64,000 nucleotides of DNA from Imbricaverruca yamaguchii (lineage: Eukaryota > Arthropoda > Thecostraca > Neoverrucidae): contig JAOTOL010001550.1 in the NCBI GenBank assembly GCA_034440575.1, positions 62,001 to 126,000 on the forward strand. The letters run 5' to 3'. Within the stretch, counting starts at the first letter, position 1, and each line of letters opens with the position of its first letter. The translations under genes were made by a program, and so were the position numbers. This document shows, piece after piece, positions 1 to 64,000 of the stretch. The notes under the pieces are model-generated. The model saw nothing but the letters and a program-made list of their open reading frames with translations, made no database searches and had not been told where the DNA came from.

Positions 1-2616
1 TGTGTGCATGTGATGGCGTCGCTCCGACCTGGGCCCGGTCTGCTGTGTGACGTCTCGGCCGTGTCGGAGAGAAATCACTTCCTGTGTATCTATCATGGAC
101 CGCAATTGGCCGTTTCCTTTGACAGCAGCGCCATCGCTCCGAACATCCGGTGATTGGTCTGCCCTGGATCCTAGTTTACTGATGTCTGGTCTACCCTGGA
201 GCGCAGTTTCTTAGTCGCCGATCTGTTCAGTCCCCGGTCTGCAAGTCCGCTCCCGCCTGGTAAGCGGACTCCGTTGCTGGTTAGATGGCGGGGGCCGGTC
301 CCCGAAGGTGCCGCCGCAGTCTGTACGCCGTCCAGCTGCGCCACTACGGTGGCGTGTTTACCGTTGGCGGGAAGCTGCTGAACCCATTCCACCGGTACGG
401 CCAGGCCGGTGCGAGCACATTAATTCTAATGGCCGTAACCGTTGACGCATCTCCGCGGTGGGGAGGCAGGCCGGCGCGGCGGCGCGGCGGCGCGGCGGCG
501 CGAGATGTGCTGGAGCACCTCCGGCGGCCGGCCGGTCAGATGTGGGCTGGAAGTCGGCGGGGCGGCGGCTGCGGCAGCTGCGGCAGCTGCGGCAGCCACG
601 GCCCGCTCTGAGGTGACCACCACGGCCCACATCCGGCGGCACCCGACAGCGCTGCACTCGCCGCTCGGATGCGCTCCGCTTTCTAAGCGGCCGCTTCCGC
701 CGGACGCCCGTCAGCAGCTCCGGGGCTGCATTGTTTCGTGCCCTCGGGCTGTTGACGTCAGGTGTTCACCGTTAAGCTGGTGGTGGGAGATCCTCCGACG
801 TGTCAATGCGTGCAAAAGCCTGCACATTATCCGTTTGGTTTACTTTCATCTTCTAAATATGGAATTTAAAACAGTGCAGACGTGCACAGTTGATGAGGCA
901 TTCAGCACTCTCACCTTCGCTTCAGGCGCATATTGCCGCACTGCCTACATAACCCACGCGGCCGCCATTTGAAGCAGTCCACAGACGGTACAAATGGTCT
1001 TCCTGCCCGCCTAATGATCCGGATAATGTCTCAATAACCCCAGCTCCATGTGAATGAACTGCGCGTCATAAAGCTCTTGTGTAAGCACTGCGCCTCGGCC
1101 ATCCCTTCCGCTCGCCGCATTGTACCGCTGATGGTGAAGAAAGCCGGGATAACGACCCGCTGCCGGCCGACCGTCCCCGGTATTGTGCCTCAGCGGGGGC
1201 GGCAGGAGGATGCGGCAGGCGTGTCCGTCGCGCTGACGCACACGGACCAGAGTTCACACGTCACCGCAGCTCACATTCTCAACACGGTGGGAACACGATC
1301 TCGGTGACAGCCACTGCTTTTTACTCAGACCAGCGAACAGCCAGTGCGCAGACATTGTTGACGAGCTGACTGAGCAATGCATTAGAGGACGGTGACGGCT
1401 GTGACGTCCAGGTGCCGGTCGGTGTCGCCCTGACGGCGACACCGACCGCCTGCGATAATACATGTGAGATCTGTTTATATGTTCGTTTAAGCGAGACAAG
1501 TGCCTTTTCAACCCTGTGTTCCTACGAGCGAGAGGGAAGCCCGAGCGAATCCACTCCCCTGTGCACGATACACAACCCATCTGAGCGGCACATCCCGGTC
1601 GTCACGCCTGTGATGACATAACTTCATTATTGTTCGGCATTTGTCGTCTAACTTCGTCACTCACAGTCGGATGTACTCTTTTACTTTTTATTTTTTTGGA
1701 AATGTATATCTCAATATTCATGAAGCGGTCTTGCCTTGACGGAAATATTACCGTGGAGCGCAGGTTTTGGCTGTAGGCTGTGCGATGCTGTGGTTGCGGG
1801 TTAGGGGGGGGGTGACCGTCACGACGCCCCTCTCGTCAGCGACGTCGCCGCCCGACTGTGATGAAGAATCGGTCGGCCAGACGTGAGATAACACTTGGCG
1901 TCACATCGGTCAGCGGGTGATGTCAGACGCCTGGTCGGCTGTGGATTGTGCGAGCCGTCCCGTTCCGGCTGTACCAACTTGGCATACTGACGAGCCCCTA
2001 ACCACAACATGTCGATGTGTCTCGTGCTTGCGCCGTTGTCACCATCCGCACCCCTCCCGTACCGGTAATGCAGCAGAGGCGGCCACAGTATTCACACCGC
2101 AGCACGCGCCCTCGCATTTCAAATTCCTTCTTTGTTTTATGCCGGATAAATCTGCATCGCTTGGATGGAGATGTGTGTCACGACGCTTTGCCGGGTCCGC
2201 ATAATAACCACCGTGTGAATCTGGCTGGTGAAGCGGGGCCTGGGACGGGCTGTCATGTGGTGCGGTATTGAGGCGAGGCGACGAGGGGCTGTCACACGTC
2301 TGGTGGCGGGTGGAGCGGTGGGGTCCGGGGAGTAGTCGGCCCCGCCGGGTCCAGCAGCACCGTCCGGGAGCCGTCCCAGCTGGCAGCCGATGTATAGACC
2401 ACTGAAGAGCGTCTCCCAAAGCCGTTCCCGGGTGCAATGGCATTGGCCCGGTTTATGGCGGCGATAAAGCGCCCGGGCGCCGGCGGCAAGGCACGGCAGA
2501 TCTGGCACGAGCAGCTGAGGGCAGCACGCGGCGTCCATCGGACGGAGAAACCTCGTGACACGGGCGCCGGCGCTAACGAGGCCACGGCTCGCCAGTCGTG
2601 AGCACGCAGGCGGCGG
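1..2616. other. No gene seen
   Basis: Contains GC triplet runs (GCGGCG at about 473-505, GCGGCAGCT at about 562-597) and otherwise unique sequence. Open frames are short and overlapping. Upstream PDZ/PTB exons of a long loco isoform were looked for and not found. Confidence 0.6.
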
Positions 2617-3065
2617 CACTGCTCCGCCACCCGCTCTGAGACCGGGCAGTATTGCGCCGCCGCCCGCTCTGAGACCGGGCAGTATTGCGCCACCGCCCGC
2701 TCTGTGACTGGGCGGCACTGCTCCGCCACCCGCTCTGAGACCGGACAGTACTGCTCCGCCGCCCGCTCTGAGACCGGGCAGTATTGCGCCGCCGCCCGCT
2801 CTGTGACTGGGCGGCACTGTTCCGCCGCCCGCTCTGTGACCAGGCGACACAATGCTGTCGCCAACTCTGTGACCCGGTACCACTGTTCCACCGCCCGTTC
2901 TGTGACCCGGTACCACTGTTCCACCGCCCGCTCTGTGACCGGGCGGTACTGTTCCACCGCCCGCTCTGTGACCGGGTGCCACCGTTCCACCGCCCGCTCT
3001 GTGACCGGGCGGTACTGTTCCGCCGCCCGCTCTGTGACCGAGTGCCATTGCTCTGCCGCCCGTTG
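2617..3065. repeat. 33 bp minisatellite
   Basis: About 13 copies of a unit built on GAGACCGGGCAGTATTGCGC plus CGCCGCCCGCTCT, with drift along the array. The unit is a multiple of 3 and stop-poor, so it produces long open frames on both strands. Confidence 0.93.
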
Positions 3066-3477
3066 TCACCCGGCGGCGATACGCCTGAGTATGTGATAGC
3101 GCCGCCGAGCACCGACCGTTTCTGCCTCGATATCGTCGCTCAGGGCCGTGCGAAACGATTGGCGAGGCTGCGGTAGGTACGTGTGTGACGCAAGCCCGCC
3201 GGGCCACGATGCTTCAGCTCTGGTTAGAGTTACGAGGACGTCAACGTCTCGAGTTCACGTGGACCCATGGACCTGACTTGCTACGAGGTGAAAGTGAACA
3301 CGAACCTTACCGCAGGATTATTTATTGTCTGCAGCCGCTGTTTGTGGGCTGAGTATGTGCGTGACGTCGAGCTTTGATTCGTGTTGGCCGTCTGCTCGAC
3401 CGGAGGGCGCTCCGATCCCAGCCGTTGGGCAGTGGCGGGTCGGGCTGACGTGGGAGCGGCTCACTGCTGCGCCGCTG

Positions 3478-4303
3478 GTCCGCGCCTGTCGTGCCGCTGG
3501 ATCTGTTGGTCCGCGCCTGTCGTGCCGCTGGATCTGTTGGTCCGCGCCTGTCGTGCCGCTGGATCTGCTGGTCCGCACCTGGCGTGTCGCTGGATCTGTT
3601 GGTCCGCGCCTGTCGTGCCGCTGGATCTGCTGGTCCGCACCTGTCGTGCCGCTGGATCTGTTGGTCCGCGCCTGGCGTGTCGCTGGATCTGTTGGTCCGC
3701 GCCTGGTGTGTCGCTGGATCTGTTGGTCCGCGCCTGGCGTGTCGCTGGATCTGTTGGTCCGCGCCTGGTGTGTCGCTGGATCTGTTGGTCCGCGCCTGTC
3801 GTGCCGCTGGATCTGTTGGTCCGCGCCTGTCGTGCCGCTGGATCTGTTGGTCCGCACCTGTCGTGCCGCTGGATCTGTTGGTCCGCGCCTGTCGTGCCGC
3901 TGGATCTGTTGGTCCGCGCCTGGCATGCCGCTGGATCTGCTGGTCCGCACCTGTCGTGCCGCTGGATCTGTTGGTCCGCACCTGTCGTGCCGCTGGATCT
4001 GTTGGTCCGCGCCTGGCGTGTCGCTGGATCTGTTGGTCCGCGCCTGGCGTGTCGCTGAATCTGTTGGTCCGCGCCTGGCGTGTCGCTGAATCTGTTGGTC
4101 CGCGCCTGTCATGCTGCTGAGTCTGTTGGTCGGCGCCGGTCGTGCTGCTGAACCTGTTGGTCCGCGCCTGGCGTGTCGCTGAGTCTGTTGGTCCGCGCCT
4201 GTCGTGCCGCTGGATCTGTTGGTCCGCGCCTGTCATGCTGCTGGATCTGTTGGTCGGCGCCGGTCGTGCTGCTGAACCTGTTGGTCGGGGCCGGCTCCAC
4301 TGG
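3478..4303. repeat. 31 bp minisatellite
   Basis: About 26 copies of GTCGTGCCGCTGGATCTGTT plus GGTCCGCGCCT, with GCC/GTC and CTGTCG/CTGGCG variants. Because 31 is not a multiple of 3 and the unit lacks stops, several frames on both strands stay open. Confidence 0.95.
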
Positions 4304-6520
4304 CCGCCATCATGCTCGGCTGGGGCCAGCGCCAGCCATTGTTATTCGTGGTAGCAGGTCACGCGTTGTGTAATCAAGTGCCTCCAGACCACGACGGTGG
4401 ATGGAGATATCGCCGGCCGGCATGCAAGCATCCGGTCCCTGATCGGGAGGCGGCTATCGAGAACGAGAGAAATTGCTCCGAGGTGCGATCCATCCTCGGC
4501 TGGCTCGCGGCGCGGCGCCTGTCGGGTCTGAAGGCTGGCCTGAATCGCCCGGGTTTGGCCACGCCCCACGGCCGGTCCCGGCGCAGGCCGGAAGTGGGCG
4601 GCGGCTGGTGACGTCGATCACGTGTTGCACTGTCATCACGAGTCGCGGGTCAGCCGTGCCAGGCACAGCTGCCCTCGTGCGATGGTACTCCCGGGCTCCC
4701 CGAAACTAGCGGGGTCGGACCTCCCTAGGGCTAGTTGGGTCGACCTCCCCGGGACTGGTGGGGCCTGACCTCCCCGGGGCCAGCGAAGGATGAACCTGGC
4801 GAGACACTGGTGCACTGGCGGTTACTGCTGATGTAGGCGCCAGGTACACCTGTCCCGATGGTGCCCTGTGGACGGAGCCAGCTGGTCGGCACTCGGTGGC
4901 TGGTCCAGACAATGACGTCCGGTGTCGCTGTCTGATCTGGGCCACCAATGGCTGTGGGAGTGGCCAAAGTGACGCCTACCGTGCATATCGGGTGCACGTT
5001 CGTGCCGTTCCAAACCCACAGTCCGGTTCTTTGTCCACATGCCGCATCACAGTTGGAAAGGTGTTGCATTCCACCGCCTATTGTGATATTTGCTGCAATC
5101 TCTGAAATTTAGTGGCGTCGCGCACTAGCGTGAGAGCCATTGTAGTTAGGAGGGTGACGTATTCAAGAAATTAGAGAGATGCGTTAAAACGTCCCTCGGC
5201 GCATGGGTGACAATGGTAAGATAGCTTTCGTGCGGGGCATTGTCCATGCATGTCGAATGAGCAGATTATCGCATGCACCCGAACACATGGTGGAGTTTGC
5301 CCTGCTGTTGGTCACGTGACCCACCGCAGGGTATCACCGCTGGGCACCACCGCAGCAGTTTGGCACCGTCTATACACACCGCCGCACGGACACGCTGATT
5401 AGTGATGGCAAGTGTCGAAGCACCCTTAAACTCAAATAACTAACTAGGGGATGACAAGTGGCTTGTCTCTGCCAGTGATGCTATCGTTGTGTGCAAGTGC
5501 TCCCTCCACCTAACTTGCTGGCTGGTGTTCAACATGCCCACTCTTCTCGTGAACCTAAGCGACAGTGATAGTGGATACAGAAGCAGCCGATGGTGATGAT
5601 CAACTCTGGTCTCGTTCGTGGAAGAGCGTGGTATGTTTGCCCGCGAAGTCAAATGACTCGAGTCGTGTTGTGACTGCTTGGTTGTGGTGATTAACGGGCC
5701 ATCATCTCACGTCCAGACGGTGATAAGGTCCAGTGTGTCACCTGCGCGTTACCTGCCGGCTGATGTGCTGCGACTGTGATACTTCACAACGCCGGGGAGA
5801 AAGTGTCTCCCACGATGTGCGCAACGCACGCCGTGGGCGGCACTACGCTCACGTGTTGTGACACTTGTTCGTTCCAACGTTGAGCGTTGTTCAGTATGCC
5901 GTTCAGCGGACGGGCCGCTGCATGAAGTGGTGCGCATGTCCGGAACAGTTTGGTCAATGACAAGCAGCGAGCAACCAATTCCTGTTGGACTACGCGCCCC
6001 AACATCGGCAGCGATGCATTTGTATTGTTTCGTGCAGGTGTTGAAGTGTGGGACCTCCAGTGACGCCTTCGTAGCGCGCACATGAAGTGGCATATGTGCT
6101 TTATTGTCAATAACGTCACTGATATTTTGTGTAAGAACTTCCGCATAACTCGACATGGATGTCATAAATGGCTCTCCACCTCCTTCCTCTCTTTCACCTC
6201 AGATATTATTGGATAATGGCATAGCTAACAGTGGTTATTTGTTAATATGTTAGGTATGGCTCTTCATACGATAACAATTTTTTTATTCAGTGAATTTCTT
6301 TTGGGGTGCACCTATACTTATTTTGACAGCGGACACTTCAAACGTGGGCCATTTCTTGGCACTGCCCGCTCCCGATTGCGAGTTACCCACCGACGGCGGC
6401 CGTGCCTGTTCAGGCAGTGTGCGCGCAGCTGACCTTACTCTTGAGTTTGCCAACTGACAGGGTGGGAAACCGTCACACGTGGACACAGACGATGAATCCC
6501 CAGGGTGTCGGGAGCTATAT
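4304..6520. other. No gene seen
   Basis: Unique sequence, GC-rich to about 4950 then more AT-rich. No recognised domain, RNA gene or repeat. Confidence 0.6.
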
Positions 6521-7140
6521 GGCGGGACGGGGCAGGAGTGGTGGGAACCCCTGGTCTGAGCCCGTGCCGCACCAGGTGGCGGGACGGGGCAGGAGTGGTG
6601 GGAACCCCCGGTCTGAGCCCGTACCGCACCAGGTGGTGGGACGGGGCAGGAGTGGTGGGAACCCCCGGTCTGAGCCCGTGCCGCACCAGGTGGCGGGCGG
6701 GGCAGGAGTGGTGGGAACCCCCGGTCTGAGCCCGTGCCGCACCAGGTGGTGGGACGGGGCAGGAGTGGTGGGAACCCTCGGTCTGAGCCCGTGCCGCACC
6801 AGGTGGCGGGACGGGGCAGGAGTGGTGGGAACCCCCGGTCTGAGCCCGTGCCGCACCAGGTGGTGGGACGGGGTAGGAGTGGTGGGAACCCCCGGTCTGA
6901 GCCCGTGCCGCACCAGGTGGCGGGACGGGGGGGGGGGGGGACGGGGTAGGAGTGGTGGGAACCCCCGGTCTGAGCCCGTGCCGCACCAGGTGGTGGGACG
7001 GGGTAGGAGTGGTGGGAACCCCCGGTCTGAGCCCGTGCCGCACCAGGTGGTGGGACGGGGTAGGAGTGGTGGGAACCCCCGGTCTGAGCCCGTGCCGCAC
7101 CAGGTGGTGGGACGGGGTAGGAGTGGTGGGAACCCCCGGC
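6521..7140. repeat. 57 bp minisatellite with an internal G13 run
   Basis: About 11 copies of GGCGGGACGGGGCAGGAGTG plus a segment ending GCCGCACCAGGT. A homopolymer run of 13 G at about 6928-6940 interrupts one unit. CAGGAG units give way to TAGGAG units along the array. Confidence 0.95.
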
Positions 7141-10111
7141 GCGCGCGGCGCTCGCTCCACGCGTCGGATGATGCCGCCTACGTCTGTAATTTCGCCTACC
7201 CCAGGCGGAATCGTAGGCGCTAAATGAGCGTGCTGGCGGCACGCTGTCAATCCCAGAGCGCCGCTGAAGATTGCCAGGCGTTACCGGACTGTCCCCTGAA
7301 TATCAAGTCCGCTATGTGATGAAGTGACTCATTTTGCGACCAGGGGGTTTCCGTGACATGTCAGCCCGCAATGAGAGGCTGACAGCAGGCCGCGCTCTGT
7401 CTCCCGCAAAATATGTGTCGCATATCGGCCTATATACGATACTACTCGTATTTGCTTTCAAACACTTTCAAACCGCGGCCCTTGTGTGATTGGTCGGAAT
7501 ATCCCCGGTGAGATACAGTATCATCAAGGCCACGCGTACAACAATACAAAATGTGGCACGAATGTGAAGCCGCTGTGTCACGGTGAGTCCGAGTGGTACA
7601 GCAACGCCAGAAACATTCCGACTATTCTTCGCAATCTTGAAAAGCTCTCGGAAAAGTCTTGAACTGTCTTCGCAATGACTACTTTCAGATAGGCGAAAAC
7701 TTAAACCAACCAGGTGATTTTTTGGGTAGCGAGAGGGAACGGCATGGCCCCAGCTGCCGGCGGACCTCCAGACACAATCATCACCAGCCGGCCGGGCGGA
7801 CGGTTTGCCAGCGGCGACCGCCGGCCGTCCGACGGCCGCTGCGGTGCTGGCCGCGATGTGTACTGTGCAGGCAGAGCCGGGCGCCGCGCGTGTCAGTGCT
7901 GCCATCTAGCACGCGCCTTCCCACTGTCACCGCCACCGTCACCGTCACCGGCGCTCATTGCTCTGCTCGCCCTGTAACGGCCGGCGGGGCGGGCGGCGGC
8001 GCGGCCTGAGTAAACGGCCGCGATAGCACGCCCCGCCCTCCGGCCCGGCGACAGTCGGCTATTGACGACCGGCGACAAGTATTCAGCCCGTCACCTCGGC
8101 GGGAGCGGGGGCAGGGGTGGCAGCTCTGCGGCCGGCACCAGACTAAAGATCCGCCGCAGGGATCGCGGCGGGTGTTTAATCCCCCTCACAGGGTAGCGAT
8201 GGGAGGGAGGACAACCGATGCAGGTCTGGCGGTGCAACTTATGGTTTTAGAGACACCGATCAAAATGTCAGTCGCGTCCGACCTGCGTCGTGGGGTCGGG
8301 GCTTGTCCGGCGTACCGTTTCGCCTCTGTTCAACCGACACTCGCCGCCTCGGCTGCTGCTGCTGGCAGTGCCTTGACGGTACTTTGGCCGGTGTCCCCCG
8401 TCGTGGGGTGTTCGCTCGCAGTGCGTGCTGTGAAGTTTAATTTCTAGTCTTCTGTATCAGGTAGGCGAGTAGTCAGAGGGTTGTCGACCCGATAATTATG
8501 TCGCCATTCGGAAATCTGCCTGGTCTGGTAGGAAGCTCGGCGTCGAGTGGTGGTGCCGGCTGTGCTGCCATCCCAACCCGTTGGTGGGGATGCTATTTGT
8601 GTCTCAGCGATTACCCACTAAGTCAGCATCTCCACTTGACAGCCATCCCAAACAAACCTGGCACAAGTCTTGAATATTGAATAGGCTTGGTAGTCATGCC
8701 ACGTGTAGTTAGTATTTTGTTATGTATCACGCGTGTAAATATATTTGTTTTGACTATGCATAGTTTAACTGCTACCTTGCTGTGTTAGCTTCGCAGTGTC
8801 AGGGCTTCCGTTGAATTTCTGAAATTCATATTCTTCAAGTATATTGCCAAAACGACATGAATCTGCACTCTTAATATCGATAATGCTGTCATTTGACATG
8901 CTACATGGAAAATATTGAGACTTTGTAATGCATCGAACCCTCAAATGCAACATTTCGCATTCATTCACCTCATTTGTGCAGGCTGGCTGTCCGTATACGG
9001 ACGGCTCGCATATGAGAGTTGGTGGCCAGTGGATCAGTCGGAAACAACCACCCGACTTTCTAATCGGCTCTGTAATTCTGATCAAACGGACGAGCATCCA
9101 TAGTCATTTGGAAACAATCTCACCCCTGCGGCTGTACTTGATCGGCAATTTTGCGGGAGCTGGAAAGCTTTCTCGGGTCGGGAGGTGGGTTCGGTGGTCA
9201 TTAGCTGTGGCGACAGATCGCAGGTGTTCCCGCGCTACACGGCCACAGATCCGAAGCTATATCAGACCAGCCGCTCTGGGTGACAAATCGATCGGAACAG
9301 CACCGGGCTGGTGGGTGGTGTGTGGACTTCACGTAGCGGTCGAAGTGTGGCTTCAGCTGCCGTTCCTGATGTGCTTGGCATAGGTGTCCCTCAGCCGATG
9401 GAACAGCCGTGCCGGATCCTGTGTACCGGTACCAGGCCATACCGGCATGTGATGCCCCAGGTGCGCCGGCTTGTCCTTCGACATTGGAGCGCTAAGTCGA
9501 CAGCCGGATATCGGCTCAGCCTCTAAACATCTCAGTTCGGGATAATCCCGGTGCTGAATCGAACAAAGCCTGCATTTTGGAGATCTCTTCCTTAGTTTAT
9601 TTTATAACTCCTATCACTTGTATAAATCTTCGGAGAAGATCAGCAGAACTTCGCTTGAACTAAAGCTCGTTTTAATTCCTTTCGTACAATTTATGCTTCT
9701 CGGCAACCTACCAGTTGCTTGGATCCTGAGTTACATTCAAATGGCATTGTGTTCTCTTGTAGTCTTGTTTTATGAAAATGTCCCAAGATATTCAAAGTCC
9801 AGAACCTCACTATATGATTATTTTCCACTTGCCTTCGTCCAATGTTCATCATCTCTTTTCCGATTACCCTATGCTGGCTGAAACTGGGCTTGGCTCAACA
9901 CGTCGGCTTGTCTGCAGAGCATAACAACAGAAACAACCGCTGGCGGTACGACGGTAGACACGCACAAGAGAGGGATCTCATGCTACGCCCATGGAAGTGG
10001 GGTGTGGGTAGACCGGCTCGTCGCCGTCTCCTCTCCTGACATCTGTCCGTCTGGCTGTTGCAATAGTACCCTCCCTTCCCTCCCGCTCTGTAATCTCCTC
10101 AGTCGTGTGTT
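7141..10111. other. No gene seen
   Basis: Unique sequence with a CpG-rich part at about 7740-8180. Only short open frames and no recognised protein. Confidence 0.55.
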
Positions 10112-10195
10112 CAAAGTCCACAGTCCCAACTACAACAGTCCACAGTCCCGACTACAACAGTCCACAGTCCCGACTACAACAGTCCACAATCCACA
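10112..10195. repeat. 23 bp tandem repeat
   Basis: About 3.5 copies of CAGTCCCGACTACAACAGTC plus CAC. Confidence 0.9.
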
Positions 10196-11057
10196 GTCCC
10201 CTCTCTTGCTCTCCCACGTTGCGGCACCTCCTTATGACCGAGTCCCGTACCACACACCTGACCATCGTAGCGTGTGCCGCTATTTTGCGCATTGCTGCCA
10301 GTGCGGTATCGAGACCTCTCGGAATTTGGTAACCCCCGTGGAAGTGGGGACATGGTGCGGAACGCGTCTCAGGGATCAGACTGGCGGTCTTTCGGTTTAA
10401 AACTCTGATATTTGCTTGCGGTACCATCCACGTTGCATGTTTTGTAGATTCTCCGAGTGGTCAGATTTGCTTCCACGTTCCGGACTTTTTAAAGGTAATT
10501 TTTAGGACGATTTCTGAAAGGCATCTTCGAAGGGCTCCGCAAAATCTTCCATTGGAAAGCTTCCATTGCCAAACCTTGCCAGTGAAACCACCGTCCGTGT
10601 AAACCTGCACAGTGCAGCTTTCCATTAAAGCTGACCGCGGATTGCCGGGCCTGGTCGCTGGGCTGTTGTTAAAGGTTGCCGGGCAGCCTGGGGCTCGGCG
10701 GCGCTAAATATCACTGAGTGTGACCCAAACTGGCGTCGCCACTTCACCTGACGTGTCCCGGGGCGTGGGTGTGCCGCCGTGCCACAGGCTGGCCGTGTGA
10801 CGGCAGCGGCGTGGCATCGGCCGCCGTGTCACAGGCCGCCCGCGAGACCGGCGGTGCGGCGGCGGCGCCGCCACCGGCCGCATGATAAGGCAGGGCCCGT
10901 TCAAACCAGTTGCGGCTGCCGATACGGCGCGGCCGGGAGAGGCGTGACACGGCAGCGGCCGGCCTCAGACGTGCTGTCGGCGCCGGCCGGCCACCTGGTC
11001 GTCTGTGCCGTCTGCGGGTCCGACCACCACACCGACCGCTGGCCAGTGAGCCGCCGC

Positions 11058-11275
11058 TCCTTCCTCTCCTGCCGCACCTGCTGCACCTGCCGCTCCTGCC
11101 GCTCCTGCCGCTCCTGCCGTTCCTGTCGCACCTGCCGCACCTGCCGCACCTGCCGCACCTGCCGCTCCTGCCGCTCCTGTCGCTCCTGTCGCTCCTGTCT
11201 GCCGGTATGTGACCAGTGAGCCGCCGCTTCTTCATCTCCTGTCGCTCCTGTCGCTCCTGCCGCTCCTGCCGTGCC
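11058..11275. repeat. 9 bp codon-like repeat
   Basis: Runs of CTCCTGCCG / ACCTGCCGC at 11058-11213 and a shorter block at 11232-11275, just upstream of loco-like exon 1. The frames read as Cys-Arg-Ser or Leu-Pro repeats with no other sign of coding. Confidence 0.85.
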
Positions 11276-11530
11276 TGGCGGTCGGCGTGTGATCGGTGTC
11301 GGGTGGCGCCACGCCGCCCCGCCCCCGGTCGGCTTACGTTGCCTTCGGCGGCGCCGTATCCGGCTCGGTATCGGCCGGGCTTCAGTTCCCCGGACGGTGA
11401 GCGGCGGCGCCGACGCGCTTCTGGCGCGTGCCGTGACGCAGTGTGACGCGGTGTGACGAGTTGCGGGGCGGTGCCGTGACGCGGTGTGACGAGCTGCGGG
11501 GCGGTGCCGACGCTGCCCGCCCACACCGTC

Positions 11531-11611
11531 ATGGAGGTGATCGAGAGCCTGCGTCTGCGGCTGACGCCCAAGGCGCGGCTGAAGCGGAAGCAGCCCCGCC
11601 GAGACGCGGAG
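11531..11611 (+). CDS. loco: loco-like exon 1, candidate start
   Basis: An ATG opens 27 codons ([20 protein letters not shown]..., then a basic run) ending in GAG before a strong gtaagg donor, phase 0. It joins exon 2 in frame. The frame is open for at least 15 codons upstream, but no acceptor is evident just before the ATG, so this is read as a first coding exon of a short isoform. I do not recognise the peptide from the family. The exon lies at the end of a GC- and CpG-rich stretch (about 10700-11530) that could hold a promoter; no TATA box was seen. Confidence 0.55.
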
Positions 11612-14600
11612 GTAAGGGAGAACCACCTCCCCTCCAACCCCAGGGATCGCACAGGCCCGTGTGGGTGTCTAGGAGAATGCGGCGCCGTATACCACTGAAC
11701 GCCAGAGAACCCGAACGATCGTAAACCGAACGAGTCAACTAACCAGCTGAGAAGTTACCTAGCAAAGTTTATGCTGTTGCTAAATACACCTGTGCCTTTG
11801 TGAGGTTAGGGATCTTGAGTCGCGGAGTGCCAAGAGTCGAACGGGATACTGGGCAGTGACAAGATGTCAAGGGCTCCAAACGTTGCCCGAGGTACGTGTA
11901 CGGTGTACAATATGTAATACACTTGGGGATCGCGGTAGCTCAGTCGGTGGGGCGATATACTCTTGATCGTAAGATCGTGATCTCGAATCTCACAACCGTC
12001 CAGATTACCTATTCCACCCGAGAACAATCGACGTGAGAGGTTCGTCACGCTATGCAACCTACCAGTTGAATGCGTCATAAAATAATCCAAGGCTCTTTGT
12101 ATACAGTGTACGGTATACAATGTACAGTGTGAAGTGTACACTATGCATTATTCAGCGATGACTGGACGGTCAGGCGGCTGTCCTTCAGATGTGACCGGGC
12201 ATCGCGATGGGAGCGGCCACCGTCACTGTTGGCGTACACTGTCGTGTCAAACGGCGCTGTTCGCTGGCACACCCTGACTGCAGACGCTGACCACACTGTT
12301 GCCACACTGTAGCCTCCGTGCATGTTCGGAACACCGGCGAGTTGTCCCACTCGATTTCGGCTCGATTAGCCATGAGGGTCAGGCACGATCGCGGCCGACT
12401 GTGCCGCGGCTTGTGCGACACCTGCGGTCATCAGAAGCAGCCGGAATCATGTCACGCTCGTGCGAACGTGTGGGGGCCGCGTTTGGATCCGGTTGCCAGG
12501 CAAGTGCACGCTTTGCGGAACAGTATAGCGGTATCTGGCCGCCGGCCGGGCGACTCGTGCCAGTGCTCCTCCCCAGCTCTTGTCCTCGCCGGCGGCGGCT
12601 GGCCTGACTATGCAGTCGGTGACGGTGATAGATATATCGTGGGAGTGGGTGGAACATACCACTTGGCGAATAATAAAACCACATCCTTTGCCGCCAACCT
12701 GAAGTATCATGCTTGTGCATGCGTATTTGAACAGTCGCATTTTGTGTTTACAACGAGGTTGTGTTTGTAACTTCATAGATCATGCACATACTCACTATTA
12801 TGAACAGTGAGGCGAGGCACCCACATTTTAAGACAATTGCAAGACTGTGACTACACATAACTTATAGACATAACGACAAAAAGGCCCTTATTGGAACATC
12901 ATATTGTTTTCTGGTGAGATTGCAGGAACTTTACAAATATTTTGTAAATGATATAATTCATGGCGAATATCGGCATCATTCTGTTCTCCTTTTCACATTG
13001 CATACCTCAGGAAAACATTATAGTCCTGCGGTGTGACGTGACTGTCGTCAGTCCTGCGATGTGACGTGATTGTCATCAGTCCTGCGGTGTGACGTGATTG
13101 TCGTCAGTCCTGCGGTGTGACGTGACTGTCGTCGGTCCTGCGGTGTGACGTGAGTGTCGTCAGTCCTGCGGTGTGACGTGACTGTCGTCAGTCCTGCGGT
13201 GTGACGTGACTGTCGCTGGTCGGCGGTGTGACGTGACTGTCGTCAGTCCTGCGGTGTGACGTGACTGTCGTCAGTCCTGCGGTGTGACGTGACTGTCGCT
13301 GGTCGGCGGTGTGACGTGACTGTCGTCAGTCCTGCGGTGTGACGTGAGTGTCGTCAGTCCTGCGGTGTGACGTGACTGTCGTCAGTCCTGCGGTGTGACG
13401 TGAGTGTCGTCAGTCCTGCGGTGTGACGTGAGTGTCGTCAGTCCTGCGGTGTGACGGGACTGACGTCAGTCCTGCGGTGTGACGTGACTGTCGTCAGTCC
13501 TGCGGTGTGACGTGACTGTCGTCGGTCCTGCGGTGTGACGTGACTGTCGTCGGTCCTGCGGTGTGACGTGAGTGTCGTCAGTCCTGCGGTGTGACGTGAC
13601 TGTCGTCAGTCCTGCGGTGTGACGTGAGTGTCGTCAGTCCTGCGGTGTGACGTGACTGTCGTCAGTCCTGCGGTGTGACGTGAGTGTCCTCAGTCCTGCG
13701 GTGTGACGTGAGTGTCGTCAGTCCTGCGGTGTGACGTGACTGTCGTCAGTCCTGCGGTGTGACGTCTGTCGCTGGTCGGCGGCTGTCGTGTGGTGCGTGT
13801 CAGCGAGTGGTCAGACGAGTGATCGCACTTCGTCCGCTCTCGGGCTGGACACATGTCGATTGTCAGACGCATTATCTAAATCATCACGGAAGGGCGAGCC
13901 GAAGTGGCTGGAGTCGCGGCATGTGGTCGGGGTGGACGGGCTGCCCTTGGCCCGGCGCGTTGTGGTTGGTGGTATCCATGTGTGGGCCACGCATTGTCTG
14001 AGCTCACGGCCTGGGTCGGGGTGGACGGGCCACCCCTGGCCCGGCGTGCTGTGACCCTATGGTCGGTGCTACCATCCATGTGTGGGCCACGCAGTGGCTG
14101 GGGTCGGGTGGACGGGCTGGGCTGCCCCAGGTCCGGCTCGTTGTGGTTAGTGTCATCATACATGTGTGGGCCACGCGGTGTCGTATGTCCGACAACCGGG
14201 TCGCGGCCGGCTGGCAACGACGGCCGGCTGTTTGAAATCGCGGCCGAGGAAAAACGAGCTGAACGGGTGCAACGAAGTTTGTCGGTTACAAAAACCGGCT
14301 CAACCCGCTTACTCGTGTGCACTGGCTAATGCCTTTTGAAATGCACAGGAGTCGACGCACTTAGACCTAAATAAACAATTCCAGTCGGCAAGTCTGACAA
14401 GACGATCACTGATTTCATTAACGTGCGATTGGAAGGCGTTGTTCAACCAACGGTTATGGTTATTAACCATAAGTTGTGCTTATCAACCACCGGTTATGGC
14501 TATCAACCAACGGTTAAGGTTACATATTGACGAATATGGTTATCAACGAGTGGTTATAGTTATCAACGAACAGTTATGACTGATGGTTCGAACTGTTGTT

Positions 14601-17139
14601 CCGTATTATCTACGTTAACGACCCGAGGGGAGAATGCCGATAAACCCTAAGTCCTACCTTCTTTAGTCACTCAAATGTTTAAAACTTGCCAAGTTTGTTT
14701 GCAACGGTAGCCTCTCCGAGTTCATATGACCCCCCCGTTCTCTCCTGGGTCGGTATGACAGTCGGTGCCATCGCTGGGTCGGTTTGACCTCACGTGTGTG
14801 AGCCCCCTCTGCCCGGCGCCACTGCAGCCCCCCCCCCCGCGCCGGCCGGGCGTGAGCATGGTGCACCGTCCCACGTCCGTGGCACGGCGTGAACAATGGG
14901 TGTGGCGGCCATTGTTCCGCCGCCGATCAGGCCGGCTAGTGTTGCCGTTTGGGCGCTGACGTGTTGCCGGCCGGCACCACCTGTTGCCTGCTGCGGCCCG
15001 GCTGTCAGCACTGCCAGCACTGCCAGCACTGCCAGCACTGCCAGCACTGCCAGCACTGCCAACACTGCCAACACTGCCAACACTGCCAGCACGGCCAGCA
15101 CTGCCAGCACTGCCAGCACTGCCAGCACTGCCAACACTGCCAGCACTGCCAGCACTGCCAGCACTGCCAGCACTGCCAGCACTGCCAGCACTGCCAGCAC
15201 TGCCAGCACTGCCAGCACTGCCAACACGGCCAGCACTGCCAGCACTGCCAGCACTGCCAACACTGCCAACACGGCCAACACGGCCAACACTGCCAACACT
15301 GCCAACACTGCCAGCACTGTCAGCACTGTCAGCACTGCCAGCACTGCCAACACGGGCAACACGGCCAACACGGCTGCGGTATAGAGGCAGGTGTGCTGCC
15401 CGTACAGAGGCAGGTGTGCTGCCCGTACAGAGGCAGGTGTGCTGCCGGTACAGAGGAAGATGTGCTGCCGGTATAGAAGCTGGTGCCACTACTGCCAAGG
15501 GCCATGCTACCCATCCACCCCACCACACCACACCATACCCCACCACACCCCACCAAACCCCACCCTACCCTACCCTGCCCTACCCTACCCCACCCCACCA
15601 CACCCCACCAAACCCCACCCCACCCTACCCTACCCTACACCACCCCACCCTACCATACCCTACCCCACCTCACCCCACCCCACCCTACTATGCCCTACCC
15701 CATCCCACCCTATCCTATCATACCCAACCCCATCCCACCCTACCATATCATACCCTACCCTACCCCACCCTACCCCACCCCACCCTACCCCACCCCACCC
15801 TACCCCACCCCACCTCACCCTACCCTACCCCACCCCACCCCACCCCACCATACTCGGTGTCGCGTCAGCTTGGCGCCATGTTGCCAACAGTGTCGGACGA
15901 TTTCCCTGTTAAATCCCAGATTATGCACTAGATCTAGCACATTCTTGCACGGAAGTGTTTGTGAAAGCGAGAGTTATCCCCTCCTCACATCCGCCCTCTT
16001 GTAACATCTTTGAACCTTAGCAACACGATTGGTTGTAAGCCACTGTTCTGTCAAATCTTGCCCATCTCGCGGAAATATAATCACCGACACTTGAACATAA
16101 ACATACGCATTGAATATAGCACTTCTTAAATACGCTTTCTTCCTTGTTCTGTACCCCGCTTTGGTGTGGATGAACATGGGCAACACGGCCCTAAATTAAA
16201 ATTAAAAATTCCACATCAGATTCATTTTCGAGGGCATTGTAAAGTATACAGATTTCGAGATCTTTGTGGAGAGCGTTTTGGTGGTTTGGTATCGCACTTA
16301 TCGAGCGTATGCTGTCGTTTCAGTCAGCCTAGTCAGCTTTAGTTTGTAGTATTGGTTAGCTTAATTCGTTTCCGATGTCGTTGATGCCTTTCACTCTATC
16401 CGCTGTGTACTACCATCATGGACCGGTTCCTCCATCTAGGCCATGGGTATGCACTGGACTCCGAATGGTTGGCTTCGGGTTGCGTCCGGGACAGGTGTGT
16501 CCAGTTGTCCAGTTGGCCTCGGGCTACGGCGGGGACAGGTGTGACCAGTTGTCCAGTTGGTCTTTAGCCGCGGCCGGGACAGGTGTGTCCAGTTGTCCAG
16601 TTGGCCTCGGGCTACGGCGGGGACAGGTGTGACCAGTTGTCCAGTTGGTCTTTAGCCGCGGCCGGGACAGGTGTGTCCAGTTGTCCAGTTGGTCTTTAGC
16701 CGCGGCCGGGACAGGTGTGTCCAGTTGTCCAGGTACGGCACCTGTCGACAGTCGGTCGCCATGGCGACAGCTGCCGCCCGTATTTCCCGTGCACTTTGGT
16801 CTGGCGGGCGGCGGCCGCCAGGAAAACCGCGGCTGCGCGCTGAGCGGGATATATGCGATCCGTCTACCGATACTGGGCGATACAGTCGAGCGGCGCGTGC
16901 ACCTTCGTTCTCACGGTGCAGTGTCGGTCTGCCGAGACTACGGCGGCGGCGGCGGCAACGGCTGCTGCTGCCAACCGGCGCCAACCAGGCCTTGTCGGTG
17001 GCGGCGTGCATGCGACATGCCTGTCGGGCCTGTTGACGGCCGCTTGGGCAGAGGCCGTCAACATGGCCGTCCGCCACAGGAGACTGTAGTCAGTCGCAAC
17101 GATCCAATATATACATGCATATACACACATATATATATC

Positions 17140-17237
<98 letters not shown>

Positions 17238-20200
17238 CTGGATGATATATAATTATTTCATTACAGTAGGTGAGAGGCAGAGTGAGTTATAAAAATACGT
17301 GGCAAGAAGTAGTATAATTGTGTGAGACATATATGAAGAGAGGAGGTCATGCGCTTCAGAGGAACCCCTGTTCTCTTCATTCGTCGAACCCAAGTATCAA
17401 GAGTTGTCACCAGATTTATAGCGTTCGTGACGTCAATTTCCTACAGCTGTTTGACTCATCCGGATCGCGTCCGTTGTACCGGGAAGTGTGGGCCAGCGGA
17501 CGGTTCGGGCGACTGTGGGTGCAGAGCCACGACATGTCCTCGAAGCACTCGGTCGAGTTGACCCCTGGCGGGGCCAGGTCGTTGTCCGTCGGGTGTGCTG
17601 CTACTGCGAGGGTTCGGCCGGGCCCAGCGTGCCGAGCGGAGGCGGCCGGCGCCGTCGCCAGTCACCACAGTGGCGCGCCGTGTGCCGTGTCGCCGGAATG
17701 TGGGCCGACCTTTGACCGACGTGCCTCCAGGGCGTGATTGTCTACACGGGGAGTGGTACGTGGCATGTGGCGGGTGTCATACACACCGTCGGTCGGCTGT
17801 GTCCGGCGCTGCCGAGGGTGACGTGACATTCTCAACACGGCAGCCGTGACTCACCAAGCCCCGCGCCACAGCTGTCGCCGGCCGGCATGCCGCTGCTGGT
17901 TGGCTGGTCGGCTCATTTGGTGTACAGTTCCACTGTTGTCTCTGGGGACTATATCAGCAATTACATATTATTCGCGAAAATGGATGGATTATATCACTAA
18001 CTGAATGTCCAATGAATCGGCATTCTCCCAGAACAGTCCTGTCATTGCGCTTCCATATGCGTATAACTAGTTTTCATGTCTCGCTTCCAGCAGTATCTTG
18101 ATATCCATCATTCACGCGAGCACTATTGCGGGCAGTGATACACCACTGTGTCTAAAGTCGGCTAATTGGGTGGAAAACATCACGCAACAGGGAACACATT
18201 TACGTCCTACGTCAGATGTCGGTCTGTTCGTTAACATTCTCCGTCGGTCTGCCTCAGTGCACCCAGAAAACCCATGATAATGAAACACACCTGGCGTGAA
18301 TGGCCGTCAATTACCGCGTGCATGTTTTTTTTCAAGCTGTGCTGGGCGATACACAACCTCATAAACGTACCATGCAATTGCGCACAAGTCAGACGTATAC
18401 ACTTCGGTTTTTGTTTGCTTTGAAAATGTTGCAATGGTGCAATCGAAGATGGCTTCGATACCGGAATTGTAAGATTAAAGAAAAGTACATCTGACGCCCA
18501 AGTGAAGCCGAATTTGGACACACTGTGATCCGCCCGCGACTTGCAGTACAATCCCAGGTATTGCTACTACCTAGGATCTATTGACACAATCATCTATTGA
18601 CACATTGTATGGGACGGGTAGTCTGGGGTTAAGTTTCCCGTTTCACATTCGAAAGATTGTAGGTTCGAGTCTCACCTGTCGCTACTCTTCGCCTGCGACT
18701 AATCGGCGTGAGAGATTGGCGACGCTATGTGACCCAACGGTCCAGGTGTCGTAAAAAAACAATAACCACCACCACCACCACGGTTCTAGGTTTCGAGACT
18801 CCCGGAACGACATCGATATCCGTACCCCATTGTTTCCATGTTGAGCTCACAGCAAATATACTAAATTTCACGTCATCCCAATATAGCCTTTTCGACATTG
18901 CACTCCTAGCGAGTACTCTTTTGACACCGCGCCTACGACTATTTCAGCTGCATCCCCGAAACACCAGGACTATATCAGCCGCGCCCATGAAACACCGGGA
19001 CTATATCAGCTGCACCCACGAAACACCAGGACTATATCAGCCGCACCCATGGAACACTGGGACTGTATCAGCCGCACCCGTGAAACACCGGGACTGTATA
19101 GGCCGCATCCACAACGCACTGGGGACTATGTTGGAACCCACGGCGCACTTTGGACGATGTCTGCTGCACCCACCACGCGTTGGGGACTATGTCGACCGCA
19201 CCCACGAAACACCGGGACTATATGGGCCGCACCTACTACACACGGGGACTGTCTGCCGTACCCATGGGACGCATGGGGACTGTCTGCCGCGTTCACGACA
19301 CACTGGGGGACTGTCTGCCGCGCTCACGACACACTGGGGACTGTCTGCCGCGCTCACGACACACTGGGGGACTGTCTGCCGCGCTCACGACACACTGGGG
19401 ACTGTCTGCCGCGCTCACGACACACTGGGGACTGTCTGCCGCGCTCACGACACACTGGGGACTGTCTGCCGCGCTCACGACACACTGGGGACTGTCTGCC
19501 GCGCTCACGACACACTGGGGACTGTCTGCCGCGCTCACGACACACTGGGGACTGTCTGCCGCGCTCACGACACACTGGGAACTGTCTGCCGCGCTCACGA
19601 CACACTGGGGACTGTCTGCCGCGCTCACGACACACTGGGGACTGTCTGCCGGACCTGTCTGGTGAAATTTCGTGGGGACGTAGGCGGAATAGACATCGAC
19701 CGGCTGCTGACCCGACCCCACTTAGTGTGCGATACACTTGAGAACCGCGGCGACTCAAACGAGTGTGGTCACACTTTCCCTGGTGTGATGACAGTGCCGA
19801 GGTGGGCACGTACGTCTCGGCGGCTGTGAGCTACGCCCCCACCCCCTCAGGTGTCTGAAACCTGGCGCCTTTGATGGTCTTTTCGGGACATCCTTGCTCT
19901 GCCGGGATTCAATCACGATTTCCATCGCTGATGAGGTGATATATCTGCTGGTCTGACTAATGTGCCCATCCCCAATCGCTGGCGAGATGGTATTTCCGCC
20001 GGTCCGTTATTGCCCCTCCCCATCGCTGGGGAGGTGACATTTCCGCCGGTCCGTCGGTCCGTTATTTGTTCACCCAGTCACGACAACCTGCGTCCGGCTC
20101 GTGACAACCAGCTTTGCTTTCGGGTCCGCTTCGTGAGGGGTTTCTCAGGAGCCGAAGTGCTGTGCGGATCGTTTCGTCAGCACGCGGAAGTACCCCGACG

Positions 20201-23200
20201 TGTTGTATATTATTGTGCGACTATCGGGCCTCGTAATTTTTACCTTAATTATTGTTTATGATCTTAAGAGATATCCGGTTGTCCGGCTCCACCCCTCGTT
20301 AACGTTCTTCGCTATATGACCTATGCAGCCGATGCGCCCCGAAACTACGTTAATGTACTCCAAGTGAAACTAAATTAGCTGTCGGACACTGGTTGACCCC
20401 ATCCATCAGGTCCTGCCTGGCTGGTGACGCGGCCGGCGGGTACCGCACGCCAGCACTTGGCTGAGGCCTGGCTGGGGGCACACAGCGACGGAAGTGACGA
20501 CACCCCGTGACCCCACTCTCGTGTAATGTATATCGTCCACTGTGGGAAGCAATGCTGATGGTCGGTGTAACGTGAAGCTCACTAACTGACATTTGACCCC
20601 CACCTCACCCTCACCAGCCCCTTGATGTCTCCAGGATCGGTATGCGCACAAACGTCCTGGGCTCAACGGCCGCCGCACATTCACTTACCACCGGTGGCTG
20701 GACGCTGACTGAGATCGAGGCCCTTAGTGAGCCAGACCGTGACCTGTGTCGCGGCTACTGGTGGACCACGCAGAAATCTGTGCCGCGGCCTCTGGTGATC
20801 CAGGCGGTGACCTGTGCCACGGCCACTGGTGACCCAGACCGTGACCTGTGTCGCGGCTACTGGTGAACCATTCCGAGATCTGTGCCGCGGCCTCTGGTGA
20901 TCCAGACCGTGACCTGTGTCGCGGCCACCGGTGAATCATGCTGTGACCTGTGTCGTGGCCACCGGTGACCCAAGCTGTGACCTGTGCCACGTCCACTGGT
21001 GACCCGGGCCGTGACCTGTGTCGCCGCCTCTGGTGAACCACGCAGTGGTCTCTGCCGACCCAGGCCACGGCTGTTCAGTATGCGGCGCACGGTGGCCCTC
21101 TGATTGGACGGACGAACGGACTGCCGGGACGAATGGCCACCATGGCGCGGCGTCTGGTTACGCCGGCCAGTTTCATCCGACGCGTCGTCGGTCAGATGAG
21201 CGCTCACGTGACGGCGTCGTCACGGTCCACACATGTGGCGCCGAGACACGTCTGCCCTGCACGGCACGACGACGCCAGCTCGGGTCAACGGCTTCTCCGG
21301 ACGGCGCCGAGTGGCGGTGTGCCCCTCCTGACCTCGGGGAAGTTCCGCACTCGGCGAGCTTGCAAGCCCGATCGCGATCGATTTGTCGAGTGGACCGCCG
21401 GTGTCCGGCTCTGCCAGCTGGGTCGCCGGGCCGGGTGCCGGGGGTTGTTGTGTCTGGTGTCGGTCGGACACGGGCCGGCCGGCGCCGTACTCTGAGCTCG
21501 CGTCAGCTGCGTCGGTCAGCTATCGGCGCCGCTGCAGGATGCTCACTTCCTGCAGACAGCTTCCGGACACGTGTCCAGCGCGACGACGTGGCCCATTCTC
21601 GGCAGTCGCCGTACGGCGCTCCGTCTGCGCTGGTGTCCAGTGAGCCGGCGCGCCACGTCCTCGGCAGTCGGCGCGACGCTCTGTGTCCGCGCACGTGACC
21701 AGTGAGCCGGCGTTCTGCTGCGCCGGACGGCACAGGGCCGGCGGCCGCGCCGGCCGTGGTTCCCGCTCGGAGGCGCTGGCTGGCTGTGCGGCGCCGCTGC
21801 ACAGTCAGAACTTCCCCGCGCCGCACGGTGGCCAGGCGGCGAGGTGGCTCGCCGGAGAGCGGTGCCGACACCGGCCATGAAGGTAACCGCGCCGGTCACG
21901 CCGCAGTGACGCGCGTCACTGTGTGCTCTGTGTACAGTGTGATGTGCGTGTGGTGGTGGGGGATGGGCGCTAAATGATCATCCTGATCCGAGCCCTGTGA
22001 AGTTCAAATAAACAGCTAAAGGCGGCGATGACGGAGGTGTCGGAGGCCGGGATGCTTGGTATGTTGGCGCGATCGCCGGGTCAGTACCGTACTGCAGCGC
22101 AGACTCGTCATGTGCTGAGACCACAGTTCCGTGTCTTTGCAACGTGCGGTCTCAACTTCTCAGCAGTGATCTCAGCGCCACGGTTTGAGCTGTGTGTGTG
22201 GGTGACCTGCCGGTACGGTGCCGATCCATGCTGTCGGAGACCTGTAACCGCGTCTGCCAGGGTCCGTGCGGTATGCAGGTGGGTGGTCGACTGGCAGTTC
22301 TGTGTCAATCCACACAGTCGCCGGGACACAGTCCGGAGGAGGCAGGAAACGTCCGGCGGTGTCGCGCTCTGGGCGACTTGACGCTCACGGAGACCGGCCG
22401 CCAGTGTCGCGCTCTGGGTGACGTGACTCTCACGGAGACCGGCCGACAGTGTCGCGCTCTGGGTGACCTGACTCTCACGGAGACCGGCCGCCAGTGTCGC
22501 GCTCTGGGTGACGTGACGCTCATGGAGACCGGCCGACAGTGTCGCGCTCTGGGTGACGTGACGCTCACGGAGACCGGCCGCCAGTGTCGCGCTCTGGGCG
22601 ACGTGACGCTCACGGAGACCGACCGACAGTGTCGCGCTCTGGGTGACGTGACTCTCACGGAGACCGGCCGACAGTGTCGCGCTCTGGGTGACGTGACGCT
22701 CACGGAGACCGACGGCAGTGTCCTCTGGTCGGAGCTGGTCGGCTGCGGGCCATCACACGGCGAGGTGGTGGGTGTATTTCTCGTGATGGTGGTGAGGTAG
22801 TGTGTTTCACACAATGGTGAGGTGCTGTTAGCAGGTAGATTTGGAAGTGGCGGGGTGGTTTGCGTAAATGTGTTTCCCGGGATGATGGCGAGGGTGGTGT
22901 GGGCAGGTGGATGTCGTGGTATTTGCAAGGTGGTGTGGGCATTTGGATGTGGTATTTGCAAGGTGTTGCGTTTCCCATGATGGTGATGAGGCAGTCTGCG
23001 CAGGTGGACGTTGTGGTAGTGGCAAGGTGGTGTGGGCTGATATCTCGTGTGTGACATCTCGTGGGTGGCGAGGTCACAGATGGTGTGCATTGGTATGTGT
23101 CACTTGCTTTGTAATGCTGGAGGTGTGACGTTCCGCTGCGAGGTACGCCACTGCCGCATTGCTGGGCCAGTGTTTACCACTGCGTCCCGCTGTTTGGCCC

Positions 23201-26200
23201 CTGTGACGCGGTGTGTCGCGCAGTGTTGGCTCTGTGTTTACCGCTGCGTTCCGCTGCCTGACCGCCGTGACACGCTGTGCCGCGCTGTGCCACGCTGTGA
23301 CACCCTGTGCCGCGCTGTGGCGTGCTGTGCCGCACAGCCGCACTTGGCGTCCAGCTGAGAAGCACAACTTGTCAAGGCTGTCTCCTTCAATAAAGCCAGT
23401 CGTTCAAACTGTCTCGTACACGATTTCTGTCCTCAGTAATTTACATGATAAACACGGTGCGCCGTTTCGCTGACCAGGCGCTGCCTACAGGCGTGTTTCG
23501 CAAGAGGAGGGAAATCCAATGGGACAGTCACGAGGCAGCCGGTGTCAGTAGTCGAGGACCAGCATGTGCAATTTGGCCTGTGAGGCTGAATAGAAGGAAG
23601 ACAATTTGAATGGTGGTAAAATGAACGAATTTGAGAAAATGTTACGAATGCTGTATGGCCCGCAATGCGCTCCGCTGCTGCGGTTTTGCCAATTGAGAGT
23701 CGAACGGGCGCGGTTGATGTGTCGTCCTGTGAGTGTGGCACGTCCGGGACGTGCTGTGAGTGTGGCTCGTCTGGGACGTGCTGTGAGTGTGGCTTGTCTG
23801 GGACGTGCTGTGAGTGTGGCTCGTCCGGGACGTGCTGTGAGTATGGCTCGTCTTGGACGTGCTGTGAGTGTGGCTCGTCTGGGACGTGTTGTGAGTGTGG
23901 CACGTCTGGGACGTGTTGTGAGTGTGGCTCATCTGGGACGTGCTGTGGGTGTGACTCGTCTGGGATGTGCTGTGGATGTGGTTCGTCTGGGATGTGCTGT
24001 GGGTGTGGCATGCTTGGGATGTCCTGGGGCGCCGAATAGTTTTCCATGGACGATGTACCATAGACATTTTACCACGGACGATCGATACATTGAAGTGATG
24101 AATTTTGTACACAAGGTGGAATTGCACTCCATTATTGAAGCTCATGTCTGAACACTACTCAGCACTTAGCAAAACGGCTGGAAAATTATGCAAATTATAT
24201 CATATTTTCATTACGCTGAGTCAAAGTAAGAAGTTAGTCATAAGTTGAGACGTAAAATAGCCCTCGGAAAGTTGTATGCAGCTGGCTCCGTCTGCCATCA
24301 TGCATATTAATTTCGGAATTTGGACACACTGGTGGCACCTCGCCAGAGCACGCCGCATCATGTGGGCGCAGAGTGTATCATGCCGGTCTGACCAGACGCT
24401 CTGTCCGCAGGCCGAGCTGGAGCCGGAGGCGAAACAGCGCTGGACCAAGGGCCAGTCGTTCCGGCGGCGACTCAACCGGCGCGCGTTGTCTCCGTCGCCT
24501 GCCGCCAGGGGCGCCACCCAGCCCGCCGTGTCCGACGATGCCCGGTTGGCCAAGGTGAGCGGCACCGACGCCTGTCGCGCGAACAGCGAGCGGTGGCGGA
24601 GCATTGCGCCTCTGGTTCTGGATGGTGCACGCCAGCAATGCCGGCCGTAGTTCGTGGACGGGTAGTTTAGTTTTTGCTGTTTTAACACCACACGTTTAGC
24701 TACGATGGGCACCAGCTGACATCAAAAAGCTACCCAAGTGTTTCAAAGTATTGGATTGCTTTTGAGCTCTGCATGTGTTCATTTGGTTGTCACTATCAAG
24801 CATGACATCAATTTTTGGTACCACGTTGGGGTTGCACTATGGGGATTGCGGTGTCCAGTTGTGATGTATCTCTAAAGTGAATAAAATGCCACTCCTGCAC
24901 GCGACATGTGCCGCCCCCCCCCCCCCATTGTCCAAAGTGGGTGCCGGCGACATGCACACTCCTGGCCACCAGCTGCCTGTTGGACGCACTTGATACCGCC
25001 TCTCACAGCCGTGCACAGCCGTCTGTGTCGCTCGGAACGGCGCAGGTGTCGAGAGACGGCTCTATCCGATCAGGAGTGCTCGTGCTCCGCCCAGTCGAGC
25101 TGACCACGTGACACCATGTACGTCACAGCAAGTGTTCACTAAACTGAACAGTGCATTGCGTCAGCATCTGCCGGGCAGTCTGGGGAAATGGCCAACGACT
25201 GTGGGCTGGCGTAGCTGGTCGCCTGCTGTTGGCGCCCAAAGTCGTCAGGTCGTCAGGTCGTCAGGTCAGGTCACGTCAGTGCGGTGGTGGCGGGAAAGTC
25301 GGCACACACCGGCCCAAGTGCCCCGTGGACCACCACCCAGTTTGGAGGTGCGGACTGCCTCTGTGCACTGAGCCCTGCACTAACGCCCGCCTCCGGGGTG
25401 GGAGACGCTCAGATTTACGTGCCGACCGGCGATTTGCGGTTGCTTTCACGTGATGGCGTTGGGCCAACAGCGTAGTACACCGGGCTGGCTCTGTGGCACC
25501 AGCTGACATCTCGCGCTTTACCTGAGTCCCACCGGTTGTCTGGACCTTCACGGACTGTCTGGATCCCCACCGTCTGGATCTGCGCCGGCTATTCGTATCG
25601 TCAAGAGCTGCCTGGATCTCCAATGATTGTCTGGCTCTCCACCACCCCTTCTGGATCCCTGTCCGGTCAGATCTGGGTAGGACGGTGATTTGTTGTTGGC
25701 ATCCTCCAATGGAAGACATCGCCTCCGGTTATCTACTTGGAGATTCAATCAATGCTCACCTTTTGCGTAGGTATCTGTGCGCTCCTGTGCCGATGGACGA
25801 GGTTGTGGCCACTGATGCAAGTCGGTCACGGGCTCATACACAATGTGGACTATGTGGTGTGTCATACACCCTGAGCGACCTTGCGGGTCGCTCAGGGGCT
25901 AGCAACTACCCCAGCCCCACCCCACACCGGCCCCACCCACCCTAAGTGTGGGTTATGTCCGGGCCCCACTCCTGTGTGGGTCGGTCATAGGTGTAATCTG
26001 GTCAGCAGCCCCCCCCCCCCAGTGTGGTTATGTTCGGTCCCATCTCCTGTGTGGGTCTGTCAGGAGTGTAATCTGGTCAGTAGCTGCCCCTTCCGTCCCT
26101 GTGTGGTTATGTTCGGTCCCGTCTCCTGTGTGGGTCTGTCAAGAGTGTAATCTGGTCAGCAGCTACCCCTTCCGTCCCTGTGTGGTTATGTTCGGTCTGG

Positions 26201-29200
26201 TGTGGTCATGTCTCCTGTGTGGGCGCCGCCGCCGCCGCTGCCTTCACCGCCGGCTGTGTGGTCGGGTGGCGACCCGCCGACCTTGGGCCGGCCCGGACGG
26301 CTGCCGTGTGAGCCGTCCCTACCTGCCGGCGGCCACGCTCGGGCGGCGGCAGTGCAGCTGCTACCTGTGCCGGCCGCTGCACGCCACTGCGCGGCTCTCA
26401 TCCCAGCACGTGCGGATGATATGACACGACCTGCCCGCCCGCTGTCAACCCGAGGACGGTCGACTGGGGTCGTCAGGCACGTGGTGGCGGCCTGTCGATG
26501 CTGGGTCGAATGTCGGCAGCGATCGGCACGCCTGGGCCGACACGTGTCTGCCCCACGCTATTCCACACTGAGTTACGCTGCCTCCGCCTGAGCACCATCC
26601 GTCACATGCTCGCTCCGACTGTCGCATGTCAATATCTCGTCACTTAAGACTAATAGCAGCATAAGTAATCCGGAACTGTCGCACGTCTGTTCATATCGCA
26701 TGGACCCGTCATTTGTCAGTCAAGTGTTAGCTGGTACTAGCAATCACCGGCTAGCACGCGACGTGACGGGTTAGGTATGTCACGCGCCACACCGGACAGT
26801 CGGGCAACATGGTGTCTATCCCGCCCTCGTGGCCGTCATGCAGACAGACCGGCCGGCTTCCTGTCGGTGATCGAAATTCCAGAGTGTTGGTGTTTTTCGG
26901 TGCGGCCGGGCGAGCCGCAGCGCAGTCGGTGTTTTGTGGCCGAGGTCCCAGCGTTCCCCGCCCATCTACCCGTTGTGGAGCCGTTTTTCTCCGTGTGGCG
27001 CAGTGGAATGCTGAGGTTGCGGCGGCTCACATGGTACCGAGGCAGAGTGCAGCGGTGACTTGGCTGCATGTCAGCCTGTGCCGTGCGGTGTCGCTCTGCC
27101 TCGGTCTGCACTGGTGGCGGAAGCGTGGCCGGGCAGCGCCGGCTGTGGGCGCTACAGTGTACAATGCGGCTGCTGGCTTGGCCAGCGCACTGTCCCCCGC
27201 ACCGCGCCGCCTCCCGTGTGTGCTCACCACGGTCCGGGCCGCGCCGCCTCCCGTGTGTGCTCACCACGGTCCGAGCCGCGCCGCCTCCCGTGTGTGCTCA
27301 CCACGGTCCGGGCCGCGCCGCCTCCCGTGTGTGCTCACCACGGTCCGGGCGGCGCCGCCTCCCGTGTGTGCTCACCACGGTCCGGGCCGCACCGCCTCCC
27401 GTGTGTGCTCACCACGGTCCGGGCCGCGCCGCCTCCCGTGTGTGCTCACCACGGTCCGGGCCGCGCCGCCTCCCGTGTGCTCACCACGGTCCGGGCCGCG
27501 CCGCCTCCCGTGTGTGCTCACCACGGTCCGGGCCGCGCCGCCTCCCGTGTGTGCTCACCACGGTCCGGGCCGCGCCGCCTCCCGTGTGTGCTCACCACGG
27601 TCCGGGCCGCGCCGCCTCCCGTGTGTGCTCACCACGGTCCGGGCCGCGCCGCCTCCCGTGTGTGCTTACCACGGTCCGGGTCACGCCGCCTCTCGTGTGT
27701 TCTCACCACGGTCCGGGCCGCGCCGCCTCCCGTGTGTGCTCACCACGGTCCGGGCCGCGCCGCCTCCCGTGTGCGCTCACCACGGTCCGGGCCGCGTCGC
27801 CTCCCGTGTGTGCTCACCACGGGCCGGGCCGTGCCAGCCAGCCGTCGATACAGCTGGCGACACTGTCGTCTGCGGTCCCAGCCGTCGGCTTGGAAACGCT
27901 CACCGCATGCAGCCGAACAGACCGGGTGACCCTGTGCACCATAAATCGTCGCCGCAATACGTCACGTGCCGGGTGGCGGCGAGACCTGCCGCAGCAGGGC
28001 GGGCAGCCGGTGATGGCAGTGCAGCTGGCTGGGACACGGTGCTCAGCTGTGTCGGGAGCCGGCGCCCACCTGACGACCCCGCAGACGGTCTGGTGACGTC
28101 ATGCGTTACCATACGTCGTCACGGTCTGGCGGACAGGCGCTCTTTAAACCAGCGGGCTGTCGCCGCCTGTTGGGTTCGTGACGCAGTCGTGACGTCACCA
28201 GCCGTACGGGACAGCTGGTGGGGTGAGGGGTGTGGTGGCTGTCACCCTGGCGTATACATAGTGGGAATTGAGATCTAGCAAACGGGCTGGTGCTGCGAAC
28301 TCGCCAACTTACAGCTGGGACACCAGTTCCACCCTGCTCGATGGCATCCATATGTCGCCTCGGATTTGAATTCGTTTAATTACTGGATTAGTAAACTGCA
28401 GTCCCCTGATTGATGTCAAAGCCTAACCACCAGTCGCACCCATGTAGACAATAGCATAGTGGGTGATCGCATGGGTGTTTGCTATATTTACACCGAGGAC
28501 GAGAAGTCTCATGCTGTAAATCTCACATATCCTCTTGGGACGAAATTAAGCTGGGTGACTCGACGTGGATGATTGCATGGCGAAATGATCTGTTCGTGCA
28601 ATACTGTGTTTTTCATTGCCGTTGTGTAATCTGATTGCAATTGTTCTGATCTGATCGGCAGACGTACGGTGCTGTGCCGGAGGCAGCTGATGTCATGCAC
28701 CCTGATCTGACCTGAGCTGACCTGACCTGACCTGCAGGCAAACCGTGCTACGTCAGATGGGGCCGATGCGATGAGCTCTGACCTGACCTGATATGATTTG
28801 ACCAGCAGGCGTGCGTCGCTGTACTGGAGGCAGCTGATGCCATGCACCATAATCAGACCTTCCGTGACCTGATGTGACCTGACCCGCAGGCGTACGGCGC
28901 TGTGCTGGAGGCGGCTGAGCGCGGCTCGCAAGCCGACAGCGTGAGCGTGCAGTCGGAGCGGACGACGGCCGCGGCGTCGGAGTCGGCAGGACGCGCCGCC
29001 TCGTGGGCGTACTCGTTCGAGCGGCTGCTGGACGACCCGGCCGGTCTGCACACGTTCGCCGTACGTGGCGCCGGCGGACTCGAGTCCTGCCCCACCCCAC
29101 CCTTTCCGCACGACCGGTGACTCGCCTGCGATCGTGGGGCGCTGCATGACCAACTGAGTCGACGCGCCCCTTTTCCAATAACCAACCATCACCTGTGATC

Positions 29201-32200
29201 GTGGAGGAGTGCGGGTGGGGGTGACACTGCGCGAGGAGGCGGCCGGCTGGTCGTCTTCGGACACGTTGGGCGCCTAGTTCTGGGTTCAATGCACTCGACT
29301 GTCGGCTGTGATCGGCGTGGTGTTGACATTATCAGCGCACCGCACAGGCCGATGCTTAGTTGCAATAACCGCGGCGGACTGTTGTGATTATTACCGACGT
29401 GACAATCATCGGCATGCTAGGAAGATGAATACGAAGGCCGCCACATGCTGCCGGCTGTAGAATCTAATGGGCAACAATTTAGCTGAAAAGTCCAGATCAG
29501 GCGTATGACCTCATTTCTTGCAACAGTTGATACGAGCTGACACACTTCTGATGTGCTGTGTTATCTACGTTTTCGCGTGAGTGCGTCCGCGCTGTCCGGC
29601 CGCAGCTTCCTGTCCACCGCTGCGGTCCGTTGCGGGCGTCTCGACTGTGTGCGGCCCGCTGCTGCGTCACCGTCTGACCCGCCGCCACGCTCCCCAGGAG
29701 TTCCTCAAGAGCCAGTTCAGCCACGAGAACATCTACTTCTGGGTGGCGTGCGAGCGGTACAAGCGTGTGTCGGAGCCGGACGCGCGCCGCCAGGTGGCGC
29801 TGCAGCTGTACGAGCGGCACCTGTGCGTGGGCGCGCCAGAGCCGGTCAATGTCGACAGCCAGGCGCAGCTGGCGGCGCAGGACGGCGTCGAGCAGGCGGC
29901 GGTCGGACTGTTCGACAAGGTGGGCACCCGGGGCTGAGGCCAGTCAGTGGCCAGTCAGCCGTATCGCCGCCCTGGGTAGCACTGGTGAGACTGGCGTCTC
30001 GCCCCTCACACTCCTTCACCGAGTGTTGTGTGGTCAGGTGACCATACACTCGGGAATGTTTAAGGGGAAAAGCTGGGGTTCAAGTACCCCAGTTGCTCCC
30101 AATTGTCCCCAGGTCCCCACGATTTTTTTCACTTAAGGACACTGAAGAATAATCCTGCGTCTCACAGACCAGGCTGCACCACTGCAGCCTTATCAAGGTG
30201 CCCCTAACGAAGAGCAGCAAGGAAGTATAGGCCCTCCTTGACGCAGTCATATTGCATATTGGAGGAAAATTTACCCAATTGGACAGGGTCATACTATCAC
30301 ATATTGAGGGGTCATGGCAACTTTCTGAAGTCTTCAAATACCATTTCACTGTTTAATGTGCCCTTCTGGTAACTCGGTTTGCCCATTGGACGGCTTGGGC
30401 AAGGGTTTGGAATATCAGGGATGTCCTTTGTAACCCAGAATGCCTTGCAACCAAGTGGAACGACCTTCCGGTTGCGAAGTGTCCCTTGCTGGCGTTACAG
30501 TGCCTTTGCCATCAATTGAAATTGCTCCCAGATGGATACATCCTTAGCCCGGTGAAGTTGACCTCAATGGTTCGGTTTTTCGGATTTCTTTACCAAAATT
30601 GTATGTGCACGTGTGCACAATAGTCTGCAAAAAGTGTGCAAAAAGTGCAAAAAGTGCCCCAGGCGAAACAAAAACGGTAGGTGCACCGCCTCCCGAACCT
30701 CGTGTGCTATATCTCGACTGTTGCCTTCACTGCAGATCGGATGAAGTTAAAGACAAGGTGAAGCCTGCACTGGCCCTGTTTTAGCTGCCGGCGTCTACAC
30801 CCCATGTTTCATTGGCTGTTCGATGAACGCGCCGCCGCCGCCGTCCCCATCGGTCACGCTGTGTGGATGTCCGCAGGCGCAGCAGCAGATCTTCAGTCTG
30901 ATGAAGTACGACTGCTACCCGCGCTTCCTCAAGGCCTCCATCTACACCGACTGTATGTCGCGAGAGGCTGCTGGTCAGAAGCTGCCCTACCTGGGCGGCG
31001 ACGCACTGGACCCCGACCTGAGGCTACAGCCTGATGGCCATGACCAGGTACTGCCCTGACACCGGCCCTAGCCTGACCCTTACCTGACCCTTACCTGAGG
31101 CTACAGCCTGATGACCAGGACCAGGTACTGTCCTGACACCGGCCCTAGCCTGACCCTTGCCTGACCCTTACCTGACCCTTACCTGACCCTTACCTGACCC
31201 TTACCTGAGGCTACAGCCTGATGACCAGGACCAGGTACTGCCCTGACACCGGCCCTAGCCTGACCCTTACCTGACCCTTACTCGAGGCTACAGCCTGATG
31301 ACCAGGACCAGGTACTGTCCTGACACCGGCCCTAGCCTGACCCTTACCTGACCCTTACTCGAGGCTACAGCCTGATGACCAGGACCAGGTACTGTCCTGA
31401 CACCGGCCCTAGCCTGACCCTTGCCTGACCCTTACCTGACCCTTACCTGACCCTTACCTGACCCTTACCTGAGGCTACAGCCTGATTACCAGGACCAGGT
31501 ACTGTCCTGACACCGGCCCTAGCCTAACACTTACCTGACCCTTACCCGAGGCTACAGCCTGATGACCAGGACCAGGTACTGTCCTGACACCAGCCCTAAC
31601 CTGACCCTGACGTGAGGTTGCGGCCTGATGACCAGGACCAGGTACTGTCCTGACTGGCCCTAACCTGAGGCTTCAACCTGATAATCAGAGCCAGGTACTG
31701 TCCTTACCCTAGTCTGATACTGTCTCTCCCTTAGTCCGACGTCGACACGCAGCAATAGCACTGACCCTGACCTTAACCGCAGTCGACTTCAGTGTGTGCC
31801 CGATGAATGTCAGTGCAGCCATGAAGGCCTGCATCGCTGTAGCACAGCACCACGAAGTTGGATCCACCGCTTGGCATGTGGTTGTGCGTTGTGCTGGTGT
31901 CATCGTGTGTCAAGCGGGCTGCTTGCTAACGCTCCGAGCACGCCGGAGACTTAGTCGTTCCTGTGAGTCGTCGAGTAGGTCGATCGCCAGCTGCGACTCG
32001 GACCCGGCATTGTGTCAGGTCGAGTGGGTGAGTCGCGAACTTCGACTCGGACCCGGCGGTGTGTGTCGTCGCTAAACTGACTCGCCTTCCGCCAGAAGCA
32101 TACCAAGAAGGCCGGCAAACCGGAGCTTGGCGAGCAGCGACGCCGCAAGTCGCTGCTGCCGTGGCACCGCAAGGATCGCTCCAAGTCCAAGGACCGCGGC

Positions 32201-35200
32201 GAGACAGAGTACAAGCGGAAGAAGCGCCTGCGCGAGCGCGAGGAGACCGGCTCGGTGCGCAGCGATCTGTCCGGTAGTCGGACGTCCCTGGCGTCGGCCG
32301 ACCTGGCCACAATACACCGCAACGCCGTCAGCAAGGAGGTGAGACTACCACACACAGGCGATCATTGTTCAGTCAGCCATAGGCGAGACCACCACACAGG
32401 TGATCAGTCAACAATGGGCGACACCGCCACGCAGGTCATCAGTCAGAAATGGGCGAGACCACCACACAGGTTATCAGTCAACAATGGGCGACACCGCCAC
32501 ACAGGTCATCAGTCAGAAATGGGCGTTACCACCACACAGGTGATCAGTCAACAATGGGCGACACCGCCACACAGGTCATCAGTCAGCAATGGGCGATACC
32601 ACCACACAGACCGGTGCTTCAACTGGCCGTTCGCGCTTCGTCGGCGACTTGTCTCGGCTGTCCGTCCACAGCCCTATCAGGGTCGACGTCCTGTGGTGTG
32701 CTGTGTCCACACAGGAACAGTAACCGCCGCTGTGTCGCCAGCGAGTTGTATCAGACACGCCCGTGTGTCACCACGTGTGACACGTGTGTTACTCCACGTG
32801 TGTTACGCCACGTGTGTTACTCCACGTGTGACACGTGTCTCCACGCGTTCCGGCAGTCGCTGGTGTCGGGCGAGGGCGGCGCGGCGGCCGCCTCCGACCC
32901 CGAGTGCCTCCTGTGCCGCGTTCTGCTGCCCGACTCCAGCTCGGCCGTGGTGCAGGCGACGCCGGACGTCTCTGTCCGTGTCATGCTGCAGCGGCTGCTG
33001 GACCGGCGCGGCCTGTCCTACAGCTCCTGGGACGTCTACCTGGCCGACAGCGACAGGGTGAGTATTGGACCGTCTGCCATAGGACCTGCTCTACAGCTCC
33101 CGGGACGTCTACCTGGCCGACAGCGACAGGGTGAGTATGGCACCGTCTGCCATACATCTGCCATGGGGCCTGCCCTACACATCCAGGGGTGTCTATCTGG
33201 CCGGTAACGACAGGGTGAGAATTGGACCGTCTGCCATAGGGCCTGCCCTACACATCCTGGGGTGTCTATCGGGTCGGTAACGACGGGGTGAGTATTGGAC
33301 CGTCTGCCATAGGACCTGCCCTACATGGGACGTCTACCTGGCCGACAGCGACAGGGTGAGTATGGCACCGTCTGCCATACATCTGCCATAGGGCCTGCCC
33401 TACACATCCTGGGGTGTCTATCGGGTCGGTAACGACGGGGTGAGTATTGGACCGTCTGCCATAGGACCTGCCCTACATGGGACGTCTACCTGGCCGGCAG
33501 CGTCAGTGTGAGTATTGGACCGTTTGCCGTAGGGCCTGCCCTACAGCTCCCATAACGTCAACCTGGTCAGCAGCAACACCGTGAATGTCTGGGCTAGGCA
33601 GAGGTAGGAGGGAGGGAACCATTAGCCATCCAAAATTCGAAGATTACTGATCAGCCAGGCTTAAGTGCGAGAAGTCGGAAAGCACAATGGGACTAGCTTA
33701 ATATCCAGATGTATGCCGTCACTTCCTACGAAGCCAGGGACTTCCAGATTGCACCGTCCCTCACCCCTTGTGGCAGATTTTAAGAGAAATTCGCGTGGAT
33801 GTGCAAAGTTCGGAAATATCGGCACTTTTTGGTCAGGTAATACTTTTTCAGACGTTCCTTACATATAACCTGCATGTGTAAGAGTTTTGCAATTATAAGG
33901 ATCACAAAAATAACTCGCCCATCGAGTTGAAGAGGATTGTCTGAATGTCCCGGCGTACCGCCTCCCTGGTGTGAACGAGGTAACCCAAGTGTAAGATGCA
34001 CCCAACCCAACCTAACCTAACCTAACCTAACCTAACCTAACCTAACTTAACCTAACCTAACCTAACCCAACCTAACCTAACCTAGGTTAGGTTAGGTTGT
34101 CGAATACTGCAGTGAGGGCCACTGTACCAGTGTGTCGGGTACCGTGGTGACGGCCCTGTCTGACCACAGCCGCTGGACCAGTCGCTCGACTCGTGCTGTT
34201 TGGGCTGCAAGGAGATACGCATGGAGCAGCGCGTGCTGTTCCGTGTCGACCTGCCCAACCAGAAGACGATCGGGGTCAAGGCCAAGCCCAACCGGCTTGG
34301 TTGCGATGTGCTCAAGCCTATCCTCGCCAAGTACGGCTTCAAGCTGGAAGGCGTGCTCGTGTACGAGGTGAGAAGAGACCAGGTGTGGATGCCACACTGA
34401 GATAAGTGCATTGCTGCTAGTGCTAAACTTACAACGCTGACTGGTATAGCCGAACCGTTTTCTCGCGATTTGTGTGAGTTTGCGTATTTTGCCACCTCGT
34501 CGCGCTGTTCCAGCGTGATGCCACGTGTCCCGAGTTCTGCGGCGTGTTGCAGTAAGACGCCATGGGCCCATGTGTGGTGTTGTGCAGGATGTCACAGTGC
34601 GACGGTTCGTGTTGCAGTAAGACACCATGGGCCTATGTGTGGTGTTGTGCAGGATGTCACAGTGCGACGGCTCGTGTTGCAGTAAGACACCATGGGCCCG
34701 TGTGTGGTGTTGTGCAGGATGTCACAGTGCCACGGCTCGTGTTGCAGTAAGACATGGATCCATGTGTGGTGTTGTGCGGTGTGTCACGGTGTGACGGCTC
34801 GTGTTGCAGTAAGACACCATGGGCCCGTGTGTGGTGTTGTGCAGGATGTCACAGTGCCACGGCTCGTGTTGCAGTAAGACATGGATTCATGTGTGGTGTT
34901 GTGCGGTGTGCCACGGTGTGACGGCCTGCGTTGCACTAAGCCGCCACGTGCTCGTGTGTGGTGTTGTGCGGTGTGTCAGTGTGACGGCTCGTGTTGCAGT
35001 AGGACGTCAGCCCATGTATGGTGTTGTGCGGTGTGTCACAGTGTGACTGGGGGACGAGTAGCCCAGGGGTAAGTTGCTCGTCTCACAATTGAAAGGTTGT
35101 GGGTTCGAGTCGCCCACGACCAATCGGCGTGAGAGATGGGCGACGCTACGTGACTCAACGGTCGATGTGTCGTAAAACCAATAACCAACCAATCACAGTG

Positions 35201-38200
35201 TGACGGCTCGCGTTGCAGTAAGACGCCACGGGCTCATGTGTGATGTTGAGCGGTGTGTCACGGCGTGACGGCTCGTGTTGCAGTCGGATGGCGCCGGCCC
35301 GCTCGACCTCAAGTCGTCGGTGACGCGGCTCGACAACCGCAACCTGGTGGTGAAGTGGCGCGAGGAGGGTGGCGGTGCGGCCGACCTGCGCCGGCCCTTC
35401 CCCAGTCTGGACGAGATCACCAACCGCGTGTTCGAGGACCTGCTCAAGGGCAAGTCGGACGGCAGCTTCGACGACTTCGGCATCATCGACTTCGACCAGA
35501 ACTCCACCAAAGTGGGTGCTCTCTGCTGCCAGCCAGCTATCTGTACCGATTCAGCGGGCCAACCTCGCGGTTCAGTGGTCTCTGTTGCTTGCTTACTATG
35601 TGCACTGATTTAGAGGGCCAACTTCGTGGTTGTCGTCTGCCGCTATGTTGATGCTTACGTATTTTGTTATTATGTTTTCCTAGCGAAGATCACGTTGATC
35701 TGACTATCGTGGAAGGCTCAGATTCAGAAGCCGCACCAATGTCCGGGAACTCAGGTTTTGCTTCCCAATTGGTTTCTATGAAACTTCACGACACGCAACT
35801 GTAGTAACTAGTACTTTTTCATCATGCTTGATTCCTGGCATTTGTACCATCACAATCGTGCCAGCAGATACTATGTTCATGTCCCCCTTTGTCGGCACTT
35901 TTTCGTACCATGTTGGCAAATTGTTTCGACATTCTGAAAGGTTTTGATGTCTTCGCTTGCTGCCCTTGACGCTACGAAGAAAAGCAAACCAGTTCACTGG
36001 CCCTGGGCTGCGCTTTAACCAGAATGCAAGCTGTGCAATTATGGGGCAGCAACTGAAGGAGTCTGCAGTTGGATTGCTGTTGGGCTGTTGAGGTGTTGTA
36101 TGAATAATGTCTCGGTTGGCTTAATGTGGCCGTGAGTCCGATAAATCACCAGTCTGATGGCGACTGGTGGCTAGTTTGTGTCGGCGGACGGATGGTTACC
36201 AGGCCGGCACGTGCCACACGGCCAGCGTGTGACTAGCCCCGACAGTCCCGCTGCTCCAGTGAACGGTGGGAAAGTGGCCAGTTTAGCACCTCAAATCATA
36301 TTGTCTATCGTAGAAGAGAAATTATACACTTTTGGCGTATTATATTGAATTAAATCCAATACGAATGGTATTTCATTCCGACAAATATTTCGGCGGGTGT
36401 TGTGTGGAATTGGTTTGTCGGCTAATAATTGGCTGCTTTTATGCGAGTCCAGATAAATCGACCCAGGAGTTTCCGAAACAAAATATGTCGTTTTGTCTCT
36501 TCTTGTTGTCGGTTTCCCTTGCAAAGTTTTTAACAAAAGTATATGAGTTGCTTATTTCCGAGAAGTACAACAGTGTCCTAAAGTTACTTCACCATTAACT
36601 GTGTGGATGAAGGAAGAAGTTGCTTGGGAATAGTGAAAGATTGGAAGAGAATAAAGGATTGCCACTTAAGGATTAAAAAGCGGAATGCCTTTCGCTTCAG
36701 TCACATGCATTTTACATTATTTAGCAGTTGTGTGCATGACTGCACATACATCATGTGACAAAATGGTAAAAACCGAAGGCGAGGATTAAATACCACAACT
36801 CCATTAACTGTGCATTTCCAGGCCACATGGTGAATTATTTTACACTGAAGTACAATATAGTTTAAAAGACAATTTTCTGCTCTATGACATCCATTTCTTG
36901 GAACATTTTCAAACCAAACTTTTTTTTAGTTTCGCGTTGTTAAATTTGACATTTCCCACCGCGCAATGTCCTGAAAAGAATGCTTTGTAAAGTGGTGGTT
37001 ATCAGGACAAGACGCCAAAACCAGGCAGGACTCAAAAAGAAATTGGGCATGCAGCATATATTTCGTGGCATTAATATGGAGAAGGTAACATGTTGATATA
37101 CCTATTATTTAATGGCATTAACATATGGAAAATAGTGAAGTATGTGGAGTGATGTAGTTCGATGATGTCCCTTTTATAGAAGCCATATCAGTTGGTGAAA
37201 ACTGTGGTCCAGTCTATCAAGACCAGTTCCTATTAGGTGCTGGTCTCCATTTACATTTTGCAGTTCCAAGCCACCGTCCAGCCTTCGCTGACGGCATCAG
37301 CACCGGCCGTGACATGTGTCCCCTGTCGACAGACGGACGGCAGTTCGGACCGGTCGTCGGGTCTGGCGTCGCTGGTACATCAGCGCCGGCCCTGACATGT
37401 GTCCCCTGTCGACAGACGGACGGCAGTTCGGACCGTTCGTCGGGTCTGGCGTCGCTGGTACATCAGCACCGGCGGTGACATGTGTCCCCTGTCAACAGAC
37501 GGACGGCAGTTCGGACCGGTCGTCGGGTCTGGCGTCGCTGGTGCGCCGGAACTCGCTCACCTCCGGCCGTGACGGCCGCCGCGCGCACCGTCACCAGCTG
37601 GCGGCCGACAGGTCCGACCTGCAGCTGGGTCCGCCGCCGCCACCGCCGCCGCCGCCGCCCCGACTCGCCGACACCAAGGAGACTGACGGTGAGCGCTGCG
37701 GCCGGCGCCGCGAGCGACGACTCCCTGGTGCGCGCTTCCGTTCCATTTGCTTGTTATACGTTTTATTAGTTTAGTTTGATATTTTTCTTCTTTTGTTTGT
37801 TTTGTTTGTTTTTTATTCTATTCGGGTGCGTGTTGTGGTGACGGGCAGTGTCGGCCGACAGGAGTGTAATTTGGCGCGGTGCCACCGCTGGGAGAATGGC
37901 TCCAGTTTGCGGTTGTAGCGCCAGTGATACGACCGCCCCGACTCGTTAACAGCCCGCATGCAGCGGGACAGGTACTCCAGCACCCCTTTGGTCAGACTAG
38001 CTTCAAATTATTCCGCGATAAATGCGCATTAACTGACTGGAGTCCGCCGTGTGCCGGTCTAATGGCTCAGTGTCGCCGTGTTGTGTGCCCTGCTGCTGTC
38101 CCCCTGACCTGGCGATATCATGCTGGCGACAGTTGCGCTGTACGAGGGTCTGAAGCGTGCCCAGATGTGCCGTCTGGACGACCAGCGCGGCACCGAGATC

Positions 38201-39230
38201 AACTTCGAGCTGCCAGAGTTTCTGAAGAGGAGAGAGGCCGTTCAGGTCAGCACGGAGGCGCTCCGGTCCGCCGGAGGGGGGGGGTCCAGCTGTCATTTGA
38301 AGGGCATTTGTATGGCTGGTAACGTTTATGTGATCCGTCTATTCGCGCCGATTGGTGGTGGTTCCCGTACAACCTTTGGCCACGTGTTGTGCAATTGTGT
38401 TAAAATCGCTCATTTCAGCTGCTGTGCCTTGCCTGACAGGGTCGTTTTTCACTGGCATGAAATATTGCCATTTGTAGCTCTTTATGTGACGTTACTCGGT
38501 TAACTCATGATGTACGGTGTCTATGTAAATATGTCACTTCATGTTCATGTCACTTCTTACACAGTGTGTGTGTGTGTGTGTGCGTCATTTGCTCTCTCAT
38601 TTGCTCCTACAGAACAAGGAGAACTACCAGCCGCCGCGGCTGAGTGAGCAGGTTCACCTGCGGCGGCGCGTGCCGCCAGCCGCCGAGCACCGGCACTCAC
38701 TGGTGGCGACGGCACGCTCCTCGGCCGAGACGGCGCTGCCGGCCGGCTGGCGGTGCCGGCAGCTGGTGGGCGGCGGCATCCTGCCCACCGACCAGCAGGC
38801 CGAGCAACTGTTCCAGACCGAGCTGCACACGTCTGGCCGGCTCAGTCTGGGTCTGGGCGACGGCGGCCACCTGGCGTGCCCGGCCATGCCGCGCCTCACG
38901 CCGCGCCGGCCCGAGCCCGAGCGAGACGCGCCGGCCACACCGCTGCCGACGCCGCCCGAGCCGCTGGCTACCTCGCTGCATCTGGCCGAGGCCGACTTCT
39001 CGCCGCCCACGCCGCTGGCCGAGCCGGCACTGCGAGCCCGCGCGGCCGGCCCCGCCGCCGCCACGCCGCCGCCGCCGCTGCCACCGAAGCCCAAACTGCT
39101 GGCGCGCGGCGCGCCGCCGCCGCCGCGGCCGCCCGCCCGGCCGGCGGCCGCCGACGAGCTGGCCGCCGGCAGGTCGCGCAAACCCATCTACCTGGACAAG
39201 GCCGAGAAGCTCAACATCAGCTTTGTGTAG
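11531..39230 (+). CDS. loco: Loco/RGS12-like regulator of G-protein signalling, 12 exons, 859 aa
   Basis: Exons: 11531-11611, 24411-24554, 28890-29060, 29698-29919, 30877-31047, 32096-32338, 32857-33057, 34170-34367, 35284-35511, 37499-37688, 38133-38245, 38613-39230. They total 2580 nt with no internal stop, and every intron is GT-AG. Domain order: RGS about residues 113-245, basic linker 264-344, Ras-binding-like domains about 360-530, GoLoco 617-654, Ala/Pro-rich tail 655-859. Known family role: the RGS domain speeds GTP hydrolysis by Gi/o alpha subunits, the GoLoco motif holds Gi-alpha in the GDP state, and the RBDs bind small GTPases or MAP-kinase components at the membrane or in the cytoplasm. 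RGS residues that contact G-alpha in the family are present (E142-N143, N183, L214, D218, R222). The GoLoco D-Q-R triad is D633-Q634-R635. No PDZ or PTB domain was found, so a longer isoform may start upstream. Introns 1-9 and 11 are phase 0; intron 10 is phase 1. I saw no AATAAA within 2 kb after the stop. Confidence 0.9.
11926..12090 (+). mobile_element. tRNA-derived SINE, copy C (diverged)
   Basis: The head GGGATCGCGGTAGCTCAGTC has a good A box; the B box is altered (TCTCGAATCTC). The body keeps AATCGACGTGAGAGG and CACGCTATGCAAC, and the tail GCGTCATAAAATAATCC. GTAC-rich imperfect repeats flank it at about 11892-11922 and 12100-12146. Confidence 0.7.
13023..13775. repeat. 28 bp minisatellite carrying TGACGTGA
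   Basis: About 26 copies of GTCCTGCGGTGTGACGTGAC plus TGTCGTCA, in intron 1 of the loco-like gene. Most units hold TGACGTGA, close to a CRE/ATF site. Two units have a shorter GTCGCTGGTCGGCGG variant. Confidence 0.95.
14455..14585. repeat. Degenerate repeat of GGTTATGGTTATCAACCA type
   Basis: About five loose copies of an approximately 24-26 bp unit with internal dyad symmetry (GGTT...AACC). Confidence 0.7.
15003..15375. repeat. 9 bp CACTGCCAG array
   Basis: About 41 copies of CACTGCCAG with CAACACTGC and CACGGCCAG variants. It has no stop in most frames and yields a 274-residue low-complexity frame on the minus strand. Confidence 0.95.
15376..15480. repeat. 23 bp tandem repeat
   Basis: About four to five copies of GTACAGAGGCAGGTGTGCTG plus CCC, directly after the 9 bp array. 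Confidence 0.85.
15518..15852. repeat. CCCAC/CCTAC pentanucleotide tract
   Basis: An irregular mix of CCCAC, CCTAC and CCATA over about 335 bp, strongly pyrimidine-strand biased (C/A on top, almost no G). Confidence 0.95.
16480..16735. repeat. 44 bp repeat with alternating subtypes
   Basis: About six copies ending GGGACAGGTGTGTCCAGTTG plus TCCAGTTGG. Units beginning CCTCGGGCTACGGC and TCTTTAGCCGCGGC alternate, a two-unit higher-order pattern. Confidence 0.9.
17138..17234. repeat. (TA)n microsatellite
   Basis: An almost perfect TA run of about 97 bp, self-complementary. It lies in intron 1 of the loco-like gene. Confidence 0.97.
18611..18782 (+). mobile_element. tRNA-derived SINE, copy B
   Basis: Same family as the copy at 35048: a tRNA-like head with B box GGTTCGAGTCTC, the body AATCGGCGTGAGAGATTGGC, GACGCTATGTGACCCAACGG and a tail GTCGTAAAAAAACAATAACC ending in a CCA run. 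No clear target-site duplication. It lies in intron 1 of the loco-like gene. Confidence 0.8.
18950..19655. repeat. 30-31 bp minisatellite, divergent to homogeneous
   Basis: About 23 copies. The left half (18950-19240) is diverged (ACACCGGGACTATATCAGCC...). The right half (19250-19655) is nearly uniform (GCGCTCACGACACACTGGGG plus ACTGTCTGCC). This is a gradient of homogenisation within one array. Confidence 0.93.
20720..21062. repeat. Degenerate approximately 33-36 bp repeat
   Basis: About nine copies built on GTGACCTGTGTCGCGGCCAC plus TGGTGAACCA. Confidence 0.85.
22350..22718. repeat. 45 bp minisatellite
   Basis: Eight copies of GTCGCGCTCTGGGTGACGTG plus ACTCTCACGGAGACCGGCCG and ACAGT. The unit is a multiple of 3, which explains the long open frames on both strands. 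Confidence 0.95.
23735..24030. repeat. 27 bp minisatellite
   Basis: About 11 copies of GCTGTGAGTGTGGCTCGTCT plus GGGACGT, decaying toward the right end. Confidence 0.95.
24411..24554 (+). CDS. loco: loco-like exon 2, linker before the RGS domain
   Basis: The acceptor ctgtccgcag precedes 48 in-frame codons ([20 protein letters not shown]...) ending at AAG before the donor gtgagc, phase 0 at both ends. It encodes a basic, Ser-rich segment upstream of the RGS domain. It sits in a stretch with no tandem repeats. Confidence rests on matching phase, good splice sites and position. Confidence 0.7.
25960..26215. repeat. Approximately 78 bp tandem repeat, three copies
   Basis: Units run from GTGTGGTTATGTTCGGTCCC through TCTCCTGTGTGGGTCTGTCA to the next GTGTGG. 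Confidence 0.85.
27199..27828. repeat. 37 bp minisatellite
   Basis: About 17 copies of TGTGCTCACCACGGTCCGGG plus CCGCGCCGCCTCCCGTG. One copy lacks TGTG. The unit length is 1 mod 3, giving a 37-residue period in each of several open frames; the longest is 489 codons (26809-28278). Confidence 0.96.
28650..28889 (+). repeat. Tandem copies of the intron 2 acceptor and exon 3 start
   Basis: Exon-like starts after AG at 28662, 28738 and 28809 precede the real start at 28890. Each has a CTGACCTGA-rich lead-in and a cag. The copies at 28662 and 28809 then resemble the first about 30 coding bases (ACGTACGGTGCTGTGCCGGA versus GCGTACGGCGCTGTGCTGGA). The unit is about 71-81 bp. Confidence 0.85.
28890..29060 (+). 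CDS. loco: loco-like exon 3, start of RGS domain
   Basis: 57 codons follow the acceptor gacccgcag. The last 20 residues ([20 protein letters not shown]) are the first helices of an RGS domain and run directly into EFLKSQF in exon 4. The donor is gtacgt, phase 0. Three degenerate copies of its acceptor plus first coding bases lie upstream at about 28650-28889. Confidence 0.92.
29698..29919 (+). CDS. loco: loco-like exon 4, core of RGS domain
   Basis: 74 codons after the acceptor tccccag. The signature [20 protein letters not shown] is the most conserved RGS stretch, including the Glu-Asn pair that touches G-alpha switch regions. [10 protein letters not shown] follows, which carries the conserved Asn. 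It ends LFDK before the donor gtgggc, phase 0. The flanking introns have no tandem copies of this junction. Confidence 0.96.
30877..31047 (+). CDS. loco: loco-like exon 5, end of RGS domain
   Basis: 57 codons after the acceptor tgtccgcag. [20 protein letters not shown] is the closing helix pair of the RGS fold, with the Asp and Arg that complete the G-alpha interface. The exon ends with [10 protein letters not shown] before gtactg. In-frame read-through stops four codons later. Eight further copies of this exon end plus donor follow in the intron, so the exact donor in use should be checked against RNA. Confidence 0.9.
31019..31700 (+). repeat. Tandem copies of the exon 5 end and intron 5 donor
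   Basis: The real donor GT is at 31048. Copies with CTGATGACCAGGACCAG before gtactg occur at 31125, 31235, 31312, 31389, 31499, 31576, 31642 and 31695. Spacings of 77, 110, 77, 77, 110, 77 and 66 are multiples of an 11 bp subunit (cctgaccctta); the last spacing, 53, is not. Confidence 0.93.
32096..32338 (+). CDS. loco: loco-like exon 6, basic linker
   Basis: 81 codons after ttccgccag. The core [20 protein letters not shown] is a strongly basic segment that I recognise as conserved in loco/RGS12 relatives between RGS and RBD. It could act in nuclear targeting or phospho-regulation, which is an inference from the basic and Ser-rich composition. It ends NAVSKE before the donor gtgaga, phase 0. 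Confidence 0.92.
32318..32615 (+). repeat. Decayed tandem copies of the exon 6 end and intron 6 donor
   Basis: Units of about 34-40 bp follow the exon end (GTCAGCAAGGAGgtgagact) and keep the pattern GTCAGCAATGGGCGATACCA then CCACACAGGTGATCA. The donor GT has become GC in the copies, giving GGGCGA instead of GAGgtga, while CAGGTGATCA remains a new donor-like site in some. Confidence 0.7.
32857..33057 (+). CDS. loco: loco-like exon 7, first Ras-binding-like domain
   Basis: 67 codons after ttccggcag, starting SLVSGEGG and running through [16 protein letters not shown] and [20 protein letters not shown], the ubiquitin-like beta-beta-alpha pattern of RBD1. It ends DSDR before gtgagt, phase 0. Seven tandem descendants of the exon end plus donor follow in the intron. 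Confidence 0.93.
33003..33590 (+). repeat. Tandem copies of the exon 7 end and intron 7 donor
   Basis: The real donor GT is at 33058. Donor-like GTs recur at 33131, 33215, 33288, 33355, 33440, 33508 and 33581 with spacings of 67-85 bp. Most copies repeat GACGTCTACCTGGCCGACAG and gtgagtattgg. Confidence 0.93.
34001..34098. repeat. Interstitial telomere-like tract with head-to-head inversion
   Basis: (CCTAA)n, the complement of the arthropod telomere motif TTAGG, runs to 34084 with a few variants (CCCAA, CTTAA). It then inverts at the palindrome CCTAGG into GGTTAGGTTAGGTT. It lies in intron 7 of the loco-like gene. Confidence 0.9.
34170..34367 (+). CDS. loco: loco-like exon 8, RBD1 to RBD2
   Basis: 66 codons after tgaccacag. 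It completes RBD1 ([20 protein letters not shown]) and starts RBD2 ([20 protein letters not shown], then [20 protein letters not shown]). The donor is gtgaga, phase 0. The acceptor lies 71 bp after an interstitial telomere-like tract. Confidence 0.95.
34537..35283 (+). repeat. Tandem copies of the intron 8 acceptor
   Basis: Units of about 62-65 bp end in TGACGGCTCGTGTTGCAG followed by TAAGAC. Decoy AGs end at 34552, 34617, 34682, 34747, 34809, 34874, 34999 and 35218; one copy near 34935 has lost its AG (TTGCAC). The real acceptor ends at 35283. Only intron-side bases are copied. A SINE interrupts the array at 35048-35192. Confidence 0.9.
35048..35192 (+). mobile_element. tRNA-derived SINE, copy A, with target-site duplication
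   Basis: The 5' part has pol III promoter boxes: an A box (TAGCCCAGGGG) and a B box (GGTTCGAGTC). A family-specific body (AATCGGCGTGAGAGATGGGC...) and an A/C-rich tail (AAAACCAATAACCAACC) follow. A 12 bp duplication TCACAGTGTGAC flanks it at 35036-35047 and 35193-35204. It sits inside the intron 8 repeat array, so it inserted after that array formed. Confidence 0.85.
35284..35511 (+). CDS. loco: loco-like exon 9, end of RBD2
   Basis: 76 codons after cgtgttgcag. It begins [20 protein letters not shown], the closing strand of RBD2, then passes into an acidic linker ([16 protein letters not shown]). The donor is gtgggt, phase 0. An array of about 65 bp units carrying copies of this acceptor precedes it. 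Confidence 0.92.
37316..37540 (+). repeat. 83 bp tandem copies of the intron 9 acceptor and exon 10 start
   Basis: Exon-like starts at 37333 and 37416 precede the real start at 37499, exactly 83 bp apart. All three share the acceptor CCCCTGTCGACAG (CAACAG in the last) and the coding bases ACGGACGGCAGTTCGGACCG through GGCGTCGCTGGT. Confidence 0.95.
37499..37688 (+). CDS. loco: loco-like exon 10, Ser-rich linker with polyproline
   Basis: 63 codons plus one base after gtcaacag. [20 protein letters not shown] has possible RxxS kinase sites. It is followed by a run of about ten prolines and RLADTKETD. The donor is gtgagc, phase 1, matching exon 11. Two exact-register 83 bp copies of acceptor plus exon start lie just upstream. 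Confidence 0.88.
38133..38245 (+). CDS. loco: loco-like exon 11, GoLoco motif
   Basis: The split codon joins to give V, then [20 protein letters not shown] and [17 protein letters not shown]. This is a complete GoLoco (G-protein regulatory) motif with its D-Q-R triad; in the family the Arg reaches the nucleotide pocket of Gi-alpha-GDP. The acceptor is ggcgacag, the donor gtcagc, phase 1 in and phase 0 out. Confidence 0.97.
38613..39230 (+). CDS. loco: loco-like exon 12, Ala/Pro-rich C-terminus
   Basis: 205 codons and a TAG stop after the acceptor ttgctcctacag. The tail is rich in Pro, Ala and Arg, has SH3/WW-ligand-like proline runs, and ends [16 protein letters not shown]. The last residues fit a class I PDZ ligand (Ser at -2, Val at 0). 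A (TG)n tract at about 38562-38582 precedes the acceptor. Confidence 0.9.
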   Translation, partial: NKENYQPPRLSEQVHLRRRVPPAAEHRHSLVATARSSAETALPAGWRCRQLVGGGILPTDQQAEQLFQTELHTSGRLSLGLGDGGHLACPAMPRLTPRRPEPERDAPATPLPTPPEPLATSLHLAEADFSPPTPLAEPALRARAAGPAAATPPPPLPPKPKLLARGAPPPPRPPARPAAADELAAGRSRKPIYLDKAEKLNISFV

Positions 39231-40589
39231 CGTCGCCTACGGCCGAAACCGAGTGCCAAGAGTGTTTAGGTCGCCGGTGGGCCCCTGTGGCCGTCGACCG
39301 CGGAGTGTTTCGTCTGCTGCCAAATTGCCCGTGCGATGAGTTGAATGATATGAGCGGCTGGGCGGCGATCGCACGTGACGATTGCATCGTGTAGTGCGCG
39401 CTGACTGTATTGCCGATATGTTGCGGTGGTGTCGGATCAGTGTGAAATTTCCGCACACCGAGCGTCCTCCGCAGTGAACAAAGTAAGGCCCAAGTATGCT
39501 AAATATCACATGAATTGGGTCATAGAAATGCATGCAGATGCATTTATGTTGAATGCGTATTTGAACTATTATCAGAGATGGCCTAAGTATACATCTGGTG
39601 CAGGTGTATTTGTCGATGTATAGGTGATCCAGGAAGCGCTATAATTGTATGCGTCCTAGAACGGTTTGATGTTTTCTGATTTGGTGCAGAGCTGACTGCC
39701 TACCTGTTGGTAATATTGACACTAAGTGACATCATATGCCGGTTTGATTGAGGTTCATTGTATCTGCAATGATGCTTTGCCACTCGACCCAATATATTTT
39801 ACGACATATTGACACGTGCTGTTTCCTACCCAATGAATGAATGAATGCAACGAATCATCGGAATCACCTGCTGTTGGCCCTGATGTTGGGGCATTGTGAC
39901 GAGGGTTTCGGCCGCCGAGCCGCTTCAGTTTGGTCATCGGATCGGGTCACCACTGTCCGATGGCACTGAGGAGCACAGTGCGGTTCAGGGCGCTGGCCCC
40001 GGAGTGGCTACGCAGATCCGAGGTGGCCAGCCGAGTGTCATTGGCGACCCTCTGCCCTCTGTCGCATCATATCCCGGCCGGCGCGCACCGGAGGAACGCG
40101 GCATTCGGCACGGCTGTGGCAGTCTGTGGGAGCAGGTGGTGGGAAGTGGTGCTGCGCCAGCTGAAAAATCGTGGATGTTCACATTGCTTTATTCCTATTT
40201 ATTCAGTAAGAAGATCTGACCAATTGGTTCGGGTCTCGTGTGAACATGGCCATGTGATCTGCCGGTGCGTCATTCCAGACGTTCGAGGTGAACAGTGATG
40301 CACTTTAATGCAGTTCCATACGTCTGAGGTGAACACTGATCCGCTGATGTGCCGTCCCAGACATCCCAGGTGCGGTGATCCGCTGACTTGCAGTTCCAAA
40401 TGTTTGGGGTGAAATCCGCTGACGTGCAGTTCCAAACAGACGTACTGCAGAGTCCAGCTCTGCCTGTCTCCAGGCAGTAACGCATGCCTCTGGTCAGTAT
40501 TTTCTGCCTGTTGGCGGCACTCCCTAATCGAGGTTAGTACTACCTACCAACGTTCAGTAATACGTTCCCAAGTTCAGTGTCATCTGAAG

Positions 40590-40920
40590 TCAATGCAGCA
40601 TGTCTCAAACAAGCAGGCGCGCACCCATGATTTTGTTTTCATGGGGGGGGGGTGGCGGACCGAAAAGGGCACTTGGCCGGCTCGAAAAGGGCACTTTGCG
40701 GCCCGGGGCGCACTGGAAGGTTTGTTTTTTGACCGGGTGGGGGTCGGAGGCGTGAAAAAAGTGCCCAAAAGAGCAGTTTTGGGCCCGAAGGGCACCTTTG
40801 GCACAGGGGGGCACATAAGGCAGGTTATTTTTGGGCTAAATTTAAGAACATTCCGGCCAAGAGGGCACCTTGGTCTCAAGGGGGGGGGGCTGCCCCCCCC
40901 CGGTGCGCCTATGCAAACAA
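40590..40920. mobile_element. Candidate non-autonomous dispersed element (G/C-run ended)
   Basis: A G-rich block with repeated AAAAGGGCACTT motifs and a terminal G-run/C-run palindrome (40881-40901), ending CGGTGCGCCTATGCAAAC. The style suggests a MITE-like repeat, but clear terminal inverted repeats and target duplications were not established. Confidence 0.35.
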
Positions 40921-41339
40921 GGCGGGCTTTGTTTGAGTACAGTTCGTTTTCTCAGCTCCGGTCCGACTTCAAGTCATCTCAAGGTATAATATCGGTAAGT
41001 TCTTGTGAAAACCCTTTGCTAAACCCGTTGCTGATATTCAGCACACAACAGTTTATTTAGCTTCATAAATCCGTCTATACGGTCTGTGGTACAGGTCGTC
41101 GGCGACCGGCAGGACAACTAGCGCCGCCAGTAGCAGTTTTCATAACTACTGATACCTGAGCTGATAGGTTTCTCTCAATGAAATGATAATCGCGATTTTC
41201 TCTCACCCATTGTTCTCATCTGAAAGTTATCTAAGGAGCAGATAAATGTAAAGGAAGAGTTAAGGAGGGAAGAGGGGACTTTGAGCTCTCCCTGCAAAAC
41301 CTTTGCTGACATCAAAACAACATGGATGGAAACTCGTTT

Positions 41340-42930
41340 CTTCTTTGCTCGCCTTCAAACGTCTCAGGGCAGGTACGCATCGCAATTATCCATCTTTCCT
41401 CCGCTTACCTGAATTACCGCTGCACCAATGACATCAGCAGATGTACAGCGGGTCACGATGGCGTACCTGGCAAGGTGCCGCGACAGCATACACCTGCTGT
41501 ACGCTGACTCGACGCGCCGCCCATATTGTTGGCCCATATTCTTGGCAATGGTCACCGTCAGAACGGCTGTGGCCGTTGGAGCGACCGTGAGGCGGCGCCG
41601 CCTCGGAGGTGGTGGTGGGTGGCCTTCCCAGTTCTTGACATCATTTATGGCTCTCAAGGATATCGTATCTCTGAGGCTGGCCCTCTGTATTCATTTTGCC
41701 CATCGCTAGTCATCAAGGACCCCCTTAGCTATGAGATGATCTTATCCCTCAGGTGCACATCTCAAGCCTCAAGAGCATCCCAGTGCAGTCCTGTGGCTCT
41801 GTGGACCTATTCATCCGACAGGAGCACTCTTTATCTTGCGTGGGCTATTCTCACTCCTCGATAAACTTGCCTAGCTTTCAGAGAAACCCTGTAGCCCCAA
41901 GGCAGGCCTGGCAATTTATAGCAAACATCGCCAGCTCTCGGAACTCTCCTGCGCTCTTTGGTGGCTCTGTTCATCACTCAATGTTCCTCCGAGTCCTCAG
42001 GAACATCTCAGGCCGGTCCGCTCTGGCTCCCAGGAGACCTCCCTAGTCCTGGACCATCCTTTGGGCGGGAAATGACATTCTAGCTCTGAAACTGGCTCTC
42101 AATATTCCTCACAACCATCGCTCGCCATCGCATCCTTAGGGTCTCTCTTTGCATCCCAGGAGGCCCTGTTCTTCCCATAGGAAGAACAGGGCCTCCAGGA
42201 CTTCGGGGCATCCCAGCTCAGTCCTCTTCGGCGGTTAGTGGCCATTTTTAATCGCGAACGATCTTCTCCAGCTGCTAGGGGCCCCTCCCAGTTCCTGACG
42301 TTGGCCCTCAGTATCCCTTCCGATTATCGCTAGCCTTAGGAACTTTTCTTAGCTCTCAGGGGCTGTTAACCATCAAGGGCTCCCTGAAGCTGCTAGGGGC
42401 CATCCCTAGTTATCGGCAGCTCTTGTCGTTTCACGAGCATTCTAGCTCTCAGTCTGGCCCTTGGTATTCCTAACTTTAATTGCCACCCAACAGGCATTTT
42501 TTAACCTGTCGTGGGACTTCGTTCATCGACTAGGGGCCGCTCTTAACCTCTGAATAATCCCAATCCAGTCATATCTGACTCTCACGAGATTGTCTTCATC
42601 CCTCAGACACTCTCCTGCTTTCAGGGGCCCATCACAGCTCTCAAATCATGTTGGCACTCATTACGGGAAATTCAGATCTGAGGTGGGCCCTCAGCAGTCT
42701 CCTTCAGCTCTCAGGGGTTGTGTTCATTCAATAGGAGTCCTTTCAACCCCAGAGAGCACCCCAGCCTTCTCTGACGCTCACATGCCCTCTTTATTCGTCA
42801 GCTCGTAGGGATCCATTCCAGCTTAGATTGCTTTTCCCAGTTGGTATGAGCATTCCTGCTCTCGGGCGGATCCTCCCCTGTCTTCGCGGCCCTGGCTAGC
42901 CCTCAGGGTGGAAGTCCTCAGGTATCAATG
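41340..42930. other. Non-coding stretch with decayed repetitive words
   Basis: Loose recurrences of CTCTCAGG, GCCCTCAGTATTCC, CATCCCAG and GTTCATC suggest a very old tandem array. No gene was recognised. Confidence 0.4.
42159..42196. repeat. Perfect 17 bp inverted repeat with 4 nt loop
   Basis: GGAGGCCCTGTTCTTCC is followed by CATA and its exact reverse complement. It is too short for a typical pre-miRNA. It sits in the non-coding stretch between the two genes. Confidence 0.95.
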
Positions 42931-43149
42931 ACGCTCTCACACAAACTGTTCCGTGCGCTTACACTTTTCTTGCGTTGTATGTCTGCCCCTCACGGCGGTC
43001 GTCTGGAAGCCCCCATGGGACTCATCAGGACGGCGAGTGGATGCCTCCTCGTCCCTTGGAAACGTCGCTACTTTGTAGCAGTCCGGACCCATCCATGGGC
43101 TTAGATGCCCTTCACGTAGCACCGGAAACCATCCGCTACAGCCCGCTTT

Positions 43150-43530
43150 CGGCCCAGGGGCCCTTCACGTGGGCCTAAGACCCTTTATGTTGACCCATGG
43201 GGCTCTCACGTTGACCCAGGGCCCCTTCACGTCGGCCCATGGGCCCTTCACGTTGGTCCAAGGGCCGTTCACGTTGACCCAGGAGCCCTTCATGTCGGCC
43301 CAGGGGCCCTGCTCGTCGGCCCAAGCCCTTTGAAGTCGCCCCAGGGAGCCCTTCACACCGGTCCAGGGGCCTTTCATGTCGGCCCAGGGGCCTTTCAGCT
43401 TGACCCAGTGGCCCGCCCTCCACGTTGACCCAAGCCCACTTCACGTTGATCCAAGCGCCCTTCACGTCGACCCATGAGCCCCATACGTTGGCACAGGAGC
43501 TCTTCACGTTGATCCAGGTAACCTTTGCGG
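43150..43530. repeat. Degenerate repeat of CCCTTCACGTTGACCCA type
   Basis: About 12 loose copies of an approximately 28-32 bp unit (GGGCCCTTCACGTCGGCCCA). Confidence 0.8.
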
Positions 43531-44487
43531 GTCCCTGCGCGTACGCAATGAGGGGCCTGCAGGCTCGTTGGATCATCCAGGGGGCCTCCCCCTCCTGTCC
43601 CACCCCACACCTTTCATGAAAGCTTAACAGTAATACTATGGTGATACATGAAAAAATCAACCTCAAAAGGGGTTTTGCTCCCCACTTTTCGAGACCTTTG
43701 TAGAAACGTCTCGAACATCCTTTGGACTTGCATATTGAAATGAATAAAAATATCTGACAGATATTGTTCCTAAAAAACTTTACAGGAACATTAATCAATT
43801 CCATTGCGTTCTGATTTATCCTGTTGAATGTACATTCACGACGCAGTATATTAATTCGCCCGAATCAACAATTGTACTTCAGGTTCACTCGAAGACTTCT
43901 GTCGCCCCGCAGCGGCTCACAACGCACATACCAAATATGCGACTCTTCATGCACAATCCGTATAGAAAACCTGCAACGCTGTTCGTGTCAGACTTGCCGA
44001 TCATCGGGCGCACGCAAGCGTGCGACCTCCGGAGGAAAACAACTGGCGTCTGCTGTCGTACGCTGAATTTATTTTGTTACAAATAATGTCTTATACAATA
44101 CGCAAGCTGCGAGTCACCCTCGAGCGGTGTGTCCTGACGACCAGTGATCCGCTCCGACGCCAATACCCTGTACACGGTTAAATACGGCTGCTACCGGCGC
44201 GCGCGCGGTTATCGCACTGCCAACTGTGCTGGGGCTGTCCGCGGCATCACACGTGCGCTTCCAGGGACGCAGACGGGCGGTCGTGGAACTGCGACTGTGC
44301 GGGTGTGTTGTGTTGTGTTGTGTGGTCGTGTTGTGGTGCGCAGTCGGCCGACATGCACGTCCGCCGCACAGACAGGTGTGCTGGGCAGCCTGAGGTTCGC
44401 AAAGCATGCGTCACCACCGCCGGCCGGTACCGGCTGGCGTGGCACGTGTCGTGCATGCATGCATGACGGTGTAATGTGCATGCTTGT

Positions 44488-44530
44488 CTGTGTGTGTGTG
44501 TGTGTGCGTGTTTGTGTGTGTGTGTATGTC
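44488..44530. repeat. (TG)n microsatellite
   Basis: A TG-rich run with CG and TT interruptions. Confidence 0.9.
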
Positions 44531-45539
44531 TGCGAATGTTACTGAATGTGTTTCGCGCCACTTGATGAAAACTGCACGCACGTCTCTAAGGACCACCCAC
44601 TCCAAAGTCACTACCTACAGTAAATGTACCTCTCTAATACTGGCTGACTGCAGGACTCCCGTTATATCAAAGCTCATACCCGGGAGGTCAAGGTCGGATA
44701 CGCGGCGGAGACGGGCCTGTAGAACTGACCCGGAACTCCGGTCGGGCCGACGCCTGCGGCCGGCTCCGGCCTACTGATATGCTCGGGAGAATCAAGCTCT
44801 AGTCTAATAGAAGCTCGGACCGGTCGGGTGACGCCGCTCGGCGGACCCCGGCCGCCACGGCGGAGGCGCCACGGCTGACACCGCGCGCGGCCGTCGTCGC
44901 GCCAGTTGCCGCCGGCGGCGTGCCCGGCTGACCTGGCCTCCTAGCGGCGGGCTGCGCCGCACCCCGCGGCGTGTACTCAGTGTCACCTAGCTATTTCTAC
45001 CGGAGCGTTTGGCTGGATACCAGGGCCGACTTCCGTAAGACTGCTCGCCAGGAATTTCGCCCACTCGCATGCAGACGGAAGCCGTGCAGGAGAAAAGCGA
45101 AATGCGCTCGTGTACAGATTACGAGACGCGCGATGGCCCATTCGTCTCACTTACTTTCCGTCTGCACAAAAGTGGACATAGTTTGGTGATGAATAGTCTT
45201 ATACAGCTCGCCACTGGACAGAGAAGGAGTTCAGACAATAGAACCGACCTCGTTTGGCCCGGACATCCAAAAGGGGAACGTATTTAGAAGATTTTGGTCC
45301 CGTGTGCCTACTAAACACAGAGAGTACACAAACAGTGCGCGAGGCCAGTCTGAAGCGCTCCTCATGTACCCCGGTTAAATACTCGACGGTATATAGATAT
45401 ATGCCTACTATGTACAACGCGGGCAGGAAACCCTGACCGAACGCAAAGTAACGCACTTAACTTAGAGTTCTTTCGATTGGCCCGAGAACACGAGAGCCCT
45501 CAGGCCTCGGCCTCCTCGCAGGGTCAACCGGCGGTCATC

Positions 45540-45912
45540 GGCGGGTCCGCCGGCGCTGCCACACACTCGGCCGTGTCGCCAGGTCACAGTCGGCCGTGTC
45601 GCCAGGTCACACTCGGCCAGCTGGCCAGGTCACACTCGGCTCAGCGCCGTCTGTCCGATGTCGCGCACCACTCGCCGTCACTGGCGGCCGCCACTTGGCC
45701 CAGGGCGGCAGATCGACCAGGGCCGGCCCGGGCCGGACCGACCCTGGCTGACGGCGCAGCAGTCGGCGCGGCGGCTCGCCGGTCTGCGGGCGCCGGGCGC
45801 TGGCGGGCCGCGCCCGTCTGCAGTCCGCGGGCGTCGGGCGCTGGCGGCCCGCGCCCGTCTGCAGTCCGCGGGCGTCGGGCGCTGGCGGCCCGCGCCCGTC
45901 TGCAGTCCACGG
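45540..45912. repeat. GC-rich tandem repeats
   Basis: Short copies of CACTCGGCC/GCCAGGTCA (45560-45640), then about three copies of a roughly 43 bp unit (CTGCAGTCCGCGGGCGTCGG plus GCGCTGGCGGCCCGCGCCCGT). They lie within a CpG-dense block at about 44100-46400. Confidence 0.85.
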
Positions 45913-46400
45913 CGACCGTCCAGTGCCGAGACGCGTCGTGCCGCCGTCGGCCGTGGCCGGCGCGGCTACACGCACCCATACCTGGCCCACCTTAACAATG
46001 CAACACTAGAATTGTAACGCGCAACAGTCCCATTTGGAAAATTCCACCGTGATATACGTTTGTAACAAACAAGTCGTATGAAATGTACTATGTAAGCGCT
46101 GCTGGGAGCTTTCGGCTGGCAGGCGGACCTGCGGCGGACTGGGGCGGCCCGGCGTGCGGGTCGCCACCGTTGGCACAGGCCGCGTCTGAACTGCACCGGC
46201 CGGACTTGCCGGCCTAGGGCCGCGCCAGACGGCCGCACTGCCGTCAGGTGACGTCATCACGTCGCCAGTGACGTCACCGGCGCGACTGGCCGCCGGCCGT
46301 GCGCACGCGCCGAACGCTGCACGACGCGCGAGTACAGATGGCCAGGCGTCACGGCGACGGCGACCGTGCCAGCTACTGCGACCGTCACACACATATCGCA

Positions 46401-49085
46401 CTTAATGTAAACCAGCTCTCGCTAGGTCGTAGGTGGGAGCTGCTCGACCTACTGTGAGTACATGTGACCGATGATGCAGTCATACAGTGTAATACCACGC
46501 GACTTTCACCTTAAAAGCTGCAGGAAAATAAGCGTTATCAGTGACTAGACGTCGAACGAAGTTCTCTACAATTCACACAAAAGTGCCTGAGTTTACCGGC
46601 CCGAAGCAACGTAAAGTAACATAGCGACTGCACGCGCCGCCTACCTCCACATGCTCTATCTAAACACTTCAATCAAGTCTTAAATAGTACAACGAACACT
46701 ACAAAATATTCGCGTTGGACAATAAGCTCTCAGCATTAAGTACTTCTTCAGATAAACAGGGGAATAATGCCATGAAATGCTTCCAGCAAGGTGGAGAAAC
46801 AACGTGAGAAGTGATGTGGTAACCACCAAATCAATCATTTTACCCGAATCGCTAGTTTGGAAACAAAGCAAACACCGAATCGTGAAAATAACTCAATGTC
46901 ATGGAACCACAGCGGACTGAATTCAGCTCATCGGTACTGCAATTTACCACACGCTTCCACCTCTCACTATCCACCTCTATCTATCAGCATTATCGATCGT
47001 GGTGCTATGTACAGGCAGCGCCGTCTGGCCCTTGATCAAGACAACATAACTTGTGCTGTATCACCGCAGATGTCTCTGAGTTCGGCCTCGTCCGCTGCTG
47101 GCCAAAGTAGACCTACAGTACGCTGGGGTATAATAAATACTCAATAAATACCGAAACACCGGTGTCGGTGTCGGGTGAACTCCACCCGCTCGCTGCACTG
47201 TTCCCACCGTCGTCATCGTCGGTCGGCGTCGGCGCCCCCCGTCGCGATCCGCCGACCTGGAAGTGTGTTTGAGGCGCGCCGCGCCCGGCCGGCGGTCCGG
47301 CGAGACACCGCGTGTTGAGGCGACTCTGCGTCCAAGCCGACGCTGCGAGCGGCTCGACGGTCCGACGGGTGGCGAGTCGAGCCGTGGGCGGTGGGACGCC
47401 TGAAATGGGGCAGCCGTCTCAAAGAAGCTGTGCGGCTGGTCCCACGATCAGGTCACCTGACAGCCTCTCAGCACCTGGTTGGGATACTTTTTTCCCAGGA
47501 TGCTGTGGCAAGCGTACAAAGTAAAGGCATTAGACCCGTGACGTTCTAATAGGATCCAACGCTATCTCATCAGGGTGGACGCGTGTGGTGAAGTTCCGAT
47601 ACGCTTCAATAAGATGCGAAGAGCGTTCAGCAGGTTCAGGACGATGTCGACACTAATGAGATTGGAACCGCTAGGTGCGATGGCGCGATCTACCTGTCTA
47701 GACGGAATTGGATAGTTCAGGTGGCTTAATTTGGATCCAATGGACGACATTTGGAGCGCTGGAAGTGGGCATACAGATGCTGCACATATAAGATTTTCAG
47801 CAACATCATCGTATTGTGATTAGTGGTTTCCTTCCAGTTTTCGCGACAGTAAGCGTAGCGTTGTGTATTTATCTTGTCGTACATTAGTCAGCTGGTGTGC
47901 AGATATCAAGAGGACAATTGGCAGGAGATCACAACCGACGTGAGAAGACCGACAGTGATGTGCGGGGGTCCATAGTGTAGTCCGAGGCTCCTTCCAGTCG
48001 TATTAAAAAAAAAACATCGGAATCACGCAACTCGAAATCCCTCTTGCGACGTTCAGAAGCCTAGACGGCTCTGCCATGTGTTTTGCTTGGTATGCGCACC
48101 CCTGGTTATTTTGACATCTGCTGTCAGGCCCATGGGCGTTAAGCGGAAAGGATCGCCGTAGAACACTACACGCCGTTAGACGGCGGTGCGACTCTCTCTT
48201 TCCAGCAGACCATCCACGGCACTGAGGAAGGTCCCCCAGTGCGGCCAAGCAGGATGGTCTATGAGTCTTCAATAGGACAATTATTCAGCGAGGGCAGTTG
48301 CTAGGAGAGCATTAGTAGGACGTGTTCTAAGCAAGAAAAATTACATCTGAAACATTGTACTCTGTAGGCGTTTATTTGGTGCTTGTTCGATGTGCCTGCA
48401 ACTGGTCGTGTCGTCTATCGTCGAGGCGCACGGCACGTTGTTCTGGTTTCATCATCCGGACCATGGACGTTTACGGAGGACGTTTACGGATAGCATCAAC
48501 AAAGCAGAAAACACAATTGCGACGGCAAACGAACATTCAACAAAACCCAGAGACACAAATATACTTTCTATCATAACTATGTACGGAAATAGTCACGGCA
48601 ACCTATCCGTTGTGGCAGGGCTCAGTGGCGTAGGAAACGGGGAGGGACACCGAAGAACTGCTCGACCCGCGAATTTGAAAGCAGCATTAATATTTCAGCA
48701 CTGAATGGAATGAGGCTCACTCGTAATGGCTTTGCTCGTCCTCACCCAGAAACAATTTCTACGTCTCTGGTGTAGCCTCTTTTGAGCTGACGTAGACTAC
48801 TTTGACATTAGTGCAAACGTCCACCGAGGCGTCGGCAATACAGCGATGCAAATGGTCACATAAATTGGCAGCATTGACAGAGGTATTGCGATCGTTCAGT
48901 CTGCTGCACTAGTCTGATAACAAGTATGCTTTACAACCCCCACGCTACCTTCGCCTTTATAGACAATTCCGGAAACTTCCACGTTTGCTCCATCAATAGT
49001 GAGGCCAGACCCTGAAATCTTTATCGCGCATGAGTGCAAAATGTAGTATTACAGACATATCTGAGCCGACACGAACTTTTACTAC
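46401..49085. other. No gene seen
   Basis: Mostly AT-richer unique sequence between the loco-like and CELF genes, with a GC-rich pocket at about 47160-47450. Nothing was recognised. Confidence 0.55.
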
Positions 49086-49182
49086 TGCAACATCAACCTT
49101 CAGCAAATTGCCATTGCTCGACACAATACACAACATTAACCTTCAGCAAATTGCCATTGCTCGACACAATACACAACATCCA
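49086..49182. repeat. Two-copy tandem duplication
   Basis: CCTTCAGCAAATTGCCATTG plus CTCGACACAATACACAACAT occurs twice in direct succession. Confidence 0.92.
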
Positions 49183-49942
49183 CTTTTTCGCGTATACATA
49201 AACACCAACTTGCACCGATCTGCAACACCAGCCTCGACGGTGAGTCAACGACCTTGGCTCGCCGTGACCGAATCAATCAGTTGTTTACCTGGCTCTGATC
49301 AACAATACTAGAGGAAGCACAACGAGATGATAAACATTGCTAGAGACCAAATCACAAACAGCAATAGAAGAGCACGGCACGGCACGCCGAGCCAGGGCAC
49401 CGCTGGCTGGCTCCATGGCACCATCTATAACCAACGCCAGCGACGCCTAGTGGACAAAGCGGGCAACGAACGACAACCAGGACGGCGACGTGCATCCACT
49501 TAACTGTGGGATTACAGCCAATAGTTTTGAGCACCTTTCGTCGCTGATTTAAGCTGAAACCGGCACATATAGTTAGAATTTTACTATCTGCGGCTTGGTT
49601 TGCTATTTTTGTTTCACGTGCCACTTCCTAAAGTCATTTCCTAAGACCATGTTACTGTTGTTAGTGAAACAAAGTCAGGTCCGAGACGGCAGAAATAAAA
49701 CACAGGCCCTCCTGGCACTTGATCACCTGAGCACGTAGACTGTACCGCCGCACACCTCTGTCTGCGGGTCAGGCTACCACACAGACATGGGTGTGGATGA
49801 ATCTGCATTGCTCTTGGCAGGTTATTACTAATAGAGGCGAAATAACCTGGTCGGCACAGGTTCAACAAACACAGGTGTACCGCGGCACGATGTACAGTCA
49901 GGTCATTAAGAACCGGGAAAACGTTTGATGTTCACCGATATA

Positions 49943-49948
49943 TTTATT
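49943..49948 (-). terminator. Candidate polyadenylation signal for the CELF gene
   Basis: AATAAA on the minus strand about 440 nt past the CELF stop codon. It is the first such hexamer downstream, with no RNA evidence. Confidence 0.4.
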
Positions 49949-50388
49949 TCGAAGGCAATAGCGCATACTTGTTGAGTGCGAGAAATAGTAGCATATGGTT
50001 CCTTGCTGGCGATGGAGCTCCAAATGTAGGTTAAACCTGGACAGCGGTGAGCCGGGGGCGGGCGGTAAAGGGGTCAACAGCCCCTAGGTTTGAACGAGCA
50101 TTAATTCCATAGACCTTGCACTGAAATAATGGACTTCAAAATAGTTCTTTCCTCATCCGAACTTTGGGATAGTTGCTGTGCCGCCGGGCATGGGTTCTTC
50201 TACCGAACTGCATGTTTCGTGGATACATCGAAGATACACGAACCACTGGCCATTTTACCACAGACTTTACGACAAACCCGGAAGGATAAAAAGTATGGCC
50301 GCCCTATGTACACGGATAATGCACGTCGATGACAACTATGTTGTCAACTTATGGCGGATTGTTAATTCGCTCACCGTTGGAGAGCGGC

Positions 50389-50516
50389 CTAGTAGGGCCG
50401 AGAGGCATCCTTGGGTCGCTTCAGCTGAACCTTCAGTCGCTTCATGCCCACCTGGAACCCGTTCATGGCCTGAATGGCCGCCTGCGCTGACGCCGGGTTG
50501 TCGAAGCTCACAAAGC
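50389..50516 (-). CDS. CELF last exon, second half of RRM3
   Basis: The acceptor (minus strand cttcggcag) is followed by GC, then 41 codons starting [20 protein letters not shown] and ending [10 protein letters not shown] with a TAG stop. It completes RNP1, the second helix and the last strand of RRM3. It enters in phase 1, matching the preceding donor. Confidence 0.97.
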
Positions 50517-53500
50517 CTGCCGAAGTGAGGAACTCACGTGAAACCGTGACATGTCGAAGAAAACTAAACGGTCAGCAGCGGACACTGGTTGAAAGGTTGC
50601 CGTAAACAAACGGAACACGGGAGAAAGAGGGCAAAACGGAAAATATGAAAGCAAGGAAGCCCATCATAGTGGGGAGAGTGTGGATGGGACGATACAACAA
50701 CATATATTTTTTAACAGATTACGGTGACATACACCGCTCTACACCTGTTGCAATGCTGGCATAGCATTACCATTTGTGAATGTAATTGTGCATTGCTCGA
50801 GTCCCAGAGTAATCTTCCAGAATATCTATGGTAGTGTATGCGTGGCATGATGAGCACTAAACGAGCGACGTAAATATGCAAAGTTCGTTCGAAATGCTCT
50901 GCATAATAAACATTAAAGAAGTAATTATGTACGCATATCAGCATCTTTCTGCACCTATTACATTTTGCAGCTGGTATTCACCATCAACAGTAACATCCAA
51001 TTCACAGGTGAAATTCAGCTATAAAAGACAGATATCGTACCAGCAAATGCGCTGGTTATATCGTCCAACTGCCTATATTCTAGGTCTTTGAAGTAGAAAA
51101 CTGCGCATATGCAAGTCCGTGGGTGTCGGTAATAATGCATGGTTTAACCGAGCTAGTAGTTGGGCGCCATCTTACACTTCAGCTGGTTTATTAATAAATT
51201 TGAATACAAGTACAAGGCTTAATGATATAGTTAATGGATAGAGGTCCACAACGGGTCGGTTTCCGACGATATTCGTATGTTATTCACGCTGGTGTTTTTC
51301 ATAAACTCATCCCATTGATTGTCCACACGAAATGTTGGGGAGAGATACACATGGTAACCCCATAAACTGGAATACATTGACTTGGCTACACCAGCTTCGT
51401 AACTGAGTCTGGGATTTCCTGAACAGAACCTTAGTTTGTGTCGAACGAACACAAGACTATGTACTCTCTCGCAATTTCTGTTCGCCACTTTTTACGACGA
51501 TTCTGAGTGCTCACTTGGGTGGGCTAAGAATAGCGAATAAATGGGTGGGTGTGGGTTCCGAGGATCGGCTTCTGCAGAACAGAGGCCTCCACTTTGGAGT
51601 TGTACGCGCTATTGACAACAACCGTCGAACGGCCGTCCGAATGGTCGCCGTGTCACACGACCCCCTCCAGTGGGGTTCGTCGTCGTTGCCGAGGAGAACC
51701 AATCACCGTGTGGCGCTGTATTCAACAACAGGGTCGTCTTATCCCGGCGCCGTCGCAGACACAACATCCCACGAGCGGCGTGGGACTCTCCGCAATTGAC
51801 CCCGTGCGGATTTGAGTCCCGAAGCTGATTGGTTGCTGATATAATGCCACACCAGAAGATCGTGATTTGGAAGATGGGAGAGCAAGCATTTGCAACCCAT
51901 CAACACTGCAGGCATGAACATGTGCACAGGGTAGCAATTAAACTTGGTTCCCAGGTTGCAACTGCAGAACGTGCAGAAGGCTGTAACTTCCCAAATCAAG
52001 GGTAGCCCACTCAGCAGAACAGTTGCTACCAACTCGGGCCCAACTTATGCTGTTATTTTCTTTAAAACAAACTATTTAATAGTGTGATCCATTCAGCGGA
52101 GAGGGCACAATCTGGAGCATACGACGTAATACTGCATCGTTACTCTAGGCATAATCAATCGACCGGCTACTATTGGGTAATAACAGGCGAATCAGATTAG
52201 TTAACGTTCCGGTCCAGCCATTAGCCCGAGCTCCCCAGAGCTGGTGCCGAGCCGCCGCCATTGTGCTTGGGCTGCTTCACTCGAGTAACCTACCGAAGCA
52301 CTTGCTCTGGTTGGTGGCGCGGTCGATGAAGACCTTGGACGAGATCACGTTGCCGAACGGCAGGAACATCTGCATCAGCTCGGCGTCGCCGAACTCTTGC
52401 GGCAGGTGGTAGATGAAGAGATTGCACCCCTCCGGACCGCTTATGCTGCACCCTGGCCACAAATACACCACGGGTCACAGTTCGGTACTCTCGCCTCGGG
52501 GGTGGGGGGCACGCGTCCTGTCGCCATGGTGGCTTTCTGCTACTGGTGAACGAGCATGGTGTGCCGTGGACCCAACCGAAACCACTCGGTCACCTTGTGC
52601 CTGCAATGTGGTAACCCGTAGTGCAGTCGTAGGCATATGTAGCAGGCATAGAGCTAGGAGCGATTCTTATCCGGTAGAGCCAGAGCGATTTCAAATTCCT
52701 AGATCGTGCGCTGGCGCCCGATCACCACCCATGACTCCTAGATTAAGCTTCTAGGTATGCCACATACTCAGGTCTACGATAGCTCCACGACATAGTGTTG
52801 GAATTGTAAGCTGTCTCGAATAGGACATGCGTTCGAACTCGACAGGGGGCTCATTATTTGACTCCGATAAGCCCATTCTGAAGCTGGATAGATAGGGATT
52901 CTTGGCTACCTATCTAGATTGTGTCAGAGAACACGACATTTTTACTAAAATTCCCGCGTTGAGTTCAACATGTGCAATTAAGCGGAGCTGAGTCCATGTA
53001 AAAACTGGTGCTGGATCTCGGCCTTGGAAAGTCAACCCAGGAAGCTCGCATTAAAAATTACATTAAAAATAAACGCATCCCCGTGGGAAACAGTGAACCA
53101 CACACCTGCTTAGAAATTGTTCCGAGTTGGCAGGACAGCCACTTGACACACCCTTTTGATAGCCCAACCATGGTGAACGCTCAACATGTCTCATTGCCCA
53201 TGATTAAGCATAGAGTTCACATAAAACCGCACAGAAACGGTCAGCAGAGGACATTGAACCATACAAGACGTCGTCTGTGTGGAAATTGCTCTGTACTATT
53301 TCTATCCGGCCACCAATTCCTATGGACCGTATGGATCGACGTATGGACCTATGTTATGCCTGGTTATTAGACATTTATCATTCTGATGCCGTGGGTTTTC
53401 ATTGAATTTGAATGTCTCGCCAGATGAGATCGGAGATGCAATACAGAACACGGCGCTGAAAAGCTAACTGAGGCATTTGCTCGACAGCCATTCAAACATC

Positions 53501-56500
53501 ACCAAAATATTTGTTCTTTTTGCGGAGAAAATAAGCAGGTCTGGAGATTGCAAAAGAAAATAACAGTAAATTAGTCATCTGAAGCATGACTGTATTGTGA
53601 ATTGAATCGAAGGTTAGGCCCATATTGTTGTTCTTATTTTTGTTTTGTTCGGTTGAAGTCATGAAAACGACAGACGCAGAAGAAAAATGACCTTGCAAAA
53701 GGAGCAAGAAAAGGGCAGAATACGTTCAGAATATTACATCTTGGCAATTCCACAAACTTTGACCAGATATCGGATGACTGCACGCAGTCCTCAAAGCGCG
53801 CATGCACAGGATCTTGGGGAAGCAGTGGCATACTCACCAAGGAAGCCCCTATACTGGATGGGAAGATGGTTGCGGAAATCAACTGAATGAATGATTGGAA
53901 GGTCAGATCATTTTCAAATAGTTCCCTACTCCATGTTAGAGATGATCAAGCATGCAGTGGTATTGATGGACAAAATCTAATAGACGGCAGAACACGCTAT
54001 CTTGTACCGAGGACAGTTAGTTGGCATATCATCCACAACAAAGTACCACAACTCTGGTGGGCGTCTGACCCCACATCGTTCTCCGTTACCGCTCCGATGA
54101 CAAATGGCGAAGGGGGCTTCATTGTAACCCAGCCAGTAATAAAACTATCAACTACCTTAAGCCACAAGCACGACAGCCATACGCTGCATGCGAAAGCACA
54201 GCTACGGAGAGAGCTTTCAGCTATTAAAGCCAATTTCAGATCAACGTTGTCCGTTCACTTCAGCTGGAAGACGTGCCCAATATACCGAACTCGGCTCAAA
54301 CTGCCCATCACCGGAGAGGGAGTACTGCAGTGGTGCGAATCGTCCACTTAGTACCATGTCAGGCGGCCCACTACACCTAATGCAAGCGCTAAAACATTCA
54401 ACGTTCCAGCATGTGCTAGGCACCACGTTCAACTGTAGCTTGCATGGACCATGCAATCGGCGGTCCATGCGCCGCATTCAACATTGAGCTCATTGCCCAG
54501 CTCCCCATGAAGTTCAATACCAGCCATGTCCCCTGCCCCTCCCTATTCCACATGGTTCGCGTGACTCAGCCCGGACCATCCATCGCCGCGAAGGCCGGGG
54601 CTCGGCGGGCGGCTCAGGTCGGGCCGATGACGAAGCTACCTGCCGCTGCATGCCGAGGAAATTGAGCGGCGCTGGCGCGGCCGGCGATGCATGCGGGCGC
54701 CGGCATCGCTCAGAATGTGAGAGCGCAGCCGAGGAAGATGGAGAGGCGAGACCATTCAGCCGTGGTGTGGACTGGGAGGAATCGAACAACAGGACGGACG
54801 GGTGGGTCGGTCGGCGCCGGCTCGTCGCCTTTCCGGCGCTCGGAAGCCGTCGCGGGTAGGCGAACTGCCACAACGGACGGCGAGGAGTGACATCCGGGCC
54901 CCCGGAGATCACTCCACCCCCATCCTTCCCGTCTCTCGGAAGGACAAGGCCCGGCCAGTGGATCGGCTGCCTTTTCGTTTTCGAGGAGGATTGGGGTGGT
55001 ATTCGGGCGGCGGGTCGATCGGCCGGTATGGTGTTATTGCCGCGTCTCCCTCTGGGGATGGGGAGGGTGCCGTTAGTGGTGGAGCAGTGGATGCTCCACT
55101 GGGGTGGGGGCTGGGGTGGTGGGGGGGGGCGTATCTGCTCCCCCAGGAGGCGGGTGGACGATGGACGGCCGGGCCGGCCGATGTGCTGTGATTACCTTCT
55201 CGCGGCAGAACCAACGGCGGCTGCGCCACTATGGGCGGATAGGGCTGGGGGAACGCAGCTGCAACAGACACCAGAGAACACAGCCGTCAGATACATGGCC
55301 ACACTAACCGCGTCAATCGTCGCCACACGGACACACTAGCAGTCAGTCGTCACCACACGGCCACACTATCAGCGTCAGTCGCCATCATACGGCCATACTA
55401 GCAGTCAGTCGCCATCATACTCTGGGGCCACACCAGTATAGGGCGGAGTCAGTCGTCACCATACGGCCACACTAGCCGCGTCAGTCGTCACCACACGGCC
55501 ACACTAGCAGCGTCAGTCGTCACCACACGGCCACACTAGCATCGTCAGTCGTCACCACACGGCCACACTATCGCGTCAGTCGTCACCACACGGCCACACT
55601 AGCAGCATCAGTCGTCACCACACGGCCACACCAGCAGCGTCAGTCGTCACCACACGGCCACACCAGCAGCGTCAGTCGTCACCACACGGCCACACTAGCC
55701 GCGTCACTCTTCACCACAACACCCCTTCACCTCACCAAGCTGGTGTTAAGAACTGCGCGTTGTCACCAAGGCCACACGGTTGTGTAAGCAACGGGTGTGT
55801 AAAGCATATGGTGTTTGCATATGGTTTAAGATATTTAAATGAGGTGTGTACCACAGGCCACATAACCGGTCGTTACCACAGGCACTGAGTTTAAAAGTGT
55901 TAAAGAGGTTGTAAGGCACACTGAGGTGTGTAAAGCCACACTGAGTTGTACCAAGGAAAGATGTTAAAGACGGTGTGTAAGGAACTGAGATTGTAAAGGA
56001 CACTAGAGTCAGTCGTCACCACACGGCCACACTAGCAGCGTCAGTCGTCACCACACGGCCACACTAGCAGCGTCAGTCGTCACCACACGGCCACACTAAC
56101 CGCGTCAGTCGTCACCACACGGCCACACTAGCAGTCAGTCATCACCACACGGCCACACCGCAGCGTCATCTCACCACAGGCCACTGTCGTTACCAACAAT
56201 TTAATTAATTTTAAAAGCGTCAGTCGTCACCACACGGCCACACTAGCAGCGTGTCGTCACCACACGGCCACACTAGCAGTCAGTCGTCACCACACTGCCA
56301 CACTAGCGCGTCAGTCGTCACCACACGGCCACACTAGCAGTCGTCGTCACCATACGGCCACACTAGCAGCGTCAGTCGTCACCACACGGCCACACTAGCA
56401 GCGTCAGTCGTCACCACACGGCCACACTAGCAGTCAGTCGTCACCACACGGCCACACTAGCAGCGTCAGTCGTCACCACACGGCCACACTAGCAGCGTCA

Positions 56501-57861
56501 GTCGTCACCCAGGCCACTGGTGTGACAGGCAATGAGATAAAAACTGAGATGTTAAAAGGATCAGTGTCACCACACGGCCACACTAGCAGTCAGTCATCAC
56601 CACACGGCCACACCAGCAGCGTCAGTCGTCACCACACGGCCACACCGCAGCGTCATCGTCACCACACGGCCACGCTAGCAGGTAGTGTACCACACGGCCA
56701 CACTAGCAGTCAGTCGTCACCACACGGCCACACTGCGGTGTGTACCACAGGCCACACTGGTGTGTACCAAGCACACTGTATGGTGTGTAAGCAATGATAG
56801 TTACAAGAGGTAGTGTACAAGCAACTGAGGTGTGTAAGCACGTGAGTAGTTCACCAAGGCCACACTAGAGTCAGTCGTCACCACACGGCCACACCAGCAG
56901 CGTCAGTCGTCACCACACGGCCACACTAGCAGTCAGTCGTCACCACACGGCCACACCAGCAGCGTCAGTCGTCACCACACGGCCACACCAGCAGCGTCAG
57001 TCGTCACCACACGGCCACACTAGCATCTTCACCAACGGCCACTGCGTCAGTGTACCACACGGCCACACTGCAGCATCAGTCGTCACCACACGGCCACACT
57101 AGCAGTCAGTCGTCACCACACGCCACTAGCAGCGTCAGTCGTCACCACACGGCCACACTAGCAGTCAGTCGTCACCACACAGCCACACTAGCAGCGTCAG
57201 TCGTCACCACACGGCCACACCGCAGCGTCGTCGTCCGGCCACACGAGGTGTCGTCACCACACGCCAACCGCGTCAGTCGTCACCTCACGACCACACCAGC
57301 AGTCCAGCACCAACCGTCAGTTGTAATACGAGTCGTGGCGGGCAATGCTGTGGCCTGTGTATGTGACGAAGAGCATTCATATTTTACAGACATGGCCCGG
57401 ACCAATTAAGACCCCTTCGCGAACAGCCAAGGCGGCATGCTTGCGTGGAGCAGCCAACCGAACAACGGAAACGAATCCACAGACTGAAATACGCCAAAGA
57501 TCATTACTAGAACCACACAAATGATTTCGGCAGACAACGCATACGACACGCCCTGGCACCGAACGCGCTTGGCGATGCATACAAATCAGAAACTCGCGGC
57601 AACTCCCAATTATCGCAAGGGTATCAATCAGCGAGATGTCGTCTCCTGGGCGGAACACTGCCGCGGACGACTCCTGCATCAGCACTGGCCACCAGCGAGC
57701 GCTGACTGCGCGCGAGCGCACGACACAGCGTGTGCGAAGCTGCGGTCGGGGCGCGCGCGGTGGTGCGCCACAGCACTTACCGACTCCCGAGTACGGCATG
57801 CCCGGGTAGGCCGGCGTCTGCATCGTCGCGTCGCCGTTCATCGACGCCGGCGACGATAGCA
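50389..57861 (-). CDS. CELF/Bruno RNA-binding protein, 3' part (RRM3 and C-terminus)
   Basis: The minus strand carries the end of a CELF/Bruno-family gene. Exons read 57861-57781 (linker, less certain), 52452-52294 and 50516-50389. The last two join to give a complete third RNA recognition motif. RNP2 is LFIYHL and RNP1 KCFGFVSF, split by the intron, and the protein ends [11 protein letters not shown], the typical CELF terminus. Known role: binding GU/UGU-rich RNA to control alternative splicing, mRNA decay and translation. RRM1, RRM2 and most of the divergent linker are not seen and probably lie past 64000 or in small exons I could not call. Which of the several CELF/Bruno paralogues this is cannot be told from RRM3. 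The gene converges on the loco-like gene. Confidence 0.93.
52294..52452 (-). CDS. CELF exon, first half of RRM3
   Basis: Minus-strand peptide [20 protein letters not shown], then [20 protein letters not shown] and TNQSKCFG, the highly conserved start of CELF RRM3. The donor gtaggt leaves phase 1. Two acceptors 7 nt apart are possible, with the exon starting at 52452 or 52445. Starting at 52452 gives 159 nt, phase 1 in and out, and fits the upstream exon; 52445 would need a different upstream phase. Confidence 0.95.
52782..52870 (+). mobile_element. Possible tRNA-like SINE fragment
   Basis: A TAGCTC-type A box and a GTTCGAACTC B box lie about 50 nt apart, as in the other SINE heads here. The family body is not recognisable downstream, so this may be a different family or chance. 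Confidence 0.3.
52871..55310. other. CELF intron, no exon recognised
   Basis: Contains a non-repetitive plus-strand frame of 154 codons (53887-54351) that matches no family I know, and a GC-rich part at about 54580-55190. Small CELF linker exons could hide here. Confidence 0.45.
55311..57312. repeat. Approximately 30-32 bp minisatellite, 2 kb, with disordered patches
   Basis: Units of GCGTCAGTCGTCACCACACG plus GCCACACTAGCA. The array is broken by patches of T/A/G-rich noise (about 55735-56010, 56185-56218, 56515-56565, 56735-56870) in which fragments of the unit can still be made out. It lies between CELF exons. Confidence 0.93.
57781..57861 (-). CDS. Candidate CELF linker exon
   Basis: The minus-strand frame reads [20 protein letters not shown] then PYSGV, ending at a strong donor (G before gtaagt), phase 1. 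This matches the phase-1 RRM3 exon. The acceptor call (cctgattccag) is weak; the same frame stays open for about 29 more codons upstream, so the exon could be longer. The Ala/Tyr/Pro/Gly-rich composition suits the CELF divergent linker, but the peptide is not decisive. Confidence 0.5.
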
Positions 57862-59640
57862 CTGGAATCAGGCCAGACGAGCACGTGACGGCCACACCAA
57901 GCACCGGAGTCGGGCGAGCCGAGCACGTGACCAGCGCCGGCCGGCGCATCGTTACGGCCGCCAGTGGGCCGCCGCCGAGGCCGTTACCTTATCGGCCGGC
58001 CGGCCAGCCGACGGAAACGCTGTCGCACGGGTCGTGGCGGGGTCGCGCGCCGCCGTCACCTTTGACCTTTGGATTAGCTCCCGGCCGAGACGAGGCTAGC
58101 CCGCGGCACCTCTGACGGGCGGCTTTGTTCGAGCCGCGGGGTGGACCCTCAAAGTCATATTAGATTCAGGCTATGAAATTGCGAGAACGATGGCTGGTTC
58201 CGGTGGCTTAACACGAAGTGGATGGCCCCAAGTCAGATGCTATCCATTGAGATATGTTTGAAAGAACGAGGCATCGTTGGCTTAGCTGAGCTTCATCCCA
58301 GCAGGGGCCTGATATTTAGTCACAGCTGTGATATGCTGGGAGTGGGGATGGGGTAATATATTTTATTTGCCTTCCTGTAGCCGTCTCCAGATCTGGACGC
58401 ACGGATTTAAGTATCCAACATTAAAACAACTGAAGCCAGCGTCATCTAACTTTGAAGTACAAAATTGCTGATGCTCACATTCATCGCGGTGACAATGTTT
58501 GGTGTTCGCTGACAATATTGTAATGTTTTCCATATTTTAGTCCATCCAAAGCGCATCGATGGATCCAAAAGGCTACTGGTGTGACTTGTCCTAGAGATGC
58601 ACCTTACCATTATTTAATACAGTTGTCGGAAATGATTGTTTTACTGAAATGGTCACACCCACGGTCCTGGACCCCGTTGTCGGGTATACTTTACCTACCG
58701 AAATAATCAGACTCCCAAACTTGGATCCCGTTCTGTTGCCCTGACCACGTACTAACATTGCACGTAATTTATGCATAAATGTTCATTAAAAACTGCTTTA
58801 ATTATTTCGCAATGATGTCACCTAAAATTATGTGGACTCTTTTTGTCACCAGATGTACACGCTTTTGTGGGACAATATCTTGCTTTGTTAGACAGTACTG
58901 GACAGTATTTTGATTCGCCTACGGGTCGCTGTCGCTTGGGAAAAATCTCTTTAAAATCTTGAGATGCCCGTAAGCACGTCCGGCGGACAGTTACCAGCCT
59001 GACTTCCTACACTACAGTTATTAGCCTGCAGTTCCTACAGCAGTACCTAGCCTGACTTATTTTACGACAGTTGCTATATCCTGGGTTCTTTTACGCACCA
59101 GCCGTCTTATTCCATGACAAAAACTGAGACTAAGCACGGAATTTGATCAGGGGTTCAGCCACGGCAGCAATTCAGCTGCCATTCAGCCACGGTACCTTCG
59201 GTTAGATGCAGCATCCCTTTGGCCAGCCCCACGAACGATCAAGCAATTGCTCTTTGATAACTGTATGACCACCCGCCACACTGTTCCAAGTGGAGACATG
59301 TCGCCTCGGATGGACTCAGCATCACACCCTGCAATAACCTGACGTGAGCGCTTGTGACGGCTTCAACGCCACATTTATCTCGAAGTGAATTAGTGATGTT
59401 GGGTCACATAGCTCCAAGGGCACGACACTCGCATGGGAGCAAGAGCTGACAGGACACGCGGGACTGGAGAGGGGAGGGGCTGCTACATCACCTTCAGGTA
59501 CTCTTCCCGTTATCTGTATGATATTGCACAACAAATGAAACTCTGCCACGTCTCCTTTCTTTGAGCATCAAGGCCGTTCACACACCGACTCCACATCCAG
59601 TGCCCGTCTGCCATTGCATCAATAACCTGTTGCTATATCC
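57862..59640. other. No gene seen
   Basis: GC-rich to about 58140, then unique AT-richer sequence. It is probably a CELF intron or upstream DNA; no exon was recognised. Confidence 0.5.
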
Positions 59641-60795
59641 TTGCGACACGCCGGCGTGGTCAGCAACCCCACCCGGCGTGGTCAACAACTCCACCCGGCG
59701 TGGTCAGCAACCCCACCCGGCGTGGTCAGCAACCCCACCCGGCGTGGTCAGCAACCCCACCCGGCGTGGTCAACAACTCCACCCGGCGTGGTCAGCAACC
59801 CCACCCGGCGTGGTCAACAACTCCACCCGGGGTGGTCAGCAACCCCACCCGGCGTGACCAGCAACCCACCAGGCGTGGCAGGCAACCCCACCCGGCGTGG
59901 CCAGCAACCATACCCGCGGCGGCCAGCAACCCCACCCGGCGTGGTCAGCAACCACACCCGGCGTGGTCAGCAACCCCACCCGGCGTGGTCAACAACTCCA
60001 CCCGGGGTGGTCAGCAACCCCACCCGGCGTGGTCAACAACTCCACCCGGCGTGGTCAACAACTCCACCCGGCGTGGTCAGCAACCCCACCCGGCGTGGTC
60101 AGCAACCCCACCCGGCGTGGTCAGCAACCCCACCCGGCGTGGTCAACAACTCCACCCGGGGTGGTCAACAACTCCACCCGGGGTGGTCAGCAACCCCACC
60201 CGGCGTGACCAGCAACCCACCAGGCGTGGCAGGCAACCCCACCCGGCGTGGCCAGCAACCCCACTCGGCGTGGTCAGCAACCATACCCGCGGCGGCCAGC
60301 AACCCCACCCGGCGTGACAGGCAACCCCACCCGGCGTGGTCAGCAACCCCACCCGGCGTGGTCAACAACCCCACCCGGCGTGGTCAGCAACCCCACCCGG
60401 CGTGGCCAGCAACCCCACCCGGCGTGGTCAGCAACCCCACCCGGCGTGGCCAGCAACCCCACCCGGCGTGACCAGCAACCCCACCCGGCGTGGCCAGCAA
60501 CCCCACCCGGCGTGGCCAGCAACCCCACCCGGCGTGGCCAGCAACCCCACCCGGCGTGGTCAGCAACCCCACCCGGCGTGGTCAACAACCCCACCCGGCG
60601 TGGCCAGCAACCCCACCCGGCGTGGCAGGCAACCACAGCCGGCGTGGCCAGCAACCCCACTCGGCGTGATCAGCAACCATACCCGGCGCGACCAGCAACC
60701 CTACCCGGCGCGGCCAGCAACCCGCTCGGCGCGACCAGCAACCCTACCCGGCGCGGCCAGCAACCCGCTCGGCGTGGCCAGCAACCCCACCCGGG
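59641..60795. repeat. 22 bp minisatellite
   Basis: About 52 copies of GGCGTGGTCAGCAACCCCAC plus CC, with CAGCAACC/CAACAACT and GGTCAG/GGCCAG variants. A block containing GACCAGCAACCCACCAGGCG is repeated at about 59850 and 60210, so part of the array was duplicated as a longer segment. Confidence 0.96.
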
Positions 60796-60917
60796 GCTGG
60801 TGCGGCCCGCCACCGCACGCCGTCCCCAACTGTCCGTCCCCTCTGTCTGCTGAACGAACGCGTCCGGCCGACAGCCAGCACCTAACCAGACTGGAATCGT
60901 CTGGTAGTGGTGGTGGC

Positions 60918-61095
60918 GGTCGGGTCGGGTCGGGTGGGGTGGGGTGGGGTCGGGTCGTGTCGGGTCGGGTCGTGTCGGGTCGTGTCGGGTCGTGTCGGGT
61001 CGTGTTGGGTCGGGTCGGGTCGGGTCGGGTCGGGTCGGGTCGGGTCGGGTCGGGTCGGGTCGGGTCGGGTCGGGCCGGGCCGGGTCGGGTCGGGT
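60918..61095. repeat. (GGGTC)n pentanucleotide tract
   Basis: About 35 units of GGGTC with GGGTG, GTGTC and GGGCC variants. Regular GGG triplets on the plus strand could form G-quadruplexes. Confidence 0.96.
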
Positions 61096-62084
61096 CCGCC
61101 AGGAGCTGCACCGCCACCCCAGTCGCCCGAGCGCGAGCACCTCTGCCGTCGACACCCGCAGTCGCGCGGCCGGCCGGCCCGGGCTCAATTTCGAGCGACG
61201 CCGCACGCTGGCGGCGGCCGGCGCCGGCACATATTGGGCGCAGCGACTGCGCCCACAGAATGTCCCAATGGGGGCAATCAATGCCGATTACTTGGGATGT
61301 CCGACGTTCGGCCCCTGATATATCTACAGCGTCGGCGTATTTGTGTCCCCATGGGGAATAGCGCTCGTCCGAGTGCCTGATCGAACTCAGCCGTAATGCA
61401 GATTAATAAGATTGGTTTCGCGATATGACTAGGAGAGTTTAACGCATAGTCTGAACGCCTTTCAGAAACACTCCATATGGTAGCTGAACCTGGCGCAAAT
61501 TCCAATCACCGCAACATCTCAATTTGGCCTTGCATGTGAACGGCTAGAGCTGTCTGACGTCCTGCCAAACCAGACTGGCTCCCAAACAAAGAGAACAAAA
61601 ATAACCCTTTTGCTTGTCTACTGAAAGCTGATAAACAACATTAATCGTACGGCCTCATAATATAATAATTCAAGAGTGGAGTGCAGTCATTTGACTGATT
61701 AACTTTGAACAAATTCATGGCGTTTTAAGCTTGCCATGATGATACCAGCCTAAGAATGCATTGGCCAACTTCGACACCAACTTGCGCCCTGCGGCTTCAG
61801 AGGCAGCTGTAGTAGCCGCAGCTGAAGCAGCAGCTATGGCGCATATGAACCAGTTCCGGGTGATGCCCTACCACAACCGTGCGAAGCCTGTATATCGACG
61901 GCACACTGAATCGCTACAATTTGGCATGTCAATGGGGCAGTGAAGCACTTGTCATTCATTAATAAGCCGTCTTACCAGACCTACTTTACCAGACCATCGG
62001 TTTAATTTTCAATAATACACCACATGTGCATCTAAGTAATCGCTGGCGTTCTTAATGACTTCATTAGCCGCCACGGTCTCTGAA
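61096..62084. other. No recognised gene; one short frame
   Basis: A plus-strand frame of 60 codons (61761-61943) has an Ala-rich stretch (EAAVVAAAEAAAMAHMNQF) and codon use that looks less random than its surroundings. No start context, splice sites or family support it. Confidence 0.3.
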
Positions 62085-64000
62085 TGATGTGTGGCTGTAA
62101 CAGATACACCTTCACAGTTAGGCACGGACATAACAGGAGGACGGACAAAGCAGTAATGTATGGCTGTGGCAGACATACCCTCACAGGTGGCCACGGACAT
62201 AGCAGTGACGTATGGCTGTAGCAAACACACCCTCATTGTTGGCCACGGACATAGCAGTGACGTATGGCTGTAGCAAACACATCCTCATTGTTGGCCACGG
62301 ACATAGCAGTGACGTATGGCTGTAGCAAACACATCCTCATTGTTGGCCACGGACATAGCAATGACGTATGGCTGTAGCAAACACATCCTCATTGTTGGCC
62401 ACGGACATAGCAGTGACGTATGGCTGTAGCAAACACGTCCTCATTGTTGGCCACGGACATAACAGTGACGTATGGCTGTGGCAGACACACCCTTATTGTT
62501 GGCCACGGACATAACAGTGACGCATGGCTGTGGCAAACACGTCCTCATTGTTGGCCACGGACATAGCAGTGACGTATGGCTGTAGCAAACACATCCTCAT
62601 TGTTGGCCACGGACATAACAGTGACGTATGGCTGTGGCAAACACATCCTCATTGTTGGCCACGGACATAGCAGTGACGTATGGCTGTGGCAGACACACCC
62701 TCATTGTTGGCCACGGACATAACAGTGACGTATGGCTGTAGCAAACACATCCTCATTGTTGGCCACGGACATAACAGTGACGTATGGCTGTGGCAAACAC
62801 ATCCTCATTGTTGGCCACGGACATAGCAGTGACGTATGGCTGTGGCAAACACATCCTCATTGTTGGCCACGGACATAGCAATGACGTATGGCTGTGGCAG
62901 ACACACCCTCATTGTTGGCCACGGACATAGCAGTGACGTATGGCTGTGGCAGACACACCCTTATTGTTGGCCACGGACATAACAGTGACGTATGGCTGTG
63001 GCAAACACATCCTCATTGTTGGCCACGGACATAGCAGTGACGTATGGCTGTGGCAAACACATCCTCATTGTTGGCCACGGACATAGCAATGACGTATGGC
63101 TGTAGCAAACACATCCTCATTGTTGGCCACGGACATAACAGTGACGTATGGCTGTGGCAAACACATCCTCATTGTTGGCCACGGACATAGCAGTGACGTA
63201 TGGCTGTAGCAAACACATCCTCATTGTTGGCCACGGACATAACAGTGACGTATGGCTGTGGCAAACACATCCTCATTGTTGGCCACGTACATAGCAATGA
63301 CGTATGGCTGTGGCAGACACACCCTCATTGTTAGCCACGGACGTAGCATTGCTGTGCGGCTGTGGCAGACACACCTCATTGTTGGCCACGGACATAGCAA
63401 TGACGTACGGCTGTGGCAGACACACCCTCATTGTTGGCCACGGACAGCAGTGACGTATGGCTGTGGAAAACACACCCTCATTGTTGGCCACGGACATTAC
63501 AGTGACGTATGGCTGTGGTAAACACATCCTCATTGTTGGCCACGGACATAGCAGTGACGTATGGCTGTGGCAGACACACCCTCATTGTTGGCCACGGACA
63601 TAGCATTGCTGTGCGGCTGTGGCAGACACACCCTCATTGTTGGCCACGGACATAGCAGTGACGTATGGCTGTGGCAGACACACCCTCATTGTTGGCCACG
63701 GACATAGCATTGCTGTGCGGCTGTGGCAGACACACCCTCATTGTTGGCCACGGACATAGCAGTGACGTATGGCTGTGGCAGACACACCCTCATTGTTAGC
63801 CACGGACGTAGCATTGCCGTGCGGCTGTGGCAGACACACCCTCATTGTTGGCCACGGACATAGCAGTGACGTATGGCTGTAGCAGACACACCCTCATTGT
63901 TGGCCACGGACATAGCAGTGAGGTATGACAGTGGTATGGCTGTGGCAAACACATCCTCATTGTTGGCCACGTACATAGCAATGACGTATGGCTGTGGCAG
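62085..64000. repeat. 52 bp satellite-like array, runs off the window
   Basis: About 36 copies of TGGCTGTAGCAAACACATCC plus TCATTGTTGGCCACGGACAT and AGCAGTGACGTA. Two main subtypes (GTAGCAAACACATCC and GTGGCAGACACACCC) are interspersed. A third variant with GCATTGCTGTGCGGC appears toward the right end. The true length is unknown. Confidence 0.96.

Follow-up and report, generated by a model that had tools for sequence, protein, structure and literature searches.

In sampled genes of the barnacle Imbricaverruca yamaguchii, tandem arrays start more densely at exon edges than would be expected from repeat density or from base composition, the excess amounting to 2.3- to 3.4-fold depending on the method. 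The original prediction concerned a single loco/RGS12-14-like gene located in a stretch of 64,000 nucleotides (hereafter the window) and stated that six of its exon edges each carry an array with units copied from the adjoining junction. Since repeats occupy 24.7% of the window, the analysis was extended to further genes of this genome, and the expectation that arrays are associated with junctions beyond the level set by repeat density was borne out on 287 sampled edges.

Sampled Genes and Definition of Junctions

The sample represents four conserved families from one genome (767 Mb) and consists of 261 edges of myosin, CCT, and SNF genes together with 26 edges of kinesins. Exons were picked by hand from HMM tables of 72, 66, and 97 rows (156 rows listed, 155 covered); those left out were mainly rows that contained several stops, represented domain ends, belonged to intronless genes, or lacked letters. 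Junctions were positioned by the end of the HMM match combined with a splice-site score based on general knowledge, and some of the junctions may be displaced. The splice-score filter was passed by 273 edges, from which 266 remained after removal of similar flanks and flanks shorter than 300 bp, and 261 after exclusion of 5 edges belonging to haplotig contigs C89 and C207, some of which had replaced a partner from contig C1012, itself removed earlier as a duplicate. Kinesins contributed 14 of 126 rows and 26 of 28 edges, and three tests were fixed for them beforehand, namely, array starts, junction copies, and decoy retention.

Array Starts at Exon Edges

Within 40 bp from the junction, arrays of the 287 edges start with a density of 2.98/kb against 0.62/kb deep in introns, the latter value being slightly lowered since deep stretches may contain a neighbouring exon. 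Matching by GC gives a 3.37-fold excess (2.43-4.56); for 261 edges the gene-clustered bootstrap yields 3.38 (2.53-4.63), and arrays detected by TRF yield 2.32 (1.66-3.32). GC-matched ratios calculated for each family against the pooled deep rate are 3.8 for myosin, 2.9 for CCT, 3.6 for SNF, and 2.8 for kinesins, where the ratio leans on the pooled rate because 3.4 kb of their own deep sequence contains no start (this small group has 5 near starts at 26 edges, and 3 of the 26 edges have junction copies). When the 266 sampled edges were subjected to first-order shuffling, our own detector picked up no arrays; thus, the arrays as such are not due to chance.

Base composition could account for the excess if exon edges have a high GC content and such DNA yields more arrays. 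Indeed, the rate of deep starts (at least 200 bp from the junction) rises from 0.17 to 1.16/kb between the lowest and the highest GC class (8/46999 and 15/12955 bp), and GC content at edges with arrays is 0.62 against 0.57-0.58. Nevertheless, a dinucleotide model leaves an excess of 2.6-3.3, and 2.3- to 3.4-fold is left after GC or dinucleotide matching, which makes this explanation improbable.

The distribution of starts over the 266 edges is not sharply focused. Their density is 0.1-0.2/kb in exon interior, 2.3/kb at positions -40 to 0, 3.7/kb at 0 to 40, and 0.7/kb at 100-430. The zone of excess extends approximately from -40 to +60 bp and has its peak at +10 to +40, while local copies are rarer at the junction itself (6.0%) than at +30 to +50 (11.3%). 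The bias suspected in the original prediction thus extends across the sampled genes. Donors and acceptors are affected alike. An array starts within 40 bp at 56 of 261 edges, about one in five, and at 24 of the 261 the splice site is covered by the repeated block.

The excess persists when account is taken of intron length, roughly known for 197 of the 266 edges, of detectable interspersed repeats, and of dinucleotide content. Short introns were considered as its cause and rejected: it is strongest in introns of at least 1.5 kb (31 starts per 8.6 kb near the junction against 24 per 30.3 kb at 100-430), and introns of 100-600 bp, with 1 start within 40 bp among 20 edges, demonstrate no clear excess.

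The same pattern could emerge if duplications arise evenly and those adjoining exons last longer, since large indels there damage the exon. The presence of the excess in a narrow zone at exon edges of both kinds agrees with such sheltering, and from general reasoning selection gives DNA close to exons a relative protection, which may provide part of the effect. However, near arrays equal deep ones in identity (0.919 and 0.916) and, if flanks are not truncated, in length (155 and 160 bp for 22 and 41 arrays, p=0.80), and because of this near arrays do not look older. Besides, sheltering should give at most about 2-fold by reasoning, because deletion from the intron side can still remove the array, against 2.3 to 3.4 measured, and masking of interspersed repeats detectable within the sample barely alters the deep rate. 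We consider it rather unlikely. An apparent greater length of near arrays (248 against 116 bp) probably reflects truncation of flanks.

Among the 24 arrays whose repeated block includes the splice site, junction copies per repeat unit, counted with a lenient match of 14/20, have a median of 1.1, with 3 of the 24 having far fewer. As in most arrays junction copies approximately equal units in number, the first duplication in these probably contained the junction. Gradual creeping of arrays outward until the exon stops them was rejected, given that in untruncated flanks near arrays have the same length as deep ones and copies mostly match units.

Junction Copies in the loco-Like Gene

Eleven coding exons of the gene were recognised within the window (Table 1), the model being backed by tblastn with the loco-like protein of Pollicipes pollicipes; the upstream part matching residues 1-37 of this protein was not located in the window. 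Introns 2, 5, 6, 7, 8, and 9 of the original prediction correspond to those following E1, E4, E5, E6, E7, and E8.

Table 1. Exons of the loco-like gene and tandem arrays in its introns (positions in the window).
Feature	Position	Strand	Remarks
loco/RGS12-14-like gene	24412..39230	+	11 coding exons
E1	24412-24554	+
E2	28890-29060	+	RGS region begins here
E3	29698-29919	+
E4	30877-31047	+
E5	32096-32338	+
E6	32857-33057	+
E7	34170-34367	+
E8	35284-35511	+
E9	37499-37688	+
E10	38133-38245	+
E11	38613-39230	+
Degenerate, irregular array crossing E2 acceptor	28647..28918	+	Acceptor copies at -228, -152, -81 from 28889/28890
77-bp array	31009..31704	+	E4 end plus donor copied
35/70-bp array in intron after E5	32369..32609	+	Starts 30 bp into intron; no junction copied
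14-bp array	32781..32830	+	Ends 26 bp ahead of E6 first base
73-bp (compound 152) array	33010..33545	+	E6 end plus donor copied
65/127-bp array in intron preceding E8	34543..35283	+	Detector span 34543-35225
83-bp array, 3 units	37295..37542	+	Acceptor plus E9 start copied

A full junction copy was defined as 15+15 nt across the junction with at least 25/30 identical positions. By this measure copies exist at 4 of 20 loco edges, that is, at the acceptors of E2 and E9 and the donors of E4 and E6. The E4 donor has 7 of them (+77, +187, +264, +341, +451, +528, and +594 from 31047/31048) with the 9-nt donor motif identical to that of the real site, and a weaker one at +647; CCAG|GTAC is retained in every copy. 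The 6 copies of the E6 donor (+73, +157, +230, +298, +382, and +450 from 33057/33058) all keep GTGA and have donor scores from 6.3 to 9.8 against 9.8 for the real site. The E9 acceptor is copied twice, at -166 and -83 from 37498/37499, with identity of 39/40. The E2 acceptor is the weakest case, having 1 copy at the 25/30 threshold and, over 40 nt, 3 copies with 28, 32, and 33/40.

Two of the six predicted cases deviate from this scheme. At the E8 acceptor (35283/35284), 20 nt of the intron side are found 7 more times with 17-19/20 matches, and 20 nt of the exon side have no local copy at 16/20 or above. At the E5 donor, neither the junction nor one of its two sides has an ungapped copy. Thus, four of the six proposed junction-copy arrays hold, that of E2 weakly, E8 is retained for the intron side only, and E5 is lost; likewise, the statement that every array starts at a junction fails for the array after E5. 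By eye, the beginning of the intron after E5 looks like a gapped version of the repeat unit with GC where GT is expected, and units of this array contain CACAGGT. An element resembling a tRNA-derived SINE breaks the array preceding E8 at approximately 35040-35180; a tRNA search across the window found none. The 14-bp array ahead of E6 was absent from the original list, and the E11 acceptor has no local copy (best match 16/30). Loco units of 14, 35, 65, 73, 77, and 83 bp fall into the category of minisatellites, described as head-to-tail units of approximately 10-100 bp (PMC3152781). Because unit lengths and sequences differ, the arrays look independent, as had been supposed.

What did not survive is the idea that six such cases in one gene are remarkable. 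Arrays lie within 60 bp of 7 of 20 loco edges and of 65 of 261 sampled edges (p=0.30), so that loco is a typical gene rather than an exception and its special status was rejected; the strict count of junction copies, 4/20 against 16/266, gives p=0.041 for a gene chosen after the fact. This similarity to the sample, together with the fact that a quarter of the window is repeats, might be taken as a sign of chance overlap in a repeat-rich genome from which a striking gene was chosen, the more so as local copies are present at 24% of loco intronic positions and 20% of junctions. This within-gene occupancy null was, however, dropped as uninformative because repeat interiors raise the background, and first units and array starts were used instead. 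With arrays collapsed to first units, about 1.2 junction copies are expected in loco against 4 observed, and the excess of array starts is found in sampled genes across the genome, which leaves chance very improbable.

Tandem repeats are easily misassembled, and the assembly retains some haplotigs, so an artefact deserves attention. The units of the arrays nevertheless diverge from each other, edge arrays are present in each of the four families, and in two separately assembled haplotigs of a CCT gene, C89 and C1012, one and the same acceptor is overlapped by a 76-bp array, of 6.6 and 6.7 units respectively; the probability of an artefact is very low. A 30-bp array in a CCT haplotig pair has 7.9 and 10.6 units (TRF), the edge array 6.6 and 6.7. 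For the loco stretch 33000-33360, the only one searched, no second copy was found in the assembly.

Fate of the Copied Splice Sites

Selection might keep the decoys for tuning of splicing or as spare sites. Consistent with it, 74 of the 81 copies that come from 26 arrays retain GT/AG, and per-array retention reaches 0.938, compared with 0.72 for matched dinucleotides of 76 other arrays (a level attained by 4 of 5000 draws); in kinesins all 7 copies from 3 arrays retain it, and the best decoys of E4, E6, and E9 equal the real sites in score. This strong raw contrast weakens on correction. Because the real site is fixed and only one branch diverges, the expected retention is the square root of 0.72, that is, 0.85, and the value of 0.938 is higher by about 1.2 sd; at a stricter match threshold, 16 arrays show retention of 0.85 with controls of 0.75 (GT) and 0.82 (CT), and the corrected excess disappears. 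Decoy GT/AG is thus not eroded and stays about as expected under neutrality. Moreover, 13 of 19 copy offsets in loco shift the reading frame, and extension of E4 to a decoy, judged by eye, runs into a stop at once. Since most edge arrays leave the splice site uncovered, decoy function is a poor explanation of the arrays, and selection for decoys appears very improbable.

Discussion

The reading that we prefer, and to which we give an even chance, is that minisatellites are seeded at exon edges by a mutational bias linked to exon boundaries, with decoys as neutral by-products. Transcription, splicing, or a chromatin boundary might be what makes the edges prone. Seeds would be short tandem duplications with units mostly of 30-110 bp, spanning or abutting the exon edge, where tandem duplication is presumed to be more frequent; the seeded minisatellites may then be amplified within the intron. 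Such duplicates would survive because the exon-side copy preserves the coding sequence and is the one spliced, and ladders of decoys would be tolerated under neutral drift rather than maintained as a selected device. In a wider formulation, advanced tentatively, exon edges may be hot spots of tandem duplication in this lineage, where minisatellites would be seeded genome-wide at both kinds of junctions by a process connected with exon definition, splicing, or transcription; copies of splice sites, growth of introns, and raw material from which new splice forms can arise would follow. A mutational bias, if this is what it is, links gene structure to the sites of duplication and ensures a steady supply of additional splice sites and intron growth. 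If the sample is representative, the genome contains very many natural tests of spliceosome choice among nearly identical sites.

Single minisatellites carrying splice sites are already known, while searches of open-licence literature yielded no earlier measurement of such an excess of arrays at exon edges. In Daphnia pulex, another crustacean, tandem repeats are densest in introns (PMC3152781); there, units longer than 8 bp are far less common in introns than elsewhere, and the parts of that paper considered do not treat proximity to exons ("splice" occurs 0 times). Tandem duplication across an intron-exon boundary resulting in intron gain also copies splice signals, yet it produced a new intron, whereas loco copies sit inside existing ones. 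The AGGT-segment mode of gain, with an exonic duplicate and a new intron, is not seen in loco, where copies are intronic and consist of junction or intron sequence. For human genes in segmental duplications, internal tandem repeats with units of about 30 bp, some sited at exon-intron boundaries, can alter splicing (PMC2812944); that work deals with variation among paralogs and in the parts considered reports no boundary excess, while here enrichment at exon edges is observed. A similar case is the minisatellite of human 6-16 (IFI6), in which splice donors are provided by several units (Turri et al. 1995, cited in PMC4526556). In loco, units bearing an edge-derived splice site are found at the E4 and E6 donors and the E9 acceptor, weakly at the E2 acceptor, on one side only at E8, and not at E5. 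Judging by its title, the IFI6 case is confined to one interferon-induced transcript, whereas the barnacle arrays involve acceptors as well as donors in many genes with a measured excess.

Junction Copies in the loco Gene

The gene under study, located on the plus strand of the window within a genome of 767 Mb in 1430 contigs, is loco/RGS12-14-like, its closest protein being the loco-like product of the barnacle Pollicipes pollicipes (76% identity), which suggests that the DNA, too, comes from a barnacle. Its exons (E1–E11) were called from sequence and backed by tblastn with proteins of relatives. Scoring of 20 internal edges (exon borders at splice junctions), with a match across the junction of at least 25/30 taken as a full junction copy, revealed such copies at the E2 acceptor, E4 donor, E6 donor, and E9 acceptor. 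The kind of arrangement proposed in the original prediction, i.e., tandem copies of the adjoining junction, is therefore real, while the number has to be lowered from six to four: the array after E5 contains no copy of the junction, and repetition at the E8 acceptor is limited to the intron side. The donor ladders comprise seven (E4) and six (E6) copies, all with intact GT, and their top decoys equal the real site in splice-site score; two copies at the E9 acceptor are each 39/40 identical. The E6 acceptor has a 14-bp array nearby that the prediction did not list.

Repeats cover 24.7% of the window. Other repetitive elements were recorded as well (see the table); TTAGG is the arthropod telomere unit, and ARAGORN called no tRNA genes in the whole window.

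Positions of the loco gene and of repetitive elements in the window
Feature	Position	Strand	Remark
loco coding exons E1–E11	24412-39230	+	
Telomere-like (TTAGG)n repeat	34000-34110		inverted junction; intron after E6
Element resembling tRNA-derived SINEs	~35040-35180		breaks up array before E8
Element resembling tRNA-derived SINEs	~18600-18760		like the preceding one by eye
Very long tandem array	55293-57235		outside recognised gene; counts toward coverage
Very long tandem array	59651-60794		same
Very long tandem array	62141-63999		same

Simple counting of overlaps gave no excess in loco, with the repeat coverage of the window standing beside 24% of intronic positions having a local copy. Such a null overstates the background, as the interior units of an array arose by later copying. 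Counting only the first unit of each array gives an expectation of about 6% per edge (1.2/20), against 4/20 observed. One gene picked post hoc cannot settle whether junction overlap exceeds chance.

Array Starts at Exon Edges Across the Genome

The genome was sampled at exons of myosin heads, CCT chaperonins, and SNF transporters with flanks of ~450–1500 bp (loci L002–L141), and 266 edges were kept after junction calling and removal of similar flanks. Contigs C1272 and C1274 (L014, L017, L018; L015, L023) carry clustered matches to the same myosin-head part, like alternative exons of muscle myosin. The assembly seems to retain haplotig pairs C89/C1012 and C207/C1273, having 94–99% identity over L046/L047, L052/L053, L055/L056, and L037/L038 and differing in some repeat lengths.

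A local first-unit copy of the junction-centred 30-mer was found at 16/266 edges, and a copy outside the first-unit class at one more. Over these edges, first-unit density is 0.5% in exons, 6.0% at the junction, 11.3% at +30 to +50 (into the intron), and 1–3% past 150 bp. Array starts per available kb amount to 0.1–0.2 in exon interiors, 2.3 at −40 to 0, 3.7 at 0 to 40, and 0.7 at 100 to 430, and first-order shuffles of the sampled edges produced zero starts. The excess is similar for donors and acceptors, which argues against a cause specific to one splice-site type. It is strongest in introns of at least 1.5 kb and is seen on the intron side in those of 600–1500 bp; introns of 100–600 bp (20 edges) gave no clear signal.

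Array starts increase with GC. GC-matched comparison yielded 22 starts vs 7.9 expected for 126 long-flank edges and 61 vs 18.1 for 287 edges, including 26 of kinesin, for which the tests were fixed in writing ahead of obtaining the sequence. The expectation that arrays favour junctions beyond repeat density is supported, for array starts near exon edges, in the genes sampled. GC-matched ratios were 3.8, 2.9, 3.6, and 2.8 for myosin, CCT, SNF, and kinesin, respectively, the last relying on the pooled rate of deep starts (those farther inside introns), as the 3.4 kb of kinesin's own deep sequence contain none; junction copies were found at 3/26 kinesin edges. Gene-cluster bootstrap over 261 non-kinesin edges gave 2.53–4.63 with our own detector and 1.66–3.32 with TRF arrays, and a dinucleotide model left a 2.6- to 3.3-fold excess.

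Against this background loco looks like an example of an apparent genome property: array starts fall within 60 bp of the edge at 7/20 loco vs 65/261 sampled edges (p = 0.30) and within 40 bp at 4/20 vs 56/261. Strict junction copies (4/20 vs 16/266) differ at p = 0.041, which is not compelling because loco was chosen for looking striking.

Origin of the Arrays, Fate of Decoys, and Known Systems

In 24 sampled arrays covering splice sites the median is 1.1 junction copies per unit, suggesting that the seed duplication contained the junction in most of them; 3/24 have far fewer junction copies than units. More than half of 56 edge arrays leave the splice site uncovered. The favoured reading is that local duplications arise preferentially at exon edges and persist where the exon-side splice site stays in place. 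The main rival to duplication bias is sheltering of exon-proximal DNA. Near arrays, starting close to the edge, and deep ones are equal in identity and, for untruncated flanks only, in length, and masking of interspersed repeats detectable in the sample hardly altered the deep rate.

Decoy GT/AG is intact in 74/81 copies. Retention per array is 0.938 vs 0.72 for matched dinucleotides in other arrays. These values lie little above the 0.85 expected with a single one of the compared copies free to change, and a stricter threshold lowers retention to 0.85, so selection is not required for decoys.

A human minisatellite supplying several splice donors was reportedly described by Turri et al. in 1995. 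Searches of open-licence literature yielded no earlier measurement of array starts being denser at exon edges than elsewhere. Repeats at exon–intron boundaries are described for human duplicated genes (PMC2812944), and gain of an intron is described via tandem duplication across the boundary (PMC4974935).
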